From the NCBI RefSeq assembly GCF_013410775.1, contig NZ_JACCFH010000001.1, forward strand, positions 186,001 to 250,000: a stretch of DNA of 64,000 bases, read 5' to 3'. Made by a program: the position numbers and the translations under genes. Under the pieces are notes generated by a model. The model searched no databases, was not told the DNA's origin, and was given only the letters and a program-made list of their open reading frames with translations. Of the stretch, positions 1-64,000 are shown piece after piece. The DNA is from Sphaerotilus montanus. GTDB taxonomy: Bacteria; Pseudomonadota; Gammaproteobacteria; Burkholderiales; Burkholderiaceae_C. Each line of letters opens with the position of its first letter. Position 1 is the stretch's first letter.

Positions 1-1670
1 TGTTCTCGAAGCCGGTGCGCGAGCGGCAGTTCGAGGTCGGCGCCGATGTCGGCAGCTTCGGGCTGCGCCAGGGCCGCGTCTCCATCGCCGCGCCGCTGGA
101 CGATGGCTTCGACGTGTCGGCCAGCCTGTCCAGCCTGTCGATCGACGGCTTCCGCCCGCAGAGCGGCGCCGACCGCCAGCTCGCCAATGCCCGGCTGGGC
201 TGGAAAGGCGACCACGACCGCGTGACCGTGACCGTCAGCGACCAGAACCAGACCGCGGACGATCCGCTCGGCCTGACCCGCGCGCAGTTCACGGCCAATC
301 CGGACCAGACCACCCCGGAATCCGCCCAGTACGGCACCCGCAAGGTGATCCGCCAGACCCAGGCCGGCGCCAGCTGGGCCCACCAGTTCACCGACGCCGG
401 CCCGCTGGCCCGCACGCAGCTCACCGGCTACACCGGCTCGCGCGGCGTGATGCAGTTCCTCGCGATCCCGCCGACCACGCAGGCCAACGTGCGCCACGGC
501 GGTGGCCTCGTCGACTTCGACCGGCAGTACCACGGCGCCGACGCCCGCGCACTGTGGCACTGGGATGCGGTCGACCTGACCACCGGCGTCAACGTCGAGA
601 AGCAGACCGACGACCGCCGCGGCTACAACAACTACACCGGCACCGCCGCCGCCCCGACCGCGCTCGGCGTGCAGGGCACGCTGCGCCGCAACGAGCTGAA
701 CCGCGCCGACACGCGGGAAGCCTACGCGCAGGCCGACTGGGCCCTCGCCACCGACTGGCAGGCCAGCCTGGGCGTGCGCAGCGGCCGGGTGCGCATGCGC
801 GTCCAGGACTACTACCTGGGCAACGGCGACGACTCCGGCGCGCTGACCTACCGCTACACCAACCCGGTGGCCGGCCTGCGCTGGCGCGCCAGCTCCGCGC
901 TGACGCTGCACGCCGCCGCCTCGCGCGGCCACGAATCACCGACGCTGGGCGAACTCGCCTACCGCCCCGACGGCACCAGCGGCTTCAACACCGACCTGCA
1001 GGCCCAGACCAGCCGCCAGTTCGAACTCGGCGCCAAGTGGCGTGAAAGCGGTCTGGCGCTGGACGCCACCGTGTTCCGCATCGACACCGACCAGGAAATC
1101 GGCGTCGCCACCAACGCGGGCGGCCGGTCCTCCTTCCGCAATGTCGGCCGCACCGAACGCTACGGCGCCGAGCTGGGCGCGGGCTGGCGCGTGGTGCCGG
1201 GCCTGCGGGCACAGCTGGCGCTGACGCTGCTGCATGCACAGTACGCCGACGCCTTCGTCACCTGCACCGGCGTCCCCTGCACGCTGACCGCCGCGACCAA
1301 CACCACCACCGTGCCCGCCGGCAACCGCATCGCCGGCACGCAGCCCGCGTCCGCCTACGCCGAACTCGCCTGGAGCGCCCCGTGGAGCGCGGATGCCGAG
1401 GCCGCCGTGGAGTGGCGCGCGCAGGGCCGCACCGCGGTGAACGACACCAACACCGACCACGCCGGCGGCTACGGCCTGTTCAATCTGCGCTACAGCCACC
1501 GCTGGATCGTCGACGAGGCCGGCACGCTGCAACTGCTGGCGCGTCTGGACAACGTCGCCGGCCGGCGCGTCGCCGGCAGTGTCATCGTCAACGACGCCAA
1601 CGGGCGCTACTTCGAGCCGGGCGCGCCGCGCAGCGCGCTGGTCTCGCTGCGCTACCTGCGGCGTTTCTGA
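1..1670 (+). CDS. TonB-dependent outer-membrane receptor, 5'-truncated by window edge
   Basis: This is the C-terminal part of an outer-membrane receptor that would import a scarce ligand using TonB energy. The frame is already open at base 3, so the signal peptide, TonB box and most of the plug lie outside the window. About 556 residues remain. They show alternating short amphipathic strands and Gly/Asp/Asn/Thr-rich loops, and they end in a C-terminal Phe (LRRF), as expected of a beta-barrel. A C-x4-C pair (TCTGVPCT) lies in a probable extracellular loop near two thirds of the visible part. The stop is 17 bases before a SoxYZ-like carrier gene, which links the receptor to quinoprotein genes. 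PQQ, a metal chelator or a lanthanophore are possible ligands, but none can be read from the sequence. Confidence 0.85.
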   Translation, partial: FSKPVRERQFEVGADVGSFGLRQGRVSIAAPLDDGFDVSASLSSLSIDGFRPQSGADRQLANARLGWKGDHDRVTVTVSDQNQTADDPLGLTRAQFTANPDQTTPESAQYGTRKVIRQTQAGASWAHQFTDAGPLARTQLTGYTGSRGVMQFLAIPPTTQANVRHGGGLVDFDRQYHGADARALWHWDAVDLTTGVNVEKQTDDRRGYNNYTGTAAAPTALGVQGTLRRNELNRADTREAYAQADWALATDWQASLGVRSGRVRMRVQDYYLGNGDDSGALTYRYTNPVAGLRWRASSALTLHAAASRGHESPTLGELAYRPDGTSGFNTDLQAQTSRQFELGAKWRESGLALDATVFRIDTDQEIGVATNAGGRSSFRNVGRTERYGAELGAGWRVVPGLRAQLALTLLHAQYADAFVTCTGVPCTLTAATNTTTVPAGNRIAGTQPASAYAELAWSAPWSADAEAAVEWRAQGRTAVNDTNTDHAGGYGLFNLRYSHRWIVDEAGTLQLLARLDNVAGRRVAGSVIVNDANGRYFEPGAPRSALVSLRYLRRF

Positions 1671-1687
1671 ACCGGAGCACCACCGCC

Positions 1688-2479
1688 ATGCCCCGCCGCC
1701 ACCTGATCGCCGCCCTGCTGACGTTATGGCTGGGCCACGCGGCCGCCGCTGCGCCAGACCCGTTCGAGGGCGATCCCTACCAGTCGCACCCCTGGGTCGA
1801 CATGCGCAAGGAATACCTCGGCGCGACCGCGAAAACCGTGTTCGACGACCGGGTGCAGGTGCGCGGCCCCGCGTTTGCCGAAGACCCGATGAACGTGCCG
1901 ATCACGGTCTCGGTCACGAACCTGCCCGGCGTGGACCGCATCATCGTGCTGGTCGACCGCAACCCCATCCGCAAGGTGCTGGAGTACCAGCCGATGGACG
2001 CGCTGCCCAGCGTGTCCTTCCGGTTCAAGCTGGAACAGGCCAGCCCGGTGCGGGCTGCGGCGCGCACGGCCGACGGCGTCTGGCACATCGGCGGCACGCT
2101 GGTGGATTCGGCCGGCGGCGGCTGCACCGTCGCGGGTGCCACGCGCAAGGACGGCTCCTGGACGCAGACGCTGGGCATCGTCAGCGCCCGGGTGTTCGAT
2201 GCGACGCCGATTCCCGGCGAGGCCGCATCGGGTTCGCGGCTGCGCCTGAAGGTGATGCACCCGATGGACACCGGCCTGGTCGGCGGCATCCCGGCGTTCT
2301 ACGTCAACCGCCTGTCGGTGCGCGACGAGCGTGACCGCGAGCTGCTGCGCCTGCAGACCTTCGAGCCGGTCAGCGAGAACCCGGTGTTCTCGTTCGACTT
2401 CCCCGTCAAGCCGGCCGGCACGCTGCGCATCGTCGGCACCGACAACAACGGCAACCGCATCGACGCGAAGCTGGAGTGA
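1688..2479 (+). CDS. Quinoprotein dehydrogenase-associated SoxYZ-like carrier protein
   Basis: This is a secreted protein of 263 residues with an N-terminal signal peptide (about residues 1-22, ending GHAAAAA). It has a SoxY-like domain and then a SoxZ-like domain (from about residue 165, with VMHPMDTG and the closing GTDNNGNR). In true SoxY the carrier cysteine is in a C-terminal Gly-Gly-Cys-Gly-Gly swinging arm. Here the matching Cys146 is internal, in SAGGGCTVAG, because the two domains are fused. Such fusions are known beside PQQ alcohol dehydrogenases, where they are thought to act in a periplasmic quinoprotein relay, but the reaction is not established. The ATG at 1688 starts a good signal peptide, and upstream in-frame sequence is a shadow of the receptor gene. 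The next gene begins 4 bases after the stop, so the two are likely co-translated. Confidence 0.85.
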   Translation: MPRRHLIAALLTLWLGHAAAAAPDPFEGDPYQSHPWVDMRKEYLGATAKTVFDDRVQVRGPAFAEDPMNVPITVSVTNLPGVDRIIVLVDRNPIRKVLEYQPMDALPSVSFRFKLEQASPVRAAARTADGVWHIGGTLVDSAGGGCTVAGATRKDGSWTQTLGIVSARVFDATPIPGEAASGSRLRLKVMHPMDTGLVGGIPAFYVNRLSVRDERDRELLRLQTFEPVSENPVFSFDFPVKPAGTLRIVGTDNNGNRIDAKLE

Positions 2480-2483
2480 GGGC

Positions 2484-3515
2484 ATGACAAAGCAATCCCC
2501 CTCCACCTGGCTGCAGACGCTCGTGCTCGCCGTGGGTCTGGCGCTGCTGGCCGCCGTGCCGGCGCTGGTCTTCGCCGAGGCCCCGAAGGTCGATCTGGCC
2601 CGCTTCGACTACGGCCTGCGCGCCCGTGCGCTGGCCGATGGGGTCTATGTGGTCGAAGGTGCCAATGACGACTTCACGGTCGCCAACGGCTGCAACATCA
2701 TCAACACCGGCTTCATCACGACCGGCGACGGCGTCGTGGTCATCAACACCGGCACCAGCCGGCGCTACGGCGAGCAGTTGCGGGCGCTGATCGCGCGCAC
2801 GACGGCCGAGCCCGTGGTGCAGGTGGTGCAGCTCAACCTGCATCCCGACTACTTCCTCGGCAACCAGGGCTTCGCGGACGTGCCGCGCGCCGCCACGCCG
2901 GTGACCCGCGCCGGCGTCGCCCGCGAGGCCGCGGCCTACGAGACCAACCTCTACCGCCTCTGCGGCGACTGGATGCTGGGCACCGAAACCGTGGCGCCAG
3001 ACCGGGACACCCCCGCGGCGCCGCCGAGCGGCAGCGTCTGGAAAGTCGGCCAGCGCACGTTCGAGCTGCGCGAGTTCAGCGGCCACACGGCGTCGGATCT
3101 CGTGCTGATCGACCGCACGAGCGGCGTGGCCTTTGTCGGCGGACTGGTGTTCGTGCAGCGCATCCCGACGACACCGCACGCGCAGATCGGGCCCTGGCTG
3201 CAGAGCCTGGACGCCCTCGACACCCTGAACCTGCGCACGCTGGTGCCGAGCCACGGCCCGGTGCAGACCACGCCCGAAGCCGCCCGCGACGGCATCGCGC
3301 AGACCCGGCGCTTCCTGCACTGGATCGACCAGCACTTCAGCCGCTGGGCAGCGCAGGGCTGGGAGATGAACGAGGTGCTGCGTGCACCGGTGCCGGCCGA
3401 GTTCCGGGACTGGGCGGCGTTCAGGACCGAGTACGTGCGCAATGTCGCGCACCTCTACCCGGCCTACGAGCGTCAGGTGCTCGCACCGGCCACGGGTGCC
3501 GGTTCCAGCCGCTGA
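2484..3515 (+). CDS. Quinoprotein-associated metallo-beta-lactamase-fold protein (SoxH-like), with altered metal site
   Basis: This is a 343-residue protein with a signal peptide or N-terminal anchor (residues 10-31) and a metallo-beta-lactamase fold. It resembles the SoxH-like zinc hydrolases that accompany SoxYZ-like carriers in quinoprotein gene groups. The usual HxHxDH motif reads N118-L-H120-P-D122-Y123, so two metal-binding His are replaced. The later ligands are partly kept (H201 in SGHTASD and H257 in PSHGPV), but the Asp usual before the LVF strand is Gly (VGGLVF). The fold is therefore clear, while two-zinc hydrolysis is doubtful. The gene follows the SoxYZ-like gene by 4 bases. Its 3' end overlaps the convergent regulator gene by 43 bases. 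Confidence 0.82.
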   Translation: MTKQSPSTWLQTLVLAVGLALLAAVPALVFAEAPKVDLARFDYGLRARALADGVYVVEGANDDFTVANGCNIINTGFITTGDGVVVINTGTSRRYGEQLRALIARTTAEPVVQVVQLNLHPDYFLGNQGFADVPRAATPVTRAGVAREAAAYETNLYRLCGDWMLGTETVAPDRDTPAAPPSGSVWKVGQRTFELREFSGHTASDLVLIDRTSGVAFVGGLVFVQRIPTTPHAQIGPWLQSLDALDTLNLRTLVPSHGPVQTTPEAARDGIAQTRRFLHWIDQHFSRWAAQGWEMNEVLRAPVPAEFRDWAAFRTEYVRNVAHLYPAYERQVLAPATGAGSSR

Positions 3516-4621
3516 GCCTTGGCCGAGCGGTAGTTCCACCACGGCAAGGCCCGCACCAGCGACAGCACCTCGCCGGCACTGTCGGCGCCGGTGTAGCCGG
3601 GCAAGGCCTGCAGCGCCGTCTGCCAGTGTTCGCCATGCAGCACCTGGCGCAGGCGCAGCACGGCGGGGTGTTCGAGCGCCTCCTTCAGGCAGACCAGGAA
3701 GTAGTCCTCGGCCACGATGGGCACGAAGTCCAGCCCGAAGGCCTGCGCCGCCGCCTCGATGCCCATGCCCGCATCGCCCACGCCGCTGGCGATGGCCGCA
3801 GCGACCGCGAGGTGGCTGTCCTCGGACGGCTCGAAGTAGGTGGTGATGGCGCTCGGCGCGACGCCGGCCTGCTGCAGCAGGTGGTCGGTCAGCAGCCGGG
3901 TCGCCGAGCCTTCCTGCCGGTTGACGAAGCGCGCCGGGCTGCCGACCAGATCGCCCAGCGTGTGCAGCCCCAGCGGATTACCGCGCGCCACCATCAGCCC
4001 CTGCGTGCGCTGCGTGCAGCCGATCAGCTTGTGCTGGCCAGGCTTGAGCAGCGGCTTGAGCGCGCGCGCGAACAGCGGTGCGGCGGTGCGGATGCGCGGC
4101 ACGTGGAAGCCGGCCACCAGACAGCGCCCTTCGGCCAGCGCCCGCAGCGCGTCGATGCTGCCAGCGAAGCGCAGGTCGATGTGCAGGCGTTCGTCGGTGC
4201 TGGCGATCTCGCGCAGGCGCGGCAGCGCCAGATCGTGGCTGGCGTAGATGGTCAGCACCTGCTGCGAGCCATCAAGCGCTTCGGTGAGCACCCGCTCCAG
4301 CTCGGCGCGCAGGGCCTCGATGTGCGGCGTCATGCGGGTGCGGGCGCGGGTCTCGGCCCACAGCAGCCGCTCGGCGAACGGCGTCAGACGCGCGGGCTGG
4401 CCCTGGGTCCAGACCACGAGCGATTCGCCGATCGCCTCTTCCCACTGCTTGAGCGAGCCCCAGATATGGCGGTAGGAGGCGCCCAGCGCCTTGGCCGCCT
4501 GCTGGATGGAGCCGTGCTCGCGCACCGCGCTCAGCAGATCGAACAGGGGATTCTGGATGTCGGCGCCGCGCTGGTCAGGCGGACCGAAGGTGTACTGCAG
4601 GTGGATGCCGCGGGTTTTCAT
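3473..4621 (-). CDS. ModE-like winged-helix regulator with C-terminal periplasmic-binding-protein-like domain
   Basis: This is a 382-residue transcription factor. The N-terminal part (about residues 20-85) is a LysR/ModE-type winged helix (LLSAVREHGSIQQAAKALG, then SYRHIWGSLKQWEE). The rest (about residues 130-345) is like a solute-binding domain, with SHDLALPRLRE, a conserved NRQEGSATR segment and a GVGDAGMGIEAAA segment. Regulators with this layout are common near molybdenum or tungsten enzyme genes. It lies last in the leftward aor cluster and may sense the oxyanion, the cofactor or an organic effector. The ATG at 4621 precedes the first conserved residues. A longer in-frame extension to 4798 lies opposite the upstream gene and is not credible. 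Its likely targets are the dyads near 9037 and 11500. Confidence 0.8.
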   Translation of the reverse strand: MKTRGIHLQYTFGPPDQRGADIQNPLFDLLSAVREHGSIQQAAKALGASYRHIWGSLKQWEEAIGESLVVWTQGQPARLTPFAERLLWAETRARTRMTPHIEALRAELERVLTEALDGSQQVLTIYASHDLALPRLREIASTDERLHIDLRFAGSIDALRALAEGRCLVAGFHVPRIRTAAPLFARALKPLLKPGQHKLIGCTQRTQGLMVARGNPLGLHTLGDLVGSPARFVNRQEGSATRLLTDHLLQQAGVAPSAITTYFEPSEDSHLAVAAAIASGVGDAGMGIEAAAQAFGLDFVPIVAEDYFLVCLKEALEHPAVLRLRQVLHGEHWQTALQALPGYTGADSAGEVLSLVRALPWWNYRSAKAQRLEPAPVAGAST

Positions 4622-4658
4622 GGCCGCCACGATACCGCAGGGCCGGATCCCCCTGCGC

Positions 4659-4961
4659 TCAACCGCCACCGCGCTGCATGTAGAGATCGAAGTAGCGCAT
4701 GAAGCGCTGGCGTGCGGCCTCGTCCACCTCCACGAAGCGGAAGCGGATGGCCAGGCGCGGCAGGCGCACCAACGCGATCTGGCGCGGCGGCAAGGCATGC
4801 CAGGCGAGCTCCAACCGGCCCGCGTCGATGGTGACCTGCGCGGTGCCGGGCGATGGCAGGGTCAGCGCATGGCCCCGCACCGCACCCGGCAGCCACGCCA
4901 GCCACTCCGCCTCGGTGCAACCCTGGTCGCGCTCGAAGGCGGCGGCGTAGTGGCCGATCAC
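4659..4961 (-). CDS. Small conserved-looking protein in the aor cluster, function unknown
   Basis: This 100-residue protein starts at a GTG 3 bases after the moaD-like stop and is followed 37 bases later by the regulator. No signal peptide, membrane span or cofactor motif is visible. The C-terminal half is rich in Arg and aromatic residues (RLAIRFRFVEVDEAARQRFM, then RYFDLYMQRGGG). The middle reads as beta strands (AQVTIDAGRLELAWHALPPRQIALVRL). Its packing between a MoaD-like gene and the regulator suggests a role in making or inserting the tungsten cofactor, or as an accessory factor of the aldehyde oxidoreductase. I do not recognise the family, so this role is inference from position. Confidence 0.65.
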   Translation of the reverse strand: MIGHYAAAFERDQGCTEAEWLAWLPGAVRGHALTLPSPGTAQVTIDAGRLELAWHALPPRQIALVRLPRLAIRFRFVEVDEAARQRFMRYFDLYMQRGGG

Positions 4962-4964
4962 GGC

Positions 4965-5219
4965 TCAGCCGCCCGCGATCGGTGGCCAGATCGCCAGCAC
5001 GTCGCCCTCGGCCAGCGTGCGCGTGGCGCGCTCGGCCGGGTAGACGTAGACGCCGTTGATCAGCACCAGGTGCACCAGGTTCATCGGCAGGTTGAACGGC
5101 GCGATGATGGTGGCGATGGTGGAGTCGGGTTCGATCTCCAGCGCCATCCAGTTGCTGGTGCGCCGGTCGGCCGGCAGGTAGTCGGTCAGCGAGGCGTAGA
5201 GCTTGAACGTGATCTGCAC
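4965..5219 (-). CDS. moaD: MoaD/ThiS-family small sulfur-carrier protein of the aor cluster
   Basis: This 84-residue beta-grasp protein ends in Gly-Gly (PPIAGG), the tail that becomes a thiocarboxylate in molybdopterin synthase small subunits. Typical MoaD features are the opening strand ITFKLYASLTDYLP, the LVLINGVYV segment and the EGDVLAIWPPIAGG ending. It starts at GTG, 10 bases after aorC. A dedicated MoaD-like gene beside a tungsten aldehyde oxidoreductase fits a private supply of sulfur for the bis-pterin cofactor. No MoaE is visible here, so a partner must lie elsewhere. It could also serve another acceptor. Confidence 0.85.
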   Translation of the reverse strand: MQITFKLYASLTDYLPADRRTSNWMALEIEPDSTIATIIAPFNLPMNLVHLVLINGVYVYPAERATRTLAEGDVLAIWPPIAGG

Positions 5220-5229
5220 GGGGCGGACC

Positions 5230-6552
5230 TCAGCGCTTGCCGGCGACGAACTGGTGCTGCCCCTGCGCGCAGGCGATGTAGGCCTCCATCAGCAGGGTCG
5301 GATCGGCCATCAGCTTGTCCTTCCAATCGCCCAGACGCACCTGGCCTTCGACCAGACCGCGCATCACGCCCACGTGCTCGGTCCAGCCGATCGAGTTGCA
5401 GCCGACCATCCGGTCGCCGTCGAACTGCAGGCTCAGGTGGCGGCCGGCGGGCAGGTCGGTCAGCTCCACATGCTGGCCGCCGGGCACGCCGTCCCACTTG
5501 CCGAACGAGGCCGAGATCATGCCCAGCGTGTCGAGCACGTTGATCTGCGTGACGCCCTTGAGTTCCGCCTTCTGGCCGACCATGTTCAGCGCGGCGACCC
5601 GCGCCTGCTCGGCCGCGTTGGGCTGGATGGCGCTGACGATGGTGGTGCCGCTGACCTTGTCGAAGGCTTCGGCGCAGTCACCGGCCGCATAGATGCCGGG
5701 GACATTGGTCTGCAGGTGCTCGTCGGTCAGCACGCCGATCAGGCAGGTGATGCCCGAGTTCTGCAGGAAGCCGATGTTGGGCTTCACGCCGGTGGCGCTG
5801 ATGACCAGATCGGCCTCCAGGTGCTCGCCGGTGGACAGGCGCACGGTCATCGCAGCGGCCTTGTGCGCCGGTTTCAGGCCCGCCATGTCAGCGAGCTTGT
5901 CGAGGATGCCGGGCTCGGGGCGGTTGATGGCCTCGACGCGGGCGCCGGTGTGGACCTTGACGTTCTTGGCCTCGCACCAGTCCTTGATCATGGTGCCGGC
6001 GGTCGGGCCCATCATGCGCGGCACCATGCGGTCGCCCATCTCGACGACCGTCAGCTCGACACCACGCATCGCCAGCGCTTCCATGATGATGCAGCCGATG
6101 AAACCGGCCCCCATCTGCAGCACCTTGGCGCCGGGCTGGGCGAGTTCCATGATGGCGCGCGCATCCTTCAGCGTCCAGCAGGGGTGGACACCGCGGCCGT
6201 GGATGCCGGGGATCGGCGGCGTGGCCGGCGAGGAGCCGGTGGCGATCAGCAGGCGGTCGAAGACCACCGTGGTGCCGTCGTCCAGATCGACCGCGCGGCC
6301 TTCGACATCGACGTGCTTCGCGCGGGCGCGGCGCAGCGTGATGCCCAGCTTCGCGTAGTGGTCGACGCCATGGCGCAGGTGTGTGCCTTCTTCGCCGACC
6401 TTGCCGATGAGCAGGTAGGGAATCGCCATGCGTGAATACGGCGCTTCCGGCTCGTCGCCGATGACGAGGATCTCGTCGTGCGGCGCGTGCTTGCGGATGG
6501 TTTCTGCGGCGATGATGCCGGCGGGGCCGGCGCCCAGGATCACGTGTTTCAT
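5230..6552 (-). CDS. aorC: FAD-dependent NAD(P)H oxidoreductase subunit of tungsten aldehyde oxidoreductase
   Basis: This is a 440-residue flavoprotein of the pyridine-nucleotide disulfide oxidoreductase type. The FAD-binding GAGPAG is at residues 7-12, the NAD-binding GAGFIG at about 148-153, the ATG motif at LLIATGSSP near 104, and the second FAD contact at IYAAGDCAEAFD. No redox-active CxxxxC pair is present, so it is not a disulfide reductase. In the Aromatoleum aldehyde oxidoreductase a similar third subunit passes electrons between the iron-sulfur chain and NAD. The ATG at 6552 is chosen because GAAGAG lies just upstream. A TTG 15 bases earlier would add five residues. It is separated from aorB by a strong intrinsic terminator, so it may be made at a lower level. 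Confidence 0.87.
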   Translation of the reverse strand: MKHVILGAGPAGIIAAETIRKHAPHDEILVIGDEPEAPYSRMAIPYLLIGKVGEEGTHLRHGVDHYAKLGITLRRARAKHVDVEGRAVDLDDGTTVVFDRLLIATGSSPATPPIPGIHGRGVHPCWTLKDARAIMELAQPGAKVLQMGAGFIGCIIMEALAMRGVELTVVEMGDRMVPRMMGPTAGTMIKDWCEAKNVKVHTGARVEAINRPEPGILDKLADMAGLKPAHKAAAMTVRLSTGEHLEADLVISATGVKPNIGFLQNSGITCLIGVLTDEHLQTNVPGIYAAGDCAEAFDKVSGTTIVSAIQPNAAEQARVAALNMVGQKAELKGVTQINVLDTLGMISASFGKWDGVPGGQHVELTDLPAGRHLSLQFDGDRMVGCNSIGWTEHVGVMRGLVEGQVRLGDWKDKLMADPTLLMEAYIACAQGQHQFVAGKR

Positions 6553-6565
6553 GTCGGGTCTCTTC

Positions 6566-6596
6566 AAAAAACAAGGCGGTCTTCGACCGCCTTGTT
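6566..6596 (-). terminator. Strong intrinsic terminator between aorB and aorC
   Basis: A perfect 12-bp inverted repeat (6570-6581 with 6585-6596, loop of 3 bases) is followed, on the minus strand, by a run of six T (6571-6566). It lies in the 65-base gap between the aorB stop and the aorC start, so it interrupts what otherwise looks like one operon. Confidence 0.85.
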
Positions 6597-6617
6597 GTTC
6601 AGTTCAGCACAAGCCGG

Positions 6618-8465
6618 TCACAGACCCAGGCGCTCGCGGGTCGCGGCCTTGAGCTGGCCGTCGCCGTCCCAGCCACGGATGTCGTAGTACTTGGGCAGCA
6701 TCTCGGGCAGCTTGTTGACCAGGCCCTTGGCGGGGCCGGTCTTGGCGGGCTCTTCCAGCAGGCGCTTGGGCAGCGTGTCGTCCTTCGACGTGAAGCCGGC
6801 GCGGTTGTTGAAGTCGCGCTCCATGTTCCAGATCCGCTCGCCGATCAGGGACAGGTTCTCCAGCGTGAACTCCTCGCCGCAAGCCGCCGCGACTTGCGGC
6901 TGCACGTCGGCCAGGCCCCAGGCGAAGCTGGTGAAGATGCAGATGCCGGCCGAGTCGAATGCCGCGGTGGCGTCCTGGAAGGCCATCACGAGTTCGGGCT
7001 TGCCGTCGGCGGTCAGCGGGTCGGTCTTGACCGGGATGCCCAGCACTTCCGAGGCCACGGTGTAGCTGCGCAGGTGGCAGGCGCCACGGTTGGACGTGGC
7101 GTAGGTCAGGCCCATGCCCTGGATGCCGCGCGAGTCGTAGGCCGGGAATTCCTGGCCCTTGACGCTCATCGACAGCTCGGGGTGGCCGTACTTGGTGCAC
7201 AGGCGCTTGCTGCCCTGGCCGATCTCGATGCCGAAGCCTTCGCCGCGGGCGGTGATTTCAGCGAAGTGGGCCAGTGCCTGGGCCGAGCCGAACTGGGCGT
7301 CGATGCCGAGCTGCTCCTTGGTGAGCACGCCCATCTGGTACAGCTCCATCACCGCGCCGATGGTGGCGCCGAAGGTGATCGGGTCCATGCCCTGCTCGTT
7401 GCACAGCACGTTGGCGTACTGCAGCGCGTCCAGGTCCTTCACGCCGTTGGCAGCGCCCAGTGCCCAGGCGGCTTCGTATTCCAGACCGCCCGAGGCGCCC
7501 CAGTACTGCGGCTTGTTGTCCACGGTGAAGTGGTTCTGGTCGATCTTCTGGATCCGGCCGCAGGCGATGGTGCAGCCGAAGCAGGCCTGGTTCGTCACCA
7601 GCGGCTTCTTGCCATCGGTCGCGCGCGGGGTGGCCATGGCTTCCGCACCGATGTCCTTGGCGCCTTCGAAGGCCACATCCTGGTGGTTGCGGGTGGGCAG
7701 CGCACCCATTTCGTTGATGACGCTCATCAGCACCTGGGTGCCGTAGGTCGGCAGGCCGGCGCCGGTGACGGCGTTGTCCTGCAGGATCTTCTTCTTCTCG
7801 TAGGTGACGCGCATGAACTCCTTGGGGTTGGCAATGTTGCCCACGCCCTTGGTGCCGCGCACGGCGATCGCCTTGAGGTTCTTGCTGCCCATCACGGCGC
7901 CGACGCCGGAGCGACCAGCGGCGCGGTGCAGGTCGTTCACCACGGCGGCGAACAGCACCTTGTTCTCACCGGCCAGGCCGATCGAGGACACGCGCACCAG
8001 CGGGTCCTGGTGGCCCTTCTTGATGATGCCTTCGGTCTCCCAGACCGACTTGCCCCACAGGTGGGCGGCGTCCTTCAGCTCGGCCTTGTCGTCCTCGATC
8101 GACAGGTACACCGGCTTGGCCGACGCCCCTTCGAAGATGACCATGTCCCAGCCGGCCATCTTCAGCTCGGCGCCCCAGTAGCCGCCCGAGTTCGAGCAGG
8201 CGATGGCGCCGGTCAGCGGGCCCTTGGTGACGACCGTGTAGCGGCCGCCGGTGGAGGCCATCGTGCCCGTCAGCGGACCGGTGGCCCAGATGATCTTGTT
8301 GTCGATGGACAGCGGGTCCACCTTGGCGTCGATTTCCTCGACCAGATACTTCGTGGCCAGACCACGCGAGCCGAGGTACAGCTTGGCCCAGTCCATGCGC
8401 AGCGGTTCGGACGTGACGGTGCCGGCGGTCAGATTGACGCGGAGAATTTTTCCTGCCCAAGACAT
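6618..8465 (-). CDS. aorB: Tungsten-containing aldehyde ferredoxin oxidoreductase family, catalytic subunit
   Basis: This is a 615-residue catalytic subunit that would oxidise aldehydes to acids in the cytoplasm with a tungsten bis-pyranopterin cofactor. It can also run in reverse. The full AOR fold is covered from the N-terminal MSWAGKILRVNL and the pterin-contact segment ATGPLTGTMASTGGRY (61-76) to the C-terminal domain. The [4Fe-4S] ligands are C295, C298 and C302 (CFGCTIAC) plus the distant C509 (SAGIC). The length matches the roughly 600-residue family. It follows aorA by 27 bases. Its place with an Fe-S and an FAD subunit matches the heteromeric AorABC type rather than the archaeal single-subunit enzyme. 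Substrate range cannot be read from the sequence. Confidence 0.93.
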   Translation of the reverse strand: MSWAGKILRVNLTAGTVTSEPLRMDWAKLYLGSRGLATKYLVEEIDAKVDPLSIDNKIIWATGPLTGTMASTGGRYTVVTKGPLTGAIACSNSGGYWGAELKMAGWDMVIFEGASAKPVYLSIEDDKAELKDAAHLWGKSVWETEGIIKKGHQDPLVRVSSIGLAGENKVLFAAVVNDLHRAAGRSGVGAVMGSKNLKAIAVRGTKGVGNIANPKEFMRVTYEKKKILQDNAVTGAGLPTYGTQVLMSVINEMGALPTRNHQDVAFEGAKDIGAEAMATPRATDGKKPLVTNQACFGCTIACGRIQKIDQNHFTVDNKPQYWGASGGLEYEAAWALGAANGVKDLDALQYANVLCNEQGMDPITFGATIGAVMELYQMGVLTKEQLGIDAQFGSAQALAHFAEITARGEGFGIEIGQGSKRLCTKYGHPELSMSVKGQEFPAYDSRGIQGMGLTYATSNRGACHLRSYTVASEVLGIPVKTDPLTADGKPELVMAFQDATAAFDSAGICIFTSFAWGLADVQPQVAAACGEEFTLENLSLIGERIWNMERDFNNRAGFTSKDDTLPKRLLEEPAKTGPAKGLVNKLPEMLPKYYDIRGWDGDGQLKAATRERLGL

Positions 8466-8492
8466 GATGTGTGTGCTCCTTGTTTGGACGGA

Positions 8493-8966
8493 TCAGGCGG
8501 CAGACTGGTTGCCCAGCTTGTCGGCCCAGGACTGCATCTTGTTCAGACCGGTCCAGTTGGAATCGATGAAGGTGATGGCGCCGGTCGGGCAAGCCTCGAC
8601 GCAGGCCGGATCGCCGCCGCACAGGTCGCACTTCTGGACCTTGCCGGTTTCCTGCACGTAGTTGATCGTGCCGAAGGGGCAGGAGATCGTGCAGACCTTG
8701 CAGCCGACGCAGGTGGTGTCGTTGACGACCTTGGCGCCGGTGACCTTGTCGAGCGTGATCGCCTCCACCGGGCAGGCGTGCAGGCACCAGGCCTCGTCGC
8801 ACTGCGTGCAGGTGTAGGGGACCTTCTTGCCGGTCTCGTGGAAGTCGAAGACCTTGATGCGCGACTTGGCGGGGGCGAAGACGCCGTAGTTCTCGTACGA
8901 GCAGGCCATTTCGCACTGCAGGCAACCCGTGCACTTGTCCGGGTTGATGTGAAGGCTCTTCTGCAT
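8493..8966 (-). CDS. aorA: Polyferredoxin-like Fe-S subunit of tungsten aldehyde oxidoreductase
   Basis: This 157-residue protein has 16 cysteines in four clusters: C12/15/18/22, C53/56/61/65, C86/89/92/96 and C113/116/122/126. That is enough for four [4Fe-4S] clusters, as in HycB/DmsB-type electron-transfer subunits. It would wire AorB to the FAD subunit AorC. The ATG at 8966 is chosen over an upstream in-frame start at 9023 because GGAGAA sits 8 bases before it and the added residues are low-complexity. It is the first gene of the leftward cluster, so its upstream region (8967-9090) holds the promoter and the candidate operators listed separately. Confidence 0.92.
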   Translation of the reverse strand: MQKSLHINPDKCTGCLQCEMACSYENYGVFAPAKSRIKVFDFHETGKKVPYTCTQCDEAWCLHACPVEAITLDKVTGAKVVNDTTCVGCKVCTISCPFGTINYVQETGKVQKCDLCGGDPACVEACPTGAITFIDSNWTGLNKMQSWADKLGNQSAA

Positions 8967-9036
8967 GATGGGGGTTCTCCGCAGTCGTCCGTTGGGGGGG
9001 TACCCCGAGCGAGCACAGCGCACACCGGGGAGGGTC

Positions 9037-9054
9037 TATGCAATCATCTGCATA
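9037..9054. promoter_or_regulatory. Dyad TATGCA-N6-TGCATA in the aorA promoter region
   Basis: TATGCAATCATCTGCATA is a perfect 6-bp inverted repeat with a 6-base centre, 71 bases upstream of the aorA start. A close copy with the same 6-6-6 spacing lies upstream of tupB at 11500-11517. A shared binding site for the ModE-like regulator is the simplest reading. Confidence 0.5.
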
Positions 9055-9073
9055 TCGACCGCGCTCGGGAACC

Positions 9074-9129
9074 TAGGCCTAACCCTGAAAAACCCGGAAT
9101 CCGCCGGGTCTTTGCTTAGGCAACGCCTA
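9074..9129. promoter_or_regulatory. Two related palindromes, TAGGCCTA and TAGGC-N3-GCCTA
   Basis: TAGGCCTA occupies 9074-9081 and TAGGCAACGCCTA occupies 9117-9129. Their starts are 43 bases apart, about four helical turns, and they flank the tupA terminator hairpin. They could form a second operator between tupA and aorA. No other copy was found in the window by eye. Confidence 0.3.
9086..9109 (-). terminator. Probable intrinsic terminator downstream of tupA
   Basis: Read on the minus strand, ACCCGG (9109-9104) pairs with CCGGGT (9097-9092) across a 6-base loop and is followed by TTTTTC. It lies about 90 bases after the tupA stop, where the tupBCA transcript should end before the aorA promoter. 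Confidence 0.6.
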
Positions 9130-9195
9130 TGAAGTCACCGACAGATGTACCAGCCTGACACGCACGGGCAGGTTCACCGCCCCCTCGATCGCCGC

Positions 9196-10029
9196 TCAAC
9201 GCCCCGCGTTCGGGAAGAACAGCTGCTCCCCGCCGATCTTGTACGACGCGATCACCCCCTGCCCCACCGGCGACACCACCCAGTCCGCAAACGCCTGCGC
9301 AGCGGCCTGCTTGACATGCGGGTGCTTGGCGGGATTGACGACCATCACGCCGTACTGGTTGAACAGCGCCTTGTCGCCCTCGACGAGGACGGCCAGATCG
9401 GCACGGTTCTTGAAGGCCAGCCAGGTGCCGCGGTCGGCCAGCACATAGGCGCCGGTGGACGCCGCCATGTTCAGCGCCGGGCCCATGCCGCAGCCGCATT
9501 CCTTGTAGCCGGACGGCTTGGCCGCAGCCAGGTCGGCCCCGGCCTGCTTCCACAGCCGCAGCTCCGCCGCGTGCGTGCCGCTCTTGTCGCCCCGGGAGAT
9601 GAACGAGGCCTTGGCCGCGGCGACGCGCAGCAGCGCCTCGGCGATGTTGCCGCCCTTGGCCTTGGCCGGATCGCTGGCCGGACCGATCAGCACGAAGTCG
9701 TTGTACATGACGGCCTGCCGCTTCAGGCCCCAGCCGTCGGCGACGAACTTCTCCTCGGCCACCTGGTCGTGGACAAACACCACGTCGGCATCCCCGCGGC
9801 GCGCCATGTCCAGCGCCTGCCCCGTGCCGACCGCGACGACGCGGACGTCGATGCCACTGGCCTGCCTGAACGCCGGCAGCAGGTGGCCGAACAGGCCGGA
9901 CTGGTCGGTCGAGGTGGTCGAGGCCATCACGATGGACTTGTCCTGGGCCTGCACGGTGGCCGCCGGCAGGACCAGTGCCATCGTCAGGGTCGCCATCGTG
10001 GTGAAGGCAAGGCGTCGTTTCAGGTCCAC
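9196..10029 (-). CDS. tupA: Tungstate ABC transporter, periplasmic binding protein
   Basis: This 277-residue protein has a signal peptide (1-28, ending TVQAQ) and the signature of TupA-type binding proteins, STTSTDQSGLF at about residues 37-47. This contains the TTTS-like oxyanion loop. Further matches are VGTGQALDMARRGDADVVFVH and the GDKSGTH segment. Sulfate and molybdate binders (ModA, CysP) lack this loop. The GTG start at 10029 has AGGAGAA upstream and overlaps the last codons of tupC by 10 bases. Transcription order is tupB, tupC, tupA. Next to a tungsten enzyme the role as tungstate scavenger is well supported; binding selectivity over molybdate is inferred. Confidence 0.92.
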   Translation of the reverse strand: MDLKRRLAFTTMATLTMALVLPAATVQAQDKSIVMASTTSTDQSGLFGHLLPAFRQASGIDVRVVAVGTGQALDMARRGDADVVFVHDQVAEEKFVADGWGLKRQAVMYNDFVLIGPASDPAKAKGGNIAEALLRVAAAKASFISRGDKSGTHAAELRLWKQAGADLAAAKPSGYKECGCGMGPALNMAASTGAYVLADRGTWLAFKNRADLAVLVEGDKALFNQYGVMVVNPAKHPHVKQAAAQAFADWVVSPVGQGVIASYKIGGEQLFFPNAGR

Positions 10030-10742
10030 GGCAATTCTCCTTTGAGGAACTGCGCCGCCTCAGGTGGCAGCGCGTCGTTGAAAAACTGGTCCACCGGCCG
10101 GTCCACCACCAGGCGCCCGGCTTCGAGATAGGCCACCCGGGTGGCCAGGCGCTTGACCTGCCCGAGGTTGTGCGTGCTCATCACCAGCGTCATGCCGGCA
10201 CGTGCGAAGTCGTCGATCAGCGCCTCGACCTCGCGCTTGGCACTCGGGTCGAGGCTGGCGGTCGGCTCGTCGAGGAAGAGGATGTCGGGCTGCAGCGCCC
10301 AGGCCCGCGCCAGCGCCAGCCGCTGCTGCTGGCCACCGGACAAGGCGCGCGCAGGGCGGTCCGCTGTCGCCTGCAGGCCCACCCGCGTCAGTGCATCCAG
10401 CCCGCGGGTGCGCCGCGCCGCCCGCGGCACGCCACCCAGCCACAGCGCCAGCATCAGGTTGCGCCACACCGACAGGTGCAGCAGAAAGGGCCGCTGGAAC
10501 AGCATCGCCGCGACCGGCCACCGCCCGGAGCCGCGCAGCCGGTGCAGTTCACGCCGGCCTTCGCTCGGCGGCAGCAGGCCGTTGAGCACCCGCAGCAGCG
10601 TCGTCTTGCCGGAACCGTTGGCACCGACCAGCGCCAGCCGGTCGCCGCGGCGCAGTTGCAGCCCGACGTCGCGCAGCGCCGTCACCGCACCGAAGCGCAC
10701 CGTGGCGCCGTCGAGCGTCAGCAGTGTCTCGGTCGCGGGCAT
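10020..10742 (-). CDS. tupC: Tungstate ABC transporter, ATP-binding protein
   Basis: This is an ABC ATPase of 240 residues with Walker A GANGSGKTT (about 37-45), the Q-loop in AMLFQRPFLL, signature LSGGQQQRLALARA, Walker B ILFLDEPTAS and the switch His in STHNLGQ. There is no C-terminal TOBE oxyanion-sensing domain as in ModC, which fits TupC. The start is either ATG 10742 or a GTG at 10751 whose G-TGA overlap with the tupB stop would couple the two. The ATG is given. It pairs with TupB in the inner membrane to drive tungstate uptake. Confidence 0.9.
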   Translation of the reverse strand: MPATETLLTLDGATVRFGAVTALRDVGLQLRRGDRLALVGANGSGKTTLLRVLNGLLPPSEGRRELHRLRGSGRWPVAAMLFQRPFLLHLSVWRNLMLALWLGGVPRAARRTRGLDALTRVGLQATADRPARALSGGQQQRLALARAWALQPDILFLDEPTASLDPSAKREVEALIDDFARAGMTLVMSTHNLGQVKRLATRVAYLEAGRLVVDRPVDQFFNDALPPEAAQFLKGELPWT

Positions 10743-10747
10743 CGTCG

Positions 10748-11461
10748 TCACGCCAGCGCCTCCTGCGGTGCACCGCCACGCCACTGCACCAGCCCGATGA
10801 CCAGATTGATGATGCCGACCACACCCAGCAGCACCAGGCCCAGTGCCAGCGCCAGCGGCAGATCGCCCTTGCTGGTCTCCAGCGCGATGGCGGTGGTCAT
10901 CACGCGGGTGATGCCGTCGATGTTGCCGCCGACGATCATCACCGCGCCCACCTCGGCCACCGCCCGGCCGAACGCCGTCAGCAGCACCGTCAGCACCGCA
11001 AAACGCTGGTGCAGCAGCAGCAGCAGCGCCGACAGCAGCGGGCCGGCGCCCATCGAGCGCAGCTGGTCGCCTCCTTCGCGCAGGCCGTCGAGCACCAGCC
11101 GCCGGGACAGCGCCGTGATCAGCGGCAGGATGAGGATGCTCTGCGCGATCACCATCGCCGTCGGCGTGAACAGGATGCCCAGCGCACCCAGCGGCCCGGA
11201 GCGCGACAGCAGCAGATAGACCGACAGCCCCACCACCACCGAAGGCAGCGCCAGCAGCGTGTTGAGTGCCCAGATGACGACACGGTGGCCGGGAAAGGTC
11301 GCCACCGCCAGCCACGCCCCGAGCGCCAGCCCGACCACGGCACCCAGCGCACAGGCCACCGCGCTGACCTGCAGCGACAGGCCAGCGATGGAGAACAGCG
11401 CGGTATCGGCCTCGGCGATCAGGCGCAGCGCAGTGGCGAAACTCTCGGAGACGGTGGACAT
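10748..11461 (-). CDS. tupB: Tungstate ABC transporter, permease
   Basis: This is a 237-residue inner-membrane protein with about five hydrophobic spans. It has the permease EAA loop in its short form (FGRAVAEVGAVMIVGGNIDG), which contacts the ATPase. Length and pattern match TupB/WtpB-type permeases. The ATG at 11461 is preferred. The in-frame extension to 11587 is rich in Arg/Gly and overlaps the probable promoter. It is the first gene of the tup operon and is divergent from moeA, with 140 bases between the starts. Confidence 0.9.
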   Translation of the reverse strand: MSTVSESFATALRLIAEADTALFSIAGLSLQVSAVACALGAVVGLALGAWLAVATFPGHRVVIWALNTLLALPSVVVGLSVYLLLSRSGPLGALGILFTPTAMVIAQSILILPLITALSRRLVLDGLREGGDQLRSMGAGPLLSALLLLLHQRFAVLTVLLTAFGRAVAEVGAVMIVGGNIDGITRVMTTAIALETSKGDLPLALALGLVLLGVVGIINLVIGLVQWRGGAPQEALA

Positions 11462-11499
11462 GGCGGCGCGATTCTGTCGCCGGATCACCGCGCTGGCGA

Positions 11500-11517
11500 T
11501 ATGTCGGCGCTTGCATA
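11500..11517. promoter_or_regulatory. Dyad TATGTC-N6-TGCATA upstream of tupB/moeA
   Basis: TATGTCGGCGCTTGCATA matches the aorA dyad at 9037 in length, spacing and all of its right half. It lies 39 bases upstream of the tupB start and 85 bases upstream of moeA, in the divergent promoter region. It is a candidate operator for coordinated tungsten control. Confidence 0.45.
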
Positions 11518-11601
11518 GAGACCCACCCCAAGGGCGCGGGCCCGTGCAGGCGCGGCCACTATGATCAGTGCCAATCCCTGAACCCACCGTCCCTGCCCAC
11601 C

Positions 11602-12876
11602 ATGTCGGAACTCGGCCCTTCTCCCCTCTCCACCGGCAATGACCAGCTCAGCGTCGAGGCCGCCCGCGCCGCCATCGCCGCCGCGCTGCACCCCATCACC
11701 GAAACCGAAACCCTGCCACTGACTGCGGCGCTGGGCCGCATCCTCGGTGCGGACATCGTCTCGCCGATCAGCGTGCCCGCGCACGACAACTCGGCGATGG
11801 ACGGCTACGCGCTGCGCGGCAGCGACCTGCGGGCCGACGCCGACACGGTGCTGACCGTCACGGGCACGGTCCACGCCGGCGACGTGCCCGACTTCGAGAC
11901 GGCGACGGGGCAGTGCGTGCGGATCATGACCGGCGCGGTGATGCCGGCGGGACTGGACACCGTCGTGCCGCAGGAACTCTGCCGCGCCGCCGACGGCGTG
12001 GTGCACATCGCTGCGGGCACGGTCCGCCCGGGCGACAACCGCCGCCTGCAGGGCGAAGACCTGCGCGCTGGTCACCCCGCGCTCACCGCCGGCCAGCGGC
12101 TGCGCCCGGCCGACCTGGGGCTGATCGCGTCGCTGGGCATCGGCGAGGTCACCGTGCGGCGCCGGCTGCGGGTGGCGCTGTTCTCCACCGGCAACGAGTT
12201 GCGCACGCTCGGCCAGCCGCTGGACGCCGGCTGCATCTACGACAGCAACCGCTACAGCCTGATGGGGGCGCTGGCGCGGCTGGACGTGGAGATCATCGAC
12301 CTGGGCCTCGTGCGCGACGACCCGGCCGCACTGGCCGCCACCCTCGACGAGGCGATCGCCCGGGCCGACGTGGTGCTGACCAGCGGGGGGGTCAGCGTGG
12401 GCGATGCCGACTACACGAAGGACCTGCTGGCCAGCCGCGGCGACGTGGCGTTCTGGAAGGTGGCGATGCGCCCGGGCCGGCCCTTCGCGTTCGGGCCGCT
12501 GCACCGCGGCGAGGGCCGCACACCCGCCTGGCTGTTTGCACTGCCGGGCAATCCCGTGGCCGCGCTGGTGACGTTCTACGCCTTTGCCCGCGACGGACTG
12601 CTGCAGCTGGCGGGGGCGAAACCGCAGCCATTGCCGGCGCTGCGCGCACGCTGCACCACCGCCATCCGCAAGCGCCCGGGCCGCACCGAATTCCAGCGCG
12701 GCATCGTCAGCCCTGGCGTGGACGGCCAGTGGGAAGTGCGCCTGACCGGCACCCAGGGCGCTGGCGTGCTGCGCAGCATGAGCGAAGCCAATGCACTGGT
12801 CGTGCTCGGCCACGCGCAGACCTCGGTGGCCGCAGGCGACGCGGTGGACGTCTGGCTGTTCGACGGACTGGTCTGA
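11602..12876 (+). CDS. moeA: Molybdopterin molybdotransferase (MoeA family), probably tungsten-inserting
   Basis: This 424-residue protein has the four-domain MoeA layout: an N-terminal helix, the [13 protein letters not shown] segment (about 59-71), the beta domain with [15 protein letters not shown], the molybdopterin-binding domain with [27 protein letters not shown] and [10 protein letters not shown], and a C-terminal beta barrel. MoeA inserts the metal into adenylylated pterin. This copy is divergent from a tungstate transporter and near a tungsten enzyme, so it may be a tungsten-dedicated paralogue; sequence alone cannot prove that. No strong Shine-Dalgarno precedes the ATG. Confidence 0.92.
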
Positions 12877-13014
12877 GTGCACCGCGGCCGGCGGAGCAGT
12901 TTTCGGGGAAGTGTTGTCTCCTGGTACACCAGCCCCCGGAGTTACCCGCACCGCGAACCCCGACCCGGTACGGCGAGCTAGTAGGATCCCCAAGGTTTCC
13001 TAGCACAGGCGAGG

Positions 13015-13029
13015 TGGCACATTTGTTGC
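13015..13029 (+). promoter_or_regulatory. Sigma-54 (RpoN) promoter, -24/-12 elements, for the PQQ alcohol dehydrogenase
   Basis: TGGCAC-ATTTG-TTGC matches the sigma-54 consensus TGGCAC-N5-TTGC exactly, with the invariant GG and GC 10 bases apart. It is on the coding strand, 69 bases before the ATG of the quinoprotein gene. The predicted start of transcription is near 13040. An activator site is expected upstream; CTGGT-AC-ACCAG at 12921-12932 is one possible dyad. Confidence 0.75.
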
Positions 13030-13097
13030 CCGGGAATAGCTCCCGAACGGCATCTGTTCCAGCCGTTGTGACATCCACCTCACTGAGGAGACCAACC

Positions 13098-14834
13098 ATG
13101 CAGAAGAAACTGTTGAGCTTGCTGGTGTGCGCCGGCCTGGCGTCCATGGCCCAGGCCGCCGTGACCGATCAGATGATCGAGAACGACGCCAAGTCCACCG
13201 GCGACGTGCTGAGCTGGGGCATCGGCCAGCAAGGCCAGCGCTACTCCCCGCTCAAGCAGATCAACCCCTCGACCATCAGCAAGCTGGTGCCGGCGTGGAG
13301 CTTCTCCTTCGGCGGTGAAAAGCAGCGCGGTCAGGAATCGCAGCCGGTGATCCACAACGGCAAGATGTTCGTGACGGCGTCCTACTCGCGCATCTTCGCG
13401 CTCGACGCCAAGTCTGGCGCCAAGCTGTGGAAGTACGAGCACCGTCTGCCCGACGGCATCATGCCCTGCTGCGACGTGATCAACCGCGGTGCCGCCCTGT
13501 ATGACAACCTCGTCATCTTCGCCACGCTGGACGCGCAGCTTGTCGCGCTGAACCAGGACACCGGTGAAGTCGTCTGGAAGGAAAAGATCGACGACTACGC
13601 CGCTGGCTACTCCGCCTCGGCCGCTCCGCTGATCGCCGAAGGCCTGCTGCTGACCGGCGTGTCGGGCGGCGAGTTCGGCATCGTCGGCCGTGTCGAGGCC
13701 CGCAACCCGAAGACCGGCGCGCTGGTCTGGGTGCGCCCGACGGTCGAAGGCCACATGGGCTACAAGTACGACAAGGACGGCAACAAGACCGAAAACGGCA
13801 TCTCCGGCGAACAGGGCAAGACCTGGCCGGGCGACCTGTGGAAAACCGGCGGCGCAGCGACCTGGCTGGGTGGCACCTACAACGCGAAGACCGGCATGGC
13901 CTACTTCGGTGCCGGCAACCCCGCGCCGTGGAACAGCCACCTGCGCAAGGGCGACAACCTGTTCTCGACCTCGACCGTCGCCATCGACGTGAAGACCGGC
14001 CAGATCAAGTGGCACTACCAGAACACGCCGAACGACGGCTGGGACTATGACGGCGTCAACGAGTTCATCACGTACGACGAAGGCGGCCAGATCCTCGGCG
14101 GCAAGGCCGACCGCAACGGCTTCTTCTATGTGAACGACGCCAAGACCGGCAAGCTGGTCAACGCCTTCCCGTTCGTCAAGAAGATCACCTGGGCCACCGG
14201 CATCGACCTGAAGACGGGCCGTCCGAACTTCGTGCCGGAAAACCGCCCTGGCGACCCGACGCAGGGCGCCGATGGCAAGAAGGGCACCTCGACCTTCGTC
14301 GCCCCGTCGTTCCTGGGCGGCAAGAACCAGATGCCGATGGCCTACTCGCCCGACACGAAGCTGTTCTACGTGCCGGCCAACGAGTGGGGCATGGAAATCT
14401 GGAACGAGCCGATCAGCTACAAGAAGGGTGCCGCCTACCTGGGCGCCGGCTTCACGATCAAGACGCTGGGTGACGGCCCCATCGGCGCCCTGCGCGCCGT
14501 GGATCCGAAGACCGGCAAGATCGTCTGGGAAGCCCCGAACAACGCCCCGCTGTGGGGTGGTGTGCTGACCACCGGCGGCAACCTGGTGTTCTGGGGAACG
14601 CCGGAAGGCTACCTGCAGGCGGCCGACGCCAAGACCGGCAAGATCGTCTGGAAGTTCCAGACCGGTTCGGGCGTCGTGGCCCCGCCGGTCACCTGGAGCG
14701 AAGGCGGCGAGCAGTACGTCGCCGTGGCCTCCGGCTGGGGCGGCGCCGTCCCGCTGTGGGGTGGCGACGTGGCCAAGAAGGTCAGCTTCCTCGAACAGGG
14801 TGGCTCGGTGTGGGTGTTCAAGCTCGCCAAGTGA
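13098..14834 (+). CDS. PQQ-dependent alcohol dehydrogenase, lanthanide-type (ExaF/PedH/XoxF-like)
   Basis: This is a periplasmic quinoprotein of 578 residues with a signal peptide (1-20, AQA|A) and an eight-bladed propeller with repeated [10 protein letters not shown]-type tryptophan-docking motifs. It has the vicinal disulfide C124-C125 over PQQ, metal-ligand E192 in GGEFG, N274 in GAGNPAPW, and the catalytic D316 in WDYDG. The extra D318, two residues after the catalytic Asp, is the known mark of lanthanide-dependent enzymes; calcium types have Ala or Ser there. There is no fused cytochrome domain, so a separate electron acceptor is needed and is not in the window. GAGGAG precedes the ATG. 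It is transcribed alone, between a sigma-54 promoter and an intrinsic terminator. Substrate (methanol, ethanol or longer alcohols) is not determined. Confidence 0.92.
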
Positions 14835-14855
14835 GCTGAATCCCGCCGACTCCGA

Positions 14856-14880
14856 AGCCCCGCCCTGGCGGGGCTTTTTT
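14856..14880 (+). terminator. Intrinsic terminator after the PQQ alcohol dehydrogenase
   Basis: AGCCCCGC pairs with GCGGGGCT across a 4-base loop and is followed by TTTTTT, 21 bases after the stop codon. It also separates this gene from the convergent arsA. Confidence 0.9.
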
Positions 14881-14895
14881 CATGGGTTCACCGGT

Positions 14896-16683
14896 TCACG
14901 GGCGCTGCACCAGGGCGGTCAGCGCCTCCACCCCGACCGGCGCGACCGCCTGCCACGGCACGACACAGGTCATCCGGCTGGACAGGCCCTCGGCGATGCG
15001 CGCCATCTGCCGGCGCTCGCCCGCCAGCCGCCCGGCCAGCAGCGGGTCGGTCGTGCCCGAGGCCAGCAGGCTGCGGTTGAGCACCCAGGCCGCCGGCTCG
15101 ATATGGGCGCGGCGCAGGTCGTCCTGCAGCGCCGCGGCCTGCGACACCGGCGTCGACTCCGGCAGCGTCACCAGCACGATGCGCGTGTAGCTGCCGTCCT
15201 GCAGCCGCATCATCGGCGTGACGATGTGGCTGCCCGAGGTGCCTTCGAATTCGCGCACCATCTGCCGGTGGTACGCACCCGTGGCGTCCATCAGCAGCAG
15301 CGAGTGGCCGGTCGGCGCCGTGTCGAGCACGACGAAGGCGCTGCGCGCTTCGCTGACGATGCGCGAGAAGGCATGGAAGACGGCGACCTCCTCGGTGCAA
15401 GGGGATTTCAGGTCTTCGCGCAGCAGCGCCAGTCCCGCCGCGTCCAGATCCTTGCCCCGCGCCGCCAGGATCTTGTCGGTGTAGCGCTGCGTCTCGGCCT
15501 GCGGGTCGATGCGGTCCACGCGCAGGCCGTCGAGCTGCCCGTCCAGCGTCGAGGCCAGGTGGGCGGCCGGGTCGGTGGTGCTCAGGTGGACGGTGTGGCC
15601 GCGCTGCACGAGGGCCACGGCGAGCGCGGCGGCGATGGTCGTCTTGCCGACACCGCCCTTGCCCATCACCATGATCAGCCCGCGGCCGGGCGCTGTGAGG
15701 TCGTCGACCAGATCGGCCAGCGGATGCCAGGTCGCCTCGCCCTGCCCCGCCTCGGTCAACGCAGGCGCTGGTCCCGCCACGTCGGGCCGCAGCAAGGCCC
15801 GCAGCGCCGGCAGCCCCACCGTGTCAAACGGCCGCAGCGGTACCCGGTCACTCGGCAGCGCGCGCAACACCTCTGGCATCGCCGCCAGCGCCTGCGCACC
15901 CTGCGCCTCGACCGCCTGCGCCACCGCGTCATCGCGCTGGCTGGCGTGGAACACACCGTTGATCGCCAGCCGCTGGTGCCCGAGCCCGAGTTCGGCCAGT
16001 TCCACCGACGTGCGCGCCGCCTCGGCGATGGCGCCCGTCTCGGGCCGCGTGACCAGCACCACCGTGGTCAGCGCCGCGTCGCCCAGCGTCTGCAGCGCCT
16101 GACGGAAGCGCACTTCCTGCATCTTCAGCCCCGAGTGCGGCCCGAGGCAGGACGCGCCGCGGTCGTTGCCGGCCAGGAAGCCGGTCCACGCCTTCGGCAG
16201 GCTGAGCAGGCGCAGCGTGTGGCCGGTCGGCGCGGTGTCGAAGACGATGTGCTCGTAGCCCTCGCCGCCGCCGGCCAGCAGTGCGGTGAACTCGTCGAAC
16301 GCGGCGATCTCGGTGGTGCAGGCACCCGAGAGCTGCTCGCGCACCGTGGCGCGCTCGGCGTCATCGGCCTCGGCGCCCATCTGGTCGATCACGCGGGCGC
16401 GGTAGGCCTCGGCCGCCGCCTGCGGATCGATGTTGAGCACCGACAGGCCCGGCGCACCCGGCACCGGCACCGGCGTGTTGCGCAGCGGGATGCCCAGCAT
16501 CTCGTCGAGGTTGGACGCCGCGTCCGTGCTCACCAGCAGCACCCGCCGGCCCGCGTCCGCCAGCGCCAGCGCGCAGGCCGTGGACAGCGAGGTCTTGCCC
16601 ACGCCGCCCTTGCCGGTGAAGAACAGGTGGCGCGTCGGGGCCTGCAGCAGGCCAAGATCGGGAAGAGAAGTGGCGGTGGTCAT
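14896..16683 (-). CDS. arsA: Two-domain ArsA-type ATPase (arsenical pump-driving ATPase family)
   Basis: This 595-residue protein has two tandem P-loop halves: GKGGVGKT at 24-31 and again at 341-348, each with an STDAASNLD or STTDPAAHL switch and a DTAPTGH motif. The three cysteines that bind As(III)/Sb(III) in ArsA are all present: C122 (GACTTE), C179 (GASCLG) and C429 (KSPCTE). In known systems ArsA energises the ArsB efflux pump and receives arsenite from ArsD. Neither arsB, arsD nor arsR is in this window, so the gene is an orphan here. A role in tail-anchored-protein handling is less likely given the conserved cysteines. AAAGG precedes the ATG. Confidence 0.88.
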   Translation of the reverse strand: MTTATSLPDLGLLQAPTRHLFFTGKGGVGKTSLSTACALALADAGRRVLLVSTDAASNLDEMLGIPLRNTPVPVPGAPGLSVLNIDPQAAAEAYRARVIDQMGAEADDAERATVREQLSGACTTEIAAFDEFTALLAGGGEGYEHIVFDTAPTGHTLRLLSLPKAWTGFLAGNDRGASCLGPHSGLKMQEVRFRQALQTLGDAALTTVVLVTRPETGAIAEAARTSVELAELGLGHQRLAINGVFHASQRDDAVAQAVEAQGAQALAAMPEVLRALPSDRVPLRPFDTVGLPALRALLRPDVAGPAPALTEAGQGEATWHPLADLVDDLTAPGRGLIMVMGKGGVGKTTIAAALAVALVQRGHTVHLSTTDPAAHLASTLDGQLDGLRVDRIDPQAETQRYTDKILAARGKDLDAAGLALLREDLKSPCTEEVAVFHAFSRIVSEARSAFVVLDTAPTGHSLLLMDATGAYHRQMVREFEGTSGSHIVTPMMRLQDGSYTRIVLVTLPESTPVSQAAALQDDLRRAHIEPAAWVLNRSLLASGTTDPLLAGRLAGERRQMARIAEGLSSRMTCVVPWQAVAPVGVEALTALVQRP

Positions 16684-16795
16684 GGACAGGCCTTTCGAGG
16701 AGTCAGGTCCATCTTGCGCCTGAAGCCACCACGCCGACCTTGCGCCGCATCAGCGGTATAACGCCAGCCTCCACCATCCCACGAGAGCACACCCC

Positions 16796-17077
16796 ATGAA
16801 AGCCATCTGGAACGGCACCACCGTGGCCGAAAGCGACGACACCGTCGTCATCGAAGGCAACCACTACTTCCCGCCCGAGTCGCTGCGCCAGGACTGCGTG
16901 CTGTCGAGCAACCACCGCACCATGTGCTCGTGGAAAGGCGAGGCGCGTTACCTGAGCCTGTTCGTCAACGGCGAGGTGAACCCGGATGCGGTCTGGTTCT
17001 ATCCGGACCCGAAGGAAGCAGCGGCCGAGATCAAGGGCCGCGTGGCGTTCTGGAAGGGTGTGCGCGTCACGGAGTGA
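16796..17077 (+). CDS. DUF427 domain protein
   Basis: This 93-residue soluble protein covers one compact DUF427 domain: MKAIWNGTTVAES, the GNHYFPPESL segment, TMCSWKGEARY and the C-terminal AAAEIKGRVAFWKGV. The family is widespread and its function is unknown; the fold is a small beta-tent. It is transcribed alone toward a convergent Bug-type gene, whose last 11 bases it overlaps. There is no export signal. Confidence 0.88.
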   Translation: MKAIWNGTTVAESDDTVVIEGNHYFPPESLRQDCVLSSNHRTMCSWKGEARYLSLFVNGEVNPDAVWFYPDPKEAAAEIKGRVAFWKGVRVTE

Positions 17078-18065
17078 CCGCGCGCAGCAGGCCGATCTCG
17101 ACCGCTTGCCGCCGGTGGCGCTCGACCTCGGCGCGCACATGCGCCGACAGGCTCGACCCGATGACACCAGCGTCCACCGGCTGCAGCCCGAGCCGCTCCA
17201 GCCGGGCGCGGTGGTCCTCGCGGCCTTGCACCTCGGCCAGCCGCCGGGCCACCTCGGCGACGACGCCTGCGGGCGTGCGGGCGCTGGTGTAGACCCCGCG
17301 CAGGATCGGCCACTGCACATCCACCCCCTGCTCCCGCGCGGTCGGCACCTTCGCCAGCGGCCCCGGCAACCGCGCCGCCGACAGCACCGCCAGCACCCGC
17401 AGCGGCGCGCCCTGCTGCAGTTGCTGCACCACCTCGGCGGCGTCGCCGGTGAGCACTTGCACATGGCGGCCAGCCAGCGCCTGCATCGCGTCACCGCCAC
17501 CCTCGAACGCCACCAGCCGCATCGCGCGCGGCCCGACCCCCGCCGCGCGGGCGAGCAGTGCCGCTTTCATCCAGTCCTGGCTGCCGATGGTGCCGCCCGC
17601 GGCGAAGGCGATCGAGGCGGGCTGCGCCTTCAGGGTCTCCAGCAGCGCCGGCAGGTCTTTCCACGGCGCGTCGCGGTGGACCACGACCACGCCATGGTCG
17701 ACCGCCAGTGCCGCGACCCACTGCACCGCCTCGGCGCCACGCCGCCCGAAGCGCCCCTGCGCCAGGTTGAGCAGCGTGCCGCTGGAGAACGCGATCAGCT
17801 CTGCGCCACCAGGGCTGACGGGACGGGCATCGCGCACCACCTCGTCGAACACCAGCGCGCCGATGCCGCCCGGCTGGTAGACGATCGGCAGCGCCGGGAT
17901 CAGCGGCTGCAGCGCCTCGCGCACCAGCTGGCACGTGAGGTCGAAACCGCCGCCCGGCTTGGCCGGCGCGATGCAGCGCGACACCTGGGCGGTGGCCGGT
18001 GAAACACTGCCAGCCGCCAGCAGCACAGCCGCGGCGCACAGGCCCCAGTACTTCCGCAAATTCAT
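17067..18065 (-). CDS. Bug/TctC-type periplasmic solute-binding protein
   Basis: This 332-residue secreted protein (signal peptide 1-26, PATAQ) belongs to the tripartite tricarboxylate transporter receptor family. The carboxylate-binding loops appear as APAKPGGGFDLTCQL and VYQPGGIGALVFD, and the second lobe has PTAREQGVDVQW. It overlaps the kinase gene upstream by 4 bases (ATGA), so it is co-translated with the TctDE-like pair. An adjacent TctC-type protein may act as a periplasmic sensor input to the kinase rather than for transport, since no tctA/tctB is present. Confidence 0.85.
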   Translation of the reverse strand: MNLRKYWGLCAAAVLLAAGSVSPATAQVSRCIAPAKPGGGFDLTCQLVREALQPLIPALPIVYQPGGIGALVFDEVVRDARPVSPGGAELIAFSSGTLLNLAQGRFGRRGAEAVQWVAALAVDHGVVVVHRDAPWKDLPALLETLKAQPASIAFAAGGTIGSQDWMKAALLARAAGVGPRAMRLVAFEGGGDAMQALAGRHVQVLTGDAAEVVQQLQQGAPLRVLAVLSAARLPGPLAKVPTAREQGVDVQWPILRGVYTSARTPAGVVAEVARRLAEVQGREDHRARLERLGLQPVDAGVIGSSLSAHVRAEVERHRRQAVEIGLLRAVTP

Positions 18066-19501
18066 GGCGACTCCTCGTGCACCGGGACACCGGCGCCATT
18101 CAAGGTCACGCGCAATCCCGTGCCGTCGTGGCCGGGCTGCATGGTCAGTGTGCCGCCGTGGCGCTCGATCACGGCACGCGCGATCGACAGGCCCAGGCCC
18201 GATCCGCGGCTGCCACGCCCCTTGACGAAACGCTCGCCGAGCCGCCGGGCCACCGCAGGATCAAGCCCCGGTCCGTCGTCGACCACCCCGAGCGACCAGC
18301 CGCCATCCGCCACCGCATGCGCTTCGACCGTGACCTGACCACCCGCCCGGCCATGCACGAGCGCGTTGTGGGCCAGGTTCATCAATGCTTCGCGCAACTG
18401 GACCCGGTCTCCGAGCGCCACCGCGGCGCCTGACTCGGGCGCCTCGACGCCGAAGTCCAGCCCCGCCGCCCGCGCCTGGGGCAGCAGCGTCAGCGCTACC
18501 TCGCGCGCCAGCTCGCCCAGGTCGAACGGCTCCCGTACCAAGCGGCCGGCGTCGGCCCGTGCCAGCACCAGCAGCTGCTGCGTGGCGCGCGTGGCGTGGT
18601 CCAGCTCGCGCGACAGCGCCTGCAACGCTTCATGCACACGCTGCGGATCGGGCTCCCGCAGCGCGTAGTCGAGCTGCGCCCGCAGCGTCGTCAGCGGCGT
18701 GCGCAACTGGTGCGAGGCGTCGTCGACGAACTGGCGGCGCTGCGTGACCAGCGCCCCGGTGCGGGCGAGCTGGGCGTTGATCGTGGCCACCAGCGGCTGC
18801 AGGTCGGCGGGCAAGTCCTCGGCCGGCAGCGGGCGCAGGTCCTCGGCGGTGCGGTCCCGGGTCGCGTCCACGAGCCGCTGCACCGGCCGCAGCGCCCACG
18901 CCGACACCCCCATCACCGCCAGCGCCAGCAGCCCGAGCAGCGAGGCGTCGCGCCACAGCGCCTGCCGGACGAACGCGCGGGTGAACCGCTCGCGGGCGAC
19001 CGTGCCCTCGGCGACCTGGATCAGCACCGTGCGGGCGTCCCCGACCGGGGGATCGAGCGGCCGCTGGTAGGCGCCGACCCGCACCGCCTCGCCAAAATAC
19101 CTGGCGTCGTAGAACACGGGCTCCCCCGCCTTCAATGCCAGTGTCGGCGGTGGCAAGGGCAGGTCCGGCGAACCGATCTCGACCAGCCCGTTGTCGGTGG
19201 CGACGCGGTAATGGACCGGGCCATCGCCCGCGAGCTGGAAGAACTCGAACAGCGCATACGGCTGCTCGACCGACAGCCCGCCCGAGGCGGTCGAGACACT
19301 CAGGTCCAGCCCCTTGATCGCACCGAACAGCGAGCGGTCGTAGGCGGCGTCGGCGGCCTGCTCCGCCTGCTGGCGCGTGAGCCACAGGCCGACCGCCAGC
19401 GCCAGCGCCATGCCCGGCAGCAGCAGCCCGAGCAGCCGCGCCTTAAGCGTCGCGCCGCGGAAGGGCCACCGGATCGGGATCGGGATCGGGTTCCAGCGCA
19501 T
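18062..19501 (-). CDS. tctE: TctE-like sensor histidine kinase
   Basis: This is a 479-residue membrane kinase. One span is at about 20-42, followed by a periplasmic domain of about 130 residues, and a second span at about 185-205. A short linker leads to the dimerisation helix with the phospho-acceptor His in DDASHQLRTPL. The ATPase domain has the N box (NLAHNALVHG), G1 VDDGPGLD and G2 GSRGSGLGLSIA. It probably senses a carboxylate or its binding protein. The ATG start lies within the last 59 bases of the response regulator gene. The first residues are an Ile-Pro repeat (NPIPIPI), so a slightly later start is possible. Confidence 0.88.
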   Translation of the reverse strand: MRWNPIPIPIRWPFRGATLKARLLGLLLPGMALALAVGLWLTRQQAEQAADAAYDRSLFGAIKGLDLSVSTASGGLSVEQPYALFEFFQLAGDGPVHYRVATDNGLVEIGSPDLPLPPPTLALKAGEPVFYDARYFGEAVRVGAYQRPLDPPVGDARTVLIQVAEGTVARERFTRAFVRQALWRDASLLGLLALAVMGVSAWALRPVQRLVDATRDRTAEDLRPLPAEDLPADLQPLVATINAQLARTGALVTQRRQFVDDASHQLRTPLTTLRAQLDYALREPDPQRVHEALQALSRELDHATRATQQLLVLARADAGRLVREPFDLGELAREVALTLLPQARAAGLDFGVEAPESGAAVALGDRVQLREALMNLAHNALVHGRAGGQVTVEAHAVADGGWSLGVVDDGPGLDPAVARRLGERFVKGRGSRGSGLGLSIARAVIERHGGTLTMQPGHDGTGLRVTLNGAGVPVHEESP

Positions 19502-20147
19502 AGCCGAGTCCGCGGTAGGTCTGGATGCGCACGCCGCCGCCGTCGAGCCGCCTGCGCAGCCGGTGCATCAGCACGTCGAGCGCGCCGGCCTGCACCTCGT
19601 CCTCGTCGCCGAAGACGCGGTCCACGAGCTGCTGGCGCGACATCGGCTCGCCGCTGCGCACGACCAGCGCGCGCAGCAGGCTGTGCTCGCGCGGCGAGAG
19701 CTGCATCACCTCGTCGCCGAGCGTGAACTGGCGCAGCACGGTGTCGAACTGCAGCGGCCCACAGGCCAGCCGCGGGCGCTCGCTGCCCCGGGCGCGGCGG
19801 ATCAGCGCGGTCAGCCGCGCCTCCAGTTCCGCCAGCGCGAAGGGCTTGGGCAGGAAATCGTCGGCACCCTCGTTGAGCGTGCCGACCCGCTCGGCCAGCG
19901 AATCGCGGGCAGTCAGGATGAGCACCGGCACCGAGACGCCGCCGGCCCGCAGCCGCTTGAGCACCTCGTGGCCACCCCGACCGGGCAGGCCGAGGTCGAG
20001 CACCAGCGCGTCGTAGTCGCCGTCCCGCGCGGCCTGCTCGGCGATGCGGCCGTCGTCGTGCCAGTCGACCTGGAAGCCGGACTGCGCCAGCGCGCGGCTC
20101 AGCCACTCGCCGAGGCCGTGTTCGTCTTCTGCCAGCAGGATGCGCAT
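19443..20147 (-). CDS. tctD: TctD-like OmpR-family response regulator
   Basis: This 234-residue regulator has a receiver domain with acidic residues near D8, phospho-acceptor D51 (LVLDLGLPG) and the conserved Lys in LPKPFAL. It is followed by a winged-helix DNA-binding domain (LSPREHSLLRALVVRSG to RIQTYRGLGYALEP). The ATG at 20147 is chosen because it begins the receiver fold (MRILLAEDE). It is the first gene of the leftward operon with the kinase and a Bug-type gene. It is divergent from a second Bug-type gene, the likely target, across 96 bases. Confidence 0.9.
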   Translation of the reverse strand: MRILLAEDEHGLGEWLSRALAQSGFQVDWHDDGRIAEQAARDGDYDALVLDLGLPGRGGHEVLKRLRAGGVSVPVLILTARDSLAERVGTLNEGADDFLPKPFALAELEARLTALIRRARGSERPRLACGPLQFDTVLRQFTLGDEVMQLSPREHSLLRALVVRSGEPMSRQQLVDRVFGDEDEVQAGALDVLMHRLRRRLDGGGVRIQTYRGLGYALEPDPDPDPVALPRRDA

Positions 20148-20243
20148 GGGCCGATTATCCGGTCGCGGCCAACCTGGACTGAAAGGTGTTTGAGAGGTTC
20201 GCGCGCGCAACATGCCTGGGCTCGAACCACAAGGAGACAACCC

Positions 20244-21236
20244 ATGACACACCCCCTCACCCTCGACCGCCGCCGGCTGCTGCAGCTCGGCGCCGGTGCC
20301 GCCGCTGGCCTCGCCACACCGCTGCTGCATGCGCAGTCCGCCTGGCCGTCGAAGGCGATCCGCTTCGTCGTGCCGTTCGCACCGGGCGGCAGCTCGGAAA
20401 TCATCGCGCGTGCCACCGCCGTCGAGATGGGCAAGCTCCTCGGCCAGTCGGTGTACGTGGACAACCGCCCCGGTGCCGCGGGCAACGTCGCGATGGGCGA
20501 AGTCGCCCGCGCCGAGGACCAGCACACCATCATCCTGGGCCACATCGGCACGCTGGCGGTCAACCCGTACATCTTCGACAAGCTGCCCTACGACACGGCC
20601 AAGGACTTCCGCCCGGTGTCGCTGCTGGCGAAGGTGCCGAGCCTGTACCTCGTCCACCCGGACCTGCCGGTGCGCAACATGGCCGAGTTCGTCGCCCATG
20701 CGAAGAAGAACCCCGGCAAGCTCAACTACGGCTCTGCGGGCAACGGCAGCGCCGGGCACCTGGCGATGGAGTACCTGAAGATCGCTTCGGGCACCTTCAT
20801 CACCCACGTGCCCTACCGCGGCACCGGCCCGATGCTGACCGACCTGATCGCCGGGCGGCTGGACGCGGCCTCGATCGGCGCGGCGGCGGTGCTGCAGTTC
20901 ATCCGCACCGGCAAGCTGCGCTGCATCGCCACCGGCACGACCAAGCGCATCGCGCAACTGCCCGACGTGCCGACCGTGGCCGAGCAGGGTTTCCCGGGTT
21001 TCGAGATGACGCAGTGGTACGGACTGAACGTGCCGGCCAACATGCCGCAGGCGTCCATCGACAAGCTCGCGGCAGCCGCGGCCAAGGCGATCAACGAACC
21101 CGCCACGGTGGAGCGACTGGCCCACGACGCCGCCATCGCGGTGGGCAGCACGCCAGCCGACTACGCCAAGTTCATCGAGGCGGAGCAGAAGCGGTGGAAG
21201 CCGGTGATTGCGCGGGCGAAGATCAAGCCTGACTGA
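20244..21236 (+). CDS. Bug/TctC-type periplasmic solute-binding protein
   Basis: This 330-residue binding protein has a Tat-like signal (DRRRLLQLGAGAAAGLATPLL, cleaved near HAQS) and all family marks: WPSKAIRFVVPFAPGGSSE, VDNRPGAAGNVAMGEVA, LNYGSAGNGSAGHLAME, HVPYRGTGPM and DVPTVAEQGFPGFE. AAGGAG precedes the ATG. It is divergently placed to tctD and is probably controlled by it. No membrane components are adjacent, so it must use a distant TctAB or act as a sensor. It is closer to the family consensus than the copy at 17067. Confidence 0.92.
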   Translation: MTHPLTLDRRRLLQLGAGAAAGLATPLLHAQSAWPSKAIRFVVPFAPGGSSEIIARATAVEMGKLLGQSVYVDNRPGAAGNVAMGEVARAEDQHTIILGHIGTLAVNPYIFDKLPYDTAKDFRPVSLLAKVPSLYLVHPDLPVRNMAEFVAHAKKNPGKLNYGSAGNGSAGHLAMEYLKIASGTFITHVPYRGTGPMLTDLIAGRLDAASIGAAAVLQFIRTGKLRCIATGTTKRIAQLPDVPTVAEQGFPGFEMTQWYGLNVPANMPQASIDKLAAAAAKAINEPATVERLAHDAAIAVGSTPADYAKFIEAEQKRWKPVIARAKIKPD

Positions 21237-21238
21237 GG

Positions 21239-22126
21239 TTACGCACCCCTGGCTGCCTCCCCGTGCAGCCAGGCCAGGAAGGCCTCCACCGTCGGCCGCC
21301 TGGCGTGCCGCGCTGGGTAGACCGCGAAATGCGCCTTCACGCGGATCGCCTTGTCCAGCCCGAACACAGGCCGCAGCCGCCCCTCAGCGATATGCCGGCC
21401 CGCCAGCGTGGCGCTTTCGAGTGCCACGCCCAGCCCCTGGATCGCCGCATCCACGGCCATCAGTGCCCGGTCGAAGCGCAGGGAAAACCGCTCCGGCGCC
21501 CGCTGGCCGGTGAACTCGGCGCACCAGTCGGACCACTGGACCACGTTGACGTTGCTCTGGATCAGCGGCACGTTGGGCAACTGCTCGACCTGCTTGAGCC
21601 GGTGCTCGCGAATGAATGCCGGGCTGGCCAACGGCACGATGCGCTCCTCGAACAACGGCTCGATCACGACGTTCGGCCACTGCGGTACGCCATAGCGGAT
21701 GTCCAGATCGGCCTGACCGAGCGCGAAATCGCTGTGCGTGTGCGCGGCAGACAAGTTCAGCGAAATGTCCGGACACGCCTGCGCAAAGCCCTTCAGGCGC
21801 GGCATCAGCCAAAGGCTCGCGATGCTCGGCGAGGAATGCACGTACAGACTGGTGCCGACCCCCTGCTTCAGGTCGTCGGTCGCCGCCGCGATGGCCGACA
21901 GCGCGCCACCGATGCGCGCCAGGTACTGCTCGCCGGCCGTGCTCAGCCGCACCCCGTGTGCGCTGCGCTCCAGCAGGCGCACGCCGAGGTCCGCCTCCAG
22001 CCGCGCGATCTGGTGGCTGACCGCCGAGGCGGTGAGGTGCAACTCTGCGGCGGCGAGGGCGAAGCTGCGTCGGCGGGCCACGGCTTCAAACGCCATCAAG
22101 TTGGCAACAGGGGGAACATGGGCCAT
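21239..22126 (-). CDS. LysR-family transcriptional regulator (GcvA-like)
   Basis: This 295-residue regulator has an N-terminal winged helix (MAFEAVARRRSFALAAAEL, then TASAVSHQIARLEADLGV, ending LLERSAHGVRLSTAG). The effector domain has the IASLWLMPRL and DIRYGVPQWPNV segments typical of the GcvA group. It is divergent from the SDR-TRAP-transketolase operon, with 127 bases between starts. That gap contains four half-sites GATGAC/GTCATC, so it is the probable regulator of that operon and of itself. The inducer is unknown. It is convergent with the Bug-type gene, whose stop is 2 bases away. Confidence 0.9.
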   Translation of the reverse strand: MAHVPPVANLMAFEAVARRRSFALAAAELHLTASAVSHQIARLEADLGVRLLERSAHGVRLSTAGEQYLARIGGALSAIAAATDDLKQGVGTSLYVHSSPSIASLWLMPRLKGFAQACPDISLNLSAAHTHSDFALGQADLDIRYGVPQWPNVVIEPLFEERIVPLASPAFIREHRLKQVEQLPNVPLIQSNVNVVQWSDWCAEFTGQRAPERFSLRFDRALMAVDAAIQGLGVALESATLAGRHIAEGRLRPVFGLDKAIRVKAHFAVYPARHARRPTVEAFLAWLHGEAARGA

Positions 22127-22145
22127 GGGGTCAACCCGGTTGTTG

Positions 22146-22191
22146 GATGACAGATCGTCATCTTAGGCTGATGACTCTTCGCTTGTCATCA
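22146..22191. promoter_or_regulatory. Paired inverted repeats GATGAC-N5-GTCATC and TGATGAC-N9-GTCATCA
   Basis: The first dyad spans 22146-22162 and the second 22169-22191, each perfect in its arms and built of the same half-site. They lie between the divergent LysR gene and the SDR gene, as expected for recognition and activation sites of a LysR regulator. The right dyad ends 62 bases before the SDR start. Confidence 0.6.
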
Positions 22192-22253
22192 TGCAAGGCA
22201 GACGGGAACATGCGCGGCATCCCACACCCCCTTGCACCCAGGAGACGAACCAC

Positions 22254-23003
22254 ATGCTGCTCAAGAACAAAGTTGCCCTCATCACCGGCGGCGCCGGACG
22301 CAACGGCCTCGGTTTCGCCACGGCACGGATGATGGCGGCGCAAGGCGCCCGCGTGGTCATCCTCGACCTGGCCCGCGCCGAGCCGGCCGCCGCCGCCACG
22401 CTGCTGGGCGAGGGCCACCTGGGCGTCGTCGCCGACGTGACGGACAAGGCTTCCTGCGACGCCGCCGCGGCCGAGATCCTGCAGGCGCTGGGCCGCATCG
22501 ACATCCTGGTCAACAACGCCGGCATCACCCAGCCGCGCAAGACGCTCGACATCACCGGCGCCGACTACGACGCCGTGCTCGATGTCAGCCTGCGCGGCAC
22601 GCTCTACATGTCGCAGGCCGTGCTGCCGGCGATGCGCGAGCAGCAATCGGGTGCGATCGTCTGCATCTCGTCGGTCAGCGCACAGCGCGGCGGCGGCATC
22701 CTGGGCGGCCCGCACTACTCGGCCGCCAAGGCCGGCGTGCTCGGCCTGGCACGGGCGATGGCGCGCGAATACGGCAAGGACAACGTCCGCATCAACTGCG
22801 TGACGCCGGGCCTGATCGCCACCGACATCAACAAGGGCCTCATCCCGGACGACAAGCTGCAGGGCATCCTCGACGGCATCCCCCTCAACCGCATCGGCGA
22901 GCCGAACGACGTGGCCGGCTGCGTCGTCTTCCTGGCCAGCGACCTGGCCAAGTACCTGACCGGCGTGACGCTCGATGTCAACGGGGGCATGCTGATCCAC
23001 TGA
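22254..23003 (+). CDS. Short-chain dehydrogenase/reductase (SDR)
   Basis: This 249-residue classical SDR has the NAD(P)-binding loop TGGAGRNGLG at 11-20, D38 after strand 2 (suggesting NAD), NNAG at 87-90, Ser near 140, and the catalytic Y155 and K159 (HYSAAK). The ending LTGVTLDVNGGMLIH is typical. It is the first gene of an operon with a TRAP transporter and transketolases, so it probably oxidises the imported polyol or hydroxy acid, or reduces a keto product. GGAGAC precedes the ATG at 22254. An upstream in-frame ATG at 22191 lies inside the regulatory dyad and is rejected. Confidence 0.9.
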   Translation: MLLKNKVALITGGAGRNGLGFATARMMAAQGARVVILDLARAEPAAAATLLGEGHLGVVADVTDKASCDAAAAEILQALGRIDILVNNAGITQPRKTLDITGADYDAVLDVSLRGTLYMSQAVLPAMREQQSGAIVCISSVSAQRGGGILGGPHYSAAKAGVLGLARAMAREYGKDNVRINCVTPGLIATDINKGLIPDDKLQGILDGIPLNRIGEPNDVAGCVVFLASDLAKYLTGVTLDVNGGMLIH

Positions 23004-23064
23004 CGCCCACCCCCCGCGTCCCCGTGCCACAAGAGCACAGACCGAGATCCACAGGAGACAAACC

Positions 23065-24057
23065 ATGATCGACCGCAACACGTTCACCCGCACCCTCTTC
23101 GCCCTGGCCATCGGTGCCCTGGTGCCACTGGCCGCACAGGCCCAGGCCATCAAGCTGACGCTGGGCCACGGCGCAGCCCCGGGCAATCCGCGCCACGAAG
23201 CCTCCGTCAAGTTCGCCGAGACGCTCAAGGCCAGGTCGGGTGGACGCATCGAGGTGCAGGTGGCGCCGTCGGCGCAGCTCGGCGACGACGCCGCGATGAT
23301 CACGGCGCTGCGCACCGGCGCGCTCGACATGTCGGCCAACTCGCAAGGAGCGATGGCCAACGCGGTGCCGGAGTACGCCGCGTTCGGGATGCCGTTCCTG
23401 TTCGCCAACCTGCCGCAGGCCTGGAAGCTGCTCGACGGCCCGCTGGGCAAGGAACTCGCCGACCGCAGCGCCGAGAAGGGCATGGTCGTGCTGGGCTACT
23501 GGGACAACGGCATCCGCCACATGAGCAACAGCAAGCGTCCGCTGCTCAAGCCCGAAGACCTCAAGGGCATGAAGATGCGCACGCCGCCGGACGCGGTGAC
23601 GGTGGACATCATGCAGGCGCTCGGGGCCGAGGCGCAGCAGATCAAGTTCGCGGAGCTGTACGTGGCGCTGCAGCAGGGCGTGGTGGACGGGCAGGAGAAC
23701 CCGCTGATGAACATCCACGCCAGCAAGCTCTACGAAGTGCAGAAGTTCATCTCGCTGACGGGCCACAAGTACGAGATGACGCCCTTCGTGATGAGCAAGC
23801 GCACCTGGGACAAGCTCTCGGACGCCGACCGCAAGGCGGTGCAGGAGTCGGCCGCCGAAGCGACCGCACTGCAGCGTCGCCTCTCGCAGGAATCCGACGA
23901 CAAGCTAGTCGCCGATCTGAAGGCCAAGGGCGTGCGCGTGGACACCGTGGACAAGGCGGCGTTCGAGAAGGGCACCTCGGCGGTCGATGACAAGTGGATG
24001 GGCAGCCCGATCGGCCCGTTCGTCAAGAAGGTCATCGCTGGCGCCCGCGCCAACTGA
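23065..24057 (+). CDS. dctP: TRAP transporter solute-binding protein (DctP family)
   Basis: This 330-residue periplasmic protein has a signal peptide (1-26, AAQAQ). The DctP fold shows LGHGAAPGNPRHEASVKFAE, VAPSAQLGDDAAM, the conserved carboxylate-binding Arg region KMRTPPDAVTVD, and QQGVVDGQENPLMNI. AGGAGA precedes the ATG. DctP proteins usually bind organic acids through that Arg, so the substrate is probably an acid or keto/sugar acid. It is the first of three TRAP genes. Confidence 0.92.
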   Translation: MIDRNTFTRTLFALAIGALVPLAAQAQAIKLTLGHGAAPGNPRHEASVKFAETLKARSGGRIEVQVAPSAQLGDDAAMITALRTGALDMSANSQGAMANAVPEYAAFGMPFLFANLPQAWKLLDGPLGKELADRSAEKGMVVLGYWDNGIRHMSNSKRPLLKPEDLKGMKMRTPPDAVTVDIMQALGAEAQQIKFAELYVALQQGVVDGQENPLMNIHASKLYEVQKFISLTGHKYEMTPFVMSKRTWDKLSDADRKAVQESAAEATALQRRLSQESDDKLVADLKAKGVRVDTVDKAAFEKGTSAVDDKWMGSPIGPFVKKVIAGARAN

Positions 24058-24096
24058 TCCGCCCGTCCGACCCACGTCCGTCAGAAGGAGACAGCG

Positions 24097-24633
24097 ATGA
24101 GCCTCGCTGAACCAGGCGCCAGCCTGCTCGAACGCAGCGTGACCGGCGTGTGCCGGGGCGTGCTGTGGGTGTCCACCTCGGTCATCTTCGTGATCCTGGT
24201 GGCCAACACGGTGCTGCGCTATGCCACGGGATCCAGTCTGCAGTGGGCCAACGAGGTGCCCGAGTTGCTGTTCCCGTGGCTGGTGATGGCCGGCGTGGTG
24301 CTGGCCGCCCAGCAGGGCGCGCACATCGCCACCACCTTCCTGATGGAGGCGGTGTCCCCGGCGATCGGGCGCATCGTCGCCACGCTGAGCTGGCTGGTGG
24401 TCGCGGGGCTGTACGCGACGCTGGCGGTCTCGACCTGGCGGATGCTGGAGATCGTGCACGACGAGAAGTCGCCCATCCTGCAGCTGCCGGGGTCGATCAC
24501 CTACACCTGCGTGATGCTGGGCATGGGGCTGCTGGCGGTGCTGGCGGCGCAGTCGGCCTGGCGGAGCTGGACGGCGGCCCCCTCCACCCCCGATACCACG
24601 GCCACACCGCCGATTCCCGTCGCGCACTGGTGA
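24097..24633 (+). CDS. dctQ: TRAP transporter small permease (DctQ family)
   Basis: This 178-residue protein has four hydrophobic spans and the typical DctQ segment NEVPELLFPWLVMAGVVLAAQQGAHI at about residues 50-75 (NEVPELLFPW is visible as the conserved core). It would form the membrane complex with DctM. AAGGAG precedes the ATG. The last 25 residues are a Thr/Pro-rich tail (APSTPDTTATPPIP) outside the conserved domain. It lies 39 bases after dctP and 54 before dctM. Confidence 0.9.
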   Translation: MSLAEPGASLLERSVTGVCRGVLWVSTSVIFVILVANTVLRYATGSSLQWANEVPELLFPWLVMAGVVLAAQQGAHIATTFLMEAVSPAIGRIVATLSWLVVAGLYATLAVSTWRMLEIVHDEKSPILQLPGSITYTCVMLGMGLLAVLAAQSAWRSWTAAPSTPDTTATPPIPVAHW

Positions 24634-24687
24634 GCCAGACCGGTTCCCGCCGCACCCGATGCCCACCAACGCCATGAAGCCAACGAC

Positions 24688-25947
24688 ATGAGTGCCCTCA
24701 TCCTTCTCGTGTTCATGGGCGCCGCCGTCGTGGCCATGCCCATTGCCCACGCCCTGCTGCTCGCCGCCATGGCGGCAGCGGCCAGCTCCGACAAGGTGCC
24801 GCTCGACCTGCTGGTGCAGCAGATGGTGGCCCAGGTGCAGAGCTTCCCGCTCATCGCCATCCCCTTCTTCATGCTGACTGGCACGCTGATGATGGGCGGC
24901 AAGCTCGGGGAAGCCCTGGTCGGCGTGCTCTCCGCGCTGATCGGCCGCTACCACGGCGGACCGGCGCAGGTGGGCGTGCTGTCCTCGACGCTGTTCGGCG
25001 GCGTGTCCGGCTCTGCCGTGGCAGATGCGTCGGCCATCGGCTCGCTGCTCATCCCCTGGCACCAGCGGCTGGGCTATCCGGCGGCCTTCTCGGCGGCCAC
25101 GCTGGCCGCTGCGGCCACGATCGACATCCTGATCCCGCCGTCGATCCCGATGATCCTGTTCGCGCTGACCTCGAATGCGTCGATCGCCTCGCTGTTCGTG
25201 GCGGGCGTGCTGCCGGGGCTGCTGATGTGCGGCGGGTTCATGGCCGCGTGCTGGTGGGTGGGCAAGCGGCGCAATTTCCCGCGCGACACCACGCCCTTCG
25301 ACCGCCCGGCCTTCCTGCGGCACCTGGCCTACGCCTCGCCGGCCGTCGTGCTGCCGGTGCTGATCATCATCTTCCTGCGCTTCGGCATCGCCACGCCCAC
25401 CGAAGTCGCCGTGCTGTCCACGCTCTACGCCGGGCTGGTCTCGGCCGTGATCTACCGCGACCTCGGCTGGCAGCGCCTGAACGACGCCGTCGTCCACGCC
25501 GGCCTGGCCACCGGCGTGGTGCTGCTGGTGATCATGGCCTCGGCCGCGATCGGCTGGCTGCTCACCTTCGACCAGATGCCACAAGGCGTGGCGCAGTGGG
25601 TGCAGGCCAACGTCGAAGCCAAGTGGCTGGTCATCCTGCTGATGAACCTGCTGATGCTGTTCCTGGGCATGTTCATCGACCTGCCGGCCGCCGTGCTGCT
25701 GCTGACACCCGTGTTCGTGCCGCTGGCCAACAGCATCGGCATGGACATGACGCAGCTCGGGATCATGATGGTCGTCAACCTCGCCATCGGCCTCTACACC
25801 CCGCCGGTCGGCACGACGCTGTTCATCACGAGCGCGCTGGCCAAGGTCAAGGTGGGCCAGACAGTGCGCGAACTGGGGCCGTTCTACCTCGTCGCCTTTG
25901 GCGTGCTGGCCCTCGTCTCCTACGTGCCAGCCTCGATCCTCAAGTGA
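24688..25947 (+). CDS. dctM: TRAP transporter large permease (DctM family)
   Basis: This 419-residue inner-membrane protein has about 12 hydrophobic spans. DctM marks include SFPLIAIPFFMLTGTLM, the substrate/ion site region LFGGVSGSAVADASAIGSLL, AATIDILIPPSIPMI, and the late NLAIGLYTPPVGTTLF segment. It works with DctQ as a sodium-driven symporter of the solute delivered by DctP. It is followed 17 bases later by the split transketolase, so uptake and cleavage are probably one operon. Confidence 0.93.
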   Translation: MSALILLVFMGAAVVAMPIAHALLLAAMAAAASSDKVPLDLLVQQMVAQVQSFPLIAIPFFMLTGTLMMGGKLGEALVGVLSALIGRYHGGPAQVGVLSSTLFGGVSGSAVADASAIGSLLIPWHQRLGYPAAFSAATLAAAATIDILIPPSIPMILFALTSNASIASLFVAGVLPGLLMCGGFMAACWWVGKRRNFPRDTTPFDRPAFLRHLAYASPAVVLPVLIIIFLRFGIATPTEVAVLSTLYAGLVSAVIYRDLGWQRLNDAVVHAGLATGVVLLVIMASAAIGWLLTFDQMPQGVAQWVQANVEAKWLVILLMNLLMLFLGMFIDLPAAVLLLTPVFVPLANSIGMDMTQLGIMMVVNLAIGLYTPPVGTTLFITSALAKVKVGQTVRELGPFYLVAFGVLALVSYVPASILK

Positions 25948-25964
25948 ACCCCCAAGGACATTCC

Positions 25965-26810
25965 ATGAATGAGACATTGCATTCGCTGGCGCAGGCCGCC
26001 TGGCGCATCCGCCGCTACGCGCTGCGCATGGGCGAGGTGCAGGGCCAGGGTTACGTGGGCCAGGCCCTCGGCTGGGCCGATGTGCTGGCCGTCGCCTACC
26101 GCCACGCCCTGCACCTGCAGCCCGACAACCCGCTCTGGGAAGGCCGCGATCGCTTCCTGCTTTCGCACGGCCACTACGCCATCGCGCACTACGCGGCACT
26201 GATCGAGGCCGGCGTCCTGCCCGAAAGCGAGCTGGAGACCTACGGCAGCGACGACAGCCGCCTGCCGATGTCGGGCATGGCGACCTACACGCCCGGCATG
26301 GAGATCTCTGGCGGCTCGCTGGGCCAGGGGCTGGTGATCGGTGTCGGCATGGCGCTCGGTCTGAAGCAGAAGAAGAACCCGGCCTTCATCTACAACTCGA
26401 TGTCCGACGGCGAACTCGACGAAGGCTCGACCTGGGAGGCCGCGATGGGCGCCGCGCATCACCGGCTGGACAACCTGATCTGCCTCATCGACATCAACAA
26501 CCAGCAGGCGGACGGTCCCTCCAGCAAGGTCATGGGCTTCGAGCCGCTGGCCGACAAGTGGGCCGCATTCGGCTGGCATGTGCAGCGGGTGGACGGCAAC
26601 GACCTGCCCGCCGTGCTGCAAGCCTTCGACAACGCGCGCCAGCTCGCCGAGGCCAAGCCGCGCGTGATCCTGTTCGACACGCTGATGGGCAAGGGCGTGC
26701 CCTTCCTGGAAACCCGCGACAAGAACCACTTCATCCGCGTCGATCCGCCCGAGTGGCAGCTCGCCCTCGACCACCTCGACGCCACCGCGCCGCAAGGAGC
26801 CGCCGCATGA
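25965..26810 (+). CDS. Transketolase, N-terminal (TPP-binding) subunit of a split enzyme
   Basis: This 281-residue protein equals the first third of transketolase. It has the HGHYA segment near residue 65, ISGGSLGQGLVIGVGMALG, and the thiamine-diphosphate motif DGELDEGSTWEA with the partner NN in IDINNQQADG. Its mate is the next gene. The stop and the mate's start overlap as ATGA, which favours stoichiometric assembly. Split transketolases occur in several sugar or sulfonate pathways (for example for apulose phosphate and sulfofructose), so the substrate need not be a pentose phosphate. Confidence 0.92.
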   Translation: MNETLHSLAQAAWRIRRYALRMGEVQGQGYVGQALGWADVLAVAYRHALHLQPDNPLWEGRDRFLLSHGHYAIAHYAALIEAGVLPESELETYGSDDSRLPMSGMATYTPGMEISGGSLGQGLVIGVGMALGLKQKKNPAFIYNSMSDGELDEGSTWEAAMGAAHHRLDNLICLIDINNQQADGPSSKVMGFEPLADKWAAFGWHVQRVDGNDLPAVLQAFDNARQLAEAKPRVILFDTLMGKGVPFLETRDKNHFIRVDPPEWQLALDHLDATAPQGAAA

Positions 26811-27841
26811 ACGCCCCCGTGAACACCGCCGTACCGGCCACCACTGCGACCAAGAAGCCCCGCCTGACCACCTCGGCCATGATCGCCTCGATCGCGTCCG
26901 AGGGACAGCGCACCACCGCCGCCCCCTTCGGCAAGGCGCTGGTCGACCTCGCGGCGCAGCGGCCCGAGATCGTCGGTCTGACGGCGGACCTCGCCAAGTA
27001 CACCGACCTGCACCTGTTCGCCCAGGCCTACCCCGACCGCTTCTACCAGATGGGCATGGCCGAGCAGCTGCTGATGGGCGCGGCCGGCGGCATGGCCAAG
27101 GAAGGGCTGGTGCCATTCGCCACCACCTACGCCGTGTTCGGCACGCGCCGCGCCTACGACTTCATCCACCAGGTGATCGCCGAGGAACACCTCAACGTCA
27201 AGATCTGCTGCGCCCTGCCCGGCCTGACCACCGGCTACGGCCCCAGCCACCAGGCGACCGAAGACCTGGCGATGATGCGCGGCATTCCGGGGCTGACCAT
27301 CGTTGATCCCTGCGACGCGCTCGACATCGAGCAGGCCGTGCCGCAGATCGCCGCGCACAAGGGGCCGGTCTACATGCGGCTGCTGCGGGGCCAGGTGCCG
27401 CGGGTGCTCGACGAGATCGAGGGCTACACGTTCGAACTCGGCAAGGCCAAGCTGCTGCGCGACGGCGCGGACGTGCTGGTCATCTCCAGTGGCCTGCTGA
27501 CGATGCGGGCGCTGGAGGTCGCGCAGGATCTGGCGACCGACAACATCGGCGTGGCCGTGCTGCACTGCCCGACCATCAAGCCGCTGGACGAGGCCGCGAT
27601 CGTTGAGGCCGTGCGCTACCAGCACCGGCTGGTGGTGGTGGCCGAGAACCACTCGGTCATCGGCGGACTGGGCGAGGCGGTGGCGAGCACGCTGCTGCGC
27701 CACCGCGTGCAGCCAGCGGGCTTCCAGCTCGCGGGCCTGCCGGACGCCTTCCTCGACGCCGGCGCCCTGCCCACGCTGCACGACCGCTACGGCATCAGCC
27801 GCGAAGTACTCGGCACCCGCATCAAGACCTGGCTGCGTTGA
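26807..27841 (+). CDS. Transketolase, C-terminal (pyrimidine and regulatory domain) subunit of a split enzyme
   Basis: This 344-residue protein supplies the pyrimidine-binding domain with the catalytic Glu in QMGMAEQLLMGAAGGMA, followed by AYDFIHQ, GPSHQATEDLAMMRG and the C-terminal domain (VLVISSGLLTMRALEVA). The first 22 residues are a low-complexity Ala/Thr/Pro leader not found in most homologues. It pairs with the preceding gene. The ATG at 26807 overlaps the previous stop by 4 bases and has AAGGAG upstream. Confidence 0.92.
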   Translation: MNAPVNTAVPATTATKKPRLTTSAMIASIASEGQRTTAAPFGKALVDLAAQRPEIVGLTADLAKYTDLHLFAQAYPDRFYQMGMAEQLLMGAAGGMAKEGLVPFATTYAVFGTRRAYDFIHQVIAEEHLNVKICCALPGLTTGYGPSHQATEDLAMMRGIPGLTIVDPCDALDIEQAVPQIAAHKGPVYMRLLRGQVPRVLDEIEGYTFELGKAKLLRDGADVLVISSGLLTMRALEVAQDLATDNIGVAVLHCPTIKPLDEAAIVEAVRYQHRLVVVAENHSVIGGLGEAVASTLLRHRVQPAGFQLAGLPDAFLDAGALPTLHDRYGISREVLGTRIKTWLR

Positions 27842-27854
27842 GATCCCCCACGAC

Positions 27855-29894
27855 ATGACCGCTCCGACCCCGACCCAGCTCGCCCACGCCATCCGCTTCC
27901 TGGCCATCGACGCCATCGTGCGGGCGACCGAAGGCCACCAGGGCGTGCCGCTGGGCATGGCGGAAATCGCCACCGCCCTCTACACCCGGCACCTGAAGTT
28001 CAACCCCGCCGACCCGACCTGGCCCGACCGAGACCGCGTCGTGCTCTCCAACGGCCACGGCTCGATGCTGCTGTGGGCGCTGAACTACCTGACCGGCTAC
28101 GAGAAGATTTCGCTGGACGAGATTCGGCGTTTCCGCGAACTGGGTGCGCACTGCGAAGGCCACCCGGAATTCGATCCAAGCAAGGGCGTCGAGGTCACCA
28201 CCGGCCCGCTCGGACAAGGCATCGCCAACGCCTTCGGCATGGCGATCGCCGAAGCCTCGCAGCGCGCCCGCTTCGGCGCCGGGCTGGTCGACCATTTCAC
28301 CTACGCCTTCGTCGGCGATGGCTGCCTGCAGGAGGGCATCGGGCAGGAGATGATTTCCCTGGCAGGACACCTGCGGCTGGGGCGGCTGGTGCTGCTCTGG
28401 GACGACAACCAGATCACCGACGACGGCAGCACCGCGCTGTCGATCAGCGAGGATGTGGCCGAACGCTTCCGCGTCGCCGGCTGGCACGTCGCCGAGGTGG
28501 ACGGACACGACATCGACGCGGTGTCCGCCGCCATGGACGCCGCGCGGCAGGATCCCCGCCCGTCGCTGCTGGCCTGCCGCACCGTGATCGCCCGCGGGCT
28601 GGCGCGGCTGCAGGGCCAGCGTGGCGGCCACAGTGCGCGGCTCTATCCCGAGGATGCCGATGCGGCCCGCCAGTTGCTCGACTGGCCCCACCCGCCCTTC
28701 GAGACACCCGCGCCGGTGCTGCACGCCTGGCGCACCGCCGGCACCCGCAGCCTCCCCGCACACGCCGCCTGGACCGCCCGGCGTGACGCGCTGCCTGCCG
28801 TCGAGCGGGCGGAATTCGACCGCACCCTGGCCGGCGAGCTGCCCGCCGGCTGGCGCGAGACGCTGCACGCCTACAAGCGCGAGGCGCTGGCCGCACAGCG
28901 GATGCAGGACGCCCCCGGCGGCATCCTGATCTCCGCCGACATCAACGACCGGCTGACCGACGTGCTGCCCGAGCGCCTGGTCGGCTGCGCGGACCTGGAA
29001 GCCCCCACCAGCCACAAGCGGCGCCTGCACGCCTTCACCGCCGACGACCCGTCGGGCCGCTACATCCATTGCGGCGTGCGCGAGCACCTGATGGGCGCGA
29101 TGGCCAATGGCATGGCAGCCCACGGCGGCGTCATCCCGCTGGCCGTGACCTACCTCGCCTTCTCGGACTACGAACGCCCCGCGATGCGCATGGCCGCGCT
29201 GATGGGCCTGCCGGTGAAGTTCGTCTTCAGCCACGACTCGATCGGCGTGGGCAAGAACGGCCCGACGCACCAGCCGGTGGAGATCCTCGCGGCGCTGCGC
29301 TCGATGCCGAACATGCTGGTGCTGCGTCCGGCCGACGCGGTGGAAGCCGCCGAGTGCTGGGAGATCGCGCTGGAGCACCGCAGCGGCCCGGTCAGCCTGG
29401 TGTTCGCCCGGCAGGCCTTGCCGACGGTGCGGCGCCCGTCCGCCACCGGCGACGACTCCGACGACTCCGACGACTCCGACGCCCGCGACAACCGCAGTCG
29501 CCGCGGTGGCTACGTGCTGGCCGAAGCGGAAGGAGGTCCACGCGCTGCCACGCTGCTGGCGACCGGCTCCGAAGTCGCCATCGCGCTGAAGGCCCGCGAC
29601 CTGCTGCAGGCCGAGGGCGTGCCGACGGCCGTGGTGTCGATGCCATGCTGCGAGCGCTTCGACGCGCAGGACGCAGATTACCGCCGCAGCGTGCTGGGTC
29701 GCGGGGCAGTGCGGGTGGCCATTGAGGCTGCCGTACGCTTCGGCTGGGACCGCTACCTCGGCGAGGACGGCGGCTTCGTCGGCATGACCAGCTTCGGCGC
29801 GTCGGGGCCGGCGGATGCGCTGTACGAGAAGTTCGGCATCACCGCAGCGGCGGCGGCGGCGACCGTGCGGCAGTTGCTGGCGCAGCGGGCCTGA
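27855..29894 (+). CDS. Full-length transketolase
   Basis: This 679-residue enzyme has all three transketolase domains: TEGHQGVPLGMAEIA, LSNGHGSMLLWALNYL, VTTGPLGQGIANAFGMA, the TPP motif GDGCLQEG, the catalytic Glu in IHCGVREHLMGAM, HDSIGVGKNGPTHQPVE and the C-terminal ATGSEVAIALKARDLL. Between the pyrimidine and C-terminal domains (about residues 530-552) it carries an unusual acidic-basic insertion, GDDSDDSDDSDARDNRSRR, encoded by a 9-base tandem repeat. It begins 13 bases after the split transketolase. Two transketolases in one operon suggest two ketol transfers or two different substrates. A separate housekeeping copy is expected elsewhere. Confidence 0.92.
   Translation: MTAPTPTQLAHAIRFLAIDAIVRATEGHQGVPLGMAEIATALYTRHLKFNPADPTWPDRDRVVLSNGHGSMLLWALNYLTGYEKISLDEIRRFRELGAHCEGHPEFDPSKGVEVTTGPLGQGIANAFGMAIAEASQRARFGAGLVDHFTYAFVGDGCLQEGIGQEMISLAGHLRLGRLVLLWDDNQITDDGSTALSISEDVAERFRVAGWHVAEVDGHDIDAVSAAMDAARQDPRPSLLACRTVIARGLARLQGQRGGHSARLYPEDADAARQLLDWPHPPFETPAPVLHAWRTAGTRSLPAHAAWTARRDALPAVERAEFDRTLAGELPAGWRETLHAYKREALAAQRMQDAPGGILISADINDRLTDVLPERLVGCADLEAPTSHKRRLHAFTADDPSGRYIHCGVREHLMGAMANGMAAHGGVIPLAVTYLAFSDYERPAMRMAALMGLPVKFVFSHDSIGVGKNGPTHQPVEILAALRSMPNMLVLRPADAVEAAECWEIALEHRSGPVSLVFARQALPTVRRPSATGDDSDDSDDSDARDNRSRRGGYVLAEAEGGPRAATLLATGSEVAIALKARDLLQAEGVPTAVVSMPCCERFDAQDADYRRSVLGRGAVRVAIEAAVRFGWDRYLGEDGGFVGMTSFGASGPADALYEKFGITAAAAAATVRQLLAQRA
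29451..29477 (+). repeat. Three tandem copies of a 9-base unit (GACGACTCC) inside the transketolase gene
   Basis: Three perfect in-frame copies encode Asp-Asp-Ser repeats starting at residue 533, in a surface linker. Copy number can change by slippage without breaking the frame. Confidence 0.9.
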
Positions 29895-29918
29895 TCTACT
29901 GCGCCAGCGGAAGGGGCA

Positions 29919-30603
<685 letters not shown>

Positions 30604-30611
<8 letters not shown>

Positions 30612-31860
30612 AACGCAGCGCCTCCGCCGGGTTGACACGGCTGGCGCGCCAGCTCGGATACAGCGTGGCGACAAACGCCAGCACCAGCGAGATCACGCCG
30701 ATCGGCACGATGTCGCTGGCCTGCGGGTCGCTCGGCATGCGCGAGATCAGGTAGACGCTGCTCGGCAGGAAGCTCGCGTTGAACAGGCTCTCCAGCGCCG
30801 GCACGATCACCCCGACGTTGAACGCGATCAGCAGCCCCAGCCCCAGCCCCGCCAGCGTCCCCATCACCCCGGACGCCGCGCCCTGCACCATGAAGATGCC
30901 CATGATCGAGCGCGGACTGGCGCCGAGCGTGCGCAGGATGGCGATGTCGGCCTGCTTGTCGGTCACGGTCATCACCAGCGTCGAGACCAGGTTGAACGCC
31001 GCCACCGCCACGATCAGCGTCAGGATGATGAACATCATGCGTTTCTCGATCTGCACGGCGTCGTACCAGGCCGCGTTGGTGCGGGTCCAGTCGCGCACCA
31101 TCACCTGCGGGCCGAGCGAGGCGGTCAGCTCGGCCGAGACTTCCCGCGCAAGCTGCTGGTCCTTCAGGCGCAACTGCACCCCCTGCGGCCCGCCAGTGCG
31201 GAACAGCCGGGCGGCGTCGTCGATGTGCATCAGCGCCAGCCCGCTGTCATATTCATAGTGGCCCGCGTTGAACACGCCGACGACCGTCATCTGCTTGAGC
31301 CGCGGCACCACGCCGGCGGGTGTCGTCTGGCCGCTCGGCGTGACGAGCGTGACCGAGTCGCCCTCGACCACGCCCATCGAGCGCGCCAGTTGCGAACCCA
31401 GCACGACACCCCAGGCGCCCGGCTGCAGCTTCTTCAGCACGGTGTCCTTGAGCTTCTCGGCCAGCGGCGTGACGTTCGATTCCTCGTCCGGCGAGATGCC
31501 GCGGACCATCACGCCGTGCATGTCCTCGCCGCGCGCGAGCAGCGCCTGGGCCGACACGAACGGCGCCGCCGCCGCCACCTGCGGGTTCTTCAGCGCCGCC
31601 TCGGCCAGCGTCTGCCAGCGGTCGAGGCCGTTGCCGGTGGTGTCGAAGATCTCGACGTGGGCGATCACGCTGAGCATGCGGTCGCGGACTTCCTTCTGGA
31701 AACCGTTCATCACGCTGAGCACGATGATCAGCGCCGCCACGCCAAGCGCGATGCCCAGCATGGACACGCCGCTGATGAAGGAGATGAAGCCGTTGCGTCT
31801 TCCTGCGCGTCCTGCGCGGGTGTAACGCCAGCCGATGCGTACTTCGTAGGGCCAGTTCAT
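30604..31860 (-). CDS. lolC: Lipoprotein-releasing ABC transporter permease (LolC/LolE family)
   Basis: This 418-residue permease has the LolC/E start ([13 protein letters not shown], then [32 protein letters not shown]), one early membrane span, a large periplasmic domain, and three C-terminal spans of the FtsX type ([19 protein letters not shown]; ending NPAEALRYE). Only one LolC/E gene is present beside lolD, as in species with a homodimeric LolF-like permease. The ATG at 31860 is set by the conserved N-terminus; the longer in-frame extension is a shadow of the acyltransferase. Confidence 0.92.
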
Positions 31861-31910
31861 GGGCGGGCATGCTACCCGAGCCCGCAGGACACGCAGCGGC
31901 CGGCCGGAAT

Positions 31911-33080
31911 TCAGTGCCGGTGCAGCATCTGCCAGACCTCGGCCGGTTCCATCGCCGCCACGCCCAGCGGCAGCTCGCGCTCGCCAGCGTCTGCCCAAGG
32001 GAACGGCACCGCCGCGGCACCCGCTGGAGCCGGCGTGCGCCGCGTCAGGCGCTGGCCCAGCGCGACCATCGGCGCTTCGATCAGGTGGTAGGCGAGGACC
32101 GCCGCCACCGTCGACAAGCCGAGGTACACCAGCAGGCTCCAGGGCAGCGACTGCAGCCGCCAGCGGTGGAACACCAGCCACAGCACCGGCACGTGCAGCA
32201 GGTACAGGCCGTAGGAGTAGCGGGCGATCCACTGGGTGCAGCGGTTCAGGCGTGACAGGCGGCTGTCCTCGAACACCAGGATCGCCATGGACAGCAGCAG
32301 CGCGAACCACCAGCCGACCACGGTATCCGGCTTGCCCGCCCCCAGGTGCAGCCAGGCGTAGCCGCCGAACAGCACGGCCAGCGCCACGGTCCAGCCACGG
32401 GCCGGCCACTGCGGCAGACGCACCCGCTGCCGCAGCGCGAAGCAGAGCACCCCGCACAGGAAACACGGCAGATAGGCTGCCATGTTGAGCCGCCCGCCCG
32501 TGAACTCGCCCAGCACCAGCGCGCCCAGCACGGCCACCCCCAGCAGCCCGACCAGCCAGCGGGGTCCGCGGGCCGAGGTCGCGATCAGGTACAGCCCCGG
32601 CAGCACGACATACATCTGCACCTCGTAGGGCAGGCTCCACAGCGGCCCCAGCACGCTGCGGCCGGTCACCAGGTTCTGCACCAGCCACTGGTTGGCCAGC
32701 ACCACCTGCGGCGTCAGCGGCGGGCTGTCGCGCCAGGTCATCGCCGGCAGATCCAGCACCACCACCATCGTGATGCACACCAGCGCGAGCGGGTAGATCC
32801 GCAGGAACCGTCGGAGGTAGAAGCGCAGCACCACCCCACGCTGCAGGGGCTCGCCGCCGCACATGCGCTGCAGCGACTCCATCAGCACCAGACTGGTGTG
32901 CACGAAAAAGGCGATCACGCCCGCCTGTCCGATGTGGGCCGTGACCATCTGGACCACCGTCGGCACGCTGAGGCCGCAGTAGCGCCACGTCGGAACGAGG
33001 TGGTCCGCCATCACGGCGAGCACCGCCAGACTGCGCAACAGATCGAGGTTGGCCTCCGCACCCCGGGACTCCTGATTCAT
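31911..33080 (-). CDS. Acyltransferase 3 family (OafA/YrhL-like) membrane protein
   Basis: This 389-residue integral membrane protein has about ten spans and the family marks: LDLLRSLAVLAVMADHLVP near the N-terminus (usual R and H present), RRFLRIYPLAL, GPLWSLPYEVQMYVVLP and YSYGLYLLHVPVL. Such enzymes transfer acyl groups to cell-surface glycans or lipids. The ATG at 33080 has AGAAGG upstream. An in-frame ATG at 33131 lacks a ribosome site but would add 17 residues. The last 35 residues (after TRRTPAPAG) are a hydrophilic tail. No glycan operon surrounds it, so the acceptor is unknown. Confidence 0.85.
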   Translation of the reverse strand: MNQESRGAEANLDLLRSLAVLAVMADHLVPTWRYCGLSVPTVVQMVTAHIGQAGVIAFFVHTSLVLMESLQRMCGGEPLQRGVVLRFYLRRFLRIYPLALVCITMVVVLDLPAMTWRDSPPLTPQVVLANQWLVQNLVTGRSVLGPLWSLPYEVQMYVVLPGLYLIATSARGPRWLVGLLGVAVLGALVLGEFTGGRLNMAAYLPCFLCGVLCFALRQRVRLPQWPARGWTVALAVLFGGYAWLHLGAGKPDTVVGWWFALLLSMAILVFEDSRLSRLNRCTQWIARYSYGLYLLHVPVLWLVFHRWRLQSLPWSLLVYLGLSTVAAVLAYHLIEAPMVALGQRLTRRTPAPAGAAAVPFPWADAGERELPLGVAAMEPAEVWQMLHRH

Positions 33081-33244
33081 GGCGTGAACCTTCTTGGTTT
33101 CTGGATGATGTTCTTCAAATGGAAAAATCATACGTAACGAATCTGTATCCGGACACCAGCGCCCCGGGGGGACAGACCCCGGGACAAGCCATCACCGCAA
33201 ACTTTTCCCGCGCCCGTTCGAGGGGGTCGGATAATCCGCCCGCC

Positions 33245-34225
33245 ATGCCCGACCACGCCCCTGCCCACCCCCACCTGCTGATCGCCCACGCCAGCGCCGC
33301 CTCGGCCGCCAGTCTCGCCGCGCTGAAGGCACTGCGCCTGCCGAACCTCGATGCCCTGCTCGGCCGACTGGCGCCGCAGGGTGGCACGCCCGCCCGGCCC
33401 GACGACGACGAATACACCCTCAGCGCCCCGCACGAGCGCGTGCTCGCCGAAGCACACGGCTGGTCCGGCGCCGACGGCCGCTGGCCCTGGGCGGCGGCCA
33501 GCGCAGCCGACGACGGCCTGCGCGCCGACGACGACACCAGCGGCGCCCCCTGGGGCCTGCTGACCCCCGTGCACTGGCACGTCGGCAGCGACCAGATCGC
33601 GCTGGTCGACCCGGCGGCGCTCGCGCTGACCGAGGCCGAGTCGCGCACGCTGTTCGACCTGCTGCAACCCTCCTTCGACGCCGAGGGCTGGTCGCTGCAG
33701 TGGGGCGCACCGCTGCGCTGGTACGTGCGCCACGCGGCACTGGCCGACCTGCCCAGCGCCTCGCTCGACCGCGCCATCGGCCGCAACCTTGACCTGTGGC
33801 TCAGTGATGCGCCGCAGACGCGCAAGCTGCGGCGGCTGCAGGTCGAGGCGCAGATGCTCTGGCACGAACACGACGTCAACGAATCGCGTGAAGCCGCCCG
33901 GCTGCTCACGGTGAACTCGTTCTGGCTCAGCGGCTGCGGCACCGCCCAGCCCCGCCGGTCGCTCGGTGACCTCGACGTGGAGCTGCGCCTGCGCGCCCCG
34001 CTGCTCGCCAACGAATGGGCGGACTGGGTGGCCGCCTGGCACGCGCTGGACACCGGCCCCATCGCCGCGCTGCTGCAACGCGCCGAGGCGGGCGAGCCGG
34101 TCACGCTGACGCTGTGCGGCGAGCGGCTCGCGCAGACCTGGACGCCGCGTCCGCAAGGCTGGTGGAGCCGCCTGCTGGGCCGCTCGCGCCCGGCCAGCGC
34201 CGTGGCCGTCCTCGAATCCCTCTGA
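33245..34225 (+). CDS. Conserved protein annotated in relatives as cofactor-independent phosphoglycerate mutase-like
   Basis: This 326-residue soluble protein is of a type often found just before recJ in betaproteobacteria and named phosphoglycerate mutase there. It has a HPHLLIAHASAAS N-terminus, a GAPWGLLTPVHWHVGSDQIAL segment, NLDLWLSDAPQTRKLRRLQVEAQMLWH and FWLSGCGTAQP. I cannot see the metal and phosphoserine motifs of true iPGM, and it is far shorter than the roughly 510-residue enzyme, so the enzymatic name is doubtful. The ATG at 33245 is chosen over an upstream start at 33119 that lies opposite the acyltransferase leader. recJ starts 28 bases after the stop. Confidence 0.75.
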   Translation: MPDHAPAHPHLLIAHASAASAASLAALKALRLPNLDALLGRLAPQGGTPARPDDDEYTLSAPHERVLAEAHGWSGADGRWPWAAASAADDGLRADDDTSGAPWGLLTPVHWHVGSDQIALVDPAALALTEAESRTLFDLLQPSFDAEGWSLQWGAPLRWYVRHAALADLPSASLDRAIGRNLDLWLSDAPQTRKLRRLQVEAQMLWHEHDVNESREAARLLTVNSFWLSGCGTAQPRRSLGDLDVELRLRAPLLANEWADWVAAWHALDTGPIAALLQRAEAGEPVTLTLCGERLAQTWTPRPQGWWSRLLGRSRPASAVAVLESL

Positions 34226-34253
34226 CACCGCGCACCCCGGCGACCCGCACACG

Positions 34254-35975
34254 ATGACCCCACAGATCGACATCCGCGACGTGCCGCCCCGCGCGGCCTG
34301 GGCGCTGGAACAGGCCGGCGTCCACCCGCTGCTGGCCCGCCTCTACGCCGCCCGCGGCATCCGCAGCGCCGATGAACTCGACGATGGCCTGACCCGCCTG
34401 CTGCCCCCGTCGGCGATGGCCGGCACCGACGCCGCCGCCCGCCTGCTGGCCGACACGCTCGACGCGGGCGGCCACATCGTCGTCGTCGCCGACTACGACT
34501 GCGATGGCGCCACCGCCTGCGCCGTCGCGCTGCGCGGACTGGCGATGCTCGGCGCGCAGCCCGGCACGCTGCACTACGTCGTCCCCGACCGCGCCATCCA
34601 CGGCTACGGCTTGACGCCCACCATCGTCGATCTGGCGCTGCAGCACCAACCCGCCCTGCTGGTCACGGTGGACAACGGCATCGCGGGCCATGCCGGCGTG
34701 GACCGTGCGCATGAACTCGGTATCCGCGTGCTGGTCACCGACCACCACCTGCCCGCCGTCGATGCCCACGGCGAGCCGACGCTGCCGGACGCCGACGTGA
34801 TCGTCAACCCGAACCAGCCGGCCTGCACTTTCGAGAGCAAGGCGATCGCCGGGGTCGGGGGGATGTTCTACGTGCTGCTCGCGCTGCGGGCCGAGCTGCG
34901 CCAGCGCGGGCGGTTCGACGCCGCGAGTCAGCCGCGGCTGGACGCACTGCTGGACCTGGTCGCCCTCGGCACCGTCGCCGACGTGGTCAAGCTTGACGCC
35001 AACAACCGCCGCCTCGTCGCGCAGGGCCTCAAGCGCATCCGCGCCGGGCGGATGCAGGCCGGCATCGCCGCGCTGTTCGCCGCCGCCGGACGTGACCCGC
35101 AGCGGGCCAGCGCCACCGACTTCGGCTTCTCGCTCGGGCCCCGGCTGAACGCAGCGGGGCGGCTGGCCGACATGACGATCGGCATCACCTGCCTGCTCAC
35201 CGACGACCCGACGCAGGCCGCCGAACTCGCCCGCCTGCTCGACAGCATCAACCGCGAGCGGCGCGAGGTCGAGGCCGGGATGCGCGAGCAGGCCGAGGTG
35301 CTGCTGGAGTCGCTGATGCCCAAGGGCGAGCCACCGGCCGCGGTGGTCCTGTTCGACCCCGAGTTCCACGAGGGCGTGGTCGGCATTGTCGCCGGACGCT
35401 TGAAGGACCGGCTGCACCGCCCGACCTTCGTGTTCGCGGCCGGTTCGGACGGTTTGCTGAAGGGCTCGGGGCGGTCAATTCCCGGTTTTCACCTCAGGGA
35501 CGCACTGGACCTCGTGACCAAGCGCCACCCCGGTCTGCTCAAGCGCTTCGGCGGACACTCGATGGCAGCGGGCTGCACGATCGAGGCCGACGACTTCGGC
35601 ACCTTCGCCGAGGCGCTGCGCTCGGTCGCGGAAGAAGGGCTGGACGCCGCGACGCTGGACCACCGGCTCGCCACCGACGGACCGCTCGATCCGCGCTGGT
35701 TCGATGCGTCCACGGTCGGGCTGCTCGACCAGCAGGTCTGGGGGCAGGCCTTCGAGGCGCCGCTGTTCGCCGACGAGGTCGACGTGCTGCGGCAACGGCT
35801 GGTGGGCGAGCGTCACCTCAAGCTCAGCGTGCGGCTGCACGGGCAGGTGCGGGACGCCATCTGGTTCGGGCAGATCGAGCCGGTGGGCGAGCGGGTGCGG
35901 CTGGCCTACCGGCTGTCCCTGGACACCTGGCAGGGCCAGATGCGGGTTCAGATGCTGGTGGTCGCGGCGAGCTGA
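34254..35975 (+). CDS. recJ: Single-stranded-DNA-specific exonuclease RecJ
   Basis: This 573-residue DHH-family nuclease degrades single-stranded DNA 5' to 3' in recombination and mismatch repair. Motif I is [13 protein letters not shown] (about 76-88), motif III TDHHLP (near 163), the NPNQP segment and the DHHA1 motif [15 protein letters not shown] with GGHSMAAG. The C-terminal OB-like domain is complete. Its last 28 bases overlap the convergent chemoreceptor gene. Confidence 0.95.
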
Positions 35976-37945
35976 ACCGCCTCGCGCAGCTTGATCGACG
36001 CCACCGAGGTCCGCAGCGACGCCGCCTGCGTGGCCAGGGACTCGGCCGACGCAGACGACTGCTCGACCATGTCGACGTTCTGGCGCGTGATGGTGTCGAG
36101 TTCGTTCACGCTGGTGGTGACCTGCGCCAGCGCGGTGTTCTGCGCGTGGCTGGCCTCGGTGATGCCGTTCAGCCGGACGGAGACGTCATCGACGCCGCTG
36201 ATGACCGAGGTCAGTCGCCCGCCCGCATCCTCGATCGCGCGCAGCGAGTCGCCGGTCTGCTCGGTGGTCGACTCGATCAGGCCGCGCACCTCGGCCGCGG
36301 CCTCGCCGCAGCGGTTGGCCAGCTGGCGGATCTCGCCGGCCACGACCGAGAAACCCTTGCCCGCCTCGCCCGCCCGCGCGGCCTCGATCGACGCGTTGAT
36401 CGCCAGCAGGTTGGTCTGGAAAGCAATGTCGTCGATCACGGCATTGACCTCGGCGACCCGGTTCACGCTCTGCTCCAGCGTGTGCATGCCCTGGATGGAC
36501 CGGGCCATCGCCTCGCTGCCGATGGCGGCGTCGTTGCGCAGTTGTGCGGTGAGCTGCTGCAGTGCATCGGCGGCCGCCGCGTTGTTGCCGACGGCACGGC
36601 TGAGCTGCTGCACGGTCAGCAGCGTGCGGTGCAGGCTGGCCGCCTGGGACTCGGTGCGCTGCGACAGCGCCCGGCCATCATCGGCCACCGAGGTGCCGGC
36701 CTGGTCCACCCCGACCGCACTGCCCCGGATCTCGCCGACCAGCGACGACAGCCGCACGCTCATGCGTTCCAGCTCGCCCCCCAGATCCGCCAGTTCATCC
36801 CGGCCCTCGATGCGCACCTGCACCGAGAGATCCCCGTTGGTCACCGCCACCAGACTGCCGCTCACCTGCCTCAGCGACCCGGTGAAGCTGGCATAGAAGC
36901 TCAGGCCCAGATAGACCAGCCCCACCAGTCCCAGCACCACGGCACAGCCCTGCAGCAGCAGGCGCTGCTCGAAGTCCCGGATCCGCTGGTCCAGTCGCTG
37001 GTCCAGCCGGACCCACAGTTCCTCGTCGAGTCGCCACAGCGCCTGGAGGGCCTCCATGCCGGCCGCGTGGTAGGGCGCGACCTCGGCACTGACGGCCTCG
37101 GGTTCGAAGACCGCGCGGGCCAGGGACAGCATGCGTCCGGTGGCTTCGGAGGCGGGCCGCACACCATCGCTGATCTCGGTGCCCGTGCGCGCCAGCGCCT
37201 GCAACTGCAGCACCACCTCTTCGGCCGCCCGCTGTGCGTCGCTCGCCAGACCCAGCATCATCGTGCGCTCGCGCACCGAGACATCCCGCAGCAGCAGCTC
37301 GCCGCCACGGGTTTCGAGCACGGCCATCGATTCCATCCAGGGCACCAGGCGCTCGATGCCCAGATCCATGATGAAGTAGGTGTCGGCCCGCGGATCGAAC
37401 AGCAGCTGCGAGCGTTCGCCGATCAGCTTGAGCAGGCGGCGCAGGCGCTCGACCTGCACGCCATGTTCCGCCATCGCTTCGGTCCGCAGGGTGGACACAT
37501 GGCCGTCCGCCAGCGCCAGCAGCCGCTCGCGTTCAGCGGGCCACAGGTCGTCGAACGTGAAGGTCTTCGTGGCCGCAATCGCCTGGTCGGCCTGCTGCAC
37601 GGCCTGGCGCAGTTGCACCCGCACGGCATCGCGGGCGGGCGTCAGTGCCGTGACGCCCGCCGCGACCTGGTTGGACAGGCTGCGGTGCGACTGCACCAGC
37701 ACGACCAGCTCGGTCACCTGCCGCGCCAGGAGCGTGCCTTCCCGCTCGGACCGGGCCACCGCCATGTCGCCGCTGGCCTGGATCATCGCCAGCGTCATCA
37801 ACAGGAACAGCGGCATGGCCAGCATGGCGCCGAGCAATCCCATCTTGGCAGGCAGACGCATGCCGCGCATGACCCGCAACCCCGGTTTCAGCAGCGCCGC
37901 CAGAGGGCCCTGGACCCAGGGTGAACGGTCGTCGAATGTCGTCAT
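35948..37945 (-). CDS. Methyl-accepting chemotaxis protein
   Basis: This is a 665-residue chemoreceptor with a first span at about 33-55, a long helical periplasmic domain of about 270 residues, a second span at about 328-350, a HAMP domain ([28 protein letters not shown]), and a cytoplasmic hairpin whose tip reads [29 protein letters not shown] at about 500-528 (conserved core [10 protein letters not shown]). The periplasmic part resembles the unrecognised helical sensors of the neighbouring receptors rather than Cache or PAS. It has no C-terminal CheR-tether pentapeptide (it ends ATTSI). The gene follows the next receptor gene almost directly (1-base gap), so the pair is co-transcribed leftward, away from the che genes. 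Confidence 0.9.
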
Positions 37946-37946
37946 G

Positions 37947-40055
37947 TCAGCCCCTGGGCGTCACTTGATCGAGTGCATGGCGCAGGGCATCGCCCTCGCC
38001 CCGCAGCGTGTCGCAGGCCTCGGAGAGCCCGCGGACCAGCCGCATCTGTGCCACCGTCGCCGGGGCCAGCCCGCGGGTGATCTCGCACACCCGCGACGAT
38101 TGCTGGTGGCTGGCGCGGGTGAGGGCCAGCAGTTCCGACATCCGCGTGTCGAGTGACTGGAACGCGTCCGAGGTGTGGCTCACGACGCGCCCGACGCGGT
38201 CGCTCACCTGCCGGCTTTCGTCGATTTCGGCCACCGACTGACCGACGATGTGGCGGATGGTCCTGGCCGCATCCTCGCTGCGCTGCGCCAGGGCGCGCAC
38301 CTCCTGTGCCACCACCGCAAACCCGCGCCCGGCGCTGCCCGCCCGGGCCGCCTCGACCGAGGCATTCAGCGACAGCAGCTTGGTCTGGAAGGCCACGGTC
38401 TCGACCAGCCCGATCACGCGGGTGATCTCGCGGCTGCGGGACTGCATCTGTGCCATGCGCTGCCCCAGGCCGGACATCGCCTGGCGGCTGCGCTGGGCAT
38501 CGACCCGCAGTCCGCGGACCTGCTCGGCCGCGGCCTCGACGCCTTCGGCGCACTGGCCGAGCGCGGCATCGAAGGTGCGGATCAGCTGTGTGCCTTCCGC
38601 GATGCCCTCCACCATCTGGCGGCTGCTGTCCTGCAGGCCACGCTGCTGCGCGTGCATCTCCTCGGTCTGGTGGGCCATGGACGTCACGCTGCGGTCCAGC
38701 GTCTCGAAGATCCGGGACATGCCGCTGGCAGACTGCCCGAGGGTGTTCAGCGCCTGGCCAATCTCGTCCTGTCCCCAGCCACGCGGGCGAATGGACAGGT
38801 TGCCGCGGCCGATTTCGCCCAGTTGCAGGCACAGCGTGGCCAGCCCACCCGACATCACCCGGTGCAGGCACACCATCAGATACAGCCCGAGCAGGGTCAG
38901 CAGCAGGAAGACCGCGGCGCGGCCGATCAGGCGTTCGTTGTGCTGCTGGTAGCCGGCCTGGATGCGGGTGCCCATGGCGTCCAGCGCCAGCGTCTGGAGC
39001 CGGGCACTGGCCTCGACCGCATCCGCCACCTTGCGCGCAAAGGACGGTGCATCGATCTCGCTGCGCAGCGCCAGTTCGCTGCCCGGCGCCACCGCGGCGA
39101 TGCGCAGCAGCGCATCGGTGGTCTTGAGGAAGGCCTGCAGGCGCGCCATGAGGCGCTCCGCCTCGCCCGGATCGATCAGCCGCTGGTCGCGCACGTACTC
39201 GAACATCGGCTGCGACTGGTCGAGCAGCAGCTCCGACCGGGCCATCAGCAGACCCATGTCCCGGACCTTGACCTCGTTGGCCGGCTCGGCATAGAGCCGC
39301 AAGCCGATGCGCCCGAGCCGGCTGATGTTGGCCATCAGCTGGAACTGCGGGTCTGCCAGCCCGCTGCGCAGCATCTTGACGCCGACATCGGCGTCCAGTA
39401 CCAGCGCCCGGTCGGTGGACAGCGCCAGGCGCAAGGCCTGCAGATCCCGCGCATAGGCGATCACCGCGATCCACCGCGGCGACGGGGTGCCGGGGATGGC
39501 CGCCGGCGTGTCGTCGTCCAGGTGCGCCAGCATGGCGTCCCGGCTGGTGTGGAGCTTGCGGGCCATGTTTTCCATCGCGGCCGCGCTCCCCGGAGCGCCG
39601 TACCGGGTGTCCAGTGCGTCCTCCAGCGCCTTGTACTGTGCGGCCTCCTGCTGGCGCAGCACCGGCAGCTGGTCGGCAGGGAGATGCTGCTCCCGGCGCA
39701 GCATCTGCTGGAACAGGCCGTCGAGCGTGAGGTTCAGCTCCGTCAGCGCCTTGTACTGGCCGAAACTGCTGGTGGCTCCGAGGTGGAGCGCGTGGCGCTC
39801 GCGCCACAGCTCCAGCGTGTCGTGGATCAGCAGGCCACCGGGCAGCATCAGCGCCAGCGCCACCAGGGCGGTCTTGTGCGCCATGCGCAGGTTGCGCAGC
39901 AGGCTGATGCCCAGCGACCAGCCCGCGTGGTGGCCCCAGACCGTGTGCTGCAGCATCGCCAGGATGGCCTGCTGCCGGGTCCACCAGTGCCGTGCGGCGA
40001 CAGGCAAGGACATGCCCCTCGGCGCGGCGGCGGTGCTCATGTCGTCGGCGGCCAT
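37947..40055 (-). CDS. Methyl-accepting chemotaxis protein
   Basis: This is a 702-residue chemoreceptor. The first span is at about 55-75, a long helical sensor region follows (about 75-365), then a second span near 370-390 ([19 protein letters not shown]), HAMP, and the signalling hairpin with tip [20 protein letters not shown] at about 548-567 (TKLLSLNA instead of the usual TNLLALNA). The hairpin after the tip is shortened and ends TPRG without a tether. Lys and Ser changes at the tip could alter pairing with CheA/CheW. It lies divergent to the che operon across 216 bases. Confidence 0.88.
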
Positions 40056-40271
40056 CCCGATCCTCTCGTGCGCTGGTGCTTCATCCGGTCCTGGTCCCTG
40101 GTCCTGGTCCTGCTGCAGGCGTTATCGGCACACCGCGGCCCCGCTTGATCATAGGCAACCCCCGACCCCGCCACGCCCGAAGAAGGTGCCGCATCACCGC
40201 CTTATCCGGGGCTGGACACCCCTGGGAATTCCCGACACTCGAAGGCACCTCCTGCTGTCCAGAGAACCCGC

Positions 40272-41399
40272 ATGCCTTCCAAGTCGTCGACGTTGCCCGG
40301 TGCTGCCGATCCGACCGCCCACCCGGGTCGTCCGGGTCCATGGCGGGCGGCCGCCGCATCGGCGCTCGCCGCGGCGGCCGGTGCCGCCGGCCTGTACCTG
40401 GGCGGATGGCCTGCCGCCGCCGCGGTGGTGGTCGCCGTCGGTCTGGCGGGTGTGCGACCGGCCACCGCGGCGCGACCCGGTCACACCGGCGGGCACCGGG
40501 TCCGCAGCGCCGATGGCGCACGCCTGACCGAGCCGGTGGTGGCGGGCTGGCATCTGCAGCTCGGCGACACCCAGCGCACCAGCCACCAGTCCCGGCGCGC
40601 ACTCGAGGCCCGCATCGTGGCGCTCGGGCAGCAGCTGGAGTCGGTGCTGAACCTGCATGTCACCACGTCGGCGGCAGCCCCGCTCACCGAGGACCTCATG
40701 GGGCGCCACCACGCCATCGTCGACGAACTGCTGCGCCACAGCCGGTCGGCCGCGCGCCTCCGGCTGGACACGGTATCGGCTGCCCGCGCCATGCTGGAAG
40801 CGCTGGACGCACTGAACACCCTCGCACGGGAGGTGCAGACCATCAGCCGCGCCACCCACCTGCTGGCGCTGAATGCCTCGGTCGAGGCGACACGGGCCGG
40901 AGAACGCGGCGGCGGCTTTGCCGTGGTGGCGCAAGAGGTGCGGCAGCTGGCCGCCCAGTCCCGCCAGGCCGGCATCCGCATCGCCCGGCAGGTCGGACAG
41001 ATGCAGGCACCGCTGGACGCCATCATGCAGCGTTCCGGGCGCGAGGACATCGACCCCGACGCACCGGAAGCGGACTGTGCCACCCTCACCGAGGAGCAGG
41101 CGCGCCGCCTCGTGCGGGCCATTGCCGGCGAGGTCGGAGATGTGCGCCGCGACGCTCGCGGACTCCACGAGGAATGCCTGCAGCTGCAATCCCAGCTGAT
41201 GTTGCTGCGGGGAGACCTGAAGGAGCTGGACCGGTCCCGCCCGGGCGTGGACAGCCTGCTGCAGGACATGCAGCGCCTGCGGCAGTGTCTGCTGGGCGCC
41301 GAGGATCCTGCCGCCGGATCGGCCGAAGACTGGCTGGCGCGCCTGCGTGCCGACATCGATGCAGGCCAGCGCGAGCACGCCCGCCAGGCGAGCCTCTGA
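40272..41399 (+). CDS. MCP-like signalling protein without HAMP or periplasmic sensor
   Basis: This is a 375-residue protein. After a short Pro/Ala-rich start it has one or two hydrophobic segments (about 24-62) with no room for a periplasmic domain. A helical part follows, then a chemoreceptor tip: [40 protein letters not shown] (about 195-235, split here only for length). The C-terminal 130 residues are acidic coiled-coil. It starts the rightward chemosensory operon, with the CheA gene beginning 1 base after its stop. It may act as a membrane-tethered adaptor or inner-membrane scaffold for CheA rather than as a ligand sensor. Confidence 0.75.
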   Translation: MPSKSSTLPGAADPTAHPGRPGPWRAAAASALAAAAGAAGLYLGGWPAAAAVVVAVGLAGVRPATAARPGHTGGHRVRSADGARLTEPVVAGWHLQLGDTQRTSHQSRRALEARIVALGQQLESVLNLHVTTSAAAPLTEDLMGRHHAIVDELLRHSRSAARLRLDTVSAARAMLEALDALNTLAREVQTISRATHLLALNASVEATRAGERGGGFAVVAQEVRQLAAQSRQAGIRIARQVGQMQAPLDAIMQRSGREDIDPDAPEADCATLTEEQARRLVRAIAGEVGDVRRDARGLHEECLQLQSQLMLLRGDLKELDRSRPGVDSLLQDMQRLRQCLLGAEDPAAGSAEDWLARLRADIDAGQREHARQASL

Positions 41400-41400
41400 C

Positions 41401-43335
41401 ATGGGCCTCGACGCCGAAATCATCGCCGCCGCACGGGCCGGCTTCATGGAGGAGGCACAGGACAACCTGCGCCAGCTGGAGCAGGACCTGCTGCGCATGG
41501 AACAGGATCCGGGCGATCTGGAGGCGGTGCATGGCGCCTTCCGCGCCGCGCACACGCTCAAGGGGGGCGCGGGCATGTTCGGGCTGGACGCCATCGTGCG
41601 CCTGACCCATGCGCTGGAAAGCACGCTCGACGCCCTGCGCGATGGCAGCCAGACGCTCACCGAGGGCAACATGGCCGCCTTGCTGGCCGGCGCCGACGAA
41701 CTCGGGGAGCTGGTGGCCGCGCTGCCGGATGGCCCGAATGCACCCGGTGCCACGGACACCCCCGACGAGCCACGCTGGCGCCTGAACCTCCGCATGGGCC
41801 TCGACGCCCTGCGCAACGGCCTGGATCCGCTGTCGTTCATCCGCCATCTCGGCACGCTCGGCACGCTGTGCGCGGTCCGCACACACCCCGACCGCGTGCC
41901 GACGCTGGAGACACTCGACGCCGAGAGTTGCTGGCTCGACTTCGAGATCCTGCTGCAGTCCGATGCGCCGCGCCATGCCATCGCCGACGTGTTCGACTTC
42001 CTGCAGGACGACTGCACGCTGGAGATACAACCCGAAGCAGCCGTCCGGTCACCGGCACGGACCCCGGACGCACCACTCCCCTCGCCGGACACCAGCCCCC
42101 CGGCCGATCGGCGCCCGGCCGAAGAGGGCCGCTTCATCCGTGTCCGCGCGGACAAGCTGGACCGGCTGGTCGACCTGATCGGCGAACTGGTCATCGCCGG
42201 ATCGGGCGCCGGCAATGCCGCCCGGGAAAGCCGCCACGCCCGCTGCATCGAGACCGCGCAGCGCGTGCACGAGCTGGTGCAGTCCGCCCGGGACGGCGCG
42301 CTGGCGCTGCGCATGGTGCCGATCGGGCAGACCTTCAGCCGCTTCCAGCGCGTCGTGCGCGACGTGTGCAAGACGCTGGGCAAGGAGGCGGCGCTGCAGA
42401 TCCTCGGCGGGGACACCGAGCTCGACCGTGCGCTGGTCGACGCCATCGCCGACCCGCTGATGCACCTCGTGCGCAACAGCCTGGACCACGGCCTGGAGTC
42501 ACCCGACGAGCGCAGTGCCAGCGGAAAGCCGGCGCGCGGGCAGCTCTGCCTGCAGGCCTACCAGGAGGCCGGCAGCGTGGTGCTGGAGGTCCGTGACGAT
42601 GGCCGGGGCCTCGACCGCCACCGCATTCTCTCGAAGGCCATCGAGCGCGGGCTGATCGCACCCGAGGCGGTGCTCGACGACGCGCAGGTGCACGCGCTGC
42701 TCTTCGAACCCGGCTTCTCCACCGCCGAGCAGGTCACCGACCTGTCGGGCCGCGGCGTCGGCATGGACGTGGTGCGCCGGCAGGTCGAAGCGCTGCGCGG
42801 CCAGATCCATCTGACCAGCACGCCCGGCCAGGGCACGGCGGTGCAGATCCGCCTGCCGCTGACGCTGGCCATCATCGACGGCTTCCTGACCCGGGTCGGC
42901 AGCGTGGGCTACGTGCTGCCGCTCGACATCGTCGCCGAGTGCATCGAAACGCCGTCCGGGCTGCAGGCCGGGCCGCACCGGGACAGCGGCTGCCTCGACC
43001 TGCGTGGTCAGGTGCTGCCCTTCCTCGATCTGCGCGCCTGCTTCGGTCACGGCGGCGAACGCCCGGCGCGACAGAGTCTGGTGGTCGTGCGCTGCAACAC
43101 CGGCCGGGTCGGCCTGCTGGTGGACCGCCTGCTCGGTGAACACCAGACGGTCATCAAGCCGCTGGGGCCGCTGTTCCGCCACCTGCCCTGCCTGGCTGGA
43201 TCGACCATCCTCGGCAACGGCGAGGTGGCCCTGATCCTGGATGTTCCGGCTCTCGCCCGCCTGCACACCGACTCCCCCCGCCCGTCGACGTCCACGCCAA
43301 CGTCAGCGCACCGTCTCGCATCGGAATCCCCATGA
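41401..43335 (+). CDS. cheA: CheA-type hybrid-less chemotaxis histidine kinase
   Basis: This 644-residue kinase has an N-terminal HPt domain with phospho-acceptor H51 ([13 protein letters not shown]) and a middle domain (about 138-225) of the alternative type seen in non-flagellar CheA proteins ([20 protein letters not shown]). A Pro-rich linker, dimerisation helices ([18 protein letters not shown]), the ATPase core ([33 protein letters not shown]) and a C-terminal CheW-like domain (about 510-625) follow. No receiver is fused. The stop overlaps the next receptor gene by ATGA. With no cheY or cheW in the operon, its output must go to proteins encoded elsewhere. Confidence 0.92.
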
Positions 43336-45938
43336 CCCCCGCACGGACCTCGCTGATCTCGCTGCTGTTCGCCCCCGTCACCACGGTGACCCGACCGATG
43401 CGCATCTCGGTCAAGCTCGGGCTGGTCGTCGCGGTGCTGCTGCTGCCACTGGCCCTGCTGATGGCGACGGTGGTGCGCCGGGAAGGCCGCACGGTCGAAG
43501 CCGTCCGGCTGGAGCTGTCCGGGATTCCCGTCGCGCACGAACTGGTCGATGTGGTGGATCTGCTGCGGACCTACCAGAGCGGCCGGACGCTGCTCTCCAC
43601 CGTGCCCGCGGCACGCGCTCCGCTGGACGAGACCCGCAGCGCACTGCTCAAGGCCGTGACATCGATGGACAGCCTGATCGCGACTTCCGGTCTGGACCTG
43701 GCCGTCGCCTGGACCGGTCTGCGCGAGCACCTGCTGCGCGACACCCGCGACACCCACGACGCAGCACCCGGTTCCGCGGAGCACAGCGGACATCGACCGC
43801 AGGATGCAGTCATCCGCGAAACCCAGGCCCTCATCGGTCTGGTGGCCGAAAGGAGCGGGCTGCTGCTGGATCCGGAGCCGGCGACCTTCCTGCTCATGGA
43901 CCTGACCTTCGAGCGCATGTCCGGCCATGTCGCCGCCCTGTCGGAGCTGCGTGACACCGCCGTGCAGGCGCTGGGGCGCGGCAGCTGGCAGCCCGGTGAC
44001 ACCGTGGCCCTCGCCATCGCCAGACGCCAGTTCGAGGACAGCCGGATCAGCGTGCAGGCCCGGCTCGATGCCCTGGAGCGCGCGGGCGAGAAACCCGCTC
44101 CCGGCTGGAAGGAGGTCGGCACCAGCGCGGACCGCTACCTCGCCCAGATCGAGGCCATGGCCACCGCTGGCGGACCGCTGCGGGGCGATCCGCTGGCCAT
44201 GCTGCGCAGTGGCAACGAACTGCTGGACAAGCTCGATGCGGTCCACAACCAGGCGATCCACCGGCTGCAGGAGCTGCTGGTGCAGCGCCATGCACAGCTG
44301 GTGCAGCACCGCAATCTGATGGCGGTCGCAGCCGCCTCGGGGGTGCTGCTGGCCCTGTATCTGTCGATCGGCATCACCCGTTCGATGCGCCGCACGGCGC
44401 AGTTCATCGGCGGCTGCGCGGCAGCCGTGGCCCGCGGCGAACTCGCAGACAGCGCGGTCGTCCGTGGCAACGATGAACTGGCCGACATCGCCCGCTCCTT
44501 CGAGACCGTCCGGATCACGATGCGCACGCTGCTGGCCGAACTGCGCCACCTGTCGGACGCGCATGCCCGCGGCCAGATCGACGTCTTCATCGATCCGGCC
44601 CCGTTCCAGGGCGAATACCGCCAGGTGGCCGAACTGGTCAATGCCACGGTGCGGGACCACATCGGTGTGCAGCGCCAGGCGCTCGACGTCGTCAGCGCCT
44701 TCGGACGGGGACAGTTCGAGGCCCCCCTCGCCCCGCTGCCCGGCCAGAAGGTCTTCATCAACCAGGCGATCGAGGAGGTCCGCAGCCACCTGCAGGCCCT
44801 GATCAGCGACACCGACGGCCTGGTGCGGGCCGCCGTGGCGGGCAAGCTCGACGCGCGGGCCGACGCCCGGCGCCACGAAGGCGATTTCCGCCGGATCGTC
44901 GAGGGCATCAACCAGACGCTCGACGCCATCGTCACGCCGCTGAACGAGGTCCGCGCCGCAATGACCGGCGTGGAAGCCGGGGACCTGACACGCCAGGTGG
45001 AGGGCCACTACCAGGGCGCCTTTGCCGAGCTGCAGCGGGCCGTGAACACCACCGTGATGCGCCTGGCGTCCACGCTGGCGGACGTGAGCCTGGCGGCGCA
45101 GGCGCTCAGCGTGGCGGCACACCAGGTGTCCAGCACCTCGCAGGCGCTGTCGCACTCGGCCTCGGAGCAAGCCGCCAGCGTCGAGGAAACCACCGCGTCG
45201 CTGCTGCAGATGGCGGGTTCGATCCGCCAGAACTCCGCCAGCGCGGCCACCACCAACGAGATGGCGGCCGAAGCCTCGCGCGAGGCGCGTGATGGCGGCA
45301 GCGCCGTCAGCCGCACGGCGGAAGCCATGACCCTGATCGCCTCGAAGATCTCGATCATCGACGACATCGCCTACCAGACCAACCTGCTGGCACTCAACGC
45401 CGCCATCGAGGCCGCTCGCGCGGGCGAGCACGGCAAGGGCTTCGCCGTGGTGGCCGCCGAGGTGCGCAAGCTGGCCGAGCGCAGCCAGATCGCCGCGCAG
45501 GAGATCGGCCAGCTCGCGGGCTCCAGCGTCAAGCTGGCGGAGCAGGCAGGTGCGGTGCTGGCACGCATGGTGCCCGGCATCGCGCACACCAGCCGGCTGG
45601 TGCAGGACATCTCGACCGCCTCGGGCGAACAGGCCGAAGGCGTCCAGCAGATCACCACCGCCATGCACCACCTCAACACCACCACCCAGCAGAACGCCGC
45701 CGCCTCCGAGGAGCTGTCGGCCACGGCCGAGGAGCTGTCCGGCCAGGCCCTGGCGCTGCAGGACATGATGGCCAGCTTCCGGCTGACCCGCTCAGAACCG
45801 CAGCCGCAGTCGCAGCCCGGCAAGGCCCGCCCCCCTGCGCATTCGAACCACGACCGCAGCCCCCGCGCGGCGCGTCCGCAGTCCATCCCGCCCGGCAGAC
45901 GCAACGCCGTGGACGACACCCAGTTCAGCACCTTCTGA
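43332..45938 (+). CDS. Poly-HAMP methyl-accepting chemotaxis protein with CheR-tether-like C-terminus
   Basis: This is an 868-residue receptor with a first span at about 34-55, a helical periplasmic region to about 335, a second span at 337-355, then several HAMP-like repeats ([72 protein letters not shown]) and a canonical hairpin with tip [18 protein letters not shown] near 682-699. After the helices a Pro/Arg-rich linker of about 45 residues leads to the last five residues QFSTF. This fits the aromatic-x-x-aromatic pattern of CheR-binding pentapeptides. The CheR gene follows 39 bases later. The N-terminal sensor resembles the two receptors at 36-40 kb. Confidence 0.9.
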
Positions 45939-45977
45939 CTCTGACGGGCCTTTGCAGCCTGTGCGACCAAGGCGACC

Positions 45978-46784
45978 ATGACCATGCTTTCCAAGAACTC
46001 CTTCCAGGCCGTGACCACGATGTTCCGGCAGGTCTCGGGCATCCAGCTCTCCGATGCCAAGCAGGCCCTCGTCGCAGGCCGCCTGCAGAAACTCGCCCAG
46101 GCCCGCGGCGTGCGAGACGTCGATGCCTATGTCGAACTGCTGATGCGCGAGGGCGACGCGCAGGAACTGGTCAAGGTGGTGGACAAGCTGACCACCAACG
46201 AGACCTACTTCTTCCGCGAGCCGCAGCACTTCGAGCACCTCAAGCGCATGCTGGCCGAACGGCGAGCCGGAGCGGCGGGGGGCGATTTCCGGGTCTGGAG
46301 TGCGGCGAGCTCCTCCGGCGAGGAGGCGTACAGCATCGCCATGGTGCTGGGCGAGCATTTCGGGCTCAGGGGCTGGCAGGTGATCGGCACCGATCTGTCG
46401 ACCGCGATGGTGGACACCGCCCGGCGTGGCCTCTACCCGCTCGAACGCGCCCGCCTGACCCCCACGCCACTGCTCAAGCGCTGGTGCCTGAAAGGCCATG
46501 GCGACAACACCGGCAAGCTGATGGTGGCGCCGGAGCTGCGCCAGCTGGTGCGCTTCGAATGCGCCAACCTGACCCGAACGCTGCCCGAGATCGGCCAGTT
46601 CGACCTGGTCTTCCTGCGCAACGTGCTCATCTATTTCGACAACCCCGGCAAGGCCGACATCGTCAAGCGGGTGCTGACACGGCTCAAGCCGGACGGACTG
46701 CTGTTCACGGGACACGCCGAGTCGATCGCCAACCTCGGCATCCCCACCGTGGCGGTGGCGCCTGCCGTCTATCGCCACGCCTGA
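45978..46784 (+). CDS. cheR: Chemotaxis protein methyltransferase CheR
   Basis: This 268-residue SAM-dependent methyltransferase modifies Glu on receptors. The N-terminal helical domain reads FRQVSGIQLSDAKQALVAGRL, the helix contacting receptors has TTNETYFFREPQHFEHL, and the SAM site is FRVWSAASSSGEEAYSIAM with the later DLVFLRNVLIYFD. It has the size of classic CheR with no TPR extension. A second ATG 6 bases downstream is an alternative start. It lies in the che operon directly after the receptor with the putative tether. Confidence 0.95.
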   Translation: MTMLSKNSFQAVTTMFRQVSGIQLSDAKQALVAGRLQKLAQARGVRDVDAYVELLMREGDAQELVKVVDKLTTNETYFFREPQHFEHLKRMLAERRAGAAGGDFRVWSAASSSGEEAYSIAMVLGEHFGLRGWQVIGTDLSTAMVDTARRGLYPLERARLTPTPLLKRWCLKGHGDNTGKLMVAPELRQLVRFECANLTRTLPEIGQFDLVFLRNVLIYFDNPGKADIVKRVLTRLKPDGLLFTGHAESIANLGIPTVAVAPAVYRHA

Positions 46785-46806
46785 GTCAATCGAGAGCACC
46801 GACAGC

Positions 46807-47931
46807 GTGGCACAGCATCTCTTCCTCATCGACCCAGCGGCCGTCGGGCGGCTGCATCTCCAACAGTCGCTGACGGCGGCGGGATTCGAGATCATGGGCA
46901 CCGCGGCAGACCCCGGATTCGCCTGGCCCAAGCTGCAGGCCCGGTGGCCGGACGTCATCGTGTTCGACATCGAGTGGCCACGGCTCGACGTGGCCGGCTT
47001 CCTGAAACGTGTCCACGCAGAACGGCCGACCCCTGTCGTGGTCTGCGCCGCCCACCTGACCCTGGCAGATCCGGTCGTCCAGACCGCCCTCGCCGCGGGC
47101 GCCGCGGCCTTCGCCGTGCGGCGCTCGCCGACGGCGGCACGGGCAGCCGCGGCGTCAGGCAGGGGGGACGATTCGGACCAGACGCTGATCTCCGCCGTGC
47201 GCCAGGCGGCACGCACGCCAGCCCCGGCCTTGCTGGCACGCGCAGCACCACCGGCACACCTGCCCGCGCCGCTCACGGCACCTGCGCCGCTCCACACGAA
47301 CGCGCCGCCACCGGCCACCGCGCGGAGCAGCACGGGCCGCCCTGCCAGCCGCATCGTCGCGATCGGCATCTCGACGGGCGGCGTCCAGTCCATCGAAGCC
47401 GTGCTGCGCCATCTCGGACCGGACACACCCGGCATCGTGCTGGTCCAGCACATGCCCGAGAAGTTCACGGCGTCGTTCGCAGCGCGGCTGAACAGCCAGT
47501 ACACGCTGGAGGTGCTGGAAGCCCGCGATGGCGACGCGGTGCTCGACGGACGGGTGCTCATCGCGCCCGGGGGCAAGCAGATGACCTTGCGCCGACAGGG
47601 TGGCCAGTACACGGTGGAGGTCCGGGACGGACCGCCGGTCAACCACCACCGGCCTTCGGTGGACGTGCTGTTCTCGTCGGTGGCGCGCTGTGCAGGCCGC
47701 CATGCCGTGGGCATCATCATGACCGGCATGGGGGGCGACGGTGCCCGCGGCCTGCTGGAAATGCGCGAGGCCGGCGCCTCGACTGCGGCACAGGACGAGG
47801 CCAGCTGCATCGTCTTCGGCATGCCCGCCGAGGCGATCAAGCTGGGCGCCGTCCAGGACGTGCTGCCCCTGGGCCGCATTGCCGACTGGATTTCCAGCAC
47901 AGGCAGTCGGTCACTGGTCGCCAGAACGTAA
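46807..47931 (+). CDS. cheB: CheB-type protein-glutamate methylesterase with degenerate receiver
   Basis: This 374-residue protein has an N-terminal receiver-like domain (1-115) and a C-terminal methylesterase. The esterase triad is intact: S189 in GISTGG, H215 in VQHMPEKF and D311 in MTGMGGDG. The receiver keeps D54 (VFDIEWP), but the paired acidic residues are reduced to D9-P10 and the conserved Lys is Arg (AVRRSP). Phosphorylation by CheA may therefore be weak or absent. The linker (about 118-178) is unusually long and Ala/Pro-rich. GTG start. It is the last che gene; a TolC-like gene starts 4 bases after its stop. Confidence 0.9.
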   Translation: MAQHLFLIDPAAVGRLHLQQSLTAAGFEIMGTAADPGFAWPKLQARWPDVIVFDIEWPRLDVAGFLKRVHAERPTPVVVCAAHLTLADPVVQTALAAGAAAFAVRRSPTAARAAAASGRGDDSDQTLISAVRQAARTPAPALLARAAPPAHLPAPLTAPAPLHTNAPPPATARSSTGRPASRIVAIGISTGGVQSIEAVLRHLGPDTPGIVLVQHMPEKFTASFAARLNSQYTLEVLEARDGDAVLDGRVLIAPGGKQMTLRRQGGQYTVEVRDGPPVNHHRPSVDVLFSSVARCAGRHAVGIIMTGMGGDGARGLLEMREAGASTAAQDEASCIVFGMPAEAIKLGAVQDVLPLGRIADWISSTGSRSLVART

Positions 47932-47935
47932 CAAC

Positions 47936-49537
47936 ATGAAACTAGAATGTGCGCCGATGATGCGCACGTTCTGCCCTGACTCCCGTTTCCGTTTCGCCCG
48001 CACCCCGGGCCACCACAGCGCGTGGAGGGGCTGGTGGCAACGCTGGTGGCAGATCCCGGTCCTGGTGCTGCCAGCCTGTCTGGTCAGCACCGCGCTGCAG
48101 GCACAGCCCCACCTGCCCGTGTCCTGCATGCTGGCGACACAGCCCCCCGCGCAGCTGACCGACCTGCTCGACGAGGCCTTGTGTGCCGACGCGCGCACCC
48201 GCCTGGCCTGGCAGCAGATCCAGCTCCAGTCCGCCCGTCTGGACGCCCAGCTGGCCAGCGCGCGCCCGGAGCTGAACCTGCGGCTGGAGACCGGCCGGGA
48301 ATCCGGCGCCCTGGCCGCCAGCAGCGGCCACAGCCGCACGGCCACACTGGAGCTGGGCTGGCTGCTGCTGGACGGCGGTCGCCAGGAAGCGGCCACCCGC
48401 GCCGCCCGGCTGGCGGTCACCGAGGCGATGGCGCAACGCGACACGGCCTTCCAGTCCGTGCTGCTGGACACCGCGCAGGCTTACCACGCCGTCCTCGATG
48501 CGCAGCAGGCCCTGCAGGCACGACAGGCCTTGCAGGACATGCTCGCCGCGCTGCAACCCGACCTGCAGCAGCGCCACCGCAGCGGCAAGGCCGAACACAC
48601 GGCGCTCCTGGAGCTGCGCCAGGCCCGCACGCGCAACCAGATCAGTCTGCGCGACAGCGCGCTCGCACTCACCGTGGCCCGCGCCCGCCTGTCGGCGCTG
48701 ACCAGCCGCGCCCCGGACACCCCCTGGCCAGCGCTGGCGGACACCGCCGCACCGGAGCCGGACACCACCGCGTTCACCGCGGTCGACGGGATCGAGCGCA
48801 GCCTGTCGCAGGCCCTCGACGACCACCCGGAACTGGCCGCAGCACGGGCACGCATCGGCGTCGCCCGCGCCGCGCTGGACCAGGCGGAGCGCGCCGGACG
48901 ACCGACCCTCGGCCTGAGCCATGCGCTCGGCCGTGGCCGACGCACCGGCGAGACCGCTGACGGCACCCCGGTGTCCGGCTCCGCTCGCCAGACCACGCTG
49001 ACTCTGACCTGGCCGCTGTTCGATGGCGGTGTCCGCCAGGCACAGCGCCAGGCGGCCAGCGTGGAGCACGCCACGGCCCGGACCGCACTCGAAGACCAGC
49101 GCCAGCGGCTCGCGGTCAGCGTGTGGGAGGCCTACCAGGAATGGCGCACGGCGGCGGCCGTGCAGACCGAGTACCAGGATCTGGTCCGACTTGCCCGCGG
49201 TCTGCTGTTCGCCGAAACGGCACGCTACCAAGGCGGGGACGAGGACGCCAGTCTGGCGGACCTGCTGACCGCCCGGCAGGACTGGACAGACGCGCAGATC
49301 GAGCAGCAGCAGGCCAGCTCGCGCCAGCGGCTGTCCCGCTGGCGCCTCGCCGCCAGCCTGGGGCGGCTGGAACGGGGCGCACTGCGCCCGACAGACGCGC
49401 CAGGGCGTCTTGCAGCAGCGCCAGTCCCCGCGGCCGTGCCGGCCGCACGCCCGACACTCCCGCCGACCCGCCCGGTCAGCGGCGGCTGCCAGCCCGGCAC
49501 GCTCGGACAAGGCGACGCCTGGTGCGTGCCACGCTGA
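47936..49537 (+). CDS. TolC-like outer-membrane efflux protein
   Basis: This is a 533-residue member of the outer membrane efflux family with a long N-terminus (signal near residues 38-57, VLVLPACLVSTALQAQ). Two repeated halves of long helices and short strands are visible: ARPELNLRLETGRES to LELGWLLLDGGRQEA, and GRPTLGLSHALGRGR to LTLTWPLFDGGVRQA. These halves are typical of TolC proteins that form trimeric export channels. The C-terminal 55 residues after the second helix bundle are Ala/Pro-rich with two Cys. It starts 4 bases after cheB with a poor ribosome site, so it may be coupled to the che operon, yet it also abuts the poly-amino-acid locus. ATG 47957 is an alternative start. No inner-membrane pump partner is present. 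Confidence 0.85.
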   Translation: MKLECAPMMRTFCPDSRFRFARTPGHHSAWRGWWQRWWQIPVLVLPACLVSTALQAQPHLPVSCMLATQPPAQLTDLLDEALCADARTRLAWQQIQLQSARLDAQLASARPELNLRLETGRESGALAASSGHSRTATLELGWLLLDGGRQEAATRAARLAVTEAMAQRDTAFQSVLLDTAQAYHAVLDAQQALQARQALQDMLAALQPDLQQRHRSGKAEHTALLELRQARTRNQISLRDSALALTVARARLSALTSRAPDTPWPALADTAAPEPDTTAFTAVDGIERSLSQALDDHPELAAARARIGVARAALDQAERAGRPTLGLSHALGRGRRTGETADGTPVSGSARQTTLTLTWPLFDGGVRQAQRQAASVEHATARTALEDQRQRLAVSVWEAYQEWRTAAAVQTEYQDLVRLARGLLFAETARYQGGDEDASLADLLTARQDWTDAQIEQQQASSRQRLSRWRLAASLGRLERGALRPTDAPGRLAAAPVPAAVPAARPTLPPTRPVSGGCQPGTLGQGDAWCVPR

Positions 49538-49585
49538 GCGTGGCCTCGGCACCGTTCTGGCGCCGAACAACCCCACTCCTCCATT

Positions 49586-49601
49586 TTACATAAGGTTACA
49601 T
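49586..49601 (+). promoter_or_regulatory. AT-rich leader with TTACAT direct repeats before the aminotransferase
   Basis: TTACAT occurs at 49586-49591 and 49596-49601, exactly 10 bases apart, in the only AT-rich patch of the 114-base gap. A weak -10-like GATACT follows at 49616-49621. This is a plausible promoter/operator for the two-gene poly-amino-acid operon. Confidence 0.35.
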
Positions 49602-49651
49602 TTAGGCGAATTTCTGATACTGCCAGTCCACCACCTCAGCAAGGAATGGAC

Positions 49652-50953
49652 ATGACCGGCCCCACCGTCAACGCCAGCACCAACACCAACGACCGCTCGG
49701 TTTTCCTGCGCCGCGAATCGGCGGCGCGCGGGTATTGCCGCCGCTTCGACACCGTCTTCACCTCGGCCCGCGGCAGCCTGATGCGCGACGAGGCGGGGCG
49801 CGAGTACATCGACTTCCTGGCCGGCTGCGCCGCACTGAACTACGGCCACAACGACCCGGCCATGCGCGAAGCCCTGCTGGCGCACATCGGCGCGGACGGC
49901 CTGGCGATGGGGCTGGACCTGCACTCCACCGCCAAGCGGGCCTTCCTCGACACCTTCGAGTCGGTGATCCTGAAGCCGCGCGGCCTGCCGCACCGGGTCC
50001 AGTTCACCGGGCCGACCGGCACCAACGCGGTCGAGGCCGCGATGAAGCTGGCCCGCAAGGTCACCGGGCGCCACAACATCATCGCCTTCACCAACGGCTA
50101 CCACGGCGTGACGCTCGGCGCGCTGGCGGCCACGGGCAGCGCGTACAACCGCATGGGCCTGCCGCTGTCGGGCGTGACGCGGGTGCCCTTCGACGGCTAC
50201 ATGGGGTCGGACATGGACAGCGCGGCATTGCTGGCGCGGCTGCTGGACGACCCGTCGAGCGGCGTGGACGCGCCCGCGGCCATCCTGCTGGAGACGGTGC
50301 AAGGCGAAGGGGGCCTCAACGCCGCCTCCCCAGGTTGGGTGCAGCGCATCGCCGCCCTCGCCCGCCAGCACGGCGCGCTGCTGATCGTGGACGACGTGCA
50401 GGCCGGCTGTGGCCGCACCGGCAGCTTCTTCAGCTTCGAGCCGATGGGCATCGTGCCGGACCTGGTGGCGATGTCCAAGTCGCTGTCGGGCTTTGGCCTG
50501 CCGATGGCGCTGGTGCTGATCCACCCGGACCACGACCAGTGGCGCCCGGCCGAACACAACGGCACCTTCCGCGGCAACACCCACGCCTTCGTCACCGCCA
50601 CCGCCGCGCTGCAGACCTACTGGCGCGAACCCGGCTTCGAAGCAGAGATCGCCCGCCGGGCCGCGCTGACCCACGCCCACCTGGAGCGCATCGGCCGCGA
50701 GGTGCCGGGCTCGGTCCTCAAGGGCCGCGGGATGATGCAGGGCCTTGACGTCCACAGCGGCGACCTGGCCGGACAGGTCTGCAGCCTGGCCTTCGCACGC
50801 GGGCTGGTGATCGAGACCTCGGGCGCCCACGACCAGGTGCTCAAGGTGCTGGCACCACTGAACACGCCGCTGCCACTGCTGGAGCAGGGCCTGTCGATCC
50901 TGCACGGCGCCGTCACCGACACGCTGGCGACTTCGCTGCGCCACGCCGCCTGA
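49652..50953 (+). CDS. L-2,4-diaminobutyrate aminotransferase (EctB-type)
   Basis: This 433-residue PLP enzyme of the class-III aminotransferases would convert aspartate semialdehyde and glutamate to L-2,4-diaminobutyrate (DAB). It matches EctB throughout: FTGPTGTNAVEAAMKLARK, FTNGYHGVTLGALAATGS, ETVQGEGGLNAAS, VDDVQAGCGRTGSFFSFE, the PLP lysine in MSKSLSGFGLP, and EHNGTFRGNTHAFVTA. No ectA or ectC is present, so it does not serve ectoine synthesis here. The neighbour 4 bases downstream is a poly-lysine-synthetase-like NRPS, making this the probable monomer supply. AAGGA at 49641-49645 is well placed for ATG 49652 and too close for the in-frame ATG at 49646. Confidence 0.92.
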   Translation: MTGPTVNASTNTNDRSVFLRRESAARGYCRRFDTVFTSARGSLMRDEAGREYIDFLAGCAALNYGHNDPAMREALLAHIGADGLAMGLDLHSTAKRAFLDTFESVILKPRGLPHRVQFTGPTGTNAVEAAMKLARKVTGRHNIIAFTNGYHGVTLGALAATGSAYNRMGLPLSGVTRVPFDGYMGSDMDSAALLARLLDDPSSGVDAPAAILLETVQGEGGLNAASPGWVQRIAALARQHGALLIVDDVQAGCGRTGSFFSFEPMGIVPDLVAMSKSLSGFGLPMALVLIHPDHDQWRPAEHNGTFRGNTHAFVTATAALQTYWREPGFEAEIARRAALTHAHLERIGREVPGSVLKGRGMMQGLDVHSGDLAGQVCSLAFARGLVIETSGAHDQVLKVLAPLNTPLPLLEQGLSILHGAVTDTLATSLRHAA

Positions 50954-50957
50954 GCCG

Positions 50958-53900
50958 ATGGACCTCGCCCACCCGTCGCCCACCCTCCTGCAGCAGCCCG
51001 CCGCCGACCACCACCTGCGCTGGCAACCCGGCGAGCGGCTGCACCACCTCTTCGAAGCCCGCTGTGACGCGCTCGCCCGCGAGGGCCGCGCCGACCGCGT
51101 CGCCCTGTGCAGCGAAGAGGCCACGCTGACCTACGCCGACCTCGACCGCCGCGCCAACCGGCTGGCGCGGCACCTGCTGGCCACCGGTGAGGTGCGGCCC
51201 GGCGACCGGGTGGCGCTGCTGTTCGACAAGTCGGTCCACAGCCACATCGCGATGCTGGCGGTGCTCAAGCTGCACGCGGCGTATGTCCCGCTCGACCCGG
51301 GGTTCCCCGACGACCGCTGCGCCTTCATCTGCGAGGACGCCGGCGTACGCCGGGTGCTGAGCGTGTCGCGCTACGCCGAGCGGCTGGCGGCATTGCCGGT
51401 GCCGGGGCTGTGCGTGGACCAGCTCGCCTGTGACACCTCGGGCGAGCGGCTGAGCGCGCAGGAGCTGGCCGACACCCTGCCGGACGGCGCCGGATGCGAC
51501 AACCCGCTGTGCTACGTCATCTACACCTCCGGCTCGACCGGGCGGCCCAAGGGCGTGCCGATCGAGCAGGCGCAGATCTGCAACTTCGTGCGCGTCGCCA
51601 CCGAAACCTACGGCTACCGGCCGGACGATCAGGTGTACCAGGGCCTGACGATGGCCTTCGACTTCGCGGTCGAGGAGACCTGGGTGCCGCTGTGCGTCGG
51701 CGCGACGCTGCACCCGAACCAGAGCAGCACCAGCCTGCTCGGCGAAGACCTGGCGCGTTTCCTCGTCGCGCGGCGCATCACGGCGCTGTGCTGCGTGCCG
51801 ACGCTGCTGGCGACGATCGAGGCGGACCTGCCCGACCTGCGGCTGCTGATCGTCTCGGGGGAAGCCTGCCCGCGCGACCTCGTGCAGCGCTGGGCCACGC
51901 CGACGCGGCGCATGCTCAACGCCTATGGGCCGACCGAGACGACGGTCACCGCGACGCTGGAGGTGCTCGATCCCGCGGCGCCGGTGGTGACGATCGGCCG
52001 GCCGCTGCCGACGTACACGGTGCTGATCCTGGCGCCGGACGAGCGGCGGGTGCTGCCGCTGGGCGAGGTCGGCGAGATCGTGATCGCGGGCGTCGGCGTG
52101 GCGCAGGGTTACCTCAACCGGCCGGACCAGACGGCGCGGGCCTTCATCGACGACTTCATCGGCGTGCAACCGAACCCGTCCGGCCGCCTCTACCGCACCG
52201 GCGACCTCGGCCGGCTGCGCGACGACGGCCGCGTCGAGTACCTCGGCCGCATCGACACGCAGGTCAAGATCCGCGGCTACCGCATCGAGCTGTCCGAGAT
52301 CGAGTCGGTCTTGATGCAGCAGGACGGCGTACGCCAGGCGGTCGTGCAGCCCCACGCCTTCGCGCCGGGGGCGGTCGAGCTGGTCGCTTACTACACGCTG
52401 CGGCCGGGCCATGCCGGGGTCGATCCGCAAGCGCTGCGCCGACGCCTGCGCGAGCAGTTGCCGGCGTTCATGGTGCCGAGCTGCTACGAATGTCTGGCCG
52501 AGATGCCGATGCTGGCCAGCGACAAGGCCGACCGCAAGTCGCTGCCCCCACCGACCGGCCGCCTGCCCGCCGAGTCCGCGGCCGAGGACGACCCGCCCGA
52601 CGGCCCGACCGAACAGGCCATCGCCGCGACGCTGGCCGCCGTGCTGCAGCTCGACCAGGTGCCCGCGGGCGCGCACTTCTTCGACGACCTCGGCGCCAAC
52701 TCGCTGCTGATGGCGGGGCTGGGCGCGCGGCTGCGGCGCACGCTGGACCGGCCGGCGCTGTCGATGGCCGACCTCTACCAGCACCCGTCGGTGCGGCTGC
52801 TGGCCCGGCACCTGGACGCCACGGCGGCCCGGGCCGATGCGGCACCGTCCCCGACCACCTCCGCCACCGCGGCGCCCCACCACGCCCACCGCCTCGCCTA
52901 CCTCGGCTGCGGCGTGGCACAGGTGCTGATGGTGCTGGCCTACGCGGCGGCCCAGTTCTGGCCGATGCTGGCGGGGCTGGACTGGCTGCTGGCAGAGACC
53001 GACCCGCTGCGCGCCTTCGGGCGGGCGATCGTGCTGGGCGCCGGGCTCTGGGTCTGGGCGGTGGCGCTGCCGGTCGTGCTGAAGTGGATCTTGATCGGCC
53101 GCTGGACGGTGCGCGAATTCCCGGCCTGGGGCACCACGTACCTGCGCTTCTGGGCGGTGCGCCAACTGCTGCGCTTCAACCCGGTCGTGCTGTTCGCGGG
53201 CTCGCCGCTGTACAGCGCCTACCTGCGCCTGCTGGGGGCGCGCATCGGCCGCCGCGTGCTGGTGGCAACGCCGCTGATGCCGGTCTGCACCGACCTGATC
53301 GACATCGGCGACGACAGCGTCATCGGCCGCCATGTCCTGCTCAACGGCTACCGCGTCGAGGCGGGCCGGGTGCGCACGGGCGCGGTCACGATCGGCCGGG
53401 GCTGCTTCATCGGCGAATCCACCGTGGTCGACATCGACACCGCGATGGGCGACGGCAGCCAACTCGGCCACAGCTCGGCGCTGCTGCCCGGCCAGCGCGT
53501 CGCCGCCGGTCAGCGCGCCCACGGCTCCCCCGCCCAGCCGACCGACACCGACTACCGGCGCGTGCCCGACGGCGCGCCGCCCGGGCGGTGGCGGCTCGCG
53601 CTGTTCTCGCTGGCGCAGCTCGGGTGGCTGGGGCTGGTGTCGCTGCCGTTGCCGCTGTGGGCGCTCTACCTGGTCAGCAGCGAACAGGGCCAGCGGCTGG
53701 AGGAACGTTTCAGCCTGCACCTGCTCGGCCACGCGCACCCGAGCCACTGGGACGCGCTGGGGCTGGTGGCCCTCGTCGGGGCGGGCGGGCTGCTGGCGGG
53801 CGCGGCGGTTTGGGCGCTGGTGATGGTGACGCTGCCGCGCTGGCTGTCAGGGCTGCTGACGCCGGGCCGGGTCTATCCGCTCTACGGGCCGCACTACCTG

Positions 53901-55052
53901 CTGCTGCAGTGGATCACCGCCTGGAGCAACTCGAAGTTCCACAACGCGTTGGCGGGTGACAGCCAGTACGCCACCAGCTGGCTGCAGGCGATCGGCTACC
54001 GCATGCCCGCGCTGGAGCAGACCGGCTCGAACTTCGGCATGAGCCAGACCCACGACGTGCCGACGCTGTGTACCTTCGGCAGCGGCACGATGGTCTCGGA
54101 CGGCCTGCTCGTCAGCAACACCGACCTGTCGGCCGGGCAGTTCCGGGTCGGGCATGCCGAGATCGGCGCGCGCAACTTCATCGGCAACGGCGTGCTGTTC
54201 CCGGCGGGCGCGCGCACGGGCGACAACTGCCTGCTGGCCACGCGGACGATGGTGCCGATCGACGGACCGCTGCGCGAGAACGTCGGGCTGCTGGGCTCGC
54301 CGTGTTTCGAGATCCCGCGCTCGGTGCTGCGCGACCAGCCGGATGCGCGGCTGCTCGACCCGGTCTGGCGCGCCGACGCACTGCGGCGCAAGCGGCATTC
54401 GAACGGGCTGACGATGGCGCTGTTCCTGACCGCTCGGGCCGGCGGTGCGGCGCTGGCGGCGGTTGTGTTTTATGGCGCCTATGTCGGGCTGCCGCTGCCG
54501 GGGGCGCTGTCGCTGGCGGTCGGCTCGGTCGCGGCGCTGGCGGTGCAGGTGCTCTGGTTCATCGGGGTGGACCGGGCCAGCCTGCTCGGGCGGGCGCTGG
54601 AGCCACGCACCGACGCGGTCCTGGACCCCGCGTTCTGGCGCCACGAACGCTTCTGGAAACTCGGGCTGGCCGGCGATAGCGTGCTGATGGCGCTGCTGCG
54701 CGGCACGCCGTTCATGGGGCTGGTGTGGCGAGCGCTGGGGGTGCGGGTCGGGCGGCAGTTGCTGGACGACGGCGGCTCGATCACCGAGAAGACCCTCACC
54801 ACGCTGGGCGACCACGCCACGCTGGGCGAGACGGCGCTGATCCAGGGCCATTCGCTGGAGGACGGGCTGTTCAAGTCCGACCACATCCGGCTGGGCGACG
54901 ACGTGACGCTCGGCACGCGGGCCTTTGTCCACTACGGCGTGGTGGCGGGGGACCGGGTGGTGTTCGACACCGACACCTTCCTGATGAAAGGCGAGCAGCC
55001 CGCGCCAGACTCGCGCTGGCACGGCAACCCGGCGCGCCCGGTCACCGGCTGA
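50958..55052 (+). CDS. Single-module membrane NRPS of the poly-lysine synthetase (Pls) type, predicted cationic poly-amino-acid synthetase
   Basis: This 1364-residue protein has an adenylation domain (about 25-535): A3 YTSGSTGRPKGV at 190-201, A4 with D235, and A10 Lys523 in SDKADRKSLP. A carrier domain follows with phosphopantetheine Ser582 in DDLGANSLL. Six membrane spans are at about 646-672, 686-714, 878-905, 934-960, 1151-1178 and 1183-1204. Three soluble domains with hexapeptide-like (left-handed helix) repeats lie between and after the span pairs (740-860, 980-1135, 1225-1360). There is no condensation or thioesterase domain. This is the layout of epsilon-poly-lysine synthetase, where the C-terminal domains join monomers repeatedly. 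By-eye pocket residues are D-F-E-C-I-S-A-V-T-K; the Glu fits a cationic substrate. With the aminotransferase upstream, DAB is the likely monomer. Confidence 0.88.
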   Translation: MDLAHPSPTLLQQPAADHHLRWQPGERLHHLFEARCDALAREGRADRVALCSEEATLTYADLDRRANRLARHLLATGEVRPGDRVALLFDKSVHSHIAMLAVLKLHAAYVPLDPGFPDDRCAFICEDAGVRRVLSVSRYAERLAALPVPGLCVDQLACDTSGERLSAQELADTLPDGAGCDNPLCYVIYTSGSTGRPKGVPIEQAQICNFVRVATETYGYRPDDQVYQGLTMAFDFAVEETWVPLCVGATLHPNQSSTSLLGEDLARFLVARRITALCCVPTLLATIEADLPDLRLLIVSGEACPRDLVQRWATPTRRMLNAYGPTETTVTATLEVLDPAAPVVTIGRPLPTYTVLILAPDERRVLPLGEVGEIVIAGVGVAQGYLNRPDQTARAFIDDFIGVQPNPSGRLYRTGDLGRLRDDGRVEYLGRIDTQVKIRGYRIELSEIESVLMQQDGVRQAVVQPHAFAPGAVELVAYYTLRPGHAGVDPQALRRRLREQLPAFMVPSCYECLAEMPMLASDKADRKSLPPPTGRLPAESAAEDDPPDGPTEQAIAATLAAVLQLDQVPAGAHFFDDLGANSLLMAGLGARLRRTLDRPALSMADLYQHPSVRLLARHLDATAARADAAPSPTTSATAAPHHAHRLAYLGCGVAQVLMVLAYAAAQFWPMLAGLDWLLAETDPLRAFGRAIVLGAGLWVWAVALPVVLKWILIGRWTVREFPAWGTTYLRFWAVRQLLRFNPVVLFAGSPLYSAYLRLLGARIGRRVLVATPLMPVCTDLIDIGDDSVIGRHVLLNGYRVEAGRVRTGAVTIGRGCFIGESTVVDIDTAMGDGSQLGHSSALLPGQRVAAGQRAHGSPAQPTDTDYRRVPDGAPPGRWRLALFSLAQLGWLGLVSLPLPLWALYLVSSEQGQRLEERFSLHLLGHAHPSHWDALGLVALVGAGGLLAGAAVWALVMVTLPRWLSGLLTPGRVYPLYGPHYLLLQWITAWSNSKFHNALAGDSQYATSWLQAIGYRMPALEQTGSNFGMSQTHDVPTLCTFGSGTMVSDGLLVSNTDLSAGQFRVGHAEIGARNFIGNGVLFPAGARTGDNCLLATRTMVPIDGPLRENVGLLGSPCFEIPRSVLRDQPDARLLDPVWRADALRRKRHSNGLTMALFLTARAGGAALAAVVFYGAYVGLPLPGALSLAVGSVAALAVQVLWFIGVDRASLLGRALEPRTDAVLDPAFWRHERFWKLGLAGDSVLMALLRGTPFMGLVWRALGVRVGRQLLDDGGSITEKTLTTLGDHATLGETALIQGHSLEDGLFKSDHIRLGDDVTLGTRAFVHYGVVAGDRVVFDTDTFLMKGEQPAPDSRWHGNPARPVTG

Positions 55053-55992
55053 GCCGCGCCCGCGCCGCTTCGTACTCGCGCCGCAGCCGCGCCACCCGCT
55101 CGGCGGCGGGCACGACGGCGTCCACCGCGCCGATGCCCTGCCCGCAGCCCCAGATGTCCTTCCACGCCTTCTTCGCGTCGCCGCCGAAGTTCATCTTGGT
55201 CGGGTCGCTTTCGGGCAGGTTGTCCGGGTCGAGGCCGGCGGCGCGGATCGACGGCTTCAGGTAGTTGCCGTGGACGCCGGTGAACAGGTTGCTGTAGACC
55301 ACGTCGTCGCTGTTGCCGTCCACGATCGCCTGCTTGTACGCCTCGCTCGCCCGCGCCTCCTCGGTGGCGATGAAGGCCGAGCCGATGTAGGCGAAGTCGG
55401 CGCCCATCGCCTGCGCGGCCAGCACGGCGCCGCCGGTGGCGATCGAGCCGGAGAGCGCCACCGGGCCGTCGAACCACTGGCGGATTTCCTGGATCAGCGC
55501 GAACGGGCTCTTCACCCCGGCGTGCCCACCCGCGCCCGCCGCGACCGCGATCAGGCCATCGGCACCCTTCTCGATCGCCTTCTTCGCGAAGGTGTTGTTG
55601 ATGATGTCGTGCAGCACCACGCCGCCCCAGGCGTGGACCGCGTCGTTCACGTCGGTGCGCGCGCCGAGGCTGGTGATGATGATCGGCACCTTGTACTTGG
55701 CGCAGACCGCCATGTCGTGGTCGAGCCGGTCGTTGCTCTTGTGGACGATCTGGTTGATGGCGAACGGGGCGGCGGGGGCGTCCGGGTGCGCGGCGTTGTA
55801 GGCGGCCAGCGTCTCGGTGATCTCGGCGAGCCAGTCGTCGAGCTGGGATGCCGGGCGGGCGTTCAGCGCGGGCATCGAGCCGACCACGCCGGCCTGGCAC
55901 TGGGCGATGACGAGTTTCGGGTTGCTGATGATGAACAGCGGGGAGCCGATGATGGGCAGGGGGAGGTGGGCGAGGACGGGCGGGAGGGGCAT
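55042..55992 (-). CDS. Nitronate monooxygenase (2-nitropropane dioxygenase family)
   Basis: This is a 316-residue FMN-dependent TIM-barrel enzyme. The N-terminal LPIIGSPLFIISNPKLVIAQCQAGVVGS, the phosphate-binding GAGGHAG with the preceding AVAAG, VALSGSIATGGAVLAAQAMGADFAYIGSAFIATEEA and the late FTGVHGNYLKPS segment all match the family. It oxidises nitronates, and related enzymes act on propionate-3-nitronate. The gene stands alone, convergent with the NRPS gene, which it overlaps by 11 bases. GGAGAC precedes the ATG. Confidence 0.9.
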   Translation of the reverse strand: MPLPPVLAHLPLPIIGSPLFIISNPKLVIAQCQAGVVGSMPALNARPASQLDDWLAEITETLAAYNAAHPDAPAAPFAINQIVHKSNDRLDHDMAVCAKYKVPIIITSLGARTDVNDAVHAWGGVVLHDIINNTFAKKAIEKGADGLIAVAAGAGGHAGVKSPFALIQEIRQWFDGPVALSGSIATGGAVLAAQAMGADFAYIGSAFIATEEARASEAYKQAIVDGNSDDVVYSNLFTGVHGNYLKPSIRAAGLDPDNLPESDPTKMNFGGDAKKAWKDIWGCGQGIGAVDAVVPAAERVARLRREYEAARARLSR

Positions 55993-56122
55993 GGGGGTCT
56001 CCTGATTTTTTGGGGCGATGGGCGGGTGGGGGCAGTGTGCCGTTTTCGGGGGCGGGGGCGTGTCGCTCAGGTGCCGAGCCGGTAGACAATGGACTTTTCG
56101 ACCTCACACAAGGACGCTCCGA

Positions 56123-56557
56123 ATGGGCACGCCATACGAACGGGACGTGGTGGCATGGGCGATGGAACAGGCCGCGCTGTTGCGGGCGGGCAAGCTCTCG
56201 GCCATCGACATTGAACACATCGCCGACGAAATCGAGGACGTTGCCAAGAGTGAGAAGCGCGAACTGGCCCGTCGGTTGTCGGCGTTGCTGGCGCACCTGC
56301 TGAGGTGGCAGCACATGCCTGGGCGCCGTTGCAGCAGTTGGACGCGTTCGATCAAGGTCCAGCGCAAGTCCATCGCCTCCGTGCTGCAGGCGGCGCCAAG
56401 CCTCACGGCCTCGCTGACTGACCCGCGCTGGGTGGAAGGCACGTGGCATGACGCTGTGGCGAAGGCGATTGACGAGACGGGGCTTGACACGTTCCCCGAG
56501 GATTGCCCGTGGTCGATCGATCAGGTGCTGTCGGCGGCGTTTTTCCCTGAGGCTTGA
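56123..56557 (+). CDS. DUF29 family protein
   Basis: This 144-residue soluble protein is of the DUF29 family, recognised by YERDVVAWAMEQAALLRAGKL, the IDIEHIADEIEDVAKSEKRELARRL core, LLAHLLRWQHMPGRR and the WSIDQVLSAAFFPE ending. The family is common in cyanobacteria and proteobacteria, and its function is unknown. AAGGA precedes the ATG at 56123. An in-frame upstream ATG at 56018 lies in Gly-rich non-coding sequence. The next gene starts 3 bases after the stop. Confidence 0.85.
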   Translation: MGTPYERDVVAWAMEQAALLRAGKLSAIDIEHIADEIEDVAKSEKRELARRLSALLAHLLRWQHMPGRRCSSWTRSIKVQRKSIASVLQAAPSLTASLTDPRWVEGTWHDAVAKAIDETGLDTFPEDCPWSIDQVLSAAFFPEA

Positions 56558-56560
56558 GAC

Positions 56561-57307
56561 TTGACCACCACGACCACCCCCGCACGCACCGCCATCGTCC
56601 TCGGCGGCTCCGGCTCCGTCGGCGGCGCCTTGCTCCACGCCTTGTTCCACGACGAGGGTTTCGGGACCGTCATCACCCTGTCGCGCCGATCGCTGCCCGA
56701 GGCGGTCGCGCTGGCCCGCGCCACGGGTCGCCGGCTGGTGGAGAAACTCGTGCCCGACATGGCGCCGGCGTCCCTCGCCGCAGCGACCCTGGAGGTGGCG
56801 CGAGCGGTCGGCGGCGAGCTGGAAGGGTTCAGCGTGCTGGGCGTCGGCGCCGACACGGCGAAGCTCACGCTGGAGGCGCATCGCGCGGTCGATGTGGCGC
56901 TGAACGAGGCGTTCGCCCGGGCGCTGCGGGAGTCGGGCCAGGTCCGGCACCTCGCGTTCATGAGCGCCGCCGGGGCGGACCCGACAGCGAAGACCAGCGG
57001 CAGCGGCGCGGCCGGCATGGCGCGCTACAACCGCGTGAAAGGCGAGGCGGAAGAAGCCGTGCGCGCGAGCGGGCCGGCGATCGTGAGCGTGTTCCGGCCT
57101 GCGATGATCATCGGGTCGCGGCACACGCCGTGGCTGCTTGCAAAGGCGCTGCCCTTGTTTTCGTTCGTGACGCCGGGGAAGTATCGGTCGATACGGGTGG
57201 AGCAGATCGCGGGGGCGATGATCGCGGCGGCGAAGCGGCATCCGGCGACAAACGCGACGTATCACTACCCGGAAATGGCGGCGCTGATCGCGAGTGGGCG
57301 GCAGTAG
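56561..57307 (+). CDS. NAD(P)-binding Rossmann-fold protein (atypical SDR)
   Basis: This 248-residue protein has the loop VLGGSGSVGGALLHAL at about 13-28 followed by an SRRS motif, an AFMSAAGADP strand, YNRVKGEAEEAVR (a YxxxK-like pair) and FRPAMIIGS. The overall plan is that of NAD(P)H-binding epimerase-like proteins (HTATIP2 and oxidoreductase types), which keep cofactor binding but have unclear substrates. It begins with TTG 3 bases after the DUF29 stop; no better start lies upstream. It is the last GC-rich gene before the AT-rich island. Confidence 0.75.
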   Translation: MTTTTTPARTAIVLGGSGSVGGALLHALFHDEGFGTVITLSRRSLPEAVALARATGRRLVEKLVPDMAPASLAAATLEVARAVGGELEGFSVLGVGADTAKLTLEAHRAVDVALNEAFARALRESGQVRHLAFMSAAGADPTAKTSGSGAAGMARYNRVKGEAEEAVRASGPAIVSVFRPAMIIGSRHTPWLLAKALPLFSFVTPGKYRSIRVEQIAGAMIAAAKRHPATNATYHYPEMAALIASGRQ

Positions 57308-57524
57308 TTCTCGACGCGAGAAGCACACAAGAGAACGGACCTGTCGCAATCACAGATTCCCACGCTCATGGGTGTGTCTGTTCGCACGTGCCAGGGTTGG
57401 GAGCAAGGGTGCAAGCAGCCCAGCGGGGCGGCGAGGAGGTTGCTTGCAATCGCGAGAACCAATCCGAGCGCCGTGCTGATAGTCGTAGAGAGATGATAGG
57501 CTGGAATTTGGTGAATATTCACCT

Positions 57525-57554
57525 AAGCGACGTGGAGGAATTCACGTCGCTTTT
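57525..57554 (+). terminator. Hairpin with short T run, terminator-like
   Basis: AAGCGACGTG (57525-57534) pairs perfectly with CACGTCGCTT (57543-57552) around an 8-base loop, ending in TTTT. It could end transcription from the upstream GC-rich genes and insulate the island. The T run is short, so it is not certain. Confidence 0.55.
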
Positions 57555-57744
57555 CCGTTTATGAAAACGTATTGTACCTCCATGCTCAGTTAGCTGACGT
57601 TGTGGCTAGACTCAGTGAATGAAAAATTTTCGTTAATTTATTCTAGGAACCTACTAGGTAGCACACCTACCCGAAATATCAGTTACTTCAACGCGAAGGA
57701 AATCAACTGAAAAATTTTAAACAGCACAAGAATCACATGCAGCT

Positions 57745-57760
57745 CCTTGAAAAATCAAGG
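57745..57760. promoter_or_regulatory. Dyad CCTTGA-N4-TCAAGG in the leader of the island operon
   Basis: A perfect 6-bp inverted repeat with an AAAA centre lies 29 bases before the methyltransferase ATG and just ahead of its AAAAGG ribosome site. It could be an operator or an mRNA hairpin that limits translation. Confidence 0.4.
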
Positions 57761-57789
57761 GAATCAACTTATAAAAAGGTAAAACCAAA

Positions 57790-58656
57790 ATGACGATATT
57801 TGAACTCGTGAAGATTGCACTCGACACACTTTACAAAGAAGCAACCAAAACCCATGGCAATGACGCAGACAAGGCAATTACAGAGCAGATTAAGTATCTC
57901 TCAAAAAGTTATACTCAGCTAAGTAGCAATGATCGTGAACCAGTCAACTACAAAGATCCAGCCACCCGTTTTGCCTACGTCTACAAATACGTAGCTTCTC
58001 ACGGCGACTACGTTGTCCAAGTTTTGGAAGTACTTCGCCAGAAGTTGGAGGGCCGAATCTTTAAGACAGACAGCATTCGCGTTTCTTGTGTGGGTGGAGG
58101 TCCCGGGAGCGACATCATTGCACTTCTTAAATATCTCGATGAACGAAAAGCCACCGAGAAAGTAAAAAAAGTTACATGCTATCTCCTTGACCGTGAACAG
58201 GCTTGGGCAGACACATGGGTCGAACTTGATGACTCACTCCAGACAGACCTAGTCCTTCATGCCAATTTTCAGCCGCTAGATGTCACGAAACCTGAATCTT
58301 GGGCCCAGCAAAAGAAATTCTTGGAGGCAGACGTCTTCACGATGAGCTACTTCGTCTCCGAAGTTATGGCTCTTGACAAAGATGGAGTCGTCACAAAATT
58401 CTGGGAAAAACTCTTCAAAGAAGCGAAGCCAGGTGCGATCTTTATTTATGATGACAACGGACATGACACTTTCAACAGGTACTTCGACAAGCAATGGAAA
58501 GCGGCCAAACTAAATTGCCTTGTTGAAGCAACGAATGAAGATTTTTGGCCGAGGTATAATGAACAAAAGTCCGAACTCGGCGAATTTCTTAAGAAATTCG
58601 GTCAGCAGCCAAAGTTAAAGACTTCACTCACCTATCGCGTACTCCAAAAACCTTGA
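57790..58656 (+). CDS. Class I SAM-dependent methyltransferase, target unknown
   Basis: This 288-residue protein has SAM motif I VSCVGGGPGSDI at about 98-109, an acidic motif II D134 in CYLLDRE, and a later strand DVFTMSYFVSEVMALD that resembles motif IV, then KPGAIFIYDDNG. The first 90 residues are a helical lead domain. No DNA-methylase DPPY/NPPY motif is present, so a DNA adenine or cytosine-N4 role is not supported; RNA, protein or small molecule are possible targets. It is AT-rich, unlike its surroundings. Its stop overlaps the start of the AlkB-like gene (TTGA), so both proteins are made together. Confidence 0.75.
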   Translation: MTIFELVKIALDTLYKEATKTHGNDADKAITEQIKYLSKSYTQLSSNDREPVNYKDPATRFAYVYKYVASHGDYVVQVLEVLRQKLEGRIFKTDSIRVSCVGGGPGSDIIALLKYLDERKATEKVKKVTCYLLDREQAWADTWVELDDSLQTDLVLHANFQPLDVTKPESWAQQKKFLEADVFTMSYFVSEVMALDKDGVVTKFWEKLFKEAKPGAIFIYDDNGHDTFNRYFDKQWKAAKLNCLVEATNEDFWPRYNEQKSELGEFLKKFGQQPKLKTSLTYRVLQKP

Positions 58657-59792
58657 GCCTCGACCTCTTTCAGCCGGAACCCAGCTTAGATCGTCTTCCG
58701 CTGGAAGGGGCCGATGTTCAACTCATACCAAATTTTCTTTCTAGCGGCGAGGTTGAGTACATACTACAAGAACTGATCGAAAAAACTCATTGGCGGGCTG
58801 AAGAGTTGGTTGTTTGGGGTAAACGGTATCCTCAACCGCGGTTGGTTGCCTGGTATGGAGACTCTGGCCGAACGTACACCTACTCAGGCATTGCCATGCA
58901 GCCATTGCCGTGGACACATCGCCTTCTCGAACTGCGTTCGAGGGTCGAAGAGGCTTGCGCGGAAAGTTTCAATAGTGTTTTGTTGAACTACTACCGCAAT
59001 GAGCGGGACAGCATTGGTATGCATAGTGATGACGAACCAGAACTGGGCCCCCGACCAACCATCGCATCGTTGAGCCTTGGCGAGCAGAGAGTATTCACGT
59101 TTAAGCCGCGTCGCAACCAGACACTACGTCCTGTTCACTTGCCCTTACCGTCCGGAAGCTTACTGCTGATGAAAGGAGAAACTCAGCAGAACTGGAAACA
59201 TGGAATCGCAAAGACGACGAGACCCATGGGGCCAAGGATCAATCTCACCTTCCGGCAAATTGGCCTCACTCTAGGACAGAGTAGTAAAGATTTGCGGCCA
59301 CTTATATCAAACGTTAGCCCTCAAGCACGCTCGATGCATAACGAATCCTCCTCTGACACACTACTAAAAATATGGCGGCAAAAAGAAATACCGATTATTC
59401 TTCGTCGAGCAAATCCTCAGCCATTACTTGCGAAAATACCATTCGCACAAAACAATTTCGAATGGCTCCGCGATGACCAGAGAAATAAGCCAGAATGGAA
59501 TTCGCAATATAAGGCCTGGCAAATTCCACAAGCCTGGTTCGAGCGAACAATTCGACTTTGCTTGCGGCGCTATTCCAAGTGCTACGTGATTCAATTACAC
59601 AGGGAACAGCAGGTATGCGCCCCAGCTTGCTGGAATGCCCAAGGCGCGGACTGCGAATGCTCCTGCATGGGTGAGAATCACGGCACTGGGCATCCCGGTG
59701 GTCGATGGTACGAAATTGACGAAACACTGGCTGTGTCTTGGGGTGTCCAAAAGTACGCCTGCCGCCTCTTTCGTTCCATAAGTTCCGCCTGA
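58653..59792 (+). CDS. AlkB-like Fe(II)/2-oxoglutarate dioxygenase fused to a Cys-rich C-terminal domain
   Basis: The N-terminal 205 residues are an AlkB-type dioxygenase with iron ligands H124 and D126 (GMHSDDE) and H183 (WKHGI) and the 2-oxoglutarate/substrate pair R195 and R201 (RINLTFR). The NYYRNERDSIG lead-in is typical of ALKBH2/3-like nucleic-acid demethylases. Residues 235-379 form a second domain (EWNSQYKAWQIPQAWFERTI, then C322, C326, C334, C336, C338 and H343 in CAPACWNAQ-GADCECSCMGENHG). It looks like a zinc-binding module absent from E. coli AlkB (about 216 residues). It starts at TTG inside the methyltransferase stop. The pairing suggests methyl addition and removal, or tailored repair, on a nucleic acid. 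Confidence 0.82.
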   Translation: MSLDLFQPEPSLDRLPLEGADVQLIPNFLSSGEVEYILQELIEKTHWRAEELVVWGKRYPQPRLVAWYGDSGRTYTYSGIAMQPLPWTHRLLELRSRVEEACAESFNSVLLNYYRNERDSIGMHSDDEPELGPRPTIASLSLGEQRVFTFKPRRNQTLRPVHLPLPSGSLLLMKGETQQNWKHGIAKTTRPMGPRINLTFRQIGLTLGQSSKDLRPLISNVSPQARSMHNESSSDTLLKIWRQKEIPIILRRANPQPLLAKIPFAQNNFEWLRDDQRNKPEWNSQYKAWQIPQAWFERTIRLCLRRYSKCYVIQLHREQQVCAPACWNAQGADCECSCMGENHGTGHPGGRWYEIDETLAVSWGVQKYACRLFRSISSA

Positions 59793-59812
59793 GTAATCCG
59801 TACGCCCAAAAA

Positions 59813-59889
59813 CAAAACGGGCAGCCACTGCAAAGTGCCGCCCGCCCATATCAGCCCTGAAACAGCCACCCAATCAGGCGGGCTGCCCG
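59813..59889 (-). terminator. Long-loop terminator after the acyl-CoA dehydrogenase gene
   Basis: On the minus strand CGGGCAGCC (59889-59881) pairs with GGCTGCCCG (59826-59818), enclosing further GC pairs, and is followed by TTTTGTTTTT. It ends the leftward acyl-CoA dehydrogenase transcript and lies at the right edge of the AT-rich island. Confidence 0.6.
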
Positions 59890-59910
59890 GACCTTTCGAT
59901 CAATCCACGA

Positions 59911-61701
59911 TCAGAACGCGTCCAGCGCCATCGCACACACCGAATCCGCCCCCGCAACGATCGCATCCCGCAGCCCCGGCACCTTCACCAGAATGTGCTC
60001 CGCATAGAACTGCGCCGTGGTGACCTTGGCCTGCATGAAGGCGACGTCCTCGCCCTCGTTGATGCAGTCCTGCGCCGCCAGCAGCGCGCGGCCCATCTGC
60101 CAGCCGGCCATCAGGTTGCCGGTGAGCATCAGGTAAGGCACCGAGCCGGCATACGCGGCGTTCGGGTTGCTGCGGCCATTGGCGGCGATGAAGTCCACCG
60201 CGTCGAGGAAGGCCAGTCGCGCCGCCGTCAGGTTCTTCGCGAACGACTGGGCCGCCACGCTGTCCCGCGCCGCCAGCAGCACCTCGGTCTGCTCGATCTG
60301 CCCGGCCAGCGCCTTGGCGGTCTGCCCACCATCGCGCCCGGTCTTGCGCCCCACGAGGTCGTTGGCCTGGATGGCGGTCGTGCCTTCGTAGATGGTCAGG
60401 ATCTTGGCGTCGCGGTAATACTGCGCCGCGCCCGTTTCCTCGATGAAGCCCATGCCGCCGTGGACCTGCACGCCCAGGCTCGTCACCTCCAGGCTCATCT
60501 CGGTCGAGTAGCCCTTCACCAGCGGCACCATGAACTCGTAGAAGGTCTGGTTGACCTTGCGGGTGTCGGCGTCCGGGTGGTGGTGCGCGGCGTCATACGC
60601 GGCCCCCGCCACCAGCGCCAGCGAGCGGCAGCCCTCGGTGTAGGCGCGCATCGTCATCAGCATCCGGCGCACGTCGGCGTGGTGGATGATCGCCGCCGCA
60701 CCCGGCGTCGAGCCATCCACCGGCCGCGACTGCACGCGGTCACGCGCGTACTGCACCGCCTTCTGGTACGCCCGCTCGGCCACCGCGATGCCCTGCACGC
60801 CCACCGCGAAACGGGCGGCGTTCATCATGATGAACATGTATTCGAGGCCGCGGTTCTCCTGCCCCACCAGGTAGCCGACCGCGCCGCCGTGGTCGCCGAA
60901 CTGCAGCACCGCGGTCGGGCTGGCCTTGATGCCCATCTTGTGTTCGATCGAGACGCAGTGCGCGTCGTTGCGCTCACCCAGGCTGCCGTCCGCGTTCACC
61001 ATGAACTTCGGCACGATGAACAGGCTGATGCCCTTCACGCCCTCCGGCGCGCCGACCACGCGGGCCAGCACGAGGTGGACGATGTTCTCGGCCATGTCGT
61101 GTTCGCCATACGTGATGAAGATCTTGGTGCCAAAGATCTTGTAGGTGCCGTCCGGCTGCGGCTCGGCCTTGGTGCGCACCGCCGCCAGGTCGGAGCCGGC
61201 CTGCGGCTCGGTCAGGTTCATCGTGCCGGTCCAGCGGCCTTCGACCATCGGCGTCAGGTAGGTCGCCTTCTGCTCGTCAGTGCCGGCGGTCAGCAGCGCC
61301 TCGATCGCCCCGTCCGTCAGCAGCGGGCACAGCGCGAAGCTCAGGTTGGCGCTGTTGATCATCTCGATGCAGGCCGCGCCGATCGCCTTCGGCAGGCCTT
61401 GGCCGCCGAACTCCTCGGGGTGCTGCAGGCCCTGCCAGCCACCTTCGCCCAGTTGGCGGAAGGCGTCCTTGAAGCCGGGCGTGGTCGTGACGACGCCGTC
61501 CTTGAACCACGACGGGTTCTTGTCGCCTTCCCAGTTCAGCGGGGCGACGACGTTCTCGTTGAACTTCGCGCACTCGTCGAGCACGGCCTGGGCGGTGTCG
61601 AGGCCGTGGTCGGCGAAGGCGGGGATCTGGGTGAGCTGCTCCAGGCCGGCGAGTTCCTTGAGGCCGAACATGAAGTCCTTGACGGGGGCGCGGTAGGTCA
61701 T
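59911..61701 (-). CDS. Acyl-CoA dehydrogenase (large, DmdC/FadE-like group)
   Basis: This is a 596-residue FAD enzyme of the larger acyl-CoA dehydrogenase subgroup, which carries a C-terminal extension. Visible marks are [15 protein letters not shown] at the start, [15 protein letters not shown] (FAD/substrate contact), [10 protein letters not shown], the catalytic-Glu region [23 protein letters not shown] and [16 protein letters not shown]. It would oxidise an acyl-CoA and pass electrons to the EtfAB pair encoded just upstream. A terminator separates it from etfA, so it may also have its own promoter. The exact chain length or methylmercapto substrate cannot be read. Confidence 0.9.
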
Positions 61702-61752
61702 TTTTCGGAGTCCTTCTGGGGCTTTTGTGGTCGAAATACGGTCGAAACGTCG

Positions 61753-61785
61753 AAAAAAAGGCGCCGCATCGAGTGGGGCGCCCTT
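61753..61785 (-). terminator. Intrinsic terminator between etfA and the acyl-CoA dehydrogenase gene
   Basis: On the minus strand GGCGCC (61782-61777) pairs with GGCGCC (61765-61760) around an 11-base loop, followed by seven T (61759-61753). It lies 34-66 bases after the etfA stop. Confidence 0.75.
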
Positions 61786-61818
61786 CGGGACGGGGTTTGC
61801 GTCGGTGTCGGTGCCGGT

Positions 61819-62748
61819 TTACAGCGCCTTCACCAGCTCCGGCACGGCGGTGAAGAGGTCGGCTTCGAGACCGTAGTCGGCGACGCTGAAGATCGGGGCT
61901 TCGGGATCCTTGTTGATCGCGACGATCACCTTGGAGTCCTTCATGCCGGCCAGGTGCTGGATCGCGCCCGAGATGCCAGCCGCGATGTACAGGCTCGGCG
62001 CCACGATCTTGCCGGTCTGACCGACCTGCCAGTCGTTGGGCGCGTAGCCCGCGTCCACCGCCGCGCGGCTCGCGCCGAGCGCAGCGCCCAGCTTATCCGC
62101 CAGCGGGATCAGCACTTCATTGAACTTGTCGCTGGAGCCCAGCGCGCGACCACCGGAGACGATGATCTTGGCAGCAGTCAGCTCGGGGCGATCGCTCTTC
62201 GTGACCTCGCGGCCGACGAACTGGCTCTTGCCTGAGTCGGCCACGGTGGCAACCGATTCGACAGCGGCCGAGCCACCGGTCGTGGCCGCGGCGTCGAAGC
62301 CGGTCGTGCGCACGGTGATGACCTTGACGGCGTCCGTGCTCTGGACCGTGGCGATGGCGTTGCCGGCGTAGATCGGGCGCTCGAATGTGTCGCCGCTGAT
62401 GACCTTCGTGATGTCGGTCACCTGGGCCACATCCAGCTTGGCGGCAACGCGCGGGGCGACGTTCTTGCCGCTGGCGGTCGCCGGGAACAGCAGGTGGCTG
62501 TAGGCACCAGCCACGGCCAGCACCTGCGCCGCGAGGTTCTCGGCCAGACCGTCGGCGAGGCTCGCGCCGTCGGCGTGCAGCACCTTGGTGACGCCGGCGA
62601 TCTGGGCCGCGGCAGCAGCGGCAGCGGCGGCGTTAGCGCCCGCGACCAGCACGTGGACTTCACCGAGCTGCGCCGCAGCGGTCACGGTGTTCAGCGTGGC
62701 GCCCTTGATGGACGCGTTGTCGTGTTCAGCAATGACGAGTGCAGACAT
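61819..62748 (-). CDS. etfA: Electron transfer flavoprotein alpha subunit
   Basis: This 309-residue subunit has the N-terminal domain [21 protein letters not shown] and the FAD-binding C-terminal domain [59 protein letters not shown] (cited as separate conserved blocks: [25 protein letters not shown]). With EtfB it carries electrons from acyl-CoA dehydrogenases to the membrane quinone pool via ETF-QO. It starts 1 base after the etfB stop. Confidence 0.95.
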
Positions 62749-62749
62749 C

Positions 62750-63499
62750 TCAGATCACCTTCGCTTCGTTCTTCAGCTTGGCGACCAGCGTCGCCACGTC
62801 CGCCACCTTGATGCCCGCGCCGCGCTTGGCCGGCTCGGCGACCTTCAGCGTCTTGATGCGCGACGCGACATTCACGCCCAGCGCGTCCGGCTTGATGACT
62901 TCCAGCGGCTTCTTCTTCGCCTTCATGATGTTCGGCAGCGTCACATAACGCGGCTCGTTCAGGCGCAGGTCGGTGGTGATGATCGCCGGCAGCGAGACCG
63001 ACACCGTTTCCAGGCCGCCGTCCACTTCGCGGGTCACCACGGCGCGGCCGTCCACGACTTCGACCTTCGAGGCGAACGTGGCTTGCGGCAGATCCGCCAG
63101 CGCCGCCAGCATCTGGCCGGTCTGGTTGCAGTCGTCGTCGATCGCCTGCTTGCCCAGGATCACCAAGCCCGGCTGTTCGCGGTCCACCAGCGCCTTGAGC
63201 AGCTTGGCCACCGCCAGCGGCTGCAGCTCGTCCGCGCACTCGACCAGGATGCCCCGGTCAGCGCCGATGGCCATCGCCGTGCGCAGCGTTTCCTGGCACT
63301 GCGTGACACCGCACGACACGGCGATGATCTCGGTGACCACGCCCTTTTCCTTCAGGCGCACCGCCTCTTCGACGGCGATCTCGTCGAAGGGGTTCATGCT
63401 CATCTTGACGTTGGCGATGTCCACCCCCGTGCCATCGGACTTGACGCGGACCTTGACGTTGTAGTCGACGACCCGCTTGACGGGTACGAGTGCCTTCAT
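62750..63499 (-). CDS. etfB: Electron transfer flavoprotein beta subunit
   Basis: This 249-residue AMP-binding subunit starts [19 protein letters not shown] and has [48 protein letters not shown] and the ETF-QO/partner recognition loop [20 protein letters not shown]. It is the first gene of the etfBA operon and is divergent from murI across 251 bases. GAGAAC precedes the ATG. Confidence 0.95.
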
Positions 63500-63750
63500 G
63501 CGAAGTTCTCCAGTGTTTGAATGGGTCTGAAATCGGACGGCGGGAAAGCAATTCTAGGGGCCGCCCAAGCGTGAATTGCGACGGATTGTGGCAGCGTCAC
63601 CGAAAAAAGCACGATCGTTCGATTTTAGCCAATCTTGCCGCACTGCACCATCACGGCCCCTGTTTTTTGCATCAGGGAACACCCGAAGACCGGCGGTCGG
63701 GACCGCAACGGGCACTGCTAGACTGGCGCTCCACCGCTGATCCCGCCTGC

Positions 63751-64000
63751 ATGACGACCTCCGCGCCCTCCTCCGCCCCACGCATCGGCGTGTTCGATTC
63801 CGGCCTGGGCGGGCTGTCGGTGCTGCGGTCGATCCGGCAGCAACTGCCCGCGGCGCAGCTGCTCTATGTCGCCGATTCGGGCCACGCGCCGTACGGCGAG
63901 CGCGGCGACGACTATGTCTGCGCCCGCTCGCTGGCCATCGCCGAGTTCCTCTACCAGCAGGGCGCGCAACTGCTGGTGATCGCGTGCAACACCGCCACGG
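63751..64000 (+). CDS. murI: Glutamate racemase, 3'-truncated by window edge
   Basis: The first 83 codons of a glutamate racemase, which supplies D-glutamate for peptidoglycan, are visible. The N-terminal [17 protein letters not shown] (with the catalytic-site Asp-Ser), the [14 protein letters not shown] segment and the first catalytic Cys in IACNTAT are present. The second catalytic Cys lies beyond the window. The ATG at 63751 begins 12 residues before the conserved fold and is divergent from etfB. Confidence 0.93.

Follow-up and report, generated by a model that had tools for sequence, protein, structure and literature searches.

A three-gene locus of Sphaerotilus montanus likely to make, and probably to release, a cationic diaminobutyrate polymer

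Genes and domains of the inserted block

Sphaerotilus is a sheathed freshwater bacterium. In the window, the whole 64,000-nucleotide stretch of S. montanus DNA analysed here, a compact block of three genes encodes a TolC-family channel, an EctB-type aminotransferase, and a Pls/PosA-family synthetase (Table 1). A first, sequence-only reading had described a two-gene locus, missing the TolC-family gene (47936-49537) directly upstream. The block measures ~7.1 kb and fits tightly between its neighbors: the TolC-family gene starts ~4 bp after cheB, and on the far side 11 bases are shared by the synthetase ORF and the end of the nitronate monooxygenase ORF. In L203, L204, and L205, which belong to the same genus, only 73, 73, and 61 bp separate the tblastn matches to these two flanking genes. 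Within 47600-55400, scans returned no promoter-like site; a single terminator-like site lay on the minus strand and did not exceed shuffles.

Table 1. Features of the polymer locus, in positions of the window
Feature	Position	Strand	Basis
Inserted block, cheB to nitronate monooxygenase gene (limits approximate)	47932..55052		tblastn spacing in L203, L204, L205
TolC-family outer-membrane efflux protein (OEP), 533 aa if from 47936 (start uncertain)	47936..49537	+	PF02321
EctB-type L-2,4-diaminobutyrate:2-oxoglutarate aminotransferase, 435 aa	49646..50953	+	TIGR02407
Codon of K278, presumed PLP lysine	50477..50479	+	motif MSKSLSG
Pls/PosA-family synthetase, A-PCP-(membrane pair/beta-helix)x3, 1364 aa	50958..55052	+	Pfam, TIGR02353
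Adenylation domain, residues 42-523, code DFECISAVTK	51081..52526	+	PF00501, PF13193; code from alignment
Peptidyl carrier domain, residues 553-619	52614..52814	+	PF00550, 38.2 bits
S582, presumed phosphopantetheine site	52701-52703	+	invariant in 32 aligned rows
Pls/PosA terminal polymerisation domain, residues 651-1359	52908..55034	+	TIGR02353, model

The aminotransferase proposed earlier was upheld by curated models, scoring 573.9 bits with TIGR02407 (NCBIfam EctB cut-off 552.2) and 605.3 bits with PRK09264 (cut-off 438). Its reading frame stands, while its start moves: the in-frame ATG at 49652 is preceded by another at 49646. The 4-base gap to the synthetase ORF on the same strand is as first described. 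K278 is presumably the PLP lysine, given the role we attribute to its motif. In a tree, the linked EctB groups with the Pls-linked EctB of Citricoccus/Micrococcus (SH-aLRT 99); the second EctB of the same genome, a row flagged for its long branch, falls outside that group.

The second gene of the original pair encodes, as had been read, a 1364-residue adenylation-thiolation protein, with AMP-binding (264.1 bits) and PP-binding (38.2 bits) domains and with neither a condensation nor a thioesterase domain among the four Pfam families reported. Its terminal domain, residues 651-1359, scores 603.4 bits with TIGR02353 ("Pls/PosA family NRPS", cut-off 423.1), in agreement with the suggested Pls-type layout; an ordinary NRPS module was rejected on the type of this domain. 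That EctB and the synthetase pass curated family cut-offs also rejects chance reading frames. Merged hydrophobic stretches (646-674, 686-715, 880-906, 932-963, 1153-1184, and 1176-1205) are in line with the six membrane spans counted initially. An AlphaFold2 model of residues 546-1364 (pLDDT 88.0, pTM 0.88) predicts three long membrane-helix pairs and three beta-helical blocks, and its best PDB matches in Foldseek are mostly hexapeptide acyltransferases, each partial (best E 1.8e-5). Three hexapeptide-like C-terminal domains had been proposed, with structure prediction as the check; the predicted fold is that described for PosA (PMC10522769).

The TolC-family gene and its association with the synthetase

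Does the upstream gene belong to the polymer unit? Its product scores 130.4 bits with PF02321 (cut-off 22) over two stretches, corresponding to two OEP domains, and ends in C-x-x-G...WCVPR. Also counted in favor of the link, the 24 OEP half-domain matches of the genome pair into 12 such genes in 5.07 Mb. Among Burkholderiales loci of the DFEC[IL]S code type (see below), a channel accompanies the synthetase in five of six, and homologs adjoin it in L005, L006, L133, and L039. The exception, L188, belongs to the same genus and carries cheB, EctB, and the synthetase at the same site without the channel gene; an obligatory partnership is therefore rejected.

It is somewhat unlikely, though far from negligible, that the TolC-family gene is an unrelated neighbor with no role in the polymer. 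Its close spacing to cheB, its absence from L188 where EctB and the synthetase occupy the same site, and the failure to recognise a membrane-fusion or pump gene beside it all fit such a neighbor. On the other side, L203, L204, and L205 lack the gene where cheB meets the nitronate monooxygenase gene, it occurs together with the synthetase at other genomic sites in L005 and L133, and it lies downstream of the synthetase in L039. We favor the reading that the channel gene belongs to the polymer unit; the added outer-membrane channel may be new.

Beyond these loci, the channel profile found no match in 12 loci of the alphaproteobacterial clade and 12 PosA-type loci. Pfam searches of ten flanking proteins (from nine alphaproteobacterial-clade/PosA-type loci and L037) revealed neither an OEP nor any outer-membrane exporter that recurs. 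An autotransporter beta-domain is present in one of the ten (L066), and two have no family. In Halomonas L012, the gene ahead of the synthetase encodes an alginate-export-type barrel.

Pocket code and monomer

In an alignment, the adenylation pocket of the synthetase reads DFECISAVTK, in which Phe and Glu occupy positions 2 and 3. According to PMC10522769, position 2 is Phe in poly-diaminopropionate (PDAP) and poly-diaminobutyrate (PDAB) synthetases, including those of actinomycetes, Met in PosA, and Ala in Pls. Phe at this position does not tell DAB from DAP. The wider code is linked to gene content: an EctB/Dat-type aminotransferase was found in the fetched flanks of 30 of 36 DFEC[IL]S rows versus none of 27 rows with other codes among the family members aligned. 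Of 30 actinobacterial DFECLS loci, 26 have the aminotransferase; this code class is linked to a DAB-type aminotransferase in two phyla. An aspartate-kinase-like gene is common without being strict (17/36 DFEC[IL]S rows, 17/30 DFECLS rows), and none occurs among the ten genes scanned here, from cheR to 59.8 kb. Positions 5-7 are I, S, A here versus L, S, V in actinobacteria, in a comparison set that did not include any characterised poly-DAB synthetase. Among solved relatives, phmmer ranks linear gramicidin synthetase chains first (544.6 bits) and the adenylation domains of PosA (274.9) and Pls (219.7) lower, scores taken over constructs differing in length and number of matching stretches.

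The curated family matches, the position-2 Phe code, and the aminotransferase linked to the code class together lead to a cationic poly-DAB, probably of the L form, as the best reading of the product. They likewise support the initial proposal of a poly- or oligo-DAB product in a proteobacterium.

We consider it quite improbable that the synthetase instead polymerises diaminopropionate or D-DAB. The pocket Phe is common to PDAP and PDAB synthetases, a poly-D-DAB synthetase is known, and all 11 of the DFEALG-code relatives lack an aminotransferase in the fetched flanks; yet here the synthetase has an EctB gene directly beside it, whose product clusters with the other Pls-linked EctB proteins, and a racemase was not found in the ten genes scanned between cheR and 59.8 kb. 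A polymer of ornithine or lysine is very improbable: family and architecture are shared with PosA and Pls, and the PosA code was read in 6/6 PosA-like proteins from the bacterial family to which our strain belongs, where that distant type is commoner, but PosA-type rows fall outside the DFE clade in the tree, and ornithine or lysine would need no EctB. PosA-type poly-ornithine itself was rejected by tree placement and by a code other than D-M-E-H-N-x-T-V-S-K.

The poly-DAB locus is probably not the only consumer of DAB. The statement that nothing competes for this monomer does not hold genome-wide: a second EctB (657.8 bits) on contig C2 adjoins large genes with A domains; the code of one of these, DIWESTADD over the nine positions read, is one we take to be of DAB type. 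From this pairing we infer a probable use of DAB elsewhere in the genome. The reported lack of ectC is sustained across the genome, with no ectoine synthase match where a Halomonas control genome gives one, and an ectoine cluster was rejected on the absence of EctC. Of the enzymes that form diaminopropionate, the SbnB family scored 27.4 bits in the genome (cut-off 326.9), a cut-off that no control genome passed either.

Known relatives, proposed mechanism, and significance

The polymer-making pair is of a known type. Poly-DAB synthetases with dat are known in actinomycetes, and a figure legend of PMC8117764 lists dat and ask with them. Those loci, like ours, place a DAB aminotransferase beside a single-chain A-T-C1/C2/C3 synthetase. 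They differ from ours in host (here Burkholderiales), in aminotransferase (EctB-type here, Dat-type in many of them), and in that ours has no recognised linked aspartate kinase and an added TolC-family channel. The founding architecture, that of the Streptomyces epsilon-poly-L-lysine synthetase Pls, is the same as ours. So is that of the poly-L-diaminopropionate synthetase of S. albulus PD-1, whose monomer, unlike ours, comes from cysteine-synthase and ornithine-cyclodeaminase homologs (PMC4668381). A proteobacterial precedent is PosA, the delta-poly-L-ornithine synthetase of Acinetobacter baumannii, which shares a Gram-negative host, domain order, and terminal domain family with our protein (PMC10522769). 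Relatives with the PosA code (DMEHNGTVSK, versus DFECISAVTK) are ~30-35% identical to ours.

We consider it likely that the three-gene unit makes, and probably releases, a cationic isopeptide homopolymer of DAB (gamma-poly-DAB, probably L) in Sphaerotilus. EctB would convert aspartate semialdehyde to L-DAB, which the synthetase would adenylate and load on S582 of the carrier domain. Units would be joined one by one through the side-chain amine in the membrane-embedded three-beta-helix domain, and the synthetase would deliver the growing chain into the periplasm. Release across the outer membrane is proposed to go through the TolC-family protein, with the polymer as its putative cargo.

A bolder version, which we think distinctly unlikely, is a self-contained Gram-negative make-and-export machine whose polymerase threads poly-DAB across the inner membrane and whose TolC-type channel exports it without an ABC or RND pump. 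In such pump-free export, speculatively, the driving force for secretion would be polymerisation itself. Other Gram-negatives might then, at a long stretch, export through other outer-membrane proteins, such as the barrel of Halomonas L012.

How do cationic isopeptide polymers leave Gram-negative cells? In the PosA paper (PMC10522769), the main text never mentions secretion, export, transport, the outer membrane, the periplasm, or anything extracellular. Among the papers listed by our literature searches, none concerned such a synthetase in Sphaerotilus or an outer-membrane channel linked to one. A block of three genes spanning ~7.1 kb, and missing from its site in sister genomes, offers a compact and testable system in which to study polymer exit. 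The pocket rule, in which a DAB-type aminotransferase accompanies DFEC[IL]S but not DFEALG or DMEHNG in the sampled loci, helps to guess the monomers of relatives, and the probable poly-DAB type is extended to the Burkholderiales.

Family membership and predicted fold

Both open reading frames of the sequence-only reading, an EctB-type aminotransferase and a synthetase with adenylation (A) and carrier domains, are present and separated by 4 bases. At 573.9 bits, the aminotransferase exceeds the NCBIfam threshold for EctB (552.2 bits), and synthetase residues 651-1359 exceed that for the terminal domain of the poly-lysine (Pls) and poly-ornithine (PosA) synthetases (603.4 versus 423.1 bits). 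Pfam assigns the synthetase an AMP-binding domain, the matching C-terminal domain, and a carrier domain; a hexapeptide match is weak. When the whole protein is used in a plain sequence search, linear gramicidin synthetase chains score best among solved relatives (544.6 bits), ahead of the A domains of PosA (274.9 bits) and Pls (219.7 bits). The A domain alone is therefore insufficient proof of family; the terminal domain provides it. An AlphaFold2 model of residues 546-1364, based on 32 aligned sequences (mean pLDDT 88.0, pTM 0.88), combines three long-helix pairs with three beta-helical blocks, in keeping with the six membrane spans and three hexapeptide-like domains first described, and agrees with the modelled PosA terminal domain as described in PMC10522769. 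A Foldseek search of the PDB gives mostly hexapeptide acyltransferases as top matches, each covering part of the model.

Coordinates of the genes and stretches discussed
Feature	Sequence	Position	Remarks
TolC-family gene	window, + strand	47936..49537	directly upstream of EctB; PF02321, 130.4 bits
EctB-type aminotransferase ORF	window, + strand	49646..50953	435 aa; second possible start 49652
Pls/PosA-family synthetase ORF	window, + strand	50958..55052	1364 aa
Second apparent insertion	window	56018-59792	
Acyl-CoA dehydrogenase gene	window	59911-61701	
Second EctB	own-genome contig C2	71495-72724	657.8 bits
Second EctB and adjoining A-domain genes	own-genome contig C2	71465-112328	L159, L160, L162, L163
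Gene with DIWESTADD A domain	own-genome contig C2	80153-88258	
Alginate-export-type barrel gene	L012, Halomonas jincaotanensis	5410-6750	PF13372, 132.3 bits
Family member with code DFECNGTASK	L190, same order	9508-13485	

The probable monomer and other probable uses of diaminobutyrate

Which amino acid would the synthetase polymerize? Its pocket code, with positions placed by core motifs in GrsA numbering, is DFECISAVTK. The placement was checked against the PosA-type rows of the same alignment, which give D-M-E-H-N-x-T-V-S, the residues reported for PosA in PMC10522769. That paper also describes pocket position 2 as Phe in poly-diaminopropionate (PDAP) and poly-diaminobutyrate (PDAB) synthetases, Met in PosA, and Ala in Pls. 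Within the alignment of 63 family members, DFEC[IL]S is the code of 36. An EctB- or Dat-type aminotransferase lies in the fetched flanks of 30 of these 36 and of none of the 27 other-code rows (tblastn >100 bits, anywhere in up to 8 kb), counts that are not independent trials since the 63 rows are related and were picked by similarity to the window protein. An aspartate-kinase-like gene, Pfam-confirmed in one case, is found in the flanks of 17 of the 36. The association with 2,4-diaminobutyrate (DAB) is strengthened by the aminotransferases being of two types, EctB-like (at least 50% identity to that of the window) and Dat-like (about 35-38%). The DFEC[IL]S rows with no aminotransferase in their fetched flanks are L008, L011, L012, L015, L035, and L039; the L039 sequence begins only 166 bases ahead of the synthetase gene, and the L012 genome contains an ectoine synthase and so probably has an ectoine-type EctB elsewhere. 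A later addition, L188, has the window code and EctB, and at L190 the unusual code is accompanied by no EctB match. The loci with code DFEALG[ST]VTK (L013, L016, L017, L037, L042, and L135-L140) lack an aminotransferase within the flanks fetched; at most of them, GNAT-like and phosphopantetheinyl-transferase-like genes are close by.

In a quick tree, the window EctB and the Pls-linked EctB of Citricoccus and Micrococcus form a group (SH-aLRT 99) that leaves out the other EctB of the genome, a flagged long branch. For SbnB, of the diaminopropionate route, the score in this genome is 27.4 bits where the cut-off is 326.9, and control genomes likewise all fall below it.

That nothing competes for DAB holds within the window but not genome-wide. 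The second EctB adjoins a row of very long A-domain genes, and one of five A domains read on C2 is DIWESTADD across the nine positions read, presumably the DAB-type code of syringomycin-like synthetases. This row probably makes a further product that contains DAB. Judged by eye, the genes at about 116-120 kb of C2 resemble transporters.

The channel gene and its site

The TolC-family protein begins with a hydrophobic stretch resembling, by eye, a signal peptide. Three homologues, at L005 (39% identity), L006 (62%), and L133 (38%), likewise sit directly upstream of EctB; a fourth, in Methylibium (L039/L134, one contig; 30%), is on the downstream side of the synthetase. All but the Methylibium protein share a C-terminal C-x-x-G...WCVPR (4 of 5). 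A profile of these five, searched against six-frame fragments of at least 100 aa from the window and 161 loci, matched the five, their duplicates, and one extra TolC gene in L005 (E 9.4e-8), with no further match at E 1e-3. The channel is thus present in five of six distinct Burkholderiales loci of the window code type; the profile has no match in PosA-type loci of this order, and L188, from the same genus, has cheR, cheB, EctB, and the synthetase without it. Could this linkage be chance? In the host genome (5.07 Mb, three contigs), 24 half-domain matches combine to give 12 TolC-type genes, from which we roughly estimate a chance TolC-type neighbour within a few kb at ~1% per independent site; the five occurrences represent four flanking contexts, the window and L006 flanks being partly common.

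In genomes G248 (L203) and G694 (L204) and in S. natans (L205), cheR and cheB are followed by a nitronate monooxygenase gene, with gaps of 73, 73, and 61 bp between match ends; the S. natans synthetase sits on a different contig. About 7.1 kb, comprising channel, EctB, and synthetase, separates cheB from the monooxygenase gene in the window. These three junctions indicate that the channel belongs to the inserted stretch and not to the chemotaxis row. The junction in G058 (L206) differs and is uninformative here, with a nitronate monooxygenase match and no cheB in the fetched stretch. A second apparent insertion in the window holds DUF29, NAD-binding, methyltransferase-like, and 2OG-Fe(II) oxygenase genes; in L204 and L205, the monooxygenase gene directly precedes that for acyl-CoA dehydrogenase. 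In the window, G+C drops to about 50% at 58-60 kb.

Distribution of the family and proposed pathway

Among named relatives, the synthetase is closest to those of a Sphaerotilus MAG (84%) and of Sphaerotilus natans ATCC 13338 (66%). The window type is encoded in 5 of 13 genomes of this genus, a member of Burkholderiales. A TIGR02353 protein is found in 22 of 299 genomes of the family sample. Besides the window's protein, these comprise two with 60% (G170) and 54% (G250) identity and a further 19 at about 33-35%, of which the six with codes read have DMEHNGTVSK (five) or DMEHNGSVSK (one). Matches occur in 27 of 398 genomes of the phylum sample and, at E 1e-100, in 18 of 399 of the order sample, some through the A-domain part only.

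In a quick tree of the 63 rows, with PosA-type rows as outgroup and some rows, including the window's, flagged for unusual composition, the window, L006, L005, and L133 form a single clade (support 100), joined by Methylibium L039 (98), Halomonas L012 (99), and then a clade of named alphaproteobacteria with six further rows of the same phylum (90). Actinobacterial DFECLS rows fall outside this proteobacterial grouping, two Citricoccus rows being deepest. As PDAP-type pockets in many bacterial genera, with major clusters from Proteobacteria, are already reported in PMC10522769, the presence of a DFE-type protein in a proteobacterium is in itself no novelty.

The L012 barrel gene lies about 1.2 kb upstream of a DFECIS synthetase, with a small ORF in the gap. 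A phosphopantetheinyl-transferase-like gene is near 10 of 12 alphaproteobacterial-clade loci (GNAT-like, 9 of 12) and 6 of 12 PosA-type loci; one member of each neighbour-gene cluster was Pfam-checked, that of the first being from L039. Away from the locus, two open frames in the window's genome (138 and 331 aa) match phosphopantetheinyl transferases. At L043, L046-L048, L050, L051, L053, L056-L058, and similar loci, a gene for a carrier and Pls terminal domain adjoins a separate A-carrier gene with code start DIW.STADD.

We propose a pathway whose first steps follow family knowledge and whose exit step follows gene linkage only. EctB would convert aspartate semialdehyde to L-DAB, the A and carrier domains would activate and then load it, and the membrane domain would repeatedly form isopeptide bonds, giving the poly-DAB originally predicted; the TolC-family channel may let the polymer exit.
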